This document shows positions 1 through 64,000 of a DNA stretch of 64,000 nucleotides, in pieces (within the stretch, counting starts at the first letter, position 1; each line of letters starts with the position of its first letter). The DNA lies in contig OZ025255.1 in the NCBI GenBank assembly GCA_964019135.1, positions 40,392,811 to 40,456,810 on the forward strand. Reading direction: 5' to 3'. Made by a program: the position numbers and the translations under genes. The stretch is from Arenicola marina. Taxonomy: Eukaryota; Annelida; Polychaeta; Arenicolidae. The notes beneath the pieces were generated by a model. It searched no databases and was not told where the DNA came from. It saw nothing but the letters and a program-made list of their open reading frames with translations.

Positions 1-436
1 GGTCTGGTGACTGGCGATTGCCGAGTGAGGTCTGGTGACTAGCGATTGCCGAGCGGGGTCTGGTGACTGGCGATTGCCGAGTGGGGTCTAGTGACTGGCG
101 ATTGCCGAGTGGGGTCTGGTGACTAGCCATTGCCGAGTGGGGTCTGGTGACTGGCGATTGCCGAGTGGGGTCTGGTGACTGGCGATTGCCGAGTGGGGTC
201 TAGTGACTGGCGATTGCCGAGTGGGGTCTGGTGACTGGCGATTGCCGAGTGATGTCTGGTAACTAGCGATTGCCGAGTGGGGTCTGGTGACTGGCGATTG
301 CCGAGTGATGTCTGGTAACTAGCGATTGCCGAGTGGGGTCTGGTGACTGGCGATTGCCGAGTGGGGTCTGGTGACTGGCGATTGCCGAGTGATGTCTGGT
401 AACTAGCGATTGCCGAGTGGGGTCTGGTGACTGGCG
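1..436. repeat. 28-bp minisatellite, about 15 copies, open at left edge
   Basis: A 28-bp unit starting GGTCTGGTGACTGGCGATTG repeats head to tail with few substitutions (GACTGG/GACTAG, GTGGGG/GTGATG). It ends abruptly at about 436 and probably continues left of the window. If the synaptotagmin gene on the minus strand continues left, the array lies in its intron. The open frames across it are by-products of the repeat. Confidence 0.9.
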
Positions 437-1163
437 AATATTCTGAATATTTAGGAATATTCCACTGGGGAATACCGATCCCACCGATTGTAAACCATAG
501 GCCACTGACCGGAGAACGCCGAGGGAGATCTGTCGACCGATGGGCTCTGACTCATATTGGCAGCCGCCGCCACTTCCGGTTACCGCTGTGCTTCCGGTTT
601 ATGGTAATCGAGAGGAGTTGCCATATGGAATCGACGCCAAATAGAATTACTATCGCTATTCACGAGGAAACTTATTAACATCGTCTATGCTTTACTTGGA
701 TGCCGCCGGGTCAACCAACGCGGTTGTATTGCGCTGATATAACGCATACCTTGTACATATCTATGTCACTTGAATAAACATATCATAGAAGGCAGATAGG
801 CATCTTTTCTATATCATATTGCAATATCTGCGGATTGGGGATGGGGTAGGAGGGAGGTCCGGTTTGAATAGGTTTTAACGTGACTAAACAATTATATTTT
901 TATACGGAATATTTTAGCTCCTATATATTACTTAGCAATGTGACCGGTGTGCATTTGTCTCCATCATAAATATACACGAGAACTGTCATCATGTCATGCC
1001 GGGTATATAAAGGCCGTGGTCTAAGGTTATAAGAGTGCAGCTGCCCCCAGAGTTGTTTATTTCTTTTCTTCACGAATAGATCTCTGTATGGCGTGACTTC
1101 TACCCTCGGTCCCCGTGTCGTGAGTCGGGGGCAGATGTCTCGCCGTGGTCCTCGAAAGAGTGA
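437..1163. other. unique DNA, no feature recognised
   Basis: Non-repetitive stretch between two minisatellites. I see no coding similarity, RNA gene or transposon end here. Confidence 0.6.
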
Positions 1164-4100
1164 GTGGGGCAGAGAGAGAAAGGGAGGGGGAGGCAGAGAA
1201 AAAGAGAGAGAGGGTGGCAGATAGAGAAAGGGAGCGGGAGGCAGAGAGAGAAAGGGAGAGGGAGGCAGAGAGAGAAAGGGAGGGAGAGGCAGAGAAAGGA
1301 AGAGGGAGGCAGAGAGAGAAAGGGAAGGGGGGGGGGCAGAGAGAGAAAGGGAGAGGGAGGCAGAGAGAGAAAGGGAGAGGGGGGCAGAGAGAGAGAGGGA
1401 GGGGGGGCAGAGAGAGAAAGGGAGGGGGGGGGGCAGAGAGAGAAGGGGGGGGGGCAGAGAGAGAAAGGGAGAGGGAGGCAGAGAGAGAAAGGGAGAGGGA
1501 GGCAGAGAGAGAAAGGGAGAGGGAGGCAGAGAGAGAAAGGGAGGGGGAGGCAGAGAGAGAAAGGGAGAGGGAGGCAGAGAGAGAAAGGGAGGGGGGGCAG
1601 AGAGAGAAAGGGAGGGGGGGGGCAGAGAGAGAAAGAGAGGGAGAGGCAGAGAGAGAAAGGGAGAGGGAGGCAGAGAGAGAAAGGGAGAGGGAGGCAGAGA
1701 GAGAAAGGGAGAGGGAGGCAGAGAGAGAAAGGGGGGGGGAGACAGAGAGAGAAAGGGAGAGGGATGCAGAGAGAGAAAGGGAGAGGGAGGCAGAGAGAGA
1801 AAGGGAGGGGGGGGGGGCAGAGAGAGAAAGGGAGGGGGAGACAGAGAGAGAAAGGGAGAGGGAGGCAGAGAGAGAAAGGGAGGGGGGGGGCAGAGAGAGA
1901 AAGGGAGAGGGAGGCAGAGAGAGAAAGGGAGGGGGAGACAGAGAGAGAGAAAGGGAGAGGGAGGCAGAGAGAGAAAGGGAGGGGGAGGCAGAGAGAGAAA
2001 GGGAGAGGGGGCAGAGAGAGAAAGGGAGAGGGAGGCAGAGAGAGAAAGGGAGGGGGAGGCAGAGAGAGAAAGGGAGGGGGAGGCAGAGAGAGAAAGGGAG
2101 GGGGAGACAGAGAGAGAAAGGGAGAGGGATGCAGAGAGAGAAAGGGAGAGGGAGACAGAGAGAGAAAGGGAGAGGGATGCAGAGAGAGAAAGGGAGAGGG
2201 AGGCAGAGAGAGAAAGGGAGGGGGAGACAGAGAGAGAAAGGGAGGGGGAGGCAGAGAGAGAAAGGGAGGGGGAGACAGAGAGAGAAAGGGAGAGGGATGC
2301 AGAGAGAGAAAGGGAGAGGGAGGCAGAGAGAGAAAGGGAGGGGGGGGGGCAGAGAGAGAAAGGGAGGGGGAGACAGAGAGAGAAAGGGAGAGGGATGCAG
2401 AGAGAGAAAGGGAGAGGGAGGCAGAGAGAGAAAGGGAGGGGGGGGGGCAGAAAGAGAAAGGGAGAGGGAGGCAGAGAGAGAAAGGGAGAGGGAGGCAGAG
2501 AGAGAAAGGGAGGGGGAGACAGAGAGAGAAAGGGAGGGGGAGGCAGAGAGAGAAAGGGAGGGGGAGACAGAGAGAGAAAGGGACAGGGATGCAGAGAGAG
2601 AAAGGGAGAGGGAGGCAGAGAGAGAAAGGGAGGGGGGGGGGGCAGAGAGAGAAAGGGAGAGGGAGGCAGAGAGAGAAAGGGAGGGGGAGGCAGACAGAGA
2701 AAGGGAGGGGGAGGCAGAGAGAGAAAGGGGGGGGCAGAGAGAGAAAGGGAGAGGGAGGCAGAGAGAGAAAGGGAGAGGGAGGCAGAGAGAGAAAGGGAGA
2801 GGGAGGCAGAGAGAGAAAGGGAGGGGGAGACAGAGAGAGAAAGGGAGGGGGAGACAGAGAGATAAAGGGAGAGGGGGGCAGAGAGAGAAAGGGAGGGGGG
2901 TGGCAGAGAGAGAAAGGGGGGGGGCAGAGAGAGAAAGGGAGGGGGAGACAGAGAGAGAGAAAGGGAGAGGGAGGCAGAGAGAGAAAGGGAGGGGGAAGGC
3001 AGAGAGATAAAGGGAGAGGGAGGCAGAGAAAGAAAGGGAGGGGGAGGCAGAGAAAGGGAGAGGGAGGCAGAGAGAGAAAGGGAGGGAGAGGCAGAGAAAG
3101 GGAGAGGGAGGCAGAGAGAGAAAGGGAAGGGGGGGGGGGGCAGAGAGAGAAAGGGAGAGGGAGGCAGAGAGAGAAAGGGAGAGGGGGGCAGAGAGAGAAA
3201 GGGAGGGGGGGGCAGAGAGAGAAAGGGGGGGGGCAGAGAGAGAAAGGGAGAGGGAGGCAGAGAGAGAAAGGGAGAGGGAGGCAGAGAGAGAAAGGGAGAG
3301 GGAGGCAGAGAGAGAAAGGGAGGGGGAGGCAGAGAGAGAAAGGGAGGGGGAGGCAGAGAGAGAGAAAGGGAGGGGGAGACAGAGAGAGAGAAAGGGAGAG
3401 GGAGGCAGAGAGAGAAAGGGAGGGGGGGGCAGAGAGAGAAAGGGAGGGGGGGCAGAGAGAGAAAGGGGGGGGGCAGAGAGAGAAAGGGAGAGGGAGGCAG
3501 AGAGAGAAAGGGAGAGGGAGGCAGAGAGAGAAAGGGAGAGGGAGGCAGAGAGAGAAAGGGAGAGGGAGGCAGAGAGAGAAAGGGAGGGGGAGGCAGAGAG
3601 AGAGAAAGGGAGGGGGAGACAGAGAGAGAGAAAGGGAGAGGGAGGCAGAGAGAGAAAGGGAGGGGGGGGGGGCAGAGAGAGAAAGGGAGAGGGAGGCAGA
3701 GAGAGAAAGGGAGGGGGAGACAGAGAGAGAGAGAAAGGGAGAGGGAGGCAGAGAGAGAAAGGGAGGGGGGGGGGCAGAGAGAGAAAGGGAGAGGGAGGCA
3801 GAGAGAGAAAGGGAGGGGGAGGCAGAGAGATAAAGGGAGAGGGAGGCAGAGAGAGAAAGGGAGGGGGAGGCAGATAGAGAAAGGGAGGGGGAGACAGAGA
3901 GATAAAGGGAGAGGGAGGCAGAGAGAGAAAGGGAGAGGGAGGCACAGAGAGAAAGGGAGAGGGAGGCAGAGAGAGAAAGGGAGAGGGAGGCAGAGAGAGA
4001 AAGGGAGAGGGAGGCAGAGAGAGAAAGGGAGAGGGAGGCAGAGAGAGAAAGGGAGAGGGAGGCAGAGAGAGAAAGGGAGAGGGAGGCAGAGAGAGAAAGG

Positions 4101-5985
4101 GAGAGGGAGGCAGAGAGAGAAAGGGAGAGGGAGACAGAGAGAGAGAAAGGGAGAGGGAGGCAGAGAGAGAAAGGGAGGGGGAGGCAGAGAGATAAAGGGA
4201 GAGGGAGGCAGAGAGAGAAAGGGAGAGGGAGGCAGAGAGAGAAAGGGAGAGGGAGGCAGAGAGAGAAAGGGAGAGGGAGGCAGAGAGAGAAAGGGAGGGG
4301 GAGGCAGATAGAGAAAGGGAGGGGGAGACAGAGAGAGAAAGGGAGGGGGAGGCAGAGAGAGAAAGGGAGGGGGAGGCAGAGAGAGAAAGGGAGGGGGAGG
4401 CAGAGAGAGAGAAAGGGAGAGGGAGGCAGAGAAAGGGAGAGGGAGGCAGAGAGAGAAAGGGAGGGGGAGACAGAGAGAGAAAGGGAGGGGGAGACAGAGA
4501 GAGAAAGGGAGGGGGAGGCAGAGAGAGAAAGGGAGGGGGAGGCAGAGAGAAAGGGAGAGGGAGGCAGAGAGAGAAAAGGAGAGGGAGGCAGAGAGAGAAA
4601 GGGAGGGGGAGACAGAGAGAGAAAGGGAGGGGGAGACAGAGAGATAAAGGGAGAGGGGGGCAGAGAGAGAAAGGGAGGGGGGGGGGCAGAGAGAGAAAGG
4701 GAGAGGGAGGCAGAGAGACAAAGGGAACGGGAAGGCAGAGAGAGAAAGGGAGGGGGAGGCAGAGAGAGAAAGGGAGGGGGGGCAGAGAGAGAGAAAGGGA
4801 GAGGGAGGCAGAGAGAGAAAGGGAGAGGGAGGCAGAGAGAGAAAGGGTACGGGGAGGCAGAGAGAGAAAGGGAGGGAGGGGCAGAAAGAGAAAGGGAGAG
4901 GGGGCAGAGAGAGAAAGGGAGAGGGAGGCAGAGAGAGAAAGGGAGAGGGAGGCAGATAGAGAAAGGGAGGGGGAGGCAGAGAGAGAAAGAGAGGGGGAGA
5001 GAGAGAGAGAAAGGGAGAGGGAGGCAGAGAGAGAAAGGGAGAGGGAGGCAGAGAGAGAAAGGGAGGGGGAGACAGAGAGAGAGAAAGGGAGAGGGAGGCA
5101 GAGAGAGAAAGGGAGAGGGGGCAGAGAGAGAAAGGGAGAGGGAGGCAGAGAGAGAGAAAGGGAGAGGGAGGCAGAGAGAAAAAGGGAGAGGGAGGCAGAG
5201 AGAGAAAGGGAGGGGGAGGCAGAGAGGGAGAGGGATGGGCGGCAGAGCGAGAAAGGGAGAGGGAGGCAGAGAGAGAAAGGGACGGAGAGGCAGAGAAAGG
5301 GAGGGGGAGGCAGAGAGAGAAAGGGAGAGGGAGGCAGATAGAGAAAGGGAGAGGGAGGCAGAGAGAGAAAGGGAGAGGGAGGCAGAGAGAGAGAAAGGGA
5401 GGGGGGGGCAGAGAGAGAAAGGGAGGGAGAGGCAGATAGAGAAAGGGAGAGGGAGGCAGAGAGAGAAAGGGAGAGGGAGGCAGAGAGAGAGAAAGGGAGA
5501 GGGAGGCAGAGAGAGAAAGAGAGGGGGAGGCAGAGAGAGAAAGGGAGAGGGAGGCAGAGAGAGAAAGGGAGGGTGAGGCAGATAGGGAGAGGGATGGGCG
5601 GCAGAGCGAGAAAGGGAGAGGGAGGCAGAGAGAGAAAGGGACGGAGAGGCAGAGAAAGGGAGGGGGAGGCAGAGAGAGAAAGGGAGAGGGAGGCAAAGAG
5701 AGAAAGGGAGGGGGAGGCAGATAGAGAAAGGGAGAGGGAGGCAGAGAGAGAAAGGGAGGGTGAGGCAGATAGGGAGAGGGATGGGCGGCAGAGCGAGAAA
5801 GGGAGAGGGAGGCAGAGAGAGAAAGGGACGGAGAGGCAGAGAAAGGGAGGGGGAGGCAGAGAGAGAAAGGGAGAGGGAGGCAAAGAGAGAAAGGGAGGGG
5901 GAGGCAGATAGAGAAAGGGAGAGGAAGGCAGAGAGAGAAAGGGAATGGGGAGCAGCAGAAGAGAGGGCGAGAGACAAAGGGTAAA
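1164..5985. repeat. 4.8-kb polypurine minisatellite, about 24-bp unit, roughly 200 copies
   Basis: The plus strand is almost wholly A and G. The core unit is GGCAGAGAGAGAAAGGGAG followed by a G-rich run of variable length, and the single C in GGCAG is the only regular pyrimidine. Higher-order copies containing GGGATGGGCGGCAGAGCGAG recur near 5232, 5593 and 5780, so blocks as well as single units have duplicated. All three minus frames and two plus frames stay open for hundreds of codons (Ser/Leu/Pro-rich or Arg/Glu/Gly-rich) only because the unit has no stop; these are not genes. If the synaptotagmin gene continues to the left, its pre-mRNA here would be a long C/U-rich tract. Confidence 0.93.
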
Positions 5986-6286
5986 GAAAGATAGAAAGGC
6001 TGAGGAAGAGAGAGCGACCGAATAAGGCGGGGGACTGATCGTGTTGGGGAAAGGGGGGGGGGTGGGGGCGCGCTGGACCAGACGTTTTCTGGGAATCCCG
6101 CGTCGTACGGTCCCAAGACATAGCGGCCAGAGAAAATCCAATTACCCCGGGCCCGGCTGCCAGGCAGGAAGTGGACGGTCCATATTGCTGAGGGGGCGAT
6201 ATAACAGAGAACCACACCCATCCACCCCTTCGCGCGGTCCAATCTACGCACGCAATGTAGACGGGAATTGAAGGTTTACCTACGGC
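5986..6286. other. unique spacer, no feature recognised
   Basis: Short GC-rich spacer between the purine array and the next minisatellite, with a G run near 6052-6062. Nothing else is seen. Confidence 0.5.
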
Positions 6287-6582
6287 GCGGTGGCGGCAAT
6301 TAGGTCTATATCTGCATGTATTCGCGGTGGCGGCAATTAGGTCTATATCTGCATGTATTCGCGGTGGCGGCAATTAGGTCTATATCTGCATGTATTCGCG
6401 GTGGCGGCAATTAGGTCTATATCTGCATGTATTCGCGGTGGCGGCAATTAGGTCTATATCTGCATGTATTCGCGGTGGCGGCAATTAGGTCTATATCTGC
6501 ATGTATTCGCGGTGGCGGCAATTAGGTCTATATCTGCATGTATTCGCGGTGGCGGCAATTAGGTCTATATCTGCACGTATTC
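6287..6582. repeat. 37-bp minisatellite, 8 copies
   Basis: Eight near-perfect units of 37 bp (GCGGTGGCGGCAATTAGG and on) fill exactly 296 bp. Only the last unit differs (CACGTATTC for CATGTATTC). The near identity suggests recent amplification. Confidence 0.92.
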
Positions 6583-7089
6583 GCACGTCTCACATTTATA
6601 ATCTCGGGTTATAATTGTATATGTATACAGCCCCGGGTGGACTTTATCAGTCTGTACTACCGCGGCTTTCACGGCGTACAGGGAGGAAGCTGCAGGTGGG
6701 TGGACGGGCAAAGATCTGAGAGATTTGCCCGTCCTACAGCCACAGAACTGAGGCTAGGTGGATGCCAGGCGTGCCACGTTGCACCTGGCGTGGTGCTAGT
6801 GGGTGGGCGGACGTGTTAATGCCGATGGCGACAATACAGGGGCCGCCATGAATAATAAACTGTCTGGCCGCTAATGAGGACGTCATTGTGCCGTGTTGGC
6901 TACCGTGGGTTTAGCAACGTTCGAAAAAGGGAGTCACACATCGGAGGACTTTCACAGTGGCTTCCCGCAGTCCTAATAGGTAGGGGTATGTATATAGCTC
7001 CACGTACTGTATGCCAACGATCAGTATCTACAGATATGTATGACAATGAAGTCGGCATATTTAAGGCCTCGTTGTAATGGTTATTATCA
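6583..7089. other. unique DNA, no feature recognised
   Basis: Non-repetitive stretch between two arrays. A short inverted pair (GGACGGGCAAATC and GATTTGCCCGTCC) lies around 6702-6734 and could form a hairpin. No coding exon is recognised. Confidence 0.5.
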
Positions 7090-7480
7090 TTATGGTTGGC
7101 CTATCAATGCCTCCGCACCATTATGGTTGGTCTATTAAACCCCTGCAGCATCATGGTTGGCCTATTAAGACCCCTTTCACATTATAATTTGTCTTTTAAG
7201 ACCACTTCACCATTATAGTTGGGCTATTAAGACCCCTTCACCATTATGCTTGGCCTATTAAGACCCCTTCACCATCATGCTTGGCCTATTAAGACCCCTT
7301 CACCATTATAGTTGGCCTATTAAGACCTCTGCATCATTATGGTTGGTCTATTAAGACCCCTTCACCATCATGCTTGGCCTATTAAGACCCCTTCACCATT
7401 ATAGTTGGCCTATTAAGACCTCTGCATCATTATGGTTGGTCTATTAAGACCCCTTCGCCATTATGGTTGGTCAATATCAA
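7090..7480. repeat. degenerate 31-bp minisatellite, about 12 copies
   Basis: Units built on CCATTATGGTTGGCCTATTA with AAGACCCCTTCA between them. Copies at the left are more diverged than those in the middle, and a two-unit block (CATCATGCTT then CATTATAGTT) is itself repeated. Confidence 0.85.
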
Positions 7481-7825
7481 TATCACTGACAGACAACTAA
7501 ACATGTGTGAATGGACAAATGTCTAGACAAATTAAAACAGCGAAATTAACATGACAAATAAATTCATATTAAACCGCTTGCTGCGATGCAATATTAATCA
7601 ATATCATAGTGTCGCTATTTTAGTAAAGCAATGACATCTGTGACCTTTATCATTATACACAGATCACCGTGTGTATTAGAAAGTCCATTACAAGAATAGT
7701 GGCAGTGGTCACAATAATAATTACAATACCGTTATATTATATGCTGGCATAACGGCCGTGAGACATGACCAATTTGACATTGAATAACCTCGAATGAACT
7801 GTAACGGTGCATTATTAACATCCAT
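7481..7825. other. AT-rich unique DNA, no feature recognised
   Basis: AT-rich spacer up to the left end of the MITE. Nothing recognised. Confidence 0.5.
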
Positions 7826-8206
7826 TTAAAGCAATATACTTACATGCGCCATCTTAGATTTTTTACATTTTAGAATCAAGACTAAAAGTATTTCAAAATG
7901 TATGATGATGCATATGTTTTATATCTCTTTGAGTCTGTAAAACAAACATTTCAACGTAAAACTGCGCGGTCTATTTTTATCGCGCGCGGACGTGATAGCG
8001 AGCCGCGGTCGACATCACACACAAAATACCGAACGGCGAACAGGCGCAGGGATATAAAGCCGGCCACCAACTTCTGCTCCGGTGACCAAATTGCTTCTCT
8101 CGGGATAGCCCACAGGCTTTCAGGATTTAAATTCAAGACAGAATGTACTTATTTGACATGAAGAAGAGGTTGGCAATACAAAAAATGACGGAATATATTG
8201 CTTTAA
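7826..8206. mobile_element. MITE, copy 1 (TTAA-ended, 381 bp)
   Basis: The element begins TTAAAGCAATATA and ends with the inverted complement TATATTGCTTTAA, a terminal inverted repeat of 13 bp. A second copy with the same ends and the same GC-rich interior (TATCGCGCGCGGACGTGATA) lies at 12492-12871. It has no coding capacity, which fits a miniature non-autonomous DNA transposon. If the outer TTAA is the target duplication, the element would be piggyBac-like with AGCAATATA ends; if TTAA is part of the repeat, another superfamily is possible. The family call is an inference. Confidence 0.75.
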
Positions 8207-8431
8207 TAATATCATTTAATGAGTGTTTAATGAGTTTACACATTTAATTGTGTAAGAGCTCTGCCAACATTCGCCTCCGCCACCCTTCACCCCGTAGACT
8301 CAGTCCCTCGTACTCTCACCCATATACACCACGGTCTCTGTCTCCATGTCGCTGTATTATCTCTAGCGTTATACCATACCATCATTACTTGTGTTACGCG
8401 CGCCACTGTTCGGTGACTGTGTGTGACTGAC
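8207..8431 (-). other. intron side of the synaptotagmin donor
   Basis: Sequence downstream of the synaptotagmin exon on the minus strand, starting with the donor GTCAGT just left of 8432. No further synaptotagmin exon (C2B) is found between here and position 1, so the gene is expected to continue beyond the left edge. Confidence 0.5.
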
Positions 8432-9300
8432 CTTGATGTGTCTGGGCGAGATGTCCCGGCAGATGGTCATCTCCTTCTGCCCCAGCTCGGCCCCAGCCAG
8501 AGGGTAGATCACCTCCCCAATGATGTCATCGCGCGAGAAGCGATCGAAGCTGAGGACGACGAAGTGCAGCGTCGTCTCCGGAATCTGGTTGGCGTCAATC
8601 CCGTAGAAGGTGAAGATCTCGTCGTAGACCGGATTTAGGGTCTTGCGGAGGACGCGAGTCTTGACCTTGTGGCGTTTCTCCGGCAGCAGCTGCAGCTTCA
8701 CGTAGGGGTCGCTGCTTCCCAGGTTGGGGTCCTTGGCCGGCAGGTCGCACGCCTTCAGGATGGTCACCATCAGCGCCGTCTTCTGGCTGTCGTAGTCAAC
8801 CGTGAATTGGAGATTGCCCAAGGTGATCTTCTTCACGTCGTCCTCACTCTTCTCCTTGATGCTGTCGGCCTTCTCGGCCCCCGGGGACCTCGCGCCGGTC
8901 TCCTTCTCCTCGTTCTCCAGGTACACCATATCCTTGGGCTGGTCGGCCCCACCCTGGAGGCTGCCACCGGTGGGGCTGCGCGACACACGACGCTCCTGGC
9001 CGCCCGTGGGGGACTCACTGTCGAGCAGGTGGCGCGAGCTGCCCCCGCCACCCCCGCCGCCCTGCCCGGCAGACCCTTTGGACTGCGAGCTCTTGGCGGA
9101 GGCTGTACTGCGCAGACTCGGGCTGTTCTTCACCCCGCTACTTCCGGCCTCTTTGAGCCCCTTCTTGATGGCGGAGGACAGCCGGTTGGAGGCTGAGGAG
9201 GAGGAGGCTCGTTTGTTGTAGCAGCGGAAGGCACATACCGTCATGCCGACCAGGAAAGCCACCACACCCCCGACGATACCAACCACCACGTACCAGTGAA
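8432..9300 (-). CDS. synaptotagmin-4/11-like, exon with transmembrane segment, linker and C2A (partial)
   Basis: Synaptotagmins are vesicle membrane proteins with two C2 domains that couple Ca2+ and phospholipid binding to exocytosis. This 869-bp exon gives 289 codons after two split-codon bases. It is flanked on the minus strand by acceptor TTGTTTCAG and donor AAG|GTCAGT. Residues 3-24 form a transmembrane helix followed by basic/Cys residues (CAFRCYNKR). Residues 30-165 are a Ser/Gly-rich linker with a run of seven Gly. Residues 170-289 are C2A. The block KTRVLRKTLNPVYDE and the motif VLSFDRFSRDD are typical of Syt4/Syt11. Counting in exon residues, the Ca2+ ligand positions are Asp190, Asp197, Ser250 (Asp in Syt1), Asp252 and Asp258; the Asp-to-Ser change is the known Syt4/11 signature. 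The N-terminal exon (to the right) and the C2B exons (to the left) were not found. The paralogue assignment is by motif only. Confidence 0.88.
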
Positions 9301-9329
9301 CTGAAACAAGATAAGGCGAGCAGTGACTA

Positions 9330-9375
9330 ACCAGGAAAGCCCCCACACCCCCGACGATACCAACCACCACATACC
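9330..9375. repeat. 46-bp duplicate of the synaptotagmin exon edge
   Basis: Positions 9330-9375 repeat 9249-9294, the part of the exon encoding the transmembrane segment, with 44 of 46 bases identical. The copy sits in the intron just upstream of the acceptor (minus strand), so a piece of exon edge has been duplicated into the flanking intron. Confidence 0.85.
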
Positions 9376-10329
9376 GGCGTCATCGTGTCTATCTAAGGAA
9401 AAGACATAAATATTATTATGGTAAAATGTTACATTAGTTAACGTTACTACTTCAAGAAACATCGGAAGAGCAGGCTGATAGAATGGTTGCGTTGGGTTTG
9501 GGCATTTACTAACGGCAGTAAAACTGATTAAAGTAAACAAATCAGTTTTTCACCGTGATAGTCAAAGTAAATTCCTCGACCGTTATAAGTTATTCTGTAA
9601 ATAATTCGTTCATTTGTTCACATATTGGTGAAACAGTAACTTTAATATCAAAGAAATCTTATACACGCGGTTTAACAAAACCGCACCAAAGGTAAATAAT
9701 TAACCGTTCAAAAGGTGTGTGTACTACGTCATAGATGTATGTGTAGTCGACAATACAATTATTCATTTGTAGTAAAGTCGGTAAGTGGTACGGCATTGAT
9801 TAGAGAGGCTCAAGGTGAAAAGGGCAACCAACTCGTGGCTGGAGGGGTGACATGTAACACTGCGGTCGTCAGAACGTGTGTCGTGTGTCGTTAGTTCTAC
9901 GATGGACGCCGTGTGAGATTGTGACATCCCCAGTGGAGCTCTCCACGACATCCATATAGGAAACCATTGCCACCTATGCACAGGTAGGTGCGATAATAGC
10001 ATTAGTATACAGTAATAAGGATTATCTGGCTACTTTTCAGTTGTGTAATAGATTAACATTGCTGTTCTTGGGCAGGTTGTTGCGGATCAGAGATATTAAC
10101 AGGCTGTAGGTGTGTACAGCCTAATATTACATTAATTTAATCACATTATAAATATTCACCGGGGCTCTATCGCCCGGGCTCCATCACCCGGTCTTCATCA
10201 CCCGGTCGGAGCTCTCAGGAGAGTTACAAACGCGACGACGGTGTCAATGTTCAAAGTGACCTTGACATGTAGGTTACGACTGGCACGTGCGCGGGTCTAC
10301 TGAAATCTCTTACCACAGCGGCGAGGGTG
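9376..10329. other. unique DNA 5' of the synaptotagmin exon
   Basis: No further synaptotagmin exon, promoter or transposon could be recognised. A short triplicated motif (CACCCGG / CGCCCGGGCTCCATCACCCG) lies at about 10158-10206. Confidence 0.5.
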
Positions 10330-11690
10330 CCGCGCGCGCATGGCACGGGTAGCGCGCGCTCATTGCACGGTTAGCGCGCGCTCATTGCACGGGTAGCGCG
10401 CGCTCATTGCACGGGTAGCGCGCTCATTGCACGGGTAGCGCGCTCTTGGGCAAACCAGGGGTCGACATGTAGTGCCGCGTGCTCATTGCAAGGGTAACGC
10501 GCGCTAACTGCACGGGTAACGCGCGCTCATGGCACGGGTACCGCGCGCTCATTGCACGGGTACCGCGCGCTCATGGCATAGGTAGCGCGCGCTCACTGCA
10601 CGGGTAGCGCGCGCTTATTGCACTGGCACCGCGCGCTCATTGCACGGGTAGCGCGCTCTCATGGCACGGATACCGCGCGCTCATGGCACGGGTAGCACGC
10701 TCATGGCACGGGTAGCGCGCTCTCATGGCACGGATACCGCGCGCTTATTGCACTGGCACCGCGCGCTCATTGCACGGGTAGCGCGCTCATGGCACGGGTA
10801 CCGCGCGCTCATTGCACGGGTACCGCGCGCTCATGGCATAGGTAGCGCGCGCTCACTGCACGGGTAGCGCGCGCTTATTGCACTGGCACCGCGCGCTCAT
10901 TGCACGGGTAGCGCGCTCTCATGGCACGGATACCGCGCGCTCATGGCACGGGTAGCACGCTCATGGCACGGGTAGCGCGCTCTCATGGCACGGATACCGC
11001 GCGCTCATTGCACGGGTAGCACGCTCATGGCACGGGTAGCGCGCGCTCATTGCACGGGTAGCGCGCGATCATTGCACGGGTGGCACGCGCTCACGGCACG
11101 GGTAGCACGCGCTCATGGCACGTGTAGCGCGCGCTCATTGCACGGGTAGCACGCGATCATTGCACGGGTGGCACGCGCTCACGGCACGGGTAGCACGCGC
11201 TCATTGCACGGGTAGCACGCGATCATTGCACGGGTGGCACGCGCTCACGGCACGGGTAGCTCGCGCTCATTGCACGGTTAGCACGCGGTCATTGCACGGG
11301 TAGCGCGCGCGCATGGCACGGGTAGCTCGCGCTCATTGCACGGGTAGCACGCGGTCATTGCACGGGTGGCACGCGCTCACGGCACGGGTAGCGCGCGCTC
11401 ATAGCACGTGTAGCGCGCGCTCATCGCACGGGTAGCGCGCGCTCATCACACGGGTAGCGCGCTCATTGCTCGGGTAGCGCGCTCTCATTGCACGGATACC
11501 GCGCGCTCATGGCACGGGTAGCGCGCTCTCATGGCACGGATACCGCGCGCTCATGGCACGGGTACCGCGCGCTCATTGCAAGGGTAGCACGCTCATGGCA
11601 CGGGTACCGCGCGCTCATTGCACGGGTAGCGCGCTCATTGCACGGGTAGCGCGCTCATTGCACGGGTAGCGCGCCCTTGGCCAAAGCAGG
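10330..11690. repeat. 22-bp CpG-rich minisatellite, about 60 copies
   Basis: The unit is GCGCGCTCATTGCACGGGTA with variants (CATGGCACGG, TACCGCGCGC, AGCACGC). A block of several units is duplicated: the stretch beginning near 10576 is repeated from about 10838. The junction sequence CTTGGGCAAACCAGG at about 10445 recurs in altered form (CCTTGGCCAAAGCAGG) at the right end near 11674. Alternating GCGCGC tracts and many CpGs are present. Confidence 0.92.
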
Positions 11691-12491
11691 GGCCGACATG
11701 TCGTGGAATGAACGACGGGATGGAGAGTCATAAAGGGAAAAAGAACGAAACATGATGGCTAACGAACCGAAAACTGATACAGTTTTTTGCGTTCCATGTT
11801 AATGGGTCCGCAAGAGCTTCCACCGTTATGAAAGGATGGGAGGACGATAATGGCAGTCGCTACCCCTTCACCACCCATCAGCCACCACGGTGCTTCCCGC
11901 GGTACGTCAGGGGACCACTCCCGCCCTCAGCGTCACCCCCACCCCCACCCCCACCCTCCACCATGTTCCCCTGGGTACGCCAGCAGACTACCTCCCCCCT
12001 CAGCCTCCCACACACTCCTATTGTAAGAGACGAAGTTGATGGGGCATTCACATCGCTCCCGGGCCCCCATGGGGAGAATATTCTGCTTATTATACTGCTT
12101 CTCCGCCGCTAACCCGGTGTAAGGCTTAACCGTGCAACAGTCACAGCCCCGAGGAAATAATTACTGAATCTTTCATACCCAGTAAGGAAATTCTCAAATT
12201 ATTCTTTACGTGAATTTATATCAATTTTAAAGCTTGGCTAATATTGCTTCATGTCTATAGAAACACACGGGTGATGGGCGACCGATTTTATATCTTTTCA
12301 CGATTGATTCTAGCGGCAACGTGTCTGTGTGTGTCAGTAATGGGTTGCAACGGCTCTAATTAGCCATGTCGCTCGTCAACTTTATATATGTACTGTACCT
12401 GCAAACAGACGACCTGAAAAATTATGGTAATGTTACGTGTGCTCTGCGCTATATTTATGGAAAGTTCAAAAGTTTAATTGACATCTACGGG
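11691..12491. other. unique DNA with a short CCCACC-rich stretch
   Basis: Around 11936-11960 there is a short CACCCCCACCC simple repeat. The open frame over 11828-12112 has no recognisable protein similarity. Nothing else is supported. Confidence 0.5.
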
Positions 12492-12871
12492 TTAAAGCAA
12501 TATACTGACATGCGCCATGTTAGATTTTTTATATCTTAGAATCAAGACTAAAAGTATCTCAAAAATTATCATGCATATGTTTTATATCTCGTTGAGTCTG
12601 TGAAACAAACATTTCAACATAGAACTGCGCGGTTTATTTTTATCGCGCGCGGACGTGATAGCGAGCCGCGGTCGACATCACACACAAAATACCGAACGGC
12701 GAACAGGCGCGCAAGGATATAAAGCCGGCCACCAACTTCTGCTCCGGTGACCAAATTGCTTCTCTCCTGATAGCCCACAGGCTTTCAGGATTTATATACA
12801 AGACAGAATGTACTTATTTGACATGGAGAAGAGGTTGGTAATACAAAAAATTACGGAATATATTGCTTTAA
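12492..12871. mobile_element. MITE, copy 2 (TTAA-ended, 380 bp)
   Basis: Same element as 7826-8206: starts TTAAAGCAATATACT, ends GGAATATATTGCTTTAA, same orientation, with scattered substitutions and small indels. The outer flanks differ between the two copies, so this is a dispersed transposon and not a segmental duplication. Confidence 0.78.
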
Positions 12872-13036
12872 GGGCAAAATGCCAAAAAAATTGCCTCTTT
12901 TAGAGATCACATCTCAAGGGATTTGTAGTGATATGTAAATTTTATTTATTCATTTACCAAGAGTTATTTAAATGTACATGTACTGAAATGTCTATGACAA
13001 TAAAGATTTTATAAAAAAAAAAAAAAAAAAAAAATC
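12872..13036 (+). other. possible retroposed 3' end with poly(A)
   Basis: An AT-rich stretch carries an AATAAA at about 12999, followed about 15 bp later by a run of some 20 A. This looks like the 3' end of a polyadenylated transcript copied into the genome (retropseudogene or LINE/SINE tail). No coding part and no clear target-site duplication is seen, so the call is tentative. Confidence 0.4.
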
Positions 13037-13560
13037 CCTGTCGCTAGTGGCACTCCCGATTCCTCCTCACTCGTTCACTGTAATTCCCTTTGCGCGCGTC
13101 CGTGATTAGCACGATGATCAGCGCCCCTGGCGGATGGTGGAGACACGGCTTTATTATTTATATATTGCGTTAGTATGATGAAGGCGAGATGTCTTTCTCT
13201 GCCGTACGTTGCCATGGCGCTGACGGCGGAGCTGAAGCCCAAGCCTCTTAATTAACTTGATTCAGCTAATGACGCTAATGAATGAATGGCTTCATTCCTA
13301 GGCTGGGAACCGGCCTAGAGCTGCTCGCAGCATACTAGGCCGATAACTAGTAATTTTTAAGCCTCCGTGATTGGTCGAGCGCCAGTGGTCGTGCAGATGC
13401 TATGGCAAGCCAAAATGAATTTTCATATCTTCAAGAAATTAACCGTAAAATTGTTGTATACATGTCTTTACATGAGTTGGATATATGTCCTATTATTTAA
13501 AAACATATTACAATGTGAAGTAAATTGGATAATAATTTGGATTTCACGTAGCATAGAGAA
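13037..13560. other. unique DNA
   Basis: No gene recognised. An imperfect CTCF-like core (GCGCCCCTGGCGG on this strand) lies near 13121-13133 and an inverted CCAAT box (ATTGG) near 13371. Confidence 0.4.
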
Positions 13561-13760
13561 AAGGGGGGGTCTAAACAAAACTGCAACCGGGGGGGGGGGG
13601 TCACGCCGCCTCAGATAACGTTCCTTCTTAAATGGGGGGGGGGGGGGGGGTCCACGCCTCAGATGCCCTAAATTGCATTGAAGGATTGCATTCGTCCTCA
13701 AAAACAAAACGGGGGGGGGATCCGGAACCCCTGGACCCCCCTGGATCCGCCGCTGCCAAG
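13561..13760. repeat. G-run rich dispersed repeat
   Basis: Several runs of 7 to 18 G are separated by short phrases such as TCACGCCGCCTCAGATAACG and a degraded second copy (TCCACGCCTCAGATGCC). The right end reads CCCCTGGATCCGCCGCTG; a related ATTCCTGGATCCGCTC lies at about 18341. This suggests a dispersed, non-coding repeat family. Confidence 0.5.
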
Positions 13761-16700
13761 GTATCTGTGGGGAGAGTGAGAGGGGGGAGGGGGTATGCCA
13801 GCAGCGGCTGAAGATCAATCTATTGAGTGCGCGGAGATCTTCCGGAAAAGGTAAATAACAAAATACACGTTGAGGAAGATATATTTTATCAGCGTATTGA
13901 TGGAGCCAGAGGGATGCCAACCATAGCTGGGCGTGAGTTCTAAGCCTATTAGGAGGCACGAGCATATAGATGTTTAGAAGCGGATTTTTGCCGCTTATCA
14001 TGTATGCAGGTCTACTTCGCGCAAATCCATTCTAAATCACTCCCGGTTATGCCATGTAACCAGCACCAGTGGGTATTGCGCAACGCATCGTATCCGCCGC
14101 GGTATATATAACCCTACCGTATATATACGTAATTACACTTACTTGGGTAGTCGTGAGGCGCCGAGGGCTCATCGCCCCGAACCCCCATCTTCCACCTCAG
14201 AACGGGGGACGCCTCCCTATCCTCTCTTTAACGTCTTTTATATTCCTTTCGCTCTAGAGTTGTATGGTCCGTCAAGCAACACCCTTTCCGATATGGAGAC
14301 TCCGCCAAGCAAGACGAACGCACGATGACTGCAACAGCCCAAAGCGATCCTACATATTTGTTCCGCGTCACACCAATAGAAGTATAATTCCTTTTCCACG
14401 CAGCAGAAGGCCCCTACCTACTACCTAATACCACAACAACGCTATCGTCTTCTCTACGATTGCGTTTCTTCTCCAAATAACGAATGATTTTAATCCCGAC
14501 GGCGCTAAATTTCTCCCTCACTGGGACAGAACCAAATACGGGATGCTGCTGTTTTCCAAGATGGCCGGTGTCTGCGGCTTCCGTTGCAGGCTGCTGGTGC
14601 GATGGCGGGCTGCAGTCGCAGACGCTGTGACGGTGACGTTCCTGCCCACGCACGTAGGCACCAAGCCCTCCCGCCCTGCCGCCGGCCTCCAGACCCCTGC
14701 CCACTCCACCGCCCTTGCCGCCGGCCTCCAGTTCTTTGCCCCTTCCACCGCCCTGCAGTCTCCCACCCGTGCCGGCCGTCCGCCGTAAACAGGGGAAGGG
14801 GGAGGGGGAGGGGGAGGGGGGGGGGGGAGGCAGCTAGGCGCCTAGCCGCTGCTACACACGAGCCTGCGTCGTCATCAATGAAGAAGAGAAGCGCTGCCGC
14901 AAAATATTGATTTCTCGTGTACATATGCCGTGAACATGGTGAATGGAGCCAACTCGTGTCTCAGCACCGCTCGGGTCGTGTTAGCAGCAGACATGACATT
15001 GTATTCCGGCAAATGCGTCACAGTCACATTAGTTGGTAATTTATGGCAGTGGTGAATTAGTGGCACATACGTTACTCCACCTAATTCGAAGGAGAGTAGC
15101 GAGATAGTTATGTCAACATGAACAGATTCGCAGAATATGATTCCACCATTCAACAACAAAAATACCCCCAAAAACCCTCAAAATCTCTTTTGTGAAACTA
15201 GAAGTTTCGTTTATGCCGGTATATATAAATTTTAATGCACATTAAAAACAAATAATCGCGCTTGTTGACTTTTAGATTATCTGGCTGGATCTACAAATAT
15301 CCGAAAATATTGCATGCAAAACTTTTATTTGAGTGGCTTGTTAGACGCATGCACATACGAAACAGAATCGTCCGTCCAATAATAACAAATCTACGACAAA
15401 TCGATATCAAAAAAATTACATGAGCAGTTTGGGACGAGGCGGACAATACAGACCATTTAAAGTGTTGGTGATGAACGTATTAAAGTTCCCTCCTACCAAA
15501 GGGTTTTTGGGGTTTTGTTTATCATCTTTTTTTGCCCATATTTATAATTATAATTTTATGGCAGGACATAGTTTTGTAAAGGGTGGTTGATGATCTTTCA
15601 TTTTTGCCCAGTATATAGTTTATTAGTAAATTTGTTCGAAGTATTTTATAAACAACTTTATAGTTTATTTGGCTTTTTAGTACATATCATTTTATTTTTA
15701 TTTTTATCGAACACTTTTTTTTATAAGATAAGTTAAACTGAAGACGAGCGTAACGAATTATGAGCTGTTTGTTGCACATAGGGCTGAACCTCAGAGGTAT
15801 TTTACGCTCGCTGCAGACACGGCCTTGACCCCGATGTCATTGGTGATCAACATGTTCAGTGGTCGCCAGCCGCGTAGAACCCTCACCCTGTTTACAGAAT
15901 CTGATTGTGTTCAAATGTCAACGTAATGGGAGTTCTATTTACCACGGTTTTATGCGCCCAAGGTTCGTGTCTGTGGGTACTGTTCACACTTTGTTAGAAC
16001 CGAGTTAGATAAGAAGTTTTTGCAACGTTAAAACGTATTTATGGGGGCTAGGCGATCATCGGTCATCATTGCACGATCGGTTTTTAGTCCTACATTGTAT
16101 ATGAACCAATCGGGGACTAGCTCTTCCCGTTTCCGGTCAGAGTCAGAACAAGGAGAGCGTTTTTGTTTTCCTGTTTCATTTCAATCTGTAATAATCAGTG
16201 TTTTTCTTTTTCCCACCCACCATCCCTGTAATCTATGTAATCTGCTTGTTGATGTGTATCTTGTCTGTTGCCTTTGGCTTGCCGCTATGTTGTGCGTGGC
16301 CTTCTGAAGCCCACCTTTGATGAGGTCAATTTAATTTTTAAACGTCGATAAACATTTTATTCGCCTTTCCTACCATACATGCTTGTAATTCTTTCCCCGA
16401 TGCAAATAGCTTCGGTCCTGTTGTATTCCAACACACGACACATAAATGTATTTATTCTCGTACTCATTTGGCTGTGGCCCCGCTGAGACATCATGCCCGG
16501 GATCAACCCATCCCGTACTCTGTGACTCGCTATTTCTTAAAACTAAGAAGTTTAGCTTCTCAGGGTGAACGTTACTGAGGTTCGTGTGAGAAGTGCACGT
16601 TACACTGTGTGTCTTACCAGATGGGTTTACCTCAGCACAAATCTCCTTTCGTCTTATCCTCGCCCAAAGGCTGGGACAGTCAGGATATATGCATATCTTG

Positions 16701-17030
16701 TCCTGAGATAAACCCATCTCGAACTCGAACCGCAAGCAGTACGGCAGGGACGATTCCGGAGGGGGGGGGGGGGTTACGGGAGACCGGACACCCCCTACCT
16801 TGAGAAAAATGCCCTTTTTCACTGCAAAATATAGGCCATCTGAGGCGTGTATCCTCTCCCGCTTTTGAGCCCCCGCCCCCCCCCCCCCCCCATCCCACCA
16901 GGTCCTACACAAATGGCGGATCCCCCTCTTTAATTAAGACGAAGTAATGCATTATCGGTCGAATGCCTTAAGATATCGACTTCAAAATTCACAAAACATG
17001 CGGAATGCCCATCGTCAGGCTACGTTTGTA
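13761..17030. other. unique intergenic DNA with G/C homopolymer runs
   Basis: Homopolymer-rich spots lie at 14795-14828 (GGGGGA repeats), 16756-16773 (G run) and 16873-16891 (C run). Two short imperfect relatives of the later GGGATGGGTTTATCC-type minisatellite monomer occur near 16499-16520 and 16618-16720. The AT-rich part 15180-15760 has nothing recognisable. No exon is supported. Confidence 0.5.
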
Positions 17031-17260
17031 GATGGTCATGTAGGTCAAAGGTCAAGGTGATAGGGATTGTCCAAAATTCGCTTAACCTATTTCTCCATGA
17101 ACGCATTAATAGTTTTGCGCGGCTGACCATTATGATCAAGTTCCCGAATCCAAGGTCACGGTCACAGCAAAGTTAAGGTTACAGCAAGGTCAAGGTCATT
17201 AAACATATTTTCCCGCGTATCTCCGTCAATATGAGGTATAGAGATCCGCTGTTTGCTTGA
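17030..17260. promoter_or_regulatory. AGGTCA-rich stretch with a perfect DR1
   Basis: Positions 17042-17054 read AGGTCAAAGGTCA, a direct repeat of the nuclear-receptor half site with a one-base spacer (DR1). TCAAGGTCA near 17190 is an exact NR5A/ERR extended half site, and further AGGTCA-like motifs lie at about 17150-17200. Dispersed repeats rich in this motif are common in invertebrate genomes, so it may be only a repeat and not an enhancer. Confidence 0.35.
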
Positions 17261-18728
17261 GCCTATTCTTCAGAGAGAGGCGGAAACGGATTGTAAAACA
17301 AATCGCTGTGACTACATCGCCAATCGTAACGCATGGCCTTCAAATTCTACCTAAATGATCTAAACAATCTAAACGATCTAAATTCATAGTTTTCGATATA
17401 TTCATCTTTAAATTTAAGCGTGATTTGTCTTCGAGCTGTCATTATCAAGATATGTCAACCAGCAGATCATCATGTCTTAGAAATGTTCAATGTAACTAGA
17501 GTATTATCCCTAGTGTATCGGGAAGTGTGTGCACTCGCTTACATGCAAGTATCTGGTTGGCCGACAAGGCTACAATGGCAAAAAAATGGAGCCGCCTTGA
17601 CGCGACATTCGTTCATCGGATCAATTAGAGACCCTATATTCACCCATTACAACTAAATGGACCACTCAGAAACGGTATACCCTTTCCGGTGAGAACGGGC
17701 CAGTTGTCGCATTCGGGAGCTCCAGGAAAATTGTTTTGAGGATGCCCAAAATAATTTTCGATCTCACCGAATGTCCTTGCGAACTGCCCACCTAGAACCC
17801 ACGTACAACCCAAAACGAATATCAAGAATGTTATTCCTGAAACTTTCGGAACCCCATGCTTTTCAGTGTTACAGGGCCATAAGCTGAATAAATCGAAAAC
17901 TATGATTCTGCGAAGTAATAAATAATATAACAAAGATACCACAACATTTCCTTATGATCGTAAACTTACACAAACTCGACCTAACCATTTAACAAAACGA
18001 TCGTTAGGTAGAATTTGAAGGCGACACATTGCAATTGACGGACGTGTCGATGTGAGCGAATTCCGCTGAAATAACTGTCTCGCTAGATCAAAGAAATGTA
18101 TCACAACGGAGTGTTTTGTATATATTTCTTTTTCCTCCCCTTCAATTTTTATGTTTGTGGCAGAAATGTTTTTCACGTTTGTGATGTACGTGAATTTTTG
18201 TTATGTTTGTGATCAGACATTTCTTAGGTTTGTGAGTGAATCATTTATACGTTTGTGACAGATTAGTTTGTACGTTTGTGGTCGTTTTTACGTTTGTGAA
18301 AATGTTTATGTTTGCGCTTTCCATATTCCCCCCATTTCAAATTCCTGGATCCGCTCTTGCATGGGGTGATTACAGTGTAAATGTAATCGCTTTCTATTAC
18401 GATTACTTGGAAAGGTCATGATTACGATTACAAGAAACAAGAAAGTATTTAATTACCATTACTTTGAATATAATCATGGTTACAATGATGATTACTTTAT
18501 ATGGGCTTAGACTAGTGAACATGCACCCATTTGGCGAGAACGATTGAATGATACAAGCAGATATGGCTGTGGTCCACAAGCATATCGTCTTCGGTTCATG
18601 TACGGGATAAGCTCAGCAAGAGAAATCTTTGTCTCAGAACGAGGCACATTTATCTCAGCAGAAGACATATTCATCGCAGAGTGCGGGATTGGTTTATCCC
18701 CGACCAGATATCCGCCTGGCCACAACCA
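17261..18728. other. unique intergenic DNA with a degenerate ACGTTTGTGA repeat
   Basis: Around 18172-18315 the phrase TACGTTTGTGA recurs about eight times with variable spacing. Monomer-like relatives of the following array appear near 18690. No gene is recognised. Confidence 0.5.
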
Positions 18729-19249
18729 CGTACTCGTGGGACGTCACAGGGCCACAGTCATTTGACTTAGGAATAGGTTTATCCCGAACCTGACGTCACA
18801 GGGCCACAGTCAATTGACTTAGGGATAGGTTTATCCCGAACCTGACGTCACAGGGCCACAGTCAATTGACTTAGGGATAGGTTTATCCCGAACCTGACGT
18901 CACAGGGCCACAGTCAATTGACTTAGGGATAGGTTTATCCCGAACCTGACGTCACAACGGACGACAGACAATTGACTTAGGGATAGGTTTATCCCGAACC
19001 TGACGTCACAACGGACCAGAGACAATTGACTTAGGGTTAGGTTTATCCCGAACCTGACGTCACAACGGACCAGAGACAATTGACTTAGGGTTAGGTTTAT
19101 CCCGAACCTGACGTCACAACGGACCAGAGACAATTGACTTAGGGATAGGTTTATCCCGAACCTGACGTCCCAACGGACCACAGACAATTGACTTAGGGAT
19201 AGGTTTATCCCGGACCTGACGTCACAACGGACCACAGACAAGTGACTTA
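18729..19249. repeat. 52-54 bp minisatellite carrying CRE palindromes
   Basis: About nine units contain GGGATAGGTTTATCCC (a 6-bp stem hairpin) followed by CCTGACGTCAC. The eight-base palindrome TGACGTCA, the full cAMP response element, is perfect in eight units (near 18791, 18843, 18895, 18948, 19001, 19055, 19109, 19218) and altered in one (TGACGTCC, near 19163). The unit changes from 52 to 54 bp midway (AGGGCCACAG to AACGGACCAG). Confidence 0.88.
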
Positions 19250-19681
19250 GGGCGTGTTCAATTTATCTGAAACCGACAGGGAACCGAAACCGTTTTTGAA
19301 ACCGGTTTCAACGGTTTGCCCACCTCAAGGGGAACGCATAGTTCCATTTGTTTACAGTTTCACCATGTATATGGACAAAGGCCATGTGCTTATGAAGTTA
19401 TGCTAGCATACACACATATGCTCTCTGTTTCATTTTCTGCCCGCGATTGGACTGTCCATTAATAAATTAGTATCATACTTTTGTCCAGAATTCTCTATTC
19501 ATTACATTTATGATTAAGTATGGTGTATGTGTTTATTGAACTGACAGTTCCGCGGAACCAAACCCGTCAAACCAGCTCTCTTGATAGTTTTACGGTTTCG
19601 AGCAAGCTGGTTTCGGTTCTTCTCCTGTCGAACAGTTAGTTCGGCAAACCGGTTTTGGTTTCATGTGAATCGAACACGCCC
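19250..19681. mobile_element. Harbinger-like MITE inserted into the CRE minisatellite
   Basis: The 432-bp element starts GGGCGTGTTCAATT and ends AATCGAACACGCCC, terminal inverted repeats of about 14 bp with one mismatch. It is flanked by the 3-bp duplication TTA at 19247-19249 and 19682-19684, the target-site pattern of PIF/Harbinger transposons. Removing the element rejoins GACTTA with GGGATTGG, the expected minisatellite unit (GACTTAGGGATAGG), which confirms the insertion. It has no coding capacity. Subterminal AACCGAAACC and CGGTTTTGGTTTC phrases extend an imperfect inverted structure. Confidence 0.82.
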
Positions 19682-19730
19682 TTAGGGATTGGATTCTCCC
19701 AGGCCAGATACCAATATGGGCAACCAGCCA

Positions 19731-22700
19731 AGTGAGTGCGGGATGCGTGTATACCAGCCAAGTGAGTGCGGGATGCGTGTATACCAGCCAAGTGAGCGCG
19801 GGATGGGTTTTTACCAGCCAAGTGAGTGCGGGGTGGGTTTATACCAGCCAAGTGAGTGCGGGATGGTTTTATACCAGCCAAGTGAGTGCGGGATGGGTTT
19901 ATACCAGCCAAGTGAGTGCGGGATGGGTTTATACCAGCCAAGTGAGTGCGGGATGGGTTTTTACCAGCCAAGTGAGTGCGGGTGGGGTTTATACAAGCCA
20001 AGTGAGTGCGGGGTGGGTTTATACCAGCCAAGTGAGGGCGGGATGGGTTTATACCAGCCAAGTGAGTGCGGGATGGGTTTATACCAGCCAAGTGAGTGCG
20101 GGATGGGTTTATACCAGCCAAGTGAGTGCGGGGTGGGTTTATACCTGCCAAGTGAGTGCGGGATGGGTTTATATAAGCCAAGTGAGTGCGGGATGGGTTT
20201 ATACCAGCCAAGTGAGTGCGGGAGGGTTTATACCAGCCAAGTAAGTGCGGGATGGGTTTTTACCAGCCAAGTGAGTGCGGGAGGGGTTTATACCAGCCAA
20301 GTGAGTGCGGGAGGGGTTTATACCAGCCAAGTGAGTGCGGGATGGTTTTATACCAGCCAAGTGAGTGCGGGATGGGTTTATACCAGCCAAGTGAGTGCGG
20401 GATGGATTTATACCAGCCAAGTGAGTGCGGGATGGGTTTTTACCAGCCAAGTGAGTGCGGGATGGGTTTATACCAGCCAAGTGAGTGCGGGATGGGTTTA
20501 TACCAGCCAAGTGAGTGCGGGATGGGTTTATACCAGCCAAGTGAGTGCGGGATGGGTTTATACCAGCCAAGTGAGTGCGGGGTGGGTTTATACCTGCCAA
20601 GTGAGTGCGGGATGGGTTTATATAAGCCAAGTGAGTGCGGGATGGGTTTATACCAGCCAAGTGAGTGCGGGATGGGTTTGTACCAGCCAAGTAAGTGCGG
20701 GATGGGTTTTTACCAGCCAAGTGAGTGCGGGAGGGGTTTATACCAGCCAAGTGAGTGCGGGATGGGTTAATGCCAGCCAAGTGAATGCGGGATGGGTTTA
20801 TACCAGCCAAGTGAGTGCGGGATGGGGTTATACCAGCCAAGTGAGTGCGGGGTGGGGTTTATACAAGCCAAGTGAGTGCGGGGTGGGTTTATACCAGCCA
20901 AGTGAGTGCGGGATGGGTTTATACCAGCCAAGTGAGTGCGGGGTGGGTTTATACCAGCCAAGTGAGTGCAGGGTGGGGTTTATACAAAAAAAAGTGAGTG
21001 CGGGATGGGTTTATACCAGCCAAGTGAGTGCGGGATGGGTTTATACCAGCCAAGTGAGTGCGGGATGGGTTTTTACCAGCCAAGTGAGTGCGGGAGGGGT
21101 TTATACCAGCCAAGTGAGTGCGGGATGGGTTTATGCCAGCCAAGTGAGTGCGGGGTGGGTTTATACCAGCCAAGTGAGTGCGGGATGGGTTTATACCAGC
21201 CAAGTGAGTGCGGGATGGGTTTATACCAGCCAAGTGAGTGCGGGATGGGTTTATACCAGCCAAGTGAGTGCGGGGTGGGTTTATACCTGCCAAGTGAGTG
21301 CGGGATGGGTTTATATAAGCCAAGTGAGTGCGGGATGGGTTTATACCAGCCAAGTGAGTGCGGGATGGGTTTATACCAGCCAAGTAAGTGCGGGATGGGT
21401 TTTTACCAGCCAAGTGAGTGCGGGAGGGGTTTATACCAGCCAAGTGAGTGCGGGATGGGTTTATACCAGCCAAGTGAGTGCGGGAGGGGTTTATACCAGC
21501 CAAGTGAGTGCGGGATGGTTTTATACCAGCCAAGTGAGTGCGGGATGGGTTTATACCAGCCAAGTGAGTGCGGGATGGATTTATACCAGCCAAGTGAGTG
21601 CGGGATGGGTTTTTACCAGCCAAGTGAGTGCGGGTGGGGTTTATACAAGCCAAGTGAGTGCGGGATGGGTTTATACCAGCCAAGTGAGTGCGGGATGGGT
21701 TTATACCAGCCAAGTGAGTGCGGGATGGGTTTATACCAGCCAAGTGAGTGCGGGATGGGTTTATACGAGCCAAGTGAGTGCGGGGTGGGTTTATACCTGC
21801 CAAGTGAGTGCGGGATGGGTTTATATAAGCCAAGTGAGTGCGGGATGGGTTTATACCAGCCAAGTGAGTGCGGGATGGGTTTATACCAGCCAAGTAAGTG
21901 CGGGATGGGTTTTTACCAGCCAAGTGAGTGCGGGAGGGGTTTATACCAGCCAAGTGAGTGCGGGATGGGTTAATGCCAGCCAAGTGAGTGCGGGATGGGT
22001 TTATACCAGCCAAGTGAGTGCGGGATGGGGTTATACCAGCCAAGTGAGTGCGGGGTGGGGTTTATACAAGCCAAGTGAGTGCGGGGTGGGTTTATACCAG
22101 CCAAGTGAGTGCGGGATGGGTTTATACCGGCCAAGTGAGTGCGGGATGGGTTTATACCAGCCAAGTGAGTGCGGGGTGGGGTTTATACAAAAAAAAGTGA
22201 GTGCGGGATGGGTTTATACCAGCCAAGTGAGTGCGGGATGGGTTTATACCAGCCAAGTGAGTGCGAGATGGGTTTTTACCAGCCAAGTGAGTGCGGGAGG
22301 GGTTTATACCAGCCAAGTGAGTGCGGGATGGGTTTATGCCAGCCAAGTGAGTGCGGGGTGGGTTTATACCAGCCAAGTGAGTGCGGGATGGGTTTATACC
22401 AGCCAAGTGAGTGCGGGATGGGTTTATACCAGCCAAGTGAGTGCGGGATGGGTTTATACCAGCCAAGTGAGTGCGGGGTGGGTTTATACCTGCCAAGTGA
22501 GTGCGGGATGGGTTTATATAAGCCAAGTGAGTGCGGGATGGGTTTATACCAGCCAAGTGAGTGCGGGATGGGTTTATACCAGCCAAGTGAGTGCGGGATG
22601 GGTTTATACCAGCCAAGTGAGTGCGGGATGGGTTTTTACCAGCCAAGTGAGTGCGGGAGGGGTTTATACCAGCCAAGTCAGTGCGGGATGGGTTTATGCC

Positions 22701-23700
22701 AGCCAAGTGAGTGCGGGGTGGGGTTTATACAAGCCAAGTGAGTGCGGGGTGGGTTTATACCAGCCAAGTGAGTGCGGGGTGGGTTTATACCATCCAAGTG
22801 AGTGCGGGAGGGGTTTATACCAGCCAAGTGAGTGCGGGAGGGGTTTATACCAGCCAAGTGAGTGCGGGGTGGGGTTTATACAACCCAAGTGAGTGCGGCT
22901 TGGGTTTATACCAGTCAAGTGAGTGCGGGATGGGTTTATACCAGCCAAGTGAGTGCGGGATGGGTTTATACCAGCCAAGTGAGTACGGGATGGGTTTTTA
23001 CCAGCCAAGTGAGTGCGGGAGGGGTTTATACCAGCCAAGTGAGTGCGGGATGGGTTTATACCAGACAAGTGAGTGCGGGGTGGGGTTTATACAAGCCAAG
23101 TGAGTGCGGCTTGGGTTTATACCAGCCAAGTGAGTGCGGGATGGGTTTATACCAGCCAAGTGAGTGCGGGATGGGTTTATACCAGCCAAGTGAGTGCGGG
23201 ATGGGTTTTTACCAGCCAAGTGAGTGCGGGAGGGGTTTATACCAGCCAAGTGAGTGCGGGGTGGGGTTTATACAAGCCAAGTGAGTGCGGCTTGGGTTTA
23301 TACCAGCCAAGTGAGTGCGGGATGGGTTTATACCAGCCAAGTGAGTGCGGGATGGGTTTATACCAGCCAAGTGAGTGCGGGATGGGTTTTTACCAGCCAA
23401 ATGAGTGCGGGAGGGGTTTATACCAGCCAAGTGAGTGCGGGGTGGGTTTATACCAGCCAAGTGAGTGCGGGGTGGGTTTATACCAGCCAAGTGAGTGCGG
23501 GGTGGGTTTATACCAGCCAAGTGAGTGCGGGAGGGGTTTATACCAGCCAAGTGAGTGCGGGATAGGTTTATACCAGCCAAGTGAGTGCGGGGTGGGGTTT
23601 ATACAAGCCAAGTGAGTGCGGCTTGGGTTTATACCAGCCAAGTGAGTGCGGGATGGGTTTATACCAGCCAAGTGTGTGCGGAATGGATTCATACCAGCAA
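19731..23700. repeat. 30-bp minisatellite, about 132 copies, with 1.2-kb higher-order repeat
   Basis: The unit ATACCAGCCAAGTGAGTGCG plus GGATGGGTTT is 30 bp, so every frame repeats every ten codons and stays open where no stop falls in the unit; the long open frames on both strands are artefacts. Marker variants (TATACAAAAAAAAGTGAG at about 20981 and 22184, ATACCTGCC, ATATAAGCC) recur at about 1.2-kb spacing, showing duplication of blocks of roughly 40 units. Every unit carries AAGTGAGT, which resembles a splice donor. Confidence 0.94.
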
Positions 23701-23759
23701 AGTTTATATTCCGGACCAGATAGCGCTATGGGTTGCTAGTGGTTACTGTGTTTTTAAAG

Positions 23760-23935
23760 TTTTTAAAGACCCAGACACAGCTAGGTGGGGTTCGAACCTG
23801 CGCTCTACCTGTTGGCTGTAGTCGAGAGCGTTCTCAGTGGAGGATCACCCCGTTAGCTGACGGCTTAACTGAAGTGGTAGAGTGGCTGACTTGTGAGTTC
23901 GACTCCCGCTGGGAACCAAATCGGCCCCCGCTGTT
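23760..23935. repeat. tRNA-derived SINE remnants
   Basis: Two pieces look tRNA-like. On the minus strand near 23789-23800 the phrase GGTTCGAACCCCACC has a perfect B-box core. On the plus strand AGTGGTAGAGTGGCTGA (A-box-like, near 23874) is followed by GAGTTCGACTCCC (B-box-like). Neither folds into a complete tRNA by eye, so they are taken as SINE heads and not tRNA genes. Confidence 0.4.
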
Positions 23936-24545
23936 ACATACATATATCAGTGGAACACTGGTATTATTCTTCAAGCTGGATACCTACAGCTGGCCAAGTC
24001 CGAATGCAATCAGGCGCACCACATAAATCTAATCATAACGTAAAAATGTAGCCCTGCTCATCTGCTGATTATTATGGTCGATTTATCTGTTGCACTTCCA
24101 CCTTATTCGCCAGGGGGCGCATAACGTAACGACCTTGACCCAACCGGCGCTTTTGTCCGTTTTCTAGGGGCTTGATAAATAATTCACAGATAATCGTTGG
24201 CGGCGACCTAACCCATTATTTTTGGTAAATTAAGTTTAGGTTGTATCTTGTTTTAATTTACTAATGAAGTTACCAAAGAACACAGTAGAATATGGCAATG
24301 ACTCAGGTCTAACACTGCAGTAACACATGTTTTTTTCTAATATACGTTTTCTCTCCCCCCGAAAACGGTTACAACGATAATTTTCCTTCCCAGAGTGCTG
24401 TTCGCCCAACGTCTGCAGCGGCAGAGGCGCCAGGATTTAAGCGTGAGAACGTCGCGTCAGTGGTCTTCCAGCTTTACGGGAATATTTGCACTCACCTCGG
24501 GATTAAATAGGATACCATTGTGTGTCAGGATAGACTGTGGTCACC
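23936..24545 (+). promoter_or_regulatory. presumed 5' flank and 5' UTR of IQGAP
   Basis: This is the unique DNA directly upstream of the IQGAP start codon. A pyrimidine-rich tract ending TTTTCCTTCCCAG at 24393 would serve as an acceptor, so the start codon may sit in an exon beginning at 24394 with a further upstream 5' UTR exon. No TATA box stands out. The transcription start cannot be placed from sequence alone. Confidence 0.4.
24108..24120 (+). promoter_or_regulatory. CTCF-like motif
   Basis: CGCCAGGGGGCGC matches the core of the bilaterian CTCF consensus (CCAGGGGGCGC) and lies about 430 bp upstream of the IQGAP start codon. A single motif match is weak evidence for occupancy. Confidence 0.4.
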
Positions 24546-24600
24546 ATGACGGAAGGGGAAAGCACTGCCACGGGTGACAGCCCCAAGGCACATTATGGAA
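24546..24600 (+). CDS. IQGAP: IQGAP coding exon 1
   Basis: Start codon in good context (CACCATGA), 18 codons plus one base, donor GTAAGG. It encodes MTEGESTATGDSPKAHYG; the AHYG ending aligns with PHYG of vertebrate IQGAP1. The TAG at 24531-24533 closes the frame upstream. Confidence 0.88.
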
Positions 24601-27600
24601 GTAAGGAAACAAAAACGGAAGGTCGACTTTGAAGTTTGAAGTTTCAATGACCCAAACTCCAAAGTCAGACAAATTCAAAGAGTTAAATTTTGACACTTGC
24701 CAGGTTCGGCGGTGGATCGCTTTCAACGGCTTTGTTTTTGTGTGGCAAAGTCAAAGAGTAAAATTCGCCGAACTTGCCAGGTTCGGCGGTAGATCGCTTT
24801 GTTTTTGTCCAAGATCAAACTCCTAAATAAACTGAAATCAACTGACAAACTGTCAAAGTTACAACAATTGTCTGATAAACATTTGGACCAACTTTACAAC
24901 CCCCCAGTAGGCCTGAAACATAGAAAACAACCAAAAATGGTGGGGGATAGTAAAGTCAGGCCCCACTTAGATTTAGATCTAGATGTGTAATTTAAATTTA
25001 AATTAATGAAATAAAGAGCAAAAGGATATGGCCTTTGGGAACGAACAGTTTACTATGATGAAGCTAAAGCCCGAGTAAAGGGAATACCATTACCATGTCA
25101 TATTCCCCTCCCATTCATATTATATTACTGTTGCTCAGTATTATTCATGAAGATATCATATGCAGCTGATTACTTCAGATTTACATTTAATATATTATTT
25201 AGCTATTGGTTAGGATATGAAGTAAAAACAATATCTTTGAATATCATGTAGATCTATATATGAAAGTTGAGTGTATTTATTAACTTATGACCTTTTACTT
25301 TTGTAGAAATACAGGATTCACGCCTGTCAGCTGATGAAATGGATACAAGAAGAAAGGAAAATATTGCCTATGAATATTTGTGTCATCTGGAAGAAGCAAA
25401 AGTGTAAGAAGATTTGTTATTATTATGAACCATTATGACTTACCGGTAATGTATTTAATCATATCTGTATTTTTACACCAAGCATAGCTGTGATATTCCA
25501 GGGTATTAGCATTGGTTTCTCTCAACAGAAATGATAATTCTATTATTCAAAAGTTCACTCATTTCCCTGAATAGGCAGGACTATACAATTAATCCAATAT
25601 GATAGTGTTCCTGTTTCCAAAATATATTTGGTATATAACTCATTTGTTAACTGTTTCACTGTAGGTGGATTGAGGCTTGCATTGGCCAGACTCTGCCGCC
25701 AACCACTGAGTTAGAAGAAGGACTTCGCAATGGTGTCTCACTGGGTCTTCTTGGAAATTTCATTGATCCTGATGCTGTGCCACTGAAGAAAATCTATGAC
25801 AAAGATGAAGCACGATACAAGGTAATGAATGCCACAGATTCGGCGATAATGCAGAGGAATATGTAAAGTTACTTTAAAAAAAAAAAATAAGCGTATTGGA
25901 CAACCGAGGCTGCACAGATCTGTACCGGAAAAGTTTTGTGAATTGAGAAGAAGGCGCATTTAATACGTCGCCAGACGCTATGAAGACAATGTTGCTTAGT
26001 CTGTGTAGCAGAGCGGCGGATTTTTTAGCGTATGGACTTCTGCAATGCTACTATCTATGCTTGTGTTTACCATTATACTGATGGCAAAAACTCACATTGG
26101 CTCAGAAAAATATGGTCCTCCATACAGTTGTCACTTTCTGAAGAAAATTCATGGATCTTAAAAAGTTCTCCTAAGACCGGTTTGCTTGTTTACAGTGCCT
26201 TTAGCTTCTGTTTTTTTGTGTTGCGATACTGTTCAGTGCAGAGTTTAACCTGAAAGCCTGGCTGTAGTTCAGTAACCGATGCACTGCCTTGCACCATTCC
26301 AATCCCCCTTTATATCAGTAACAGATGCACTGCCTTGCACCATTCCAATCCCCCTGTATTTCAGTAACCGATGCACTGCCTTGCACCATTCCAATCCCCC
26401 TGTATTTCAGTAACCAATGCACTGCCTTGCACCATTCCCGAACTCCTGTAGTTCAGTAACCGATGAACTGCCTTGTACCATTCCAATCACCCTGTAGTTC
26501 AGTAACCAATGCACACTGCCTTGCACCATTCCCGAACTCCTGTAGTTCAGTAACCGATGAACTGCCTTGCACCATTCCAATCCCCCTTTATATCAGTAAC
26601 AGATGCACTGCCTTGCACCATTCCAATCCCCCTGTATTTCAGTAACCGATGCACTGCCTTGCACCATTCCAATCCCCCTGTATTTCAGTAACCAATGCAC
26701 TGCCTTGCACCATTCCCGAACTCCTGTAGTTCAGTAACCGATGAACTGCCTTGTACCATTCCAATCACCCTGTAGTTCAGTAACCAATGCACTGCCTTGC
26801 ACCATTTCAATCACCCTGTAGTTCAGTAACCGATGAACTGCCTTGTACCCTTCCAATCCCCATATAGTTCAGTAACCAATACACTGCCTTGTACCATTCC
26901 AATCACCCTGTTGTTCAGTAACCAATGCACACTGCCTTGCACCATTCCCGAACTCCTGTAGTTCAGTAACCGATGAACTGCCTTGTACCATTCCAATCAC
27001 CCTGTAGTTCAGTAACCAATGCACTGCCTTGCACCATTCCCGAACTCCTGTAGTTCAGTAACCGATGAACTGCCTTGTACCATTCCAATCACCCTGTAGT
27101 TCAGTAACCAATGCACTGCCTTGCACCATTCCAATCCCCCTTTATATCAGTAACAGATGCACTGCCTTGCACCATTCCAATCCCCCTGTATTTCAGTAAC
27201 CGATGCACTGCCTTGCACCATTCCAATCCCCCTGTATTTCAGTAACCAATGCACTGCCTTGCACCATTCCCGAACTCCTGTAGTTCAGTAACCGATGAAC
27301 TGCCTTGTACCATTCCAATCACCCTGTAGTTCAGTAACCAATGCACTGCCTTGCACCATTTCAATCACCCTGTAGTTCAGTAACCGATGAACTGCCTTGT
27401 ACCCTTCCAATCCCCATATAGTTCAGTAACCAATACACTGCCTTGTACCATTCCAATCTCCCTGTTGTTCAGTAACCGATGCACACTGCCTTGCACCATT
27501 CCCGAACTCCTGTAGTTCAGTAACCGATGAACTGCCTTGTACCATTCCAATCACCCTGTAGTTCAGTAACCAATGCACTGCCTTGCACCATTCCCAAACT

Positions 27601-30600
27601 CCTGTAGTTCAGTAACCGATGAACTGCCTTGTACCATTCCAATCACCCTGTAGTTCAGTAACCAGTGCACTGCCTTGTACCATTCCAATCACCCTGTAGT
27701 TCAGTAACCGATGAACTGCCTTGTACCATTCCCGAACTCCTGTAGTTCAGTAACCGATGAACTGCCTTGTACCATTCCAATCACCCTGTAGTTCAGTAAC
27801 CAATGCACTGCCTTGCACCATTTCAATCACCCTGTAGTTCAGTAACCGATGAACTGCCTTGTACCCTTCCAATCCCCATATAGTTCAGTAACCAATACAC
27901 TGCCTTGTACCATTCCAATCACCCTGTTGTTCAGTAACCGATGCACACTGCCTTGCACCATTCCCGAACTCCTGTAGTTCAGTAACCGATGAACTGCCTT
28001 GTACCATTCCAATCACCCTGTAGTTCAGTAACCAATGCACTGCCTTGTACCATTCCAATCACCCTGTAGTTCAGTAACCGATGAACTGCCTTGCACCATT
28101 CCCGAACTCCTGTAGTTCAGTAACCGATGAACTGCCTTGTACCATTCCAATCACCCTGTAGTTCAGTAACCAATGCACTGCTTTGTACCATTCCAATCAC
28201 CCTGTAGTTCAGTAACCGATGAACTGCCTTGTACCATTCCAATCACCCTGTAATTCAGTAACCAATGCACTGCCTTGTACCATTCCAATCACCCTGTAGT
28301 TCAGTAACCGATGAACTGCCTTGTACCATTCCAATCACCCTGTAGTTCAGTAACCAATGCACTGCCTTGTACCATTTCAATCACCCTGTAGTTCAGTAAC
28401 CGATGAACTGCCTTGTACCCTTCCAATCCCCATATAGTTCAGTAACCAATACACTGCCTTGTACCATTCCAATCACCCTGTTGTTCAGTAACCGATGCAC
28501 ACTGCCTTGCACCATTCCCGAACTCCTGTAGTTCAGTAACCGATGAACTGCCTTGTACCATTCCAATCACCCTGTAGTTCAGTAACCAATGAACTGCCTT
28601 GCACCATTCCCGAACTCCTGTAGTTCAGTAACCGATGAACTGCCTTGTACCATTCCAATCACCCTGTAGTTCAGTAACCAATGCACTGCCTTGTACCATT
28701 CCAATCACCCTGTAGTTCAGTAACCGATGAACTGCCTTGTACCATTCCAATCACCCTGTAGTTCAGTAACCAATGCACTGCCTTGTACCATTCCAATCAC
28801 CCTGTAGTTCAGTAACCAATGCACTGCCTTGTACCATTCCAATCACCCTGTAGTTCAGTAACCAATGCACTGCCTTGTACCATTCCAATCACCCTATAGT
28901 TCAGTAACCGATGAACTGCCTTGTATCATTCCAATCACCCTGTAGTTCAGTAACCGATAAACTGCCTTGTACCATTCCAATCACCCTATAGTTCAGTAAC
29001 CGATGAACTGCCTTGTATCATTCCAATCACCATGTAGTTCAGTAACCAATGCACTGCCTTGTACCATTCCAATCACCCTGTAGTTCAGTAACCGATGTAA
29101 TGCCTTGCACCATTCCAATCACCCTTGTATTGTATGTTACAGGCCCGTGGTCTTCATTTCCGACATACAGACAACATCAACTTCTGGCTCAAGTCCCTGC
29201 AGGAGGTTGGCTTTCCCAAGGTTAGTGTGGATCTCGGCCTTACCCCGCCGTACGACCAGCTTAAATCCGCGGGGAACTATGGTGGCCAGCGCTGATCGAC
29301 TGATTGCCATGGGTTAAGCGGTTTATATATACCGGTATATATGTATGACTTATGTATAACCAATACCATGGTGGGACAATAACATTGGGATGGATCAAGC
29401 TAGGCCCAGATGCCGGGGTTTGTTACCCACCACCTGTTGATGTGCAGCTCGGCCTGCTTACCAACTGAGTGATGGAGACTCCCCTGAAATCTGTTGAAGT
29501 CTTAATGTATGACGAACACGCTGCCATTGTAGCTGGTTACTGAAGCTGTCACTAGGGACACTGACACCCCGCGACCGCATCAATAGATGGAGTGATGTGT
29601 TGTGCCGGGGTTTGCTTCAATGGATGGAGTGATGTGTTGTGCCGGGGTTTGCTTCAATGGATGGAGTGATGTGTTGTGCCGGGGTTTGCTTCAATGGATG
29701 GAGTGATGTCTTGTGCCAGGGTTTGCTTCAATGGATGGAGTGATGTGTTGTGCCAGGGTTTGCTTCAATGGATGGAGTGATGTGTTGTGCCGGGGTTTGC
29801 TTCAATGGATGGAGTGATGTGTTGTGCCCGGGTTTGCTTCAATGGATGGAGTGATGTGTTGTGCCGGGGTTTGCTTCAATGGATGGAGTGATGTATTGTG
29901 CCCGGGTTTGCTTTATTAGATGGAGTGATGTGTTGTGCCAGGGTTTGCTTCAATGGATGGAGTGATGTCTTGTGCCGGGGTTTGCTTCAATGGATGGAGT
30001 GATGTGTTGTGCCGGGGTTTGCTTCAATGGATGGAGTGATGTATTGTGCCCGGGTTTGCTTTATTAGATGGAGTGATGTGTTGTGCCGGGGTTTGCTTCA
30101 ATGGATGGAGTGATGTGTTGTGCCCGGGTTTGCTTCAATGGATGGAGTGATGTCTTGTGCCGGGGTTTGCTTTATTAGATGGAGTGATGTGTTGTGCCAG
30201 GGTTTGCTTCAATGGATGGAGTGATGTGTTGTGCCGGGGTTTGCTTCAATGGATGGAGTGATGTGTTGTGCCGGGGTTTGCTTCAATGGATGGAGTGATG
30301 TGTTGTGCCAGGGTTTGCTTCAATGGATGGAGTGATGTGTTGTGCCGGGGTTTGCTTCAATGGATGGAGTGATGTCTTGTGCCGGGGTTTGCTTTATTAG
30401 ATGGAGTGATTTGTTGTGCCAGGGTTTGCTTCAATGGATGGAGTGATGTGTTGTGCCGGGGTTTGCTTCAATGGATGGAGTGATTTGTTGTGCCGGGGTT
30501 TGCTTCAATAGATGGAGTGATGTGTTGTGCCGGGGTTTGCTTCAATGGATGGAGTGATGTGTTGTGCCGGGGTTTGCTTCAATGGATGGAGTGATGTCTT

Positions 30601-33600
30601 GTGCCGGGGTTTGCTTCAATGGATGGAGTGATGTGTTGTGCCGGGGTTTGCTTCAATGGATGGAGTGATTTGTTGTGCCGGGGTTTGCTTCAATGGATGG
30701 AGTGATGTCTTGTGCCAGGGTTTGCTTCAATGGATGGAGTGATGTGTTGTGCCAGGGTTTGCTTCAATGGATGGAGTGATGTGTTGTGCCAGGGTTTGCT
30801 TCAATGGATGGAGTGATGTGTTGTGCCGGGGTTTGCTTCAATGGATGGAGTGATTTGTTGTGCCGGGGTTTGCTTCAAGGGATGGAGTGATGTGTTGTGC
30901 CAGGGTTTGCTTTATTAGATGGAGTGATGTGTTGTGCCAGGGTTTGCTTCAATGGATGGAGTGATGTGTTGTGCCGGGGTTTGCTTCAATGGATGGAGTG
31001 ATGTGTTGTGCCAGGGTTTGCTTCAATGGATGGAGTGATGTGTTGTGCCAGGGTTTGCTTTATTAGATGGAGTGATGTGTTGTGCCCGGGTTTGCTTCAA
31101 TGGATGGAGTGATGTGTTGTGCCGGGGTTTGCTTCAATGGATGGAGTGATGTGTTGTGCCAGGGTTTGCTTTATTAGATGGAGTGATGTGTTGTGCCGGG
31201 GTTTGCTTCAATGGATGGAGTGATGGGTTCGCCACTTGCTGTGGTAACGCCACGCTTGCCGATTGTGCTCGGCTCTGTTGGCCTGTACCGTCAAGGATGA
31301 ACATGAACATTTGCACTGGTGGGACCTGATCGTGTCCACGAATAGAATTAAACGATTGCTCTGGTTACCTTGGCCTCCCAGGTTTGGTGGTTAGCATACT
31401 AGAGCGCAGATCAATGGTCCTGGGTTCGAATCCGGGACCCAGACACCTAATCTGGGGCATGTTTCATGCATTCATATTTTATCGTCCCGGGAGGTTCCTT
31501 GGCCTAGTTTAGCCCTGCTGTTCACAAGAGCGGTCTTAAAATCAATTCACTTCATTTCATTTCCCTTTGTCGTGATTTGTCTTCATCATCGTCTTAAAAA
31601 ATCTATTGGTACAGTGTTAGAAAGGAAAGGTATCGATTACGTACATTGAGATCCACTTTACAACCTTCCCAGCGAGAGAACTCGAGATATGAAACGTGAC
31701 TCGTGAATTTATTGGGTGCAAAGAAGACATCATTAAAAATGGTGTACGATTTACCATTTAAGGGTTTGATTTACTTGGGATAATCAAACAGAGCAGCCAG
31801 ATAGCATTTGTGGCTGTGGCGCGACGGAATGTTACACAGATGTTCCGCAATCGTTACAGCGTGTTTGGCTTTGGACAACATCAAGAAGCCACAAGTCCGC
31901 CAAGTGCGCTATCTAGGCCAACCCACCCTGTGGTGACGGACAGATCTGTTGTCGGTCCGAGCTGACTACCTGTGCAGCAATGGGCGGTGAACAGCATCAG
32001 CGAATTGATTTTCCCTGCCTGGCCGTCGGACAACCTGTTACCAATGCCCCAATGACCTGTTTCTGCTAATTAATATAGAGACACGTGTTTTAACTGCAGC
32101 TTAAAGTGGCGTCGATCGCGCTGGCTTGGCCCCATTAACGTTGACGCACGTTGGTTTACGAGTTTCCATTTATTGGGAGCCCCCGCAAGATTCTGTTCTG
32201 TGGTTGCCGTAATGTTGAGTGAAAACCAGAAATGACTTTGGCGGGCACGTTTCCAACCTGTCCATCGCGGACTTATTGACGTACATGCCAATCGATTGAC
32301 CATTTTGTGTGTAATGCTGTAACTCGGTCCAAAGGAGCTTCCTCCGTCTCTTCTTGGGCCATCTGTTATGTGTAGTGGTGTCGTCGCCAACGGGCCCTCA
32401 CATAATGATGGGGGTGGGGGGAAAAAACCTAGTTGAATGTCGATTTGCTGAGGTAAAAGCTAGAAGTTCAAAGCAATCAGTTTGGCCGGAGACAGGTTGT
32501 CCTATTCGACACAATGTGGACCGCTATACAAGACGACTGACTAATGAGCCGCCGTGGACCGAGTTGGTGGTCCGCTGAGCTTTAGACACACATACCAGGC
32601 TTACATCCCATTAGTCAAGGGGATACATTCTGACCCGATATAGCTCATGTGTTCACGAAGGTGATCTGATGCACCAGTTTTACTGGGCGCCTTCCCATGT
32701 ATGACGGTGTTTGTACACAGGGAGGGCGTTGGGCATTGGACGAATGGTGCGCTGCTGCTCAAAGCCAACGGGTGGGCAACCATGGGGTGTTCCTCATCCT
32801 TACGTTACCTAGAGCAAAGCATGTCATTGTCGGAACACAGTGAGAAGTTACCTCGGCGATATGGCTCCGTTCTACCCTTTAACATACTCATTATCGGGCT
32901 ATGACCTTTCAGGTTGCCGCCTCTTATTTAAACCCACAATATTGCGGAATACTTTCGTTAAACTTATTAAATATAGTAATATCAGACGTGATATAACGTT
33001 GTATGACAATTATTGTCACTGTGTATCGATATGATACGATTGACTCTATGTTAAAGGCATTGATACTGAAATGAATGACTGGCACGATATAGCGTTACAT
33101 GGGGAGAGAGCCGTTAAACGATACTCGAATCACATTGAATAGTAAGGTAGTTTTGTGTAGCAATCCACAGCGACAGTGAAGCTTACAGCGAGAGTCTTAT
33201 TTACGTCTACATCATTGAAATAACCCATCATCTACTGGCTCGAACGTTCTGGCGCACACCCTGTGATTACAAAGAAAATATGGATCCGATAGGGAAAGCG
33301 CAAGGCTGCAATTTAATGTGCGTGAGTGCCAGATCGATGGTCATATCGAGGACATATATATATATATATATATAGGGTTTGAACGAAGACAAAACTAGCC
33401 GGGCGTAAGAGCCTACTCGTGTGTTGGGCCAGGCGCCATTCTATTGAATTGTATCGGTTTGCGCCCACGTTTTTTGGTCCTCAATCATCTGACTTCTGTG
33501 TGTGAAGTCCCCCCATGGGTAATATTAGCCGAGGTTACGCCAACAGAAGACCAATTTAACGATCCTCGAGTGATAATCGTGGTATTGTATCAACACCTTT

Positions 33601-36600
33601 ATGAGACCATTACGGAAATGGCCCCCCAATGCTCCCCATATGCATTTGATTAATGTGCGTCTCTATATGGGGAACAAGCTCATTTCTCGCACCACGCCAG
33701 CTCCCCTTCACTTCCTCATCTCGCGTACGGTGACCATAAGCGCGTCTGTCCCATGGAGCTGGCACGTTAAATAGCTGAAGCCAGAGAAAGGTATTTGCAC
33801 TGTAGGCGAGAGATCTATTGATTCGACCAGCGGTATTGTTGTCGAACTACTTTTTGCGCGGAGGGTTCCACGAGACAAGTGGCGGGGCGGACTATTTGGG
33901 TGACGTTAAATCATTGCACTCATTACCGTGATGTCGACCGACCGAGCGGATAATGACCTGGTATTCCTGTTACAGGCTAAAACAGAAGCGTATGAAATAC
34001 CTTGATGAGATCTGAGTTTTATAGTCGCATCCCTGCTATGGCCAATACGCTAGGCATGTGGTTGAAAGGTTATTGCCCTGTCTGCAAGATGAACCTGGAA
34101 TGCAGTTTGTCATAATCGCTTTAGCTTCTATGAATAGATCTGAAAGAATAATATGTAGTTGTTTTTATTTCACGCGATGTGCCCCCGTGTTTAGCCCCCT
34201 CTGTGCGCCAACGTGGCAGAAAACACCACAGGTCATCCTGTAATGGTGGTCTCTATGGCGCTATTTGTTGGATGGTAAACAGGGAATTTGATCACCTCCG
34301 CACTGCTTATTGGAGTTATTTGTTGCATTCCAGCTATTTTATGGTGTACCATCTAAAATAATTCGATCAGTTTCTTTAAAAGATTTTTTTTTGAAATATC
34401 CCGGCTTCATACGGTCTCGTTTCTTTTGTAAAGGACCTGTCGCTGCCTCGCTGTCAATGCCCAGAATATTTTGGGATATTTATTGCTCGCCAGGGCTACC
34501 GCTTGGTCTGTTTCATACCCTGTACCGGGTTGGGGATGGAGGCGGTCTGGGGAAAGTACCTCAGTCTATATGGGGTCCCCAGGAGGAAGAGAGATCGTGT
34601 CGCCGTGGTTACTGCGTGGTTTGCCATGTGTTTCCCGCCCACGAGCCACCCTCGGGGCGAACCAGATGGCCGGTAGCCGGGGGTGGGAGGGAGGAACAGG
34701 AGAGCGGGGGGGGGGCGGTCTCGGCGCTGTATGTTGTCCTTACTAACACTCGTCAGCGCTCTGTTTGACCCACTCTCATGTTCTGTTCTTATTGCCAGTC
34801 ATTTGTCACCATAGGAAGTCCACATCGGGAAGTTCCCGGCATTCCCTTGTGCGGAAGTGGCATAATACAAAGCATATGTACCAGCGGTAGGCTTCAAGTG
34901 CTGTCAGTCAACCAGCGACCTGCGCTGCAATCATTCATGCCGCATAATTTGGCAGAAAGTCTGTCCATTTGTTACTTGCGCAGGGAGACGTGAGAGTGGG
35001 TAAAGCAAATCTTACTTGAGCAATAATAGTCCATAGGAGATCGACATTTATAAATATTGCATGCTATGTATTATGGTGTCAATACTTTGAGTAACACAAT
35101 AAAAAAAACCTCGCAAAAACAAAACAAAACACCCTTCCCTCTACCAATATCTCACCATCGTGAGGGGTGACCCTCAGATTGGGGTGAAGTGTGGAGATCA
35201 GAGCGCCATTCCCTCTATCAATATCTCACCATCGGGGCGACCCTTTGAATGGAGTGACATGTAGAGATCAGAGCGCCATTCCCTCTACAAATATCTCACC
35301 ATCGGGGCGACCCTTAGAATGGGGTGAAGTATGAAGATGAGAGCGCCAATCCCTCTACCAATATCTCACCATCGGGGCGACCCTTTGAATGAGGTGAAGT
35401 GTGGAGATCAGAGCGCCATTCCCTCTACAAATATCTCACCATCGGGGCGACCCTTAGAATAGGGTGAAGTATGAAGATCAGAGCGCCATTCCCTCTATCA
35501 ATATCTCACCATCGGGGCGACCCTTTGAATGAGGTGAAGTGTGGAGATCAGAGCGCCATTCCCTCTATCAATATCTCACCATCGGGGCGACCCTTTGAAT
35601 GGAGTGACATGTAGAGATCAGAGCGCCATTCCCTCTACCAATATCTCACCATCGGGGCGACCCTTTGAATGGAGTGACGTGTGGAGATCAGAGCGCCATT
35701 CCCTCTATCAATATCTCACCATCGGGGCGACCCTTTGAATAAGGTGAAATGTGGAGATCAGAGCGTCATTCTCTACCAATATCTCATCATCGGGGCGACC
35801 CTTTGAATGGGGTGAAGTGTGGAGATCAGAGCGCCATTCCCTCTACCAATATCTCACCATCGGGGCGACCCTTTGAATGGAGTGACGTGTGGAGATCAGA
35901 GCGCCATTCCCTCTACCAATATCTCACCATCGGGGCGACCCTTTGAATGGAGTGAAGTGTGGAGATCAGAGCGTCATTCCCTCTATCAATATCTCACCAT
36001 CGGGGCGACCCTTTGAATGGAGTGACGTGTGGAGATCAGAGCGTCATTCCCTCTACCAATATCCCACCATCGGGGCGACCCTTTGAATGGAGTGACGTGT
36101 GGAGATCAGAGCGTCATTCCCTCTACCAATATCTCACCATCGGGGCGACCCTTTGAATGGAGTGACGTGTGGAGATCAGAGCGTCATTCCCTCTACCAAT
36201 ATCCCACCATCGGGGCGACCCTTTGAATGGAGTGACGTGTGGAGATCAGAGCGTCATTCCCTCTACCAATATCTCATCATCGGGGCGACCCTTTGAATGG
36301 AGTGACGTGTGGAGATCAGAGCGTCATTCCCTCTACCAATATCTCACCATCGGGGCGACCCTTTGAATGGAGTGACGTGTGGAGATCAGAGCGCCATTCC
36401 CTCTACCAATATCTCACCATCGGGGCGACCCTTTGAATGGAGTGACGTGTGGAGATCAGAGCGCCATTCCCTCTACCAATATCTCACCATCGGGGCGACC
36501 CTTTGAATGGAGTGACGTGTGGAGATCAGAGCGCCATTCCCTCTACCAATATCCCACCAATCGAGCACCATTCCCTCTACAAGATATATAACGCAGTGGC

Positions 36601-39600
36601 CGCTAATTCTTTGACGTTCTTTCTCTTCGCTTCGCCGACTTGAAGTCAACTGACATTCCCAGTTTGTGTTATCCCTCGGTCTACTCCACTTCATCTGCTA
36701 TGTAATTGACAACGTCTGGCAAACTTCTGATAAAACCAAAACCCATTGGAGCATTTTATCTCCCTTAATTGCTTTCCACCATTTCCATGGGTTCCTAACG
36801 GCATAGATCTATGTGTAATGACACCCGCTTTATTCCTTTGTTTATTTTCAGATATTTTACCCGGAGACGACGGACATTTATGATAGGAAGAACATGCCTC
36901 GGGTGATCTACTGCATCCACGCTCTGAGGTGAGTGTGACGGGGGTCTGGCCTGCCGGGAGGGTCGCGGCCTGCCGGGGTGGTCGCGGCCTGCCGGGGGGG
37001 TAGGGGGGTCGCGGCCTGCCGGAGGGGTCCGGCCTGCCGGGCGGGGGGGGTCACCGTGTCATGTCCCTCCTCGCTCACACCGCGTTGGGCCGGGGGGAAT
37101 GCACGGTCGGGTCAGGGTCGGAGTTGGGTGGGGGTGGGTTATGGGGTCAGGGGGTGGAAGTCGCCATAGTGACATTACCCATGTGTGTAATGCACCTCCG
37201 TAAAGAGCGCTTGTGTTATATATATATTATATATGTATGTGTATGTATGTATGTATTGCGTGCTTGGGGTGCGTGTGACGGTATGTGACTTGCGCGCTGC
37301 ACGGTGTGACACTGCGCTATCCGGCGCTCCGTGGCCGACGTGTCCTCACAGAATAGAGCTTGCCAGGCAAGATAGATAACGGTCTGTGATGCCATGTGCG
37401 GTTGTAGGATTGGAGGAGCTATACATGTGCCGATTGATTTCTTCACGCTCGTAATTACTGTTTAACATCCCTTGTTCAATCAGCCTCGCTACAGACATCT
37501 TGGAATGAGTAATGCTACTTTGCAGCGCTATATCATATAAAGTTAGCTATTTACGGACCATATTAACAGAACACAATACAACTTGCCCCCAAAGTTCCAT
37601 ACTGAATATAAATAGGATAAACCAGGCTGTACATGACAACCTTCAGAAAAGGCCTGAAATAATATGGTAAAATTGCGTATATGCATGATATATATGTAAA
37701 GCTGTACCCCGGCTCCACAGAGACAATAGCGAGACAGATCGAGTGGAATTGAATTGACTGGAGTGTGCGTGGCTGCTGTTGGCCCTGTCAGGTGTCCAGC
37801 ACAGCTGGCGAGCGGCGTGTTCTGTCTGTCTGCCGGGCGGCACGGTGCGGCCTCACAGGCCAGGGCCCCTCAGCCAGCCCCGGGGCCTGACGTGGGAATG
37901 GCGTCCCAGGTCGTCGCATGGCCTGCTGTGGTCTCGTCCCTCTCTATACAACTCGCTGCCCGTAGTCGTTCGACGTTACCCCTATCACTTAATCATCCCA
38001 GCCACATAAAATATGAACTCTACCGCAGTGAAAGCCAGCCATGTTATCTTATGAAATATGCTTCTTTTGAAACGACAAAAGGAAACAAGATCCATTATGC
38101 GAAAAATAGTACAATTTTTGACATTAAATTTTCACCCATCAGTTGAGTTGAGTAGAAGGAAGGCTCTTGGCATTGTATGGCAGCTCATAATGAAAACGAT
38201 AATATTGACACAGCCTGCAACTTGTGGCTATATGTTATAGGTATGGCTTAAGTGAAGCTGTACCGACTCTTTGCGAGTGGCATGCACTCTTTGTTCCCGA
38301 CATTTAGCGTCAAAAGCTTCATTGCCCTTTGTGGCTGTGTTAAAGCCACGTGCCGCGCGACCGCGTATCACACAGTCAAACAGCCGTACTGCTCTTAGCA
38401 ACAGGGACGCGTGTGTAATACACGGTGAAACAGCCGTACTGCCCTCAACAACGGGGGGTGCGTGTGTAATGCGCGGCGAAACAGCCGTATTGCTCTTAGC
38501 AACGGGGACGCGTGTGTAATACGCGGCGAAACAGCCGTACTGCTCTTAGCACCGGGGACGCGTGCGTAATATGCGGCGAAGCCACTGTACTGACTGAAGG
38601 TGGGACCCAAATCACATGCCGGTCGCTTGCACTGGCCTCGTGCCTACTCTGGGCATCTATGTATGTAAAGGACCTGCGGTGTCGCGGTTAGATCGCCTGT
38701 TGTTTATCCATCCATGATGCGCAAAACATAAATTAGCTGGACCCGAACTACCCTTTTTTAAATTACGTCTGCGGACCCTTTGGCTCCTGGCTTCATGGTT
38801 CCTTCCAATGTAGCTACAGTATCTTTGTCACGACATCGAACCATCTACCATCATTAAGGCGTGCGTCACCACTTGGCAGTTATCCATAGTTCCCATGCCA
38901 CTGTCAGTCACGCCACACCTCACATCCTGTTGGCGCAGGAGTGGGGCCTACGATCCCATACCAGCCTGGTATATGTAGTCTATGTCCAGTCTCGGTGCCT
39001 AGCCCATCATTGTTTATCCCAGGAAACGTCAGGCATCGGGTTGAACCAAGCTTGTTTGGTAACCATAATCTATGTTTGGTTTCTGTGTCATACTTCTCGT
39101 TAGTTATCACAAAGAAACTTTAGGTGTGGGGTTCGTACCACGCGTGTGTGACCCAGAGGCCAGTAAAGCCTATGTTAAACAGTAATCTGGGTGTATAATT
39201 ATCGAATCCGTAGTGCGTGGAGCGCAGGTTACGGGGTGTGATGAGGACGGCGACCTTTCGATGGCTGGTGTGGTTTACCCTTCATTGGTTTGGGAAACTG
39301 TTGGCGTAAGCTAGATTATGAAGGCAAAACTGGTGGAAAGCATACTTCACCATGTATGTGAACAATATACGTCAACAGGTGTGTGATAATGTGTAGGATC
39401 CAACACTCGGTGAAGTCTTTCCAGAAAGGGTCAGAACCGTGGGGAGTTGGCTGGGTGGCCAGTGGGTCTGTCTGTAGACCACCCTCTAGAAACCTGTCGG
39501 TGGGGGCGTTGGCAGTGTGGCCAGTGGGTCTGTCCGTGTACCAACCTCTAGAGACCTGTCGGTGGGGGTATAGGGTTGTGTGGTCAGCCTGCGTGGCCAG

Positions 39601-42600
39601 TGGGTCTGTCTGTAGACCACCCCTTAGTGACCTGTTGGTAGGGGCTTTGGCAGGGTAGCCAGTGGGTCTGTCTGTAGACCAACCTCCAGAGACCTGTCGG
39701 TAGGATGGGGCACTATGGGGCATGGCCCCCATGGGGTGTTGTTGGTAGTGTGATCAGCCTGTGTGGCCAGTGGGTCTGTCTGTAGACCACCCTCTAGTGA
39801 CCTGTCGGTGGGGTCATAGGATGGGGCACTATGGGGCATGGCCCCCATGGGGTGTTGTTGATAGTGTGGTCCGCCTGTGTGGCCAGTGGGTCTGTCTGTA
39901 GACCAACCTCCAGAGACCTGTCGGAAGGGGCTTTGGCAGGGTAGCCAGTGGGTCTGTCTGTAGACCACCCTCTAGTGACCTGTCGGTGGGGTCATAGGAT
40001 GGGGCACTATGGGGCATGGCCCCCATGGGGTGTTGTTGATAGTGTGGCCAGTGGGTCTGTCTGTAGACCAACCTCCAGAGACCTGTCGGAAGGGGCTTTG
40101 GCAGGGTAGCCAGTGGGTCTGTCTGTAGACCAACCTCTAGAGACTTGTCGGTGGGGTCATAGGATGGGGCACTATGGGGCATGGCCCCCATGGGGTGTTG
40201 TTGATAGTGTGGTCCGCCTGTGTGGCCAGTGGGTCTGTCTGTAGACCAACCTCCGGAGACCTGTCGGAAGGGGCTTTGGCAGGGTAGCCAGTGGGTCTGT
40301 CTGTAGACCAACCTCCAGAGACTTGTCGGTGGGGTCATAGGATGGGGCACTATGGGGCATGGCCCCCATGGGGTGTTGTTGATAGTGTGGTCCGCCTGTG
40401 TGGCCAGTGGGTCTGTCTGTAGACCAACCTCCGGAGACCTGTCGGAAGGGGCTTTGGCAGGGTAGCCAGTGGGTCTGTCTGTAGACCAACCTCTAGAGAC
40501 TTGTCGGTGGGGTCATAGGATGGGGCACTATGGGGCATGGCCCCCATGGGGTGTTGTTGATAGTGTGGTCCGCCTGTGTGGCCAGTGGGTCTGTCTGTAG
40601 ACCAACCTCTAGAGACCTGTCGGTGGGTGTATAGGGTTGTGTGGTCAGCCTGTGTGGCCAGTGGGTCTGTCTGTAGACCACCCCTAGAGACCTGTCGGTG
40701 GGTGTATAGGGTTGTGCGGTCCGCCTGTGTGGCCAGTGGGTCTGTCTGTATCTGCCCAACCTCTAGAAACCTGTACGTGTAGTACTCTTAGTTGCCAGAG
40801 CTTGACCGTTCCTGTCGCTATAGAACCCACTACGCCATACATCAGACAACATACCTTTGCGTATACCCCATCGATTGTCCAACCATAACAGGCGGCTTTA
40901 TTGATAATATCGACAGCCTTCCGATGACGTCTAGATTGTGTCTGAGAACCGAACCCAGGTCGCTGGATCTGTTTATGGTGGACGCTGTGTAGATCTTTCG
41001 GGTTATATTACCTGATATGGTACCTGGTATATTACCTGGTATATTACCTGATATGGTACCTGGTATATTACTTGATATGGTACCAGAAATATCACCTGAT
41101 ATGATCTGATTGGCCTCATGAAATGGTATCTGATTGGCTTCCTGATATGGTATCTGATTGGCCTCCTGATATGGTACATGATTGACCTGATATGGTATCT
41201 GATTGGCCTCCTGATATGGTACGTGATTGGCTCCTGATATGGTGTCTGATTGGCCGCCTATATGGTACCTGGTTGGCCTCCTGATAGGCCTCCTGATATG
41301 GTATCTGATTGGCCTCCTGATATCGTACGCGATTGGCCTCCTGATATAATATCTGATTGGCCTCCTGATATGATGTGATTGGCTCCTGATGTGGTGTCTA
41401 ATTGGCCGCCTATATGGTACCCGGTTGGCCTCCGGATGTGAGACCTGATTGGCCTCCTGATAAGGTACGTGATTGGCCTCCTGATATGGTACCTGGTTGG
41501 CCTCCTGATATGAGACCTGATTGGGTCCCTGATATGACATGATACCATGGCAGTCCTATACACAGACAGTGTATGTATGTGTCTTCCACATCAGGTCACA
41601 CCACAGATCGGTGCAGTGAGAGACATGCCGGATTATACGGGCTGCCACGTGCTTGTGAAGAGTAGGCTTATGTCGAGGCATGGTTCTGCATTTTATTTAC
41701 ACTTTGCCACCGTGTTCGCCCAGTGGCGTAATCGACTGCAGACCAACAGGTTGCGGGTTAATAACTCACTCAATCCTTGTCCCTGAGGGTCCTTGGTCGC
41801 CTCTGGCTCATGCGTGCACAGAATTGGCCCCGAAAGTATCAATGGTCCCATGATACCAAAAACAACCGGGGCTGACATTTATGTGGCTCTAGAACATGGA
41901 TCAATCTACATATCAATCACCAAGCGAGAAAATGTCGCCTTCGAAACCGTTACAACCCACGAACTGACAACGCCATTTTATGGTAAAACGCTGATATATG
42001 GTAACGCGAACTGCTTGGGGGCCCGGTCACGCCCAGGTGTTCATGTATAAATGTCTTCAGGGGACTGCCTGTATATTATAAGCTGATGTTATCCTGGCGC
42101 TAGGTCTTCAACCTGGAAAACTCACCCCCCCACCCCCCCTCATCCCTCTGACTCCTAGCACTGTATATATGATGATAATATCAGTATGTCACTTTCCCTG
42201 TGACACACCCTGCGTACACCGCCCCCCCCCCCCCCCCAAATCACCAAGGGGCTGGCCGGCCGGCTGTAACCATAACCGCTCAAGGGTACGGCTACGTACC
42301 GACACATCTTCACCCCGGTGGGAGCCTTTGAATAAGTAACCACTTTGGTGACTCCCTCCCTACACGTATATACACCCAGACACACATATATATATGTATA
42401 TATATATATATACCTATATGCTTGAGCGTATAATGCCCAACATACCGCGGATATGGTACAATACAGAGTGTTGTTGGCTCCGGGGCGCTGGACCCGACAC
42501 CGACCGATGAACACTGGCGGCCGGGGTGCTGGTGCCATTATTCTGCACCCTAGCATGGGTCGGCCAGCCGTGGAGGTGGGAGGAGGTGACAGCTGGCCAT

Positions 42601-45600
42601 GGCGCAGGCTCACACAGGCCTTCATATACAAACCTGCACACGTACGTACGTACGTACGTAGAGGGGGTTGTGTTTTTCCGTATGTTGGAATATTTTACAT
42701 ATATCAATAGAGCTGACGTCGTGAACACTGCGGATGCGTCAAATAAATAACTGCACCTTAGTGTCGGATTCCGACCTCAGCGGAGGGGGGGGGGGGGCGG
42801 TGTGGAGGACCAAGCCAGTTGGCTTTTAATGTCTTCACGAGGGCGGATGTCGGTCTGGGGGTGGTTTCGTGTGATAAGATGGGGGGGTGGACAGTTTACG
42901 TCATTAAATAGGTGGCGCTGACAGTGCTGGTATTATATCCCAGTGACGTCATGCCTGGGGTGTTCCCGTGTCGTGTCGATACAAGGGTCGTTGTTCGGCT
43001 TGTGATTGATTCATTTAGAAGACATTTGAGACCTCCCCTAGCGAGGTCATCCCGTCTCGGCTGAGAGTGAGGGCTGTGAGGGCGTCTCACTCCGCGCCTC
43101 GCATGACCGCCCTGTAGAGGGGTGGGGGAGGGTGCACGGGGCCATTGAGAATGACAAGTGGGGCCGGCGTTCAGCATGGGAGCCTCCTACTCCAGTTCAC
43201 GTCTCACTCTTAGTCACCTTCCGAGTGTTGTGACATTCTGTTGTTTGTTTGTGTTTGGATAAAAATAGAACGATACTTTTGAAGAATACTGGTATGATAT
43301 TGTGTGTATTTACTACTTGAAGGTTGCTCTTAAGAAAACCTCGACTCCGCCCCCGTTCATATCTCTTCACTGCCCCCGTCCATATCTCTTCACTGCCCCC
43401 GTCCATATCCCTTCACTGCCCCCGTCCATATCCCTTCACTGCCCCCGTCCATATCCCTTCACTGCCCCCGTCCATATCCCTTCACTGCCCCCGTCCATAT
43501 CCCTTCACTGCCCCTGTTCATTTCCCTTCACTGCCGACGTGCATATCCCTTCACTCCGCCCCCGTCCATATCCCTTCACTGCCGACGTGCATATCCCTTC
43601 ACTCTGCCCCCGTTCATATCCTTTCACTGCCCCCGTCCATGCCCCTGTTCATTTCCCTTCACTGCCGACGTGCATATCTCTCCACTCCGCCCCCGTCCAT
43701 ATCTCTCCACTCCGCCCCGTTCATATCGCTTCACTCCGCCCCCGTCCATATCCCTTCACTGCCCCCGTTCATATCTCTTCACTGCCCCCGTCCATATCCC
43801 TTCACTGCCCCCGTCCATATCCCTTCACTGCCCCTGTTCATTTCCCTTCACTGCCGACGTGCATATCCCTTCACTCCGCCCCCGTCCATATCCCTTCACT
43901 GCCCCCGTTCATATCTCTTCACTGCCCCCGTCCATATCCCTTCACTGCCCCCGTCCATATCCCTTCACTGCCCCTGTTCATTTCCCTTCACTGCCGACGT
44001 GCATATCCCTTCACTCCGCCCCGTTCATATCCTTTCACTGCCCCCGTCCATGCCCCTGTTCATTTCCCTTCACTGCCGACGTGCATATCTCTCCACTCCG
44101 CCCCCGTCCATATCTCTCCACTCCGCCCCGTTCATATCGCTTCACTCCGCCCCCGTCCATATCCCTTCACTGCCCCCGTTCATATCTCTTCACTGCCCCC
44201 GTCCATATCCCTTCACTCCGCCCCCGTCCATATCCCTTCACTGCCCCTGTTCATTTCCCTTCACTGCCGACGTGCATATCCCTTCACTCCGCCCCGTTCA
44301 TATCCTTTCACTGCCCCCGTCCATGCCCCTGTTCATTTCCCTTCACTGCCGACGTGCATATCTCTCCACTCCGCCCCCGTCCATATCTCTCCACTCCGCC
44401 CCGTTCATATCGCTTCACTCTGTCCCCGTTCATATCTCTCCACTCCGCCCCGTTCATATCCCTCCACTCCGCCCCGTTCATATCCCTTCACTCCGCTCCC
44501 GTTCATATCCCTTCACTCAGCCCCCGTTCATATCTCTTCACTGCCCCCGTCCATATCCCTTCACTGCCCTCGTCCATATCCCTTCACTGCCCCTGTTCAT
44601 TTCCCTTCACTGCCGACGTGCATATCCCTTCACTCCGCCCCCGTCCATATCCCTTCACTGCCCCCGTCCATATCCCTTCACTGCCCCTGTTCATTTCCCT
44701 TCACTGCCGACGTGCATATCCCTCCACTCCGCCCCCGTTCATATCCCTTCACTCAGCCCCCGTTCATATCGCTTCACTCCGTCCCCGTTCATATCCCTTC
44801 ACTCCGCCCCGTTCGTATCCCTTCACTCCGCCCCCGTTCATATCCCTTCACTCCGCCCCCGTTCATATCCCTTCACTCCGCCCCGTTCGTATCCCTTCAC
44901 TCAGCCCCCGTTCATATCCCTTCACTCCGCCCCGTTCGTATCCCTTCACTCCGCCCCGTTCGTATCCCTTCACTCCGCCGCTTAATACGTAAACTGAAGT
45001 TGTGACGCCTGATTCATTGCTTTACGGGTAGTGGAATGAAAACCTGCTTCACCTGTCTCGTTGTACGTTTAAAATATAGCAAACTCGTCAAGGTTTGACG
45101 AGGAACATAGCACTACTTCTTTCTGTATGATTCATACTTCAGATCACCCCTCCACTGGTTCCGCTAGAGACACGCTTGAGTCACATAAACGACACTCCCA
45201 ACAGAAACCTTAAAGGCAAAACTGATTTTTCACGTTAACCGCAGATTTGTTTTTGAAAGTTTGACTGTTAATCGCAGTTAATGATCAAGTGCGTAGGTTT
45301 CCGCATCTCTATTGCAATCTGTTTTTGGTGTTGTCGTCGTGGAACGTACGTGCTAGCATGCATATCGCACGTGCTAGCATGCATATCGCACGTGCTAGCA
45401 TGCATATCGCACGTGCTAGCATGCATATCGCACGTGCTAGCATGCATATCGCACGTGCTAGCATGCAAATCGCACGTGCTAGCATGCATAACGCACGTGC
45501 TAGCATGCATATCGCACGTGCTAGCATGCATATCGCACGTGCTAGCATGCATATCGCACGTGCTAGCATGCAAATCGCACGTGCTAGCATGCATAACGCA

Positions 45601-48600
45601 CAGCGGCACGTGGTTATCTTGCCTGGAAGCCGAATGCGTCGTTACTCAAAGTGAATGGCGATACGAACACAACATGTTTACCGCCGTTAAACAGATAGAA
45701 TAAAGATATATCGCTGCCGTGTCCACTGTGTCGTCATGACGTCACACCCATAAGTGCTATTCAGACGGTGCGACCACGTGGTTAGATGTCCTGATAATTA
45801 AAATTGATGTTTAATTAAATAAGGTTGTTGTTATGCGGAAATGGGTTAAAATGGCCATCTCTGTAAGGTGAGAATATTGGGAAGGAAATGCCGCTCATCC
45901 CATCAACGCTTTTGGCGACTATGTTTCTATTTGGTTTAAAGATCCGCCATAGGGTGAGATATTGGCGGCTACATAGAGGGAAGGAAGAGACTGAGACCGT
46001 GATATCATATGATGAGATAGGAGGATTGGGGGTCACGTGACAATCGCTGACGTGCCGTGTGTATCACGTATACGGTGCATGTCGCTGTCTTTCCCCGTGT
46101 TGAGACACCCTATGACAGCAGGTTGGAGCGCTGGTCCAGATGGGGCTGTTTGTAGAATGGTAGCCCTAATGAGAAGGAGTCTGGAAGAGGGGGGGGGGGG
46201 GGGTGCCGCGTGTCGCCAGTTACCCCTTCCAGAGCCCTATTAGAAGCTGGTGTCCTTGCCTGTCAAGCGGTGGCGCGCACTGCCTCGAACCAGGAAGAGG
46301 TCCTCGCCTGACCCCAAACCCACTGCCATTTAAACTATAGTGCAAATATTCCGATGTAGTCATAGTATTTATTGTTCATTAGAACATATTTGGTGAGAGA
46401 AGTACATGGAAAAGCCGTCGAATAACTGGTGAATCATCTTGTATCTTGTAGTAAGAGCAAATGAAACCCTTTATGTGCCAGTGCGAGATGAGTGCGTCAT
46501 ACGTGTCATGGTCTAAATCTGAATATTTGTCTAAATAGTTTATACCATGTACTGTAATTTTAATATGGCAATAAATAACACACAAAAGTCCAGGTGAATC
46601 GTGAATAATAGCGGCATCTGATCCTCAAAAAGCGACGCGCCATAAATCACAGAAAACTTTCCATCGGCCATGAATAATACGCTGGTGACAATGTGCGAGC
46701 CTTGTGCGCTGCCCATTCATGTTGGTAATCGATGCTCGTGGTGTCTGCCTGACCTGGTTATGGTCTGTGTGTATACCAGGGTGGCCTAAAAGACGATCCA
46801 CCAGTTGGACTGCCTGGCCCGCTTTGGCCGGTGAGGCGAACTATCCTATAGCCATCATCAACCACCATAGGGCTTTCCTCGGTTTGGGACCCGTGGCTCT
46901 TGTCCTGGCGTACTTCCAATTTAGGAAGCGCTCCATGTTTGCTATTGTAAGTTCCTTGTTCGCGGCTGTGAGATGAGGTGGTGAATTCCTCTCAGGGTCG
47001 CAGCCCGTCGTGACCTTTCGTGACCTTGGTGACAGGTGCGCTGTATCTGGCACCCCCCTCCCTAGTGATGACGCAAGCCGACTGGGCCGACACGCAGGTT
47101 GTGGAGCGGGGGGTGGGGGCTGACGGGTGGAGTGGGGGTGCATGGGAGGGCCCCGACCTCCTGTCGCACCCTCTTGGCACGCCATCGTCTATGTCATATG
47201 GCGTTACCACCACACGGGCATTTCGCCTTAATTCACTTGGCTGGTCCGCCATCTGATGACGCATGACAACAATAGACTGGTGTCAATAAACGGTGCGCGA
47301 TCAGCGGCTTATGTGTCGGTGAAGACTGCCGTAGACTGCCGAACAATAATAATTGTCAACTGCGTGGTAGAGATCCATGTTATTGTTAGTGAACATTAAT
47401 ATATATGACACTACAATAAACTCACTCGTTTACATTTCTTCATTGGCTGCGGTAATTGCGCCATGGGTTTCAACTTTTCAAACGATACCTTCCGTGTCTT
47501 AGTGCAAACGCCGGCACGAGGGCTACGCTTATACACTCCCATTAACTACCCGGTATGCTCTGTAAGTTGTATGCTTTTCATCCAGCCGTCTTTTTCACTC
47601 GTTCTAAGAAAGATTTCCTGATCTATGTTTTTTATCCACGTAATTGTTACTAGCTTTTCCTAAATATATCTGAACTTGAAACTCATTTGTATTACTATAT
47701 TATTTGCAGTTTGTATCTCTTCAAACTGGGAAAAGCGCCACAGATCCAAGATCTCTACGGCAAAATCAAATTCACAGGTAAATTAATCAAAGCTAAGTGT
47801 TAACCTATCAATAGATGACTATAGTGGTTTAAAACGGCGTAATTGATTGTTGTTGATCATAATGAGTTCTAACAGGGTCCTTACCAAACAGTAACTTACA
47901 TTTTGAAACAATTTATATTAATGTTAATCATAACGAACCCTACTAGGATCTAGGAAGTTAGAGATCATGACATTTTCAATTATTTGATATGAGACTTTAT
48001 CTATGATAGCAGATTTTATCTCTGATATCAGACTTTATCCGTGATAGCATACTTTATGATATCAAACTATCTATGACAGCAGCCTTTGTACTTTGTCGAT
48101 GATGTCAGACTATATCTATGTTTGTTAATTTTCTTGTCGTCAGATGAAGAGATCAATGCTATGCGCAGAGAGCTGGAGAAGTATGGGATACAGATGCCGG
48201 CGTTCAGTAAGATTGGCGGCATTTTGGCTAACGAGGTAATTTCAGTAAGATTGGTAATGAGTTCTCAGCCGGTATTGAAACCATGGCACCGTTATGATAA
48301 CCTTTAACGTTACGTATCATACATCCTTTCGCTTTCTAGTGGTAGGTTAAACTAGTGATTGGTGATTTAAGTTAATAAAAAGCGTTGTTATGAGTAAAAG
48401 TGTATGAACAAACTCTTAACGGTCATCGTGAAACTATACCTTAACAGGTGACCGGTGCAATTGTCTATTTGTGTCGGGCATGTCTTCCTTCGCAAAGAGT
48501 AGTATAGGGGGGTTGCACCCGGCGACGTGGCTCCTCTCTTCGCAAAGAGAAGTATAGGGGGTTACACCCGGACACGTGGCTCCTTTCTAACTTGACCCTT

Positions 48601-51600
48601 CCCATTGTTGCGCTCTCTAACCAACCTGACCAACCAACCTGTTTATCTCATAATGTCCTGTAACTGACTCCAATGCTCATGTTTATCCCACAGATGCCGG
48701 TGGATGAAGCCGCATGTGAGTTATTATTCATATTGACCTATCTGGCATGTATGTTGTCCCTCAAGGGTGTATGAAGCTTGTAGCAAACCTATCGCAACAT
48801 ACTAGAATAGACCTTCTGCACAATCAGTTGTGCTGCTAATGTTATTTTCTTGTTGAAGTGCACAAAACAGCTATCATTCATCACGTAATAATGTACCGAA
48901 AGCCAGGATGTGCCTTATAACTTTACATTGGTTTTACCGATAACTATTATGACAATCACATAAAATAGGACATGTCGATATGAGTAGCCATTCACTCACC
49001 GTGCGGACAGCAGAGAGCCACCATTTTGACCCGCCCTCCCCCGTCCTCTCTATTCAGTGCACGCCGCCGTGATCGCCATCAACGAGGCCATCGACCATCA
49101 GATTGCCATGGATACCGTCAACGCCCTGCAGCTGCCCGAGGCGCACTTGGTGAACATTTTCCCCCACCACGGCGACCACTACCAGGACGTCCTCTACGAC
49201 GCCAAGCAAACTAAGGCAGAAATAGCCAGAAATAAGGTATGTTGTATTTTATAAAAATCTGCCCCCCACATGTTCAAGATATCGACCCCGACCACCCTGT
49301 CGTACCGTCCGACCAGTTACATTGTCTCAATGAATCTCCTCCGTGTGTTATCAGCTGTAGAGAAAACTCCTCCCCGTGAAACAAACGCAGATGATTTCTG
49401 CATCCATTAAATCAGGAATCCGGTTTAAATTCATTTATATCTCCATTCTCGTACCTGTCCTGTATCTTTACGTAAATGATATCAAAACAACGAGGCAATC
49501 ATCCGATACCTACAACAGTTCAATGTTAACACTCTTTTAACTATCAATTCTAACCATGTTCAGTTATTTACTGAAGTCCATGAGGGTGGCTTTACCGCTT
49601 CCTGTTGCGTTCTGTATGCCAGCATTGTGCTTCCGTTCCGCGTTCACGGACAGAGGGTACGTATTACCTACACCGAGAGGTTAATCTATGTTCAACCACG
49701 CTTCGACCCCTTCCCGATGTACATCCGGACATAGCCATCAGCGCTTTGCGAAACTCATTTTGTTATCCATTTTACTGTTGTTTTCTGTCACCTGTTGGTG
49801 CCCGCCACTCGCTGTGGCAATGCGCCTTGTCCCTGCTCCTCCTACCGTTATCACTGTTATACCTGTGTTGTGTTTTATTTGAGAGGAGTGCACATACACC
49901 TGTGTTTAGCATAGTTAAGGATATATATCTTGCGGTACATTTTCTCACTGAGTATGCAATATATTTGATATATTTGTCCTCGTGTTTATTTTATTTTGCT
50001 GTTCTAATGACATGCACATCTTCTCCTACGCCTGCTCTTGGAATATAGGGTGTCTGGCCTAAGTGTCCTCGAGTATACAAAATCATGATATCATTAAAGC
50101 AATAATACAGGATTTCTTTAAGGAAAAAAATAACGCTTTTTCCTGTAGGTACATCCAATTAGGTAATAACGTCTTGCCTAAGCTAGGGTGCCTGTAGTAT
50201 GCCGCGTCGATGCATCCCTTATCATTACCACATGTCTTCATCATATACGGAACTATGTCGAATTATATCTGGCGTGTATTGTCTGCGTCCTGTTCATGGG
50301 TCCTGACAACAAAAATATATCTGACCCACGTGTTTTGTTTTTGTAGTCCCTTGATCCTGACTATCTATGTTTCTGACCCACCTGTTTTGTTCTTCTAGTC
50401 CCTGGATCCTGACTATCTATGTTTCTGACCCACCTGTTTTGTTCTTCTAGTCCCTGGATCCTGACTATCTATGTTTCTGACCCACGTGTTTTGTGTTCTA
50501 GTCCCTGGATCCTGACTATCTATGTTTCTGACCCACGTGTTTTGTGTTCTAGTCCCTGGATCCTGACTATCTATGTTTCTGACCCACGTGTTCTGTGTTC
50601 TAGTTTCTGGATCCTGACTATCTATGTTTCTGACCCACGTGTTTTGTGTTCTAGTCCCTAGATCCTGACTCTATGTTTCTGACCCACCTGTTTTGTTCTT
50701 CTAGTCCCTGGATCCTGACTATCTATGTTTCTGACCCACGTGTTTTGTGTTCTAGTCCCTGGATCCTGACTATGTTTCTGACCCACCTGTTTTGTTCTTC
50801 TAGTCCCTGGATCCTGACTATCTCTGTTTCTGACCCCCGTGTTTTGTCTTCTAGTCCCTGGATCCTGACAGTAGCTATATCCCTGACGTATACGACGAGT
50901 TGTTGACTCAGGCAGAGATTCAGGGAAACGTCAACAAAGTGAACAGTAAGTGAGCTAGCGTAGCCCTGCAAGCAGATCAGTGTGCTTCACCGTGCTATTA
51001 TAAACACGGGTATGCATGGGACCGCAATGCATTACTTAATCTATTAAAAACATTTGCATTGTACGGATTCTTAACTGGGTTCTCAAGAATGACAAGACAC
51101 ATTTTTTAGTAAAAGAACTGGTATATGCTATATTCCCATTAATCCTTTGCAGCCCAAAGATACAAAATGGATATATTCTCGTGTTACATTTCCCTATTAA
51201 CCCTTTACAGCCCAGGGATAGATATATGCTCGTACTACATATCCTCTTTAACCCTTTGTAGCCCAGGCGGCCCTGCAGCGCGTGTCGGATGCGCTGGAGA
51301 AGAGGGATGCTGGGGCGCTTCTCCCTGCCTTGCGGGCTGCCCAGCTCTCCCTGCGTGAGGTCAAGGACGAATTCGTTGAACTTTACATCGCGCGCCTCAT
51401 GGAAGCACAAGAAAACCGACGTGTATGTCTATTGCACCTTGTTGTGTTAGTTAACAAATATTAAATGCAAATCCGCTGTACATTTGCCTGCGTCCAGATT
51501 TTTTTCTTAGATATTTGTCTCAATATTTTCTGGAGCCTTCGTGTCTGGCAACCAAATTCGGCAACATTCGGTTACACCCGAATTTGTGTAGGATAACGAT

Positions 51601-54600
51601 TATGCCGGATTGACGAATTCAGAAATCCTAGGTGTTGGTGTGACTTGCCTGACCCTTCGGCAATGGCCGATTGTTTGTATCGTCTTTGCGTACATTGGGC
51701 AACGGTAACTTGGAGTGTTGGAACACCGTTAGTAACCCGTCAAGGTCGTCTCCTTGTACTGAAGTAACCTTGGTAATGTCCTTTGCTTATGGTGATCTGA
51801 CCGTTTACAGAACAACAACACGGAGGAGGGCGGCGGGCTGACGAAGGACATTGTGCAGATGGCGATAAACGCCGCCAACCTGGACGGCGACGCTCAGCAC
51901 CAGAGTGAGTCGTCTGTTAACCATGGGAATGGCGTCACCAGTCTGAAGCCTGCCCCTAACCCCACCCCCCTCCCCTCCGCCCCTCCACACACACAGCACC
52001 AGGGTGAGTCTCGTCTGTAAACCTCGGCATGACGTCACCAGTCTGAAGCCTGTCCCCTACCCCCACCCCCCTCCCCTCCGCCCCTCCACACACACAGCAC
52101 CAGAGTGAGTCTCGTCTGTTAACCATGGGAATGGCGTCACCAGTCTGAAGCCTGCCCCTAACCCCACCCCCCTCCCCTCCGCCCCTCCACACACACAGCA
52201 CCAGGGTGAGTCTCGTCTGTAACCCTCGGCATGGCGTCACCAGCCTGAAGCCTAAAACATGGAACCCCCCCCCCCCCCTCCTCTATGTTCATGATCAAGC
52301 TGGAACATATACCCGTATAACACGTAAAGAGTGCATGAACACTCCTCAGGAAAAGTACGCCACTAAAAGACAGCGCCAGAATGAGTCGGCTGAAAACCAT
52401 GGGCATGACGTCACCAGTCTGGAGCCTGCCCCCTATCCCCCCATCCCACCTCTCTTCTATGTTGTCATGAGGATCAAGCTGGAACAGATACCCGTATTAC
52501 ACGTAGAGAGTGCACGAACTCCCCGAAGGAAAAACAACACTAAAAGACAACGTGACAACCTTGCGATATTGGGCAGTAAATGTGGAGCCTATTCTCAACC
52601 GGTGTACCCCATCCACGATCCATGTTACCCCTGTAACCTGATTCACCCATATTACAAGGTGAGCTTCCTATGTTCATCTTTGCAGACGTTGTGGACCGAT
52701 CTCTGCATTCAACAATATTGTTAAGTTGCTTTTTTATAATAAGATGTGTTGCATGTTCTTTTTACGCAGAAATCCTTGCCATCAAGGCCATTAACATCGC
52801 CCTGGACAGTGGGGATAATGCGGAGACGATGCGCGCGCTCCACAACCCCCATGCAGAGCTGCCCCCTGTCGACGACTTCGCAGACATGCTGTACCACTTG
52901 GAACTGAGGAACATGAAGTCCGAGAAGCAGGTCGGTGACGGAGTGCATGTGGCCTGGTTCTGTTGTCATTAGGACGTACATCTCTTCCTTGTACGTTATG
53001 CCGGGGGGGTGGGGGGGTGGGAGGGGGGCAGGCGTGGGACATGGTGGTTAGCGTGATCGGCGTTGTCTAGTGAGCTCTGCCAGGCCAGCCATCGTGCCGG
53101 GGTTCGGGGGTCCTCGACCCACTGGGGACAACCCGAATGGTCTGGTGGTCAGCAGGCTCGGCGTTGTCGAGTAAGCTCTGCCAGGCCAGCCATCGCGCCG
53201 GGGTTCGGGGACCACCCGCATGGTCTGGTGGTCAGCAGGCTCGGCGTTGTCGAGTAAGCTCTGCCAGGCCAGCCATCGTGCCGGGGTTCGGGGGTCCTCG
53301 ACCCACTGGGGACAACCCGAATGGTCTGGTGGTCAGCAGGCTCGGCGTTGTCGAGTAAGCTCTGCCAGGCCAGCCATCGCGCCGGGGTTCGGGGACCACC
53401 CGCATGGTCTGGTGGTCAGCAGGCTCGGCGTTGTCGAGTAAGCTCTGCCAGGCCAGCCATCGCGCCGGAGTTCGGGGACCACCCGAATGGTCTGGTGGTC
53501 AGCAGGCTCGGCGTTGTCGAGTGAGCTCTGCCAGGCCAGCCATCGCGCCGGAGTTCGGGGACCGCCCGAATGGTCTGGTGGTCAGCAGGCTCGGCGTTGT
53601 CGAGTAAGCTCTGCCAGGCCAGCCATCACGCCGGAGTTCGGGGACAACCCGAATGGTCTGGTGGTCAGCAGGCTCGGCGTTATCGAGTGAGCTCTGCCAG
53701 GCCAGCCATCGCGCCGGAGTTCGGGGACAACCTGAATGGTCTGGTGGTCAGCAGGCTCGGCGTTGTCGAGTGAGCTCTGCCAGGCCAGCCATCGCGCCGG
53801 AGTTCGGGGACAACCTGAATGGTCTGGTGGTCAGCAGGCTCGGCGTTGTCGAGTAAGCTCTGCCAGGCCAGCCATCGCGCCGGGGTTCGGGGACCACCCG
53901 CATGGTCTGGTGGTCAGCAGGCTCGGCGTTGTCGAGTAAGCTCTGCCAGGCCAGCCATCGCGCCGGAGTTCGGGGACCACCCGAATGGTCTGGTGGTCAG
54001 CAGGCTCGGCGTTGTCGAGTGAGCTCTGCCAGGCCAGCCATCGCGCCGGAGTTCGGGGACCGCCCGAATGGTCTGGTGGTCAGCAGGCTCGGCGTTGTCG
54101 AGTAAGCTCTGCCAGGCCAGCCATCACGCCGGAGTTCGGGGACAACCCGAATGGTCTGGTGGTCAGCAGGCTCGGCGTTGTCGAGTGAGCTCTGCCAGGC
54201 CAGCCATCGCGCCGGAGTTCGGGGACAACCTGAATGGTCTGGTGGTCAGCAGGCTCGGCGTTGTCGAGTGAGCTCTGCCAGGCCAGCCATCGCGCCGGGG
54301 TTCGGGGGTTTGCGCCTCACTCTGAGAGAATGTCTGTGTCTGCAGATTAAAAACGTTCTTTGCAAAGAGTCGGGGGTTACCCACCGGGAACATGGCTCCG
54401 CTTTACCCTTGATCCTCTCCCATTCATCTATTTACATGTCATCAAACCAACCAGCCAACCAACCAACTACACTGTTTGATATACTGCTTGACTCAATGAA
54501 TATATTTGTATTGTTCCAGTCCAGCTTAGACTACGAGGAATTGGTCGCGGGTGTCCAAGGTGAGTTTCTGTCTTACCCATTAATGGCCTGGTTCGGTTGT

Positions 54601-57600
54601 TAATGCGTTATCCACAATGAGCGGTCCATGCAGGCTCTGCTGCCGTCCTAGATGTATCCTTAGTTGTATGCCGATCATTTGTTGCTAAATAAAAACCTGA
54701 TTGAGTCCAACAATGTTTCGAATTGAAGTAATAGTTACCAGAGAGTTTTGGTGGTTGGGGTGGTGACCACTAGAGACCGTATTGACTGTGACCCCCCTGT
54801 TGGCTGGCTGTTGCTGCAGTGCTCTCGGCCATCGGTAGGCGGGGGGGGGGGGTGACTACGAGAGACCGTATTGACTGTGTGACCCCCCTGTTGGCTGGCT
54901 GTTGCTGCAGTGCTTTCCGCCATCGGTAGGGGGGGGGGGGGTGACTACGAGAGACCGTATTTACTGTGTGACCCCCCTGTTGGCTGGCTGTTGCTGCAGT
55001 GCTTTCCGCCATCGGTAGGGGGGGGGGGGTGACTACGAGAGACCGTATTGACTGTGACCCCCCTGTTGGCTGGCTGTTGCTGCAGTGCTCTCGGCCATCG
55101 GTAGGGGGGTGGGGGGTGACCACGAGAGACCGTATTGACTGTGTGACCCCCCCCCCCCCCCCCCTGTTGGCTGGCTGTTGCTGCAGTGCTCTCTGCCATC
55201 GGTAGGGGGGGGGGGGTGACCACGAGAGACCGTATTGACTGTGTGACCCCCCCCCCCCCCCCCCCCTGTTGGCTGGCTGTTGCTGCAGTGCTCTCGGCCA
55301 TCGGTAGGGGGGGGGTGACCACGAGAGACCGTATTGACTGTGACCCCCCTGTTGGCTGGCTGTTGCTGCAGTGCTCTCGGCCATCGGTAGGGGGGTGGGG
55401 GGTGACCACGAGAGACCGTATTGACTGTGTGACCCCCCCCCCCCTGTTGGCTGGCTGTTGCTGCAGTGCTCTCGGCCATCGGTAGGGGGGGGGGGGGTGA
55501 CCACGAGAGACCGTATTGACTGTGACCCCCCTGTTGGCTGGCTGTTGCTGCAGTGCTCTCTGCCATCGGTAGGGGGGGGGGGGGTGACCACTAGAGACCG
55601 TATTGACTGTGTGACCCCCCCCTGTTGGCTGGCTGTTGCTGCAGTGCTCTCGGTCATCGGTAGTGGGGGGGGGTGACCACGAGAGACCGTATTGACTGTA
55701 TGACCCCCCTGTTAGCTGGTTGTTGCTGCAGTGCTCTCCGCCATCGGTAGGGGGGGGGGGTGGTGACCACGAGAGACCGTATTAACTGTATGTGACCCCC
55801 CCTGTTGGCTGGCTGTTGCTGCAGTGCTCTCCGCCATCGCCCTCATCAACAAGACCATGGACACCGGCAACCCTGAGATGGCCTTCTCAGCACTGCAGAA
55901 CGAGGACGCCCACATCGTGAACGTGGACGAGGGCTGCCGGGAGAAGTACTACCAGACCATGGCCACCATGCGGGCAGCCAAACCCAAGGTCAGCACTCTC
56001 TCCATCCTCTTCCATTCAATAAGTACTACCAGACCATGGCCACCATGCGGGCAGCCAAACCCAAGGTCAGCACTCTCTCTGTCCTCTCCCATTCAATAAG
56101 TACTACCAGACCATGGCCACCATGCGGGCAGCCAAACCCAAGATCAGCACTCTCCTGTCCTCTCCCATTCAATAAGTACTACCAGACCATGGCCACCATG
56201 CGGGCAGCCAAACCCAAGATCAGCACTCTCTCTGTCCTCTCCCATTCAATAAGTACTACCAGACCATGGCCACCATGCGGGCAGCCAAACCCAAGGTCAG
56301 CACTCTCTCTGTGCTCTCCCATTCAATAAGTACTACCAGACCATGGCCACCATGCGGGCAGCCAAACCCAAGATCAGCACTCTCTCTGTCCTCTCCCATT
56401 CAATAAGTACTACCAGACCATGGCCACCATGCGGGCAGCCAAACCCAAGATCAGCACTCTCTCTGTCCTCTCCCATTCAGAAAGTACTACCAGACCATGA
56501 CCACCATGCGGGCAGCCAAACCCAAGGTCAGCACTCTCTCTGTGCTCTCCCATTCAATAAGTACTACCAGACCATGGCCACCATGCGGGCAGCCAAACCC
56601 AAGATCAGCACTCTCTCTGTCCTCTCCCATTCAATAAGTACTACCAGACCATGGCCACCATGCGGGCAGCCAAACCCAAGATCAGCACTCTCTCTGTCCT
56701 CTCCCATTCAATAAGTACTACCAGACCATGGCAACCATGCGGGCAGCCAAACCCAAGGTCAGCACTCTCTCTGTGCTCTCCCATTCAATAAGTACTACCA
56801 GACCATGGCCACCATGCGGGCAGCCAAACCCAAGATCAGCACTCTCTCTGTCCTCTCCCATTCAATAAGTACTACCAGACCATGGCCACCATGCGGGCAG
56901 CCAAACCCAAGATCAGCACTCTCTCTGTCCTCTCCCATTCAATAAGTACTACCAGACCATGGCCACCATGCGGGCAGCCAAACCCAAGGTCAGCACTCTC
57001 TCTGTCCTCTCCCATTCAATAAGTACTACCAGACCATGGCCACCATGCGGGCAGCCAAACCCAAGGTCAGCACTCTCTCTGTGCTCTCCCATTCAATAAG
57101 TACTACCAGACCATGACCACCATGCGGGCAGCCAAACCCAAGGTCAGCACTCTCTCCGTCCTCTCCCATTCAATAAGTACTACCAGACCATGGCCACCAT
57201 GCGGGCAGCCAAACCCAAGGTCAGCACTCTCTCTGTGCTCTCCCATTCAATAAGTACTACCAGACCATGGCCACCATGCGGGCAGCCAAACCCAAGATCA
57301 GCACTCTCTCTGTCCTCTCCCATTCAATAAGTACTACCAGACCATGGCCACCATGCGGGCAGCCAAACCCAAGGTCAGCACTCTTTCCGTCCTCTCCCAT
57401 TCAATAAGTACTACCAGACCATGGCCACCATGCGGGCAGCCAAACCCAAGATCAGCACTCTCTCTGTCCTCTCCCATTCAATAAGTACTACCAGACCATG
57501 GCAACCATGCGGGCAGCCAAACCCAAGGTCAGCACTCTCTCTGTGCTCTCCCATTCAATAAGTACTACCAGACCATGGCCACCATGCGGGCAGCCAAACC

Positions 57601-60600
57601 CAAGATCAGCACTCTCTCTGTCCTCTCCCATTCAATAAGTACTACCAGACCATGGCCACCATGCGGGCAGCCAAACCCAAGATCAGCACTCTCTCTGTCC
57701 TCTCCCATTCAATAAGTACTACCAGACCATGGCCACCATGCGGGCAGCCAAACCCAAGGTCAGCACTCTCTCTGTCCTCTCCCATTCAATAAGTACTACC
57801 AGACCATGGCCACCATGCGGGCAGCCAAACCCAAGGTCAGCACTCTCTCTGTGCTCTCCCATTCAATAAGTACTACCAGACCATGACCACCATGCGGGCA
57901 GCCAAACCCAAGGTCAGCACTCTCTCCGTCCTCTCCCATTCAATAAGTACTACCAGACCATGGCCACCATGCGGGCAGCCAAACCCAAGGTCAGCACTCT
58001 CTCTGTCCTCTCCCATTTCATAGACGCCGGGCTGAGTCAGAAATAGGGCGCTCGATCAAAGGTCATGTTTATTTGGTACCAAAAAGACCCCAGAGAAATA
58101 ATGTTATACATGTACATGTACAATGAAATTTGTAGCTTCCTTCCACTACGTCAGCTTGTTTGTTGACATTATTTGAAGTTCTGAAGAAACCCATCAAAAT
58201 ATGTAATACACGTATATTGAAACGTGTATTTTCCGTCGAATTGAATTGTGAGGTTGAATGGAATATTGAACATAAGTCGGCCATAACATTTTTCTGTGGG
58301 ATTGGACACTAATCACGAATCAACTTTACTTGTAAATATTGACATACCTGCTGACTGGTTTCCCGATCATATAAACTGATTACATCACGTTGCTTGTATG
58401 CAGACCAACGGTTTGTACATCGTTTCTGTTTTGTGTTATTTATGGACTGGCATAGTTTAAAATGAAATACCCGGTATGTAGCAATCAAACCCTCTTCTCA
58501 TTTCTCGCACAGACTACTACCAAGTTGCTGACCCACTTCGAGATCCAACAATGTGTGAACCAAGTCAACCAACAGGTGGTCGGCGAAAACGACAGTGAGT
58601 CAATCCATTTCTTCTTGTGTGTCGATTGCTGATTGTGATCGTTCGCTAACATGGTCATTAATGAGATACAACTCTGTTATATGTCGATATGCTTGATGCT
58701 GAAGGTGTTCACAGTTCAATACCAGAATGCGTATAAAAGGACTTCAGAGACTGTACTTGTTTTCGTACTACATAACCGTCATCTACCCCACCCCGCCCCA
58801 CCCCACCCCCCTGCATCTCACGTCCCATTATTGTCGTCAATGATAATCTCAATGATAATACGTTCGCGAACATGGTCATGAATGAGGTAAAACTCTAATG
58901 TTATATTTCTTCCTCGTTTGACTTGTCAGTAATCATCGAATGCTGACTTGTACTTCAGGAATCCTTGCGATCGGCAGGATCAATGAGGCCATTGACCAGG
59001 ATGTGCCGGCGGAGACTGTGGCCGCGTTAAAGTCCCCCGCTGCTATGATACAGGACATCGACCCGAAGCTTGCCAACTATTACCAACACCTGCTGAAGAA
59101 ACAGAAGCAACTGAGAGCACAAGTATGACCGGTTGAGACATATATTATACAATATTACCGTAGATAGCCCGTGCGATTCAGCCTTAGATTCACATTCATG
59201 CCAGATGTCCTATTGTCAGAATGATACCAACTTGAGTAAAATGTGCCTGTAATTAGCCTGAGACGTGAGGAGTTTGAGGAGAAAGCATAATTTAGCTATG
59301 AGAGAATATCGAGAATCCTCCGCAACCAATGAAGTCTATTTAATGTTCGTCAGAGCACCGATGTCGTTCGTCCAGACTCCCCTATTGCGTCACTATAACG
59401 GAATAATGTTATTCTTCAGGAGATTGACGACCCGACGGCGGCCTTGTGGGTTGAGGACATCCAGGACACCGTGGACCGCGCCAACCAACACGCCCTGGAC
59501 GGCAACAAACGTACGTCAGACCCTGGTGGGGGACCCGCGGGGCACACCTCTGTACGTCAGGTCCTGGTGGGGGACCCGCGGGGCACACCTCTGTACGTCA
59601 GGTCCTGGTGGGGGACCCGCGGGGCACACCTCTGTACGTCAGGTCCTGGTGGGGGACCCGCGGGGCACACCTCTGTACGTCAGGTCCTGGTGGGGGACCC
59701 GCGGGGCACAGCTCTGTACGTCAGGTCCTGGTGGGGGACCCGCGGGGCACACCTCTGTACGTCAGGTCCTGGTGGGGGACCCGCGGGGCACAGCTCTGTA
59801 CGTCAGGCCCTGGTGGGGGACCCGCGGGGCACAGCTCTGTGACACGGGTCCCACAACATCGACAGGACCTACATGCATGTGACACTGCTCCGCCTTATCC
59901 CATGTGCTGTGTGTGGGGAGATTATACCACCATGTACTTATTTAAGTAGAAGATAGGAGGCGACCCTTCCGGACCAGAAACAGTCGTAAATGTAGTTTTT
60001 TTTTCCATATTGTAACATATATTCCTCAACGTGAGAACGATATTAAATGCCATACTAACATTTCCCTTTGATCAGTATGTCCTGAGACCTCTGCGGTGTA
60101 GTGGTTAACGCAATAAATCGCAGACCAGCAGGTCCTGATGCCCTCCCTGGTGTAGTTGTTAACGCGCCAGACCGCAGATCAATAGGTCCTGGTGAATCTG
60201 GGGCGTGTTTATCCATTCATCACTTCATCATCCCGGGAGGTGCCAGGGCTGCCCAGTGTAGACCTTGTGTGTAGACCAGCTGTCTAACACACCACCATGT
60301 ACTTCCTTCCTGTCAGTGTCCATCGCTGTGGCGGCCATTAACATTGGGGTGGACACGGAAGACTCGGCCAACCTCCTCAACTGTCTCCTCAGCGTCGACG
60401 TGGGCCTCAACAGCGTCACGCCGACATGCGCAGACATGTACCTGCGCAGCCTGGCCGACTTCAAGGCAAAGAAAATGGCGTCGGGTACGGCTTCTATCGT
60501 CACGGCCATACGTGTCATCAAATACTGCTAAAGTGTATGTTAAGAGCGGAGGATGATGTGGCTATGATCACAGATTCGTTTAGACCCAAAGTGAAGGTCA

Positions 60601-61713
60601 TAGTGGTTCTGAAAGTCCTATAGTAACCACAGCGTCCTTCCGGGGTCGCGGTAACCTGAACCGAACACCGGTTTTGCGTTACGAGCCATCACTGTAAACA
60701 CAGAAACAACCAAAAAGATAACAGTAATATATATATATATATATATATTTATACTCATACGTTAGGTATTAAAAACAAAGCAAAACACACCTCACATGAA
60801 CAGCTTCTGTATAATATATGCATTACATGGCACTATAACGGTTAGGAGACACAGACTAAGACTTTGAGTTGCCAACGCCTGGCCATCTCAATATATCAGT
60901 ACACTAATGCTTGGCTGGTGGAAAATATTAGTAGAACATAAAATACACAAGACGCGTCCTACACAACGGGTAACATTATGGAGTTTTAATGAAATTGTAC
61001 CCCCTCTTCCCTTATCCTTGACCCCCCTCCCCATATATCAAACCCTTTCCCTTTCCTTCGATGGCAGGCGAGACTGGCGGGGGCTGGATGATGAACAGAC
61101 TGCGGGACGGAGGTCACAAGTTCTTCTTCAACACCCATACCATGGAGTTCGCCTTCGAGCGACCCGACAACGTGAAGAAGGATCACTCCATCCTGACGCG
61201 AGAAGAAATACAGGTACTGTACAGTCAATCTTTAACAAGAGTCATGCCAATAAGAGGCTATGTTAAGTGCCTGAAGAGATGCGTAATGGGTGAGGCCCGC
61301 CCTCGTAAATATTGAATGGTATGCACCCCTCCCCTCTATGATAGTCCAACCATCAGATGTTTAATGAAAATGGACGCCGCCGAAGCCTAAATGATGGATC
61401 CTCACCTACTCTGTGTATGTGTGTCCAGTGGTGGTCTAAGATCCCCTTGATTCACCCAGACAGAGAGCGAGTAACTGTGCCACCCCCTACATAACCCCGC
61501 GCCATGCTATTCACCTGACTGTCATTCTGTTGTTTCTTCCAGAGCTGTGTGACAGAGGTGACGGCCGCCTACGACCGCCGACTGCTGTTCAAGGCCAACG
61601 AACCCTTCTTGGTTCTGGTCCAGGCCAGAATTAGGGGCTTCCTCTCTCGACGCCGCTTCCTCAAGAAGATGGCCTTCATGCACACCCAGCTACCCGCTAT
61701 CCTCAAGATACAG
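24546..61713 (+). CDS. IQGAP: IQGAP scaffold protein, 5' part of gene (21 exons, 786 codons, open at right)
   Basis: IQGAPs are cytoplasmic scaffolds that bind F-actin, Cdc42/Rac, calmodulin and MAP kinases. Coding exons join: 24546-24600, 25307-25403, 25665-25821, 29143-29220, 36852-36928, 47710-47777, 48144-48235, 48694-48715, 49058-49236, 50855-50945, 51262-51422, 51811-51904, 52770-52930, 54520-54559, 55825-55988, 58513-58594, 58959-59122, 59420-59510, 60317-60484, 61068-61213, 61543-61713. They sum to 2358 nt with every phase matching and no stop. The start is fixed by TCACCATGA, an in-frame TAG five codons upstream, and resemblance of AHYGKIQDSRLS to the IQGAP1 N-terminus. Domains by residue: CH about 30-145; six IQGAP repeats about 216-680; WW-like 681-715; first IQ motif about 753-770. 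The remaining IQ motifs, GAP-related domain and C-terminus lie beyond 64000. The paralogue (IQGAP1, 2 or 3) cannot be assigned. Confidence 0.95.
24601..25306 (+). other. IQGAP intron 1
   Basis: It contains an imperfect local duplication: CTTGCCAGGTTCGGCGG with its flank occurs at about 24697 and again at about 24773. An open stretch ending at 24990 with an AATAAA soon after resembles a terminal exon by chance but matches nothing known. No other feature is seen. Confidence 0.6.
25307..25403 (+). CDS. IQGAP: IQGAP coding exon 2
   Basis: Acceptor CTTTTGTAG, donor GTAAGA. It encodes DSRLSADEMDTRRKENIAYE and then YLCHLEEAK, nearly the vertebrate sequence leading into the CH domain. A second AG (ACAG at 25311-25314) would give an out-of-phase start, so 25307 is preferred by phase. 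Confidence 0.93.
25665..25821 (+). CDS. IQGAP: IQGAP coding exon 3 (CH domain)
   Basis: Acceptor TTTCACTGTAG, donor GTAATG. It encodes the first half of the calponin-homology domain, including WIEACIG, LPPTTELEEGLRNGVSL and LKKIYDKDEARYK, closely matching IQGAP1. The CH domain binds F-actin. Confidence 0.95.
25822..26261 (+). other. IQGAP intron 3, unique left part
   Basis: Non-repetitive sequence with nothing recognisable, running into the large intron 3 minisatellite. Confidence 0.6.
26262..29129. repeat. 46-bp minisatellite in IQGAP intron 3, about 62 copies
   Basis: Units contain GTAGTTCAGTAACCGATG then AACTGCCTTG and CCATTCCAATCACCC. Variant types (CCCGAACTCC, CATATAG, TTTATATC) alternate in recurring blocks, so multi-unit segments have been copied. 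The last unit runs directly into the authentic exon 4 acceptor: its CCATTCCAATCACCC supplies the pyrimidine-rich region before GTATGTTACAG. Confidence 0.93.
29143..29220 (+). CDS. IQGAP: IQGAP coding exon 4 (CH domain)
   Basis: Acceptor GTATGTTACAG, donor GTTAGT. Its 26 codons read ARGLHFRHTDNINFWLKSLQ then EVGFPK, matching the CH-domain core of IQGAP1 (GLHFRHTDNVIQWLNAMDEIG). Confidence 0.94.
29221..29580 (+). other. IQGAP intron 4, unique left part
   Basis: No feature seen; leads into the 37-bp array. Confidence 0.5.
29581..31226. repeat. 37-bp minisatellite in IQGAP intron 4, about 45 copies
   Basis: The unit is GATGGAGTGATGTGTTGTGC plus CGGGGTTTGCTTCAATG. A frequent variant has TTTATTAGATGG for TTCAATGGATGG, and groups of units with this variant recur, showing block duplication. 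Confidence 0.93.
31362..31560 (+). mobile_element. tRNA-derived SINE
   Basis: An A-box-like TTTGGTGGTTAGCATAC near 31383 is followed by a perfect B box GGTTCGAATCC near 31423, then a body (AATCTGGGGCATG, CGTCCCGGGAGGTTCC) shared with the element at 60082-60250. The two pol III boxes and the shared body identify a tRNA-headed SINE family. The exact ends are uncertain. Confidence 0.6.
31561..35130 (+). other. IQGAP intron 4, unique middle part
   Basis: Mostly unique sequence. It holds a TA microsatellite at 33354-33374 and, near 32850-32890, a stretch (ACCTCGGCGATATGGCTCCG) related to repeat bodies in introns 7 and 14. A G run lies at about 34706-34715. No exon, RNA gene or transposon end is recognised. 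Confidence 0.5.
35131..36584. repeat. 70-bp minisatellite in IQGAP intron 4, about 20 copies
   Basis: Units of 70 bp contain GAGATCAGAGCGCCATTCCC, ATATCTCACCATCGGGGCGA and CCCTTTGAATGGAGTGAC. Left-hand copies are more variable and right-hand copies nearly identical. The staggered 65-codon frames over it are artefacts. Confidence 0.93.
36585..36851 (+). other. IQGAP intron 4, right end
   Basis: Unique sequence up to the exon 5 acceptor; nothing else recognised. Confidence 0.5.
36852..36928 (+). CDS. IQGAP: IQGAP coding exon 5 (CH domain)
   Basis: Acceptor TTTATTTTCAG, donor GTGAGT. It encodes IFYPETTDIYDRKNMPRVIY then CIHAL, almost identical to IQGAP1 (IFYPETTDIYDRKNMPRCIY). Confidence 0.95.
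36943..37050. repeat. short G-rich tandem repeat just after the exon 5 donor
   Basis: The phrase GGTCGCGGCCTGCCGGG recurs about five times with changes, beginning 14 bp after the exon 5 donor. The donor itself is not part of the repeat. Confidence 0.7.
37051..38374 (+). other. IQGAP intron 5, unique segment with TATG microsatellite
   Basis: A TA/TATG simple repeat lies at about 37217-37257. The open frames at 37754-38146 show no recognisable domain. Nothing else supported. Confidence 0.5.
38375..38585. repeat. about 51-bp tandem repeat in IQGAP intron 5, 4 copies
   Basis: Units share GAAACAGCCGTACTGC, CTTAGCAACGGGGACGCG and TGTGTAATACGCGGC, with several substitutions per copy. Confidence 0.8.
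38586..39439 (+). other. IQGAP intron 5, unique segment
   Basis: Includes a tRNA-like phrase (GTGTCGCGGTTAGATCGCC near 38681) that may be a degraded SINE head. Nothing further. Confidence 0.4.
39440..40775. repeat. higher-order minisatellite in IQGAP intron 5
   Basis: The subunit GCCAGTGGGTCTGTCTGTAG plus ACCAACCTC occurs throughout. In the middle part two subunits plus a spacer with GGATGGGGCACTATGGGGCA and CCCCCATGGGGTGTTG form a block of about 180 bp that recurs about five times. The minus-strand frames across it are artefacts. Confidence 0.9.
40776..41004 (+). other. IQGAP intron 5, short unique segment
   Basis: No feature seen. Confidence 0.4.
41005..41535. repeat. 22-24 bp minisatellite in IQGAP intron 5
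   Basis: The unit CTGATATGGTACCTGATTGG followed by CCTC repeats about 22 times with length changes. Left copies lack the GATTGGCCTC part and read TGATATGGTACCTGGTATAT. Confidence 0.88.
41536..43355 (+). other. IQGAP intron 5, unique segment with simple repeats
   Basis: Contains a possible degraded SINE head (AGTGGCGTAATCGACTGC near 41721), a C run at 42221-42237, a TA microsatellite at 42387-42412, an ACGT repeat at 42639-42660 and a G run at 42784-42796. No exon is recognised. Confidence 0.5.
43356..44985. repeat. 23-24 bp pyrimidine-rich minisatellite in IQGAP intron 5, about 70 copies
   Basis: The unit is CATATCCCTTCACTGCCCCC plus GTC, alternating with CTCCGCCCC types. A block of about 200 bp with TTTCCCTTCACTGCCGACG and TATCTCTCCACTCCGCCCC recurs from about 43645, 44057 and 44332. 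All three plus-strand frames remain open for hundreds of codons because the unit has no stop; no protein is implied. Confidence 0.93.
44986..45346 (+). other. IQGAP intron 5, unique spacer
   Basis: No feature seen. Confidence 0.4.
45347..45600. repeat. 21-bp palindromic minisatellite with E-box in each unit, 12 copies
   Basis: The unit GCACGTGCTAGCATGCATATC contains the palindromes GCACGTGC, GCTAGC and ATGCAT. CACGTG (E-box) is present in eleven successive units at 21-bp spacing, and one more CACGTG follows at about 45606. Two units carry ATGCAAAT (45463-45470 and 45568-45575), 105 bp apart, marking a five-unit higher-order repeat. Confidence 0.95.
45601..47709 (+). other. IQGAP intron 5, unique right part
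   Basis: A G run lies at 46188-46202. Open frames near 46704-46976 and 47020-47256 show no recognisable protein. Nothing else supported. Confidence 0.5.
47710..47777 (+). CDS. IQGAP: IQGAP coding exon 6 (end of CH domain)
   Basis: Acceptor TATTATTTGCAG, donor GTAAAT. It encodes LYLFKLGKAPQIQDLYGKIK then FT, aligned with LYLFKLGLAPQIQDLYGKVD of IQGAP1. Confidence 0.95.
47778..48143 (+). other. IQGAP intron 6
   Basis: A degenerate short repeat (GATAGCAGACTTTATC, TGATATCAGACTTTATC) lies at about 47986-48080. It is otherwise unremarkable. Confidence 0.6.
48144..48235 (+). CDS. IQGAP: IQGAP coding exon 7
   Basis: Acceptor TTCTTGTCGTCAG, donor GTAATT. It encodes DEEINAMRRELEKYGIQMPA then FSKIGGILANE, highly conserved with IQGAP1. 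The phrase TTCAGTAAGATTGG from this exon (48203-48216) is duplicated in the intron at 48241-48254, six bases after the exon end. Confidence 0.95.
48236..48693 (+). other. IQGAP intron 7 with exon-edge duplicate and doubled repeat body
   Basis: Positions 48241-48254 duplicate part of exon 7. From about 48488 to 48595 a repeat body (CTTCGCAAAGAGTAGTATAG, ACGTGGCTCC) occurs twice in tandem. The same body lies in intron 14 near 54358, so it is dispersed. Confidence 0.6.
48694..48715 (+). CDS. IQGAP: IQGAP coding exon 8 (22-nt microexon)
   Basis: Acceptor TTTATCCCACAG, donor GTGAGT. Its 22 nt give MPVDEAA plus the first base of Leu. Together with exon 9 this reads VDEAALHAAV, exactly as in IQGAP1, and the phases match on both sides, so the microexon is required for the frame. 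Confidence 0.9.
48716..49057 (+). other. IQGAP intron 8
   Basis: Unique short intron; nothing recognised. Confidence 0.6.
49058..49236 (+). CDS. IQGAP: IQGAP coding exon 9 (IQGAP repeat 1)
   Basis: Acceptor CCTCTCTATTCAG, donor GTATGT. It encodes HAAVIAINEAIDHQIAMDTV and on to QDVLYDAKQTKAEIARNK, the first of six helical IQGAP repeats. It begins after a phase-1 junction and ends in phase 0, like the other five repeat exons. Confidence 0.95.
49237..50312 (+). other. IQGAP intron 9, unique left part
   Basis: No gene or transposon recognised; the open frame at 49605-50048 has no known similarity. Confidence 0.5.
50313..50854 (+). repeat. minisatellite made of the exon 10 acceptor, 10 decoy copies
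   Basis: A 50-53 bp unit contains a pyrimidine tract, TTCTAG and the first 15 bases of exon 10 (TCCCTGGATCCTGAC), followed by TATCTATGTTTCTGACCCAC. Decoy exon starts lie near 50346, 50398, 50451, 50502, 50553, 50604, 50655, 50705, 50756 and 50804. The eleventh copy at 50855 is the real exon. Some decoys differ slightly (TTTCTGG, TCCCTAG). Confidence 0.93.
50855..50945 (+). CDS. IQGAP: IQGAP coding exon 10 (linker)
   Basis: Acceptor TTGTCTTCTAG, donor GTAAGT. It encodes SLDPDSSYIPDVYDELLTQA then EIQGNVNKVN; VYEELLTQAEIQGNINKVN is the IQGAP1 counterpart. Its first 15 bases are repeated in the array just upstream; only this copy continues into coding sequence. Confidence 0.95.
51139..51268 (+). 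repeat. exon 11 acceptor duplicated, 2 decoys plus real site
   Basis: ATTAACCCTTTGTAGCCCAG at the real acceptor is preceded by TAATCCTTTGCAGCCCA (AG at 51151-51152) and TTAACCCTTTACAGCCCAG (AG at 51209-51210), at 58- and 51-bp spacing. Confidence 0.8.
51262..51422 (+). CDS. IQGAP: IQGAP coding exon 11 (IQGAP repeat 2)
   Basis: Acceptor CCCTTTGTAG and donor GTATGT. It encodes TQAALQRVSDALEKRDAGAL and on to LYIARLMEAQENRR, aligned with the second repeat of IQGAP1. The nearby AG in GTAGCCCAG would shift the frame, so the first AG is used. Confidence 0.93.
51423..51810 (+). other. IQGAP intron 11
   Basis: Unique intron; nothing recognised. Confidence 0.5.
51811..51904 (+). CDS. IQGAP: IQGAP coding exon 12 (linker)
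   Basis: Acceptor GACCGTTTACAG, donor GTGAGT. It encodes NNNTEEGGGLTKDIVQMAIN then AANLDGDAQHQ, the linker before repeat 3. Its last ten bases (CAGCACCAGA) with the donor recur three times downstream. Confidence 0.92.
51893..52211 (+). repeat. minisatellite made of the exon 12 donor, 3 decoys
   Basis: Unit of 99-101 bp. CAGCACCAGA|GTGAGT (real, intron from 51905) recurs as CAGCACCAGG|GTGAGT at 52004, CAGCACCAGA|GTGAGT at 52105 and CAGCACCAGG|GTGAG at 52206. Each decoy is preceded by a strong pyrimidine tract (CCCCTCCGCCCCTCC then ACACACAG), so each also looks like an acceptor a few bases before a donor. Confidence 0.92.
52212..52769 (+). other. IQGAP intron 12, right part with degraded duplication
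   Basis: A segment of about 150 bp (GATCAAGCTGGAACATATAC and flank, from about 52297) recurs in diverged form from about 52472. A faded donor copy (CAGCGCCAGAATGAGTC) lies near 52372. Otherwise unique. Confidence 0.6.
52770..52930 (+). CDS. IQGAP: IQGAP coding exon 13 (IQGAP repeat 3)
   Basis: Acceptor CTTTTTACGCAG, donor GTCGGT. It encodes ILAIKAINIALDSGDNAETM and on to MLYHLELRNMKSEKQ. The pattern hydrophobic-x-AI-x-AIN-x-ALDSGD is the repeat signature. Confidence 0.94.
53041..54310 (+). repeat. 83-bp tandem array of a tRNA-like SINE head in IQGAP intron 13, about 15 copies
   Basis: Each unit has an A-box-like TGGTGGTCAGCAGGCTCGGC and a B-box-like CCGGAGTTCGGGGACC, and 83 bp is close to the length of a long-arm tRNA. 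The first unit reads TGGTGGTTAGCGTGATCGGC. Most units are 83 bp; a few have a longer insert (GGGGTCCTCGACCCACTGGG). After the last unit a SINE-like body follows (near 54330-54430). No unit folds convincingly as a tRNA, so this is read as an amplified SINE head, not a tRNA cluster. Confidence 0.85.
54311..54519 (+). repeat. SINE-like body after the head array
   Basis: GCAAAGAGTCGGGGGTTACC and GGCTCCGCTTTACCC match the body found twice in tandem in intron 7 and a weaker copy near 32850. It directly follows the amplified head, suggesting one SINE whose 5' part was expanded. Confidence 0.5.
54520..54559 (+). CDS. IQGAP: IQGAP coding exon 14 (linker, 40 nt)
   Basis: Acceptor TATTGTTCCAG, donor GTGAGT. 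It encodes SSLDYEELVAGVQ, matching the position of the linker before repeat 4. The phases join exon 13 (phase 0) and exon 15 (phase 1). Confidence 0.9.
54755..55824 (+). repeat. minisatellite made of the exon 15 acceptor, 11 decoy copies
   Basis: The unit is about 82-104 bp, its length varying with G and C runs. It contains GGCTGTTGCTGCAG followed by 15 bases of exon 15 (TGCTCTCGGCCATCG), then GTAGGGGGGG, GAGACCGTATTGACTGTG and a C run. Decoys start near 54810, 54901, 54989, 55077, 55179, 55283, 55365, 55459, 55548, 55637 and 55726, and the real acceptor is at 55824. In decoys GCCATCG is followed by GTAGG where the real exon reads CCCTC. Confidence 0.94.
55825..55988 (+). CDS. IQGAP: IQGAP coding exon 15 (IQGAP repeat 4)
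   Basis: Acceptor GTTGCTGCAG, donor GTCAGC. It encodes LSAIALINKTMDTGNPEMAF and on to EKYYQTMATMRAAKPK. It is the only exon in the window with a splice-site minisatellite on both sides: its first 15 bases are amplified upstream and its last 44 downstream. Confidence 0.94.
55945..58018 (+). repeat. minisatellite made of the exon 15 donor, 26 decoy copies
   Basis: A 77-bp unit consists of the last 44 bases of exon 15 (AGTACTACCAGACCATGGCC ... CCCAAG), the donor GTCAGC and a pyrimidine-rich intron piece (TCTCTCTGTCCTCTCCCATT CAATA). The spacing from 55947 to the last copy at 57948 corresponds to 26 further units. Differences between copies are few (AAG|GTC or AAG|ATC, GACC or GGCC, CAGAAAG for CAATAAG in one unit near 56478). 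In about half of the units the donor GT is replaced by AT. Confidence 0.95.
58019..58512 (+). other. IQGAP intron 15, unique right part
   Basis: No feature recognised. Confidence 0.5.
58513..58594 (+). CDS. IQGAP: IQGAP coding exon 16 (linker)
   Basis: Acceptor CATTTCTCGCACAG, donor GTGAGT. It encodes TTTKLLTHFEIQQCVNQVNQ then QVVGEND, the counterpart of NEFITWNDIQACVDHVNLVV in IQGAP1. Confidence 0.92.
58595..58958 (+). other. IQGAP intron 16 with local duplication
   Basis: A stretch of about 45 bp (GAACATGGTCATGAATGAGG type) occurs at about 58642 and again at about 58861, with several changes. Confidence 0.6.
58959..59122 (+). CDS. IQGAP: IQGAP coding exon 17 (IQGAP repeat 5)
   Basis: Acceptor CTTGTACTTCAG, donor GTATGA. 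It encodes ILAIGRINEAIDQDVPAETV and on to YQHLLKKQKQLRAQ; RILAIGLINEALDEGD is the IQGAP1 counterpart. Confidence 0.95.
59420..59510 (+). CDS. IQGAP: IQGAP coding exon 18 (linker)
   Basis: Acceptor GTTATTCTTCAG, donor GTACGT. It encodes EIDDPTAALWVEDIQDTVDR then ANQHALDGNK, matching EIQDESAVLWLDEIQGGI in IQGAP1. Confidence 0.94.
59508..59838 (+). repeat. 41-bp minisatellite starting at the exon 18 donor, 7 decoy donors
   Basis: Unit GTACGTCAGGTCCTGGTGGG plus GGACCCGCGGGGCACACCTCT. The real donor GTACGT is at 59511; further GTACGTCAG copies lie at about 59552, 59593, 59634, 59675, 59716, 59757 and 59798. The repeat carries the intronic side of the donor but no exon bases. Confidence 0.93.
59839..60081 (+). 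other. IQGAP intron 18, unique part
   Basis: Nothing recognised. Confidence 0.4.
60082..60250 (+). mobile_element. tRNA-derived SINE with duplicated head
   Basis: An A-box-like GTGTAGTGGTTAACGC near 60099 and again GTGTAGTTGTTAACGC near 60151, each followed by CAGACC...GCAGGTCCTG or CAGATCAATAGGTCCTG. The body AATCTGGGGCGTG and CATCCCGGGAGG matches the SINE at 31362-31560. The B box is eroded. Confidence 0.55.
60317..60484 (+). CDS. IQGAP: IQGAP coding exon 19 (IQGAP repeat 6)
   Basis: Acceptor CTTCCTGTCAG, donor GTACGG. It encodes SIAVAAINIGVDTEDSANLL and on to YLRSLADFKAKKMAS, the sixth and last repeat. Unlike the other repeat exons it ends in phase 1, where the WW-like exon follows. Confidence 0.94.
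60485..61067 (+). other. IQGAP intron 19
   Basis: A TA microsatellite lies at 60727-60748; otherwise unique. Confidence 0.5.
61068..61213 (+). CDS. IQGAP: IQGAP coding exon 20 (WW-like segment)
   Basis: Acceptor CCTTCGATGGCAG, donor GTACTG. It encodes the WW region: GGGWMMNRLRDGGHKFFFNT then HTMEFAFERP. The first Trp is present; the second Trp (GWDEPP in IQGAP1) is replaced by Phe in AFERP. SILTREEIQ then matches the end of the IQGAP1 segment (QLSREEIQ). Confidence 0.92.
61214..61542 (+). other. IQGAP intron 20
   Basis: Unique intron; nothing recognised. Confidence 0.5.
61543..61713 (+). CDS. IQGAP: IQGAP coding exon 21 (first IQ motif)
   Basis: Acceptor GTTTCTTCCAG, donor GTCAGT. It encodes SCVTEVTAAYDRRLLF, then the IQ motif VQARIRGFLSRRRF (residues about 755-768; calmodulin or myosin light-chain binding) and the start of the next motif, QLPAILKIQ. 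The last 42 bases are amplified downstream. The next exon lies beyond the window. Confidence 0.94.
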
Positions 61714-64000
61714 GTCAGTTAAGGGCCTTCATGCACACCCAGCTACCCGCCATCCTCCAGATACAGGTCAGTTAAGGGCCTTCATGTACACCCAGCTGCC
61801 CGCCATCCTCAAGATACAGGTCAGTTAAGGGCATTCATGTACACCCAGCTGCCCGCCATCCTCAAGATACAGGTCAGTTAAGGGCATTCATGTACACCCA
61901 GCTACCCGCCATCCTCAAGATACAGGTCAGTTAAGGGCATTCATGTACACCCAGCTACCCACCCTCAAGATACAGGTCAGTTAAGGGCATTCATGTACAC
62001 CCAGCTGCCCGCCATCCTCAAGATACAGGTCAGTTAAGGGCATTCATGTACACCCAGCTGCCCGCCATCCTCAAGATACAGGTCAGTTAAGGGCATTCAT
62101 GTACACCCAGCTGCCCGCCCTCAAGATACAGGTCAGTTAAGAGCATTCATGTACACCCAGCTGCCCGCCATCCTCAAGATACAGGTCAGTTAAGGGCCTT
62201 CATGTACACCCAGCTGCCCGCCATCCTCAAGATACAGGTCAGTTAAGGGCATTCATGTACACCCAGCTGCCCGCCATCCTCAAGATACAGGTCAGTTAAG
62301 GGCATTCATGTACACCCAGCTACCCGCCATCCTCAAGATACAGGTCAGTTAAGGGCCTTCATGTACACCCAGCTACCCGCCATCCTCAAGATACAGGTCA
62401 GTTAAGGGCCTTCATGTACACCCAGCTACCCGCCATCCTCAAGATACAGGTCAGTTAAGGGCATTCATGTACACCCAGCTGCCCGCCATCCTCAAGATAC
62501 AGGTCAGTTAAGGGCCTTCATGTACACCCAGCTGCCCGCCATCCTCAAGATACAGGTCAGTTAAGGGCATTCATGTACACCCAGCTGCCCGCCATCCTCA
62601 AGATACAGGTCAGTTAAGGGCCTTCATGTACACCCAGCTGCCCGCCATCCTCAAGATACAGGTCAGTTAAGGGCATTCATGTACACCCAGCTACCCGCCA
62701 TCCTCAAGATACAGGTCAGTTAAGGGCATTCATGTACACCCAGCTGCCCGCCATCCTCAAGATACAGGTCAGTTAAGGGCCTTCATGTACACCAGCTGCC
62801 CGCCATCCTCAAGATACAGGTCAGTTAAGGGCATTCATGTACACCCAGCTACCCGCCATCCTCAAGATACAGGTCAGTTAAGGGCATTCATGTACACCCA
62901 GCTACCCGCCATCCTCAAGATACAGGTCAGTTAAGGGCATTCATGTACACCCAGCTACCCGCCATCCTCAAGATACAGGTCAGTTAAGGGCATTCATGTA
63001 CACCCAGCTACCCGCCATCCTCAAGATACAGGTCAGTTAAGGGCCTTCATGTACACCAGCTGCCCGCCATCCTCAAGATACAGGTCAGTTAAGGGCATTC
63101 ATGTACACCCAGCTACCCGCCATCCTCAAGATACAGGTCAGTTAAGGGCATTCATGTACACCCAGCTGCCCGCCATCCTCAAGATACAGGTCAGTTAAGG
63201 GCATTCATATACACCCAGCTACCCGCCATCCTCAAGATACAGGTCAGTTAAGGGCATTCATGTACACCCAGCTGCCCGCCATCCTCAAGATACAGGTCAG
63301 TTAAGGGCATTCATGTACACCAGCTGCCCGCCATCCTCAAGATACAGGTCAGTTAAGGGCATTCATGTACACCCAGCTACCCGCCATCCTCAAGATACAG
63401 GTCAGTTAAGGGCATTCATGTACACCCAGCTACCCGCCATCCTCAAGATACAGGTCAGTTAAGGGCATTCATGTACACCCAGCTGCCCGCCATCCTCAAG
63501 ATACAGGTCAGTTAAGGGCCTTCATGTACACCCAGCTACCCGCCATCCTCAAGATACAGGTCAGTTAAGGGCATTCATGTACACCCAGCTGCCCGCCATC
63601 CTCAAGATACAGGTCAGTTAAGGGCATTCATGTACACCCAGCTACCCGCCATCCTCAAGATACAGGTCAGTTAAGGGCATTCATGTACACCCAGCTGCCC
63701 GCCATCCTCAAGATACAGGTCAGTTAAGGGCATTCATATACACCCAGCTACCCGCCATCCTCAAGATACAGGTCAGTTAAGGGCATTCATGTACACCCAG
63801 CTGCCCGCCATCCTCAAGATACAGGTCAGTTAAGGGCATTCATGTACACCCAGCTACCCGCCATCCTCAAGATACAGGTCAGTTAAGGGCATTCATGTAC
63901 ACCCAGCTGCCCGCCATCCTCAAGATACAGGTCAGTTAAGGGCATTCATGTACACCCAGCTGCCCGCCATCCTCAAGATACAGGTCAGTTAAGGGCATTC
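61672..64000 (+). repeat. minisatellite made of the exon 21 donor, about 43 decoys, open at right edge
   Basis: A 53-bp unit: last 42 bases of exon 21 (GCCTTCATGCACACCCAGCT ... AAGATACAG), donor GTCAGT, then TAAGG. From the third copy on, units read TTCATGTACACCCAG, while the copy next to the exon still has the exon's own CACACC. A few units are shortened (CCCGCCCTCAAG, ACACCAGCTG). The array runs off the window. Confidence 0.95.

What the first reader, a model, noticed from the sequence alone, without database searches (positions are those of the whole stretch)
50313..64000. Repeated conversion of IQGAP splice junctions into minisatellites
At least six junctions (exon 10 acceptor, exon 11 acceptor, exon 12 donor, exon 15 acceptor and donor, exon 21 donor) are the seed of a tandem array whose unit contains the splice site plus 6-44 exon bases; exon 18 adds an array of donor intron bases only. 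The arrays carry roughly 100 decoy sites, yet all 21 exons join in frame with no lesion. I recall that minisatellites across exon-intron borders were reported in amphioxus and called mirages, so the class may be known. The density here, on both acceptors and donors of one gene, looks exceptional. Inference: a replication or repair process starts at or is tolerated at splice junctions, and the spliceosome must choose the correct copy every time.
Basis: partly seen in the sequence, partly recalled or inferred. Interest (0 to 1): 0.88.

Follow-up and report, generated by a model that had tools for sequence, protein, structure and literature searches.

The report
Tandem repeats straddling IQGAP exon borders
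In one animal gene (IQGAP), seven exon edges carry tandem repeats that copy the splice site up to 44 or more times, an extreme-looking example of the "mirage" minisatellites already described in amphioxus genes.

Summary
The window holds the 5' part of an IQGAP gene: 21 GT-AG exons, 786 codons, no stop. Six exon borders lie inside tandem arrays whose unit holds the splice site plus 4 to about 47 exon bases; a seventh array starts exactly at the exon 18 GT. They hold 90 intact decoy sites and 13 broken ones, all on the intron side. In 4 of 7 arrays every intact decoy scores as well as the real site. A single decoy used would put a stop into the mRNA in 87 of 90 cases.

The class is known: amphioxus "mirages". 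New is the number in one gene and an exon bracketed on both sides.

A junction-seeking process is not shown. Arrays fill 47% of the window, and 13 of the gene's 20 touch no border. Enrichment is about 4-fold (P about 0.002) under random placement, but 5 against 2.0 (P 0.03) when each array stays in its own intron. I favour random minisatellite birth in a repeat-rich locus, tolerated because exon definition picks the exon-side pair. Species, reads, RNA and genome were unavailable.

The parts
24546..49236 (+). IQGAP exons 1-9 (24546-24600, 25307-25403, 25665-25821, 29143-29220, 36852-36928, 47710-47777, 48144-48235, 48694-48715, 49058-49236)
   Evidence: gene model; homology of the N-terminal part
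50320..50869 (+). Array at exon 10 acceptor, 11 copies of about 51 bp; real acceptor is the last copy (exon 10 = 50855-50945); 10 intact decoy acceptors upstream
51113..51267 (+). Three-copy duplication at exon 11 acceptor (exon 11 = 51262-51422); decoy acceptors at 51153 and 51211, 4 and 6 exon bases shared (TRF reports 51170-51267; the first copy came from the site search)
51895..52253 (+). Array at exon 12 donor (exon 12 = 51811-51904), about 100-bp unit; 3 intact decoys downstream, plus one broken (AT) at 52381 outside the TRF array
54757..55839 (+). Array at exon 15 acceptor (exon 15 = 55825-55988); 11 intact decoy acceptors upstream; all 11 decoy units read CAG|15 nt|GT, a possible symmetric microexon
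55944..58017 (+). Array at exon 15 donor, 27 copies of 77 bp (about 45 exon + 32 intron bases); 14 intact decoys, 12 with GT>AT
59511..59840 (+). Array starting exactly at exon 18 donor GT (exon 18 = 59420-59510), 8 copies of 41 bp, no exon bases; 7 weak decoys
61671..64000 (+). Array at exon 21 donor (exon 21 = 61543-61713), at least 44 copies of 53 bp, runs off the window; 43 decoys identical at the 9-base donor
53124..54307 (+). Array inside intron 13, 193 bp from the nearest border: a comparison case showing that donor-like sites (28) also occur in a non-junction array
26262..29125 (+). Intron 3 array ending 17 bp before the exon 4 acceptor; it does not cross the border
36940..37040 (+). 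Short array starting 11 bp after the exon 5 donor; it does not cross the border

Best explanation
These are mirage-type minisatellites. Short tandem duplications arise throughout this repeat-rich locus. Some happen to straddle an exon border and later expand by unequal exchange or slippage. They persist because the extra copies fall on the intron side. The spliceosome is proposed to use the copy next to the exon body because sites are paired across the exon (exon definition): the innermost acceptor-donor pair gives the shortest exon, and the unique exon body with its enhancers is attached only to the real site. Residual use of decoys would nearly always create a stop codon and be removed by nonsense-mediated decay. 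Shown: the gene model, the arrays, decoy counts, their intron-side position and the stop-codon consequence. Inferred: random origin, exon-definition choice, decay of errors.
For: Decoys lie on the intron side at all 7 arrays. Local sequence cannot explain the choice in most arrays: intact decoys scoring at least as high as the real site are 3/3 at e12, 11/11 at e15 acceptor, 14/14 at e15 donor, 43/43 at e21, 4/10 at e10, 0/2 at e11 and 0/7 at e18. 87 of 90 single-decoy mRNAs gain a stop. Only 10 of 90 decoys would leave an exon of 250 nt or less, roughly the usual range for exon definition (recalled). Array density is high everywhere: 33 hand-merged arrays, 30267 of 64000 bases, with 13 of the gene's 20 arrays touching no border. 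Regular splicing despite mirages is reported for Adh3 and globin genes (PMC3087553 passages) and for Adh and TnC (PMC3902484 passages). U1 at a downstream donor recruits SRSF1 and raises recruitment of factors to the upstream acceptor, a proposed basis for exon definition (PMC8724738 passages).
Against: No RNA was available, so the copy used is deduced from frame alone, and not at all for exon 21. At e11 and e18 the real site does score best, so strength could suffice there. Ten decoys would still give exons of ordinary length, so exon size alone cannot settle every choice. SRSF1 binding can favour the intron-proximal donor of a competing pair (PMC5585400 passages); that would favour decoys. 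Border enrichment has P 0.0015-0.0037 under random placement and 0.03 in the strictest null, so some junction preference is not excluded. The species is not identified.
Confidence: 0.72

Rival explanations
1. A DNA process targets exon borders: tandem duplication is initiated preferentially at splice junctions, for example at co-transcriptional R-loops or base-composition steps, so mirages are a mutational signature of splicing or transcription.
For: 6 of 20 arrays span a border against about 1.5 expected, P about 0.002; 6 of 8 in the flagged region against 1.7-2.0, P 0.0015-0.0037. 7 of 20 touch a border, P 0.001; 9 of 20 lie within 20 bp, P 0.0005. Published mirages hit several unrelated amphioxus genes.
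Against: Falls to P 0.03 when arrays are kept within their own introns. One gene chosen because it looked extreme. 13 of 20 arrays in the same gene touch no border.
Confidence: 0.15
2. The arrays act as copy-number rheostats: decoys are used at a rate that rises with copy number, the products decay, and array length tunes IQGAP output, perhaps varying between cells because mirages are somatically unstable.
For: 87 of 90 decoys lead to a stop; many decoys are as strong as the real sites; length instability, and somatic instability at Adh3, are reported (PMC3087553 passage).
Against: Published RT-PCR suggested regular splicing with mirages. No consistent conservation of decoy sequence: variable columns in the exon-derived against the intron-derived part are 2/45 v 8/32 at e15 donor but 6/43 v 0/10 at e21.
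Confidence: 0.06
3. Some arrays erase themselves by recursive splicing. In the exon 21 array each unit's AG|GT also reads as an acceptor, so joining exon 21 to any later unit rebuilds the identical donor and no error is visible.
For: All 44 AG|GT sites score 4.4-6.2 as acceptors, above the weakest real acceptor (3.8); exon 21 is the only one of 11 AG|GT donors in the gene to pass. Every unit examined rebuilds the same donor sequence.
Against: Works for one of 7 arrays only (the exon 15 donor scores -4.0 as acceptor). Adjacent units would be 53-nt introns. The score is a simple matrix typed from recall. About 1 acceptor-like site per 164 nt passes in non-array introns too (39 in 6394 nt).
Confidence: 0.04
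4. Assembly artefact: repeat copies were multiplied or mis-joined by the assembler.
For: No reads were available. A published B. floridae mirage was rebuilt from traces because the draft looked misassembled (PMC3087553 supplement legend), and PGBD5 repeat numbers differed between two versions of the genome.
Against: Units are not identical and carry ordered variants, such as the G/A pattern at the exon 15 donor. Re-examined Sanger and new Illumina data are said to confirm the PGBD5 repeats.
Confidence: 0.05

Closest known systems
Amphioxus 'mirage' minisatellites (Adh3; globin BflGb6 and BflGb9; TnC; PGBD5)
   Same: Tandem repeats spanning exon-intron borders, at acceptors or donors, copying splice signals; normal mRNA reported for Adh3, globin and TnC (passages read; Adh3 and TnC papers not read).
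   Different: In the passages I saw, one border (BflGb6, BflGb9) or two (PGBD5) per gene and up to 7 copies; here 6 borders plus one abutting array in one gene, up to 44 or more copies, and one exon flanked on both sides. Adh3 and TnC copy numbers were not seen. Species of the window unproved.
Ordinary intronic minisatellites
   Same: Same window, unit sizes 14-83 bp against 41-101 bp; 13 of the gene's 20 arrays are of this kind.
   Different: Their units do not include a real splice site.
Intron gain by tandem duplication of AG/GT sites (model cited in PMC3087553)
   Same: Units can hold an acceptor and a donor; all 11 decoy units of the exon 15 acceptor array read as 15-nt in-frame microexons.
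   Different: No evidence that any new exon or intron is used here.

Membership tests
Mirage minisatellite | Tandem repeat unit spans an exon-intron border | tested here: met
   6 arrays, with exon-side similarity of 4 to about 50 bases; the exon 18 array has none and does not meet it strictly
Mirage minisatellite | Many copies keep AG or GT signals | tested here: met
   90 intact of 103 decoys over 7 arrays
Mirage minisatellite | mRNA is spliced normally | not testable with these tools
   Only an open 21-exon frame is shown
Mirage minisatellite | Length polymorphism, somatic instability | not testable with these tools
   One sequence only; reported in PMC3087553 passage
Mirage minisatellite | Reported host is amphioxus | not testable with these tools
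   No eukaryote collection; no genome held for the window
IQGAP gene | Calponin homology domain of IQGAP type at the N-terminus | tested here: met
   2rr8 E 5e-98, 3i6x 2e-88
IQGAP gene | IQ motifs, RasGAP-related and RasGAP C-terminal domains | not testable with these tools
   Expected beyond the window end; Pfam found only CH in the 786 aa; exon 21 looks like the start of an IQ stretch by eye only
Recursive splice sites | AG|GT with usable acceptor context that rebuilds the donor | tested here: inconclusive
   Met by score in the exon 21 array only; no RNA

The most novel reading that the evidence does not exclude
Splice junctions are preferred birth places of tandem duplications in this genome, so exon borders are repeatedly turned into expanding arrays by a process linked to transcription or splicing, and the splicing machinery routinely ignores dozens of equal sites per junction.
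Probability: 0.14. Interest if true: 0.82.

Novelty: new member of a known kind. Interest (0 to 1): 0.48.

Why it matters
How the spliceosome finds one right site among many equal ones is an old question. This gene offers a natural test: seven arrays, 90 decoys, in several arrays as strong as the real site, both acceptors and donors, and a clear prediction (the exon-side copy) that one long-read RNA experiment could settle. If borders proved to be hotspots genome-wide, it would link splicing or transcription to minisatellite birth and to intron gain.

Tried and rejected
RNA accessibility as the selector: the real site was less open than most decoys at 4 of 7 arrays (e10, e11, e15 acceptor, e21) and more open than most at 3 (e12, e15 donor, e18), so it does not explain the choice.

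Conservation of decoys: no consistent pattern. Variable columns were 2/45 exon-derived v 8/32 intron-derived at e15 donor; 6/43 v 0/10 at e21; at e10 3/26 on the intron side and 8/25 on the exon side; 2/41 at e18 (intron only). Units used were 26 of 27, 39 of 44, 6 of 11 and 8 of 8. At e12, 0 of 5 units passed because of gaps. e11 and the e15 acceptor were not tried.

Decoy strength as the selector: rejected for the 4 arrays where every intact decoy equals or beats the real site; not rejected for e11 and e18. The first fuzzy search for copies missed most copies and was replaced. The micro-exon pattern returned nothing because its length bound was wrong; it was repeated correctly (11 of 11 decoy units).

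Rfam and tRNA scans of the window: 0 hits each. Pfam scan of 20 stop-to-stop frames that I picked from the lists (the output was cut): one clear hit, a C2 domain, and one match far below its cut-off.

One search named IQGAP: 46 papers held 3 of its 5 terms, and none of the 15 listed held the word IQGAP. No listing showed a genome-wide scan of tandem repeats at amphioxus exon borders, but lists were capped and most subscription papers are not held. Passages only were read of PMC3087553, PMC3902484, PMC2206037 (amphioxus huntingtin, mentions tandem repeats and assembly errors), PMC5585400 and PMC8724738. Splice-site matrices and the 250-nt exon limit come from recall. That exons 10-21 resemble the human IQGAP1 middle region is also recall, not a search result.

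Full report
What is there. The + strand of the window carries the 5' part of an IQGAP gene. I rebuilt 21 exons with GT-AG ends from 24546 to 61713; they join into 2358 nt and 786 codons with no stop. The N-terminal part matches solved IQGAP1 structures (2rr8, E 5e-98; 3i6x, 2e-88) and the Pfam CH domain. The rest of the gene, by analogy with IQGAP proteins, should lie beyond the window.

The arrays. Tandem Repeats Finder gave 56 rows, which I merged by hand into 33 arrays covering 30267 of 64000 bases, small gaps inside merged arrays included. Twenty lie in the gene. Six cross an exon border: exon 10 acceptor, exon 11 acceptor, exon 12 donor, exon 15 acceptor, exon 15 donor, exon 21 donor. A seventh starts exactly at the GT of exon 18. 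Thirteen touch no border; two of these come within 17 and 11 bp of one.

Decoys. Site by site, the seven arrays hold 103 extra copies: 90 intact decoys (10, 2, 3, 11, 14, 7, 43) and 13 broken ones, 12 of them GT>AT in the exon 15 donor array. The exon 21 array runs off the window, so its 44 copies are a minimum. All decoys lie on the intron side. With a simple matrix (recalled values), every intact decoy scored at least as well as the real site at e12, e15 acceptor, e15 donor and e21, 4 of 10 did at e10, and none at e11 (0 of 2) or e18 (0 of 7).

Consequence. I swapped each intact decoy in turn for the real site and translated the joined 21 exons: 87 of 90 gained a stop; 1 at exon 12 and 2 at exon 18 stayed open. 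For exon 21 the downstream exon is unknown, but reading into the first intron unit meets a stop at once. So, if the gene is functional, the copy next to the exon body should be the one normally used at the six borders that frame can test; for exon 21 this is the likeliest choice.

Is it more than chance? Each array was collapsed to one unit and placed at random 200,000 times; the observed counts were entered by hand. Over the whole gene span, 6 of 20 spanned a border against 1.4-1.6 expected, P 0.0017-0.0025 (for 5, without the weak exon 11 case, P 0.010-0.015); in the flagged region, 6 of 8 against 1.7-2.0, P 0.0015-0.0037; with five weak or short arrays dropped, 5 of 15 against 1.3, P 0.005. 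Counting arrays that touch a border, 7 of 20 against 1.8, P 0.001. The strictest null keeps each array in its own collapsed intron; the exon 21 array was left out because its intron end is unknown. Then 5 of 19 against 2.0-2.1, P 0.032-0.038. Short introns in the 3' part explain much of the excess. The gene was also chosen for looking striking, so these P values are flattering.

How the right copy could be chosen. RNA accessibility does not do it: the real site was less open than most decoys in 4 of 7 arrays. Site strength cannot do it in the four arrays where every intact decoy is as good. Exon length helps: only 10 of 90 decoys leave an exon of 250 nt or less. I therefore favour pairing across the exon, with the unique exon body attached only to the real sites, plus removal of errors by nonsense-mediated decay. 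This is inference. Passages of PMC8724738 support the idea that U1 at a downstream donor helps recruit factors to the upstream acceptor; passages of PMC5585400 show that SRSF1 can favour the intron-proximal of two donors, which speaks against a simple rule.

Two curiosities. In the exon 15 acceptor array all 11 decoy units read CAG, 15 nt, GT; one such unit as an exon would insert five residues in frame with no stop (two variants tried). In the exon 21 array each of 44 AG|GT sites also scores as an acceptor (4.4-6.2, against 3.8 for the weakest real acceptor; the only one of 11 AG|GT donors to do so), so recursive splicing would rebuild the same donor.

What is known. Passages of PMC3087553 describe tandem duplications of exon borders in amphioxus globin genes, name them mirages after the Adh3 case, report acceptor and donor cases, RT-PCR suggesting regular splicing, length instability and somatic instability at Adh3. 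Passages of PMC3902484 add PGBD5 (2 or 7 copies of 60 bp, 3 or 6 of 108 bp, in two versions of the genome) and TnC. The Adh3 paper itself is not held. The phenomenon is therefore known; this gene is a denser example than those I saw described. The species of the window was not established; amphioxus is plausible from the literature only.

Second gene. A minus-strand synaptotagmin exon ends at about 8432 (by eye) and starts near 9300 (Pfam C2 4e-25; Syt-7 7e-46). A 46-bp piece of its start is repeated 81 bp upstream (44 of 46 identical), with an acceptor-like stretch between, so border duplication may not be confined to IQGAP here.

Noticed in passing
window 8432-9400, - strand: Synaptotagmin exon (membrane segment, linker, C2A) on the minus strand; a 46-bp piece of its 5' part occurs twice, 81 bp apart, with an acceptor-like stretch between the copies (by eye) and an open frame through both.
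   Followed up: partly
window 19723-23703: About 132 copies of a 30-bp unit; the donor-like word CAAGTGAGT occurs 120 times with no recognised exon. A 1068-codon open frame arises because the period is a multiple of 3.
   Followed up: partly
window 1154-5944: 4.8-kb purine-rich array (unit GAAAGGGAGAGGGAGGCAGAGAGA) with AT skew 0.95-0.97 and GC skew 0.83-0.86 over 2001-6000, a possible triplex or replication-stalling tract.
   Followed up: no
window 55989-58017: Exon 15 donor array shows an ordered G/A pattern at the donor +1 base (GGAAGAAGAAGAAGGGGAGAGAAGGGG, real copy first), suggesting one GT>AT change spread by expansion of multi-unit blocks.
   Followed up: partly
window 50855-50910: The exon 10 array unit may extend further into the exon in degenerate form; CCTGAC in the exon and TCTGAC at the unit start could be the microhomology at the founding duplication (by eye).
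   Followed up: no
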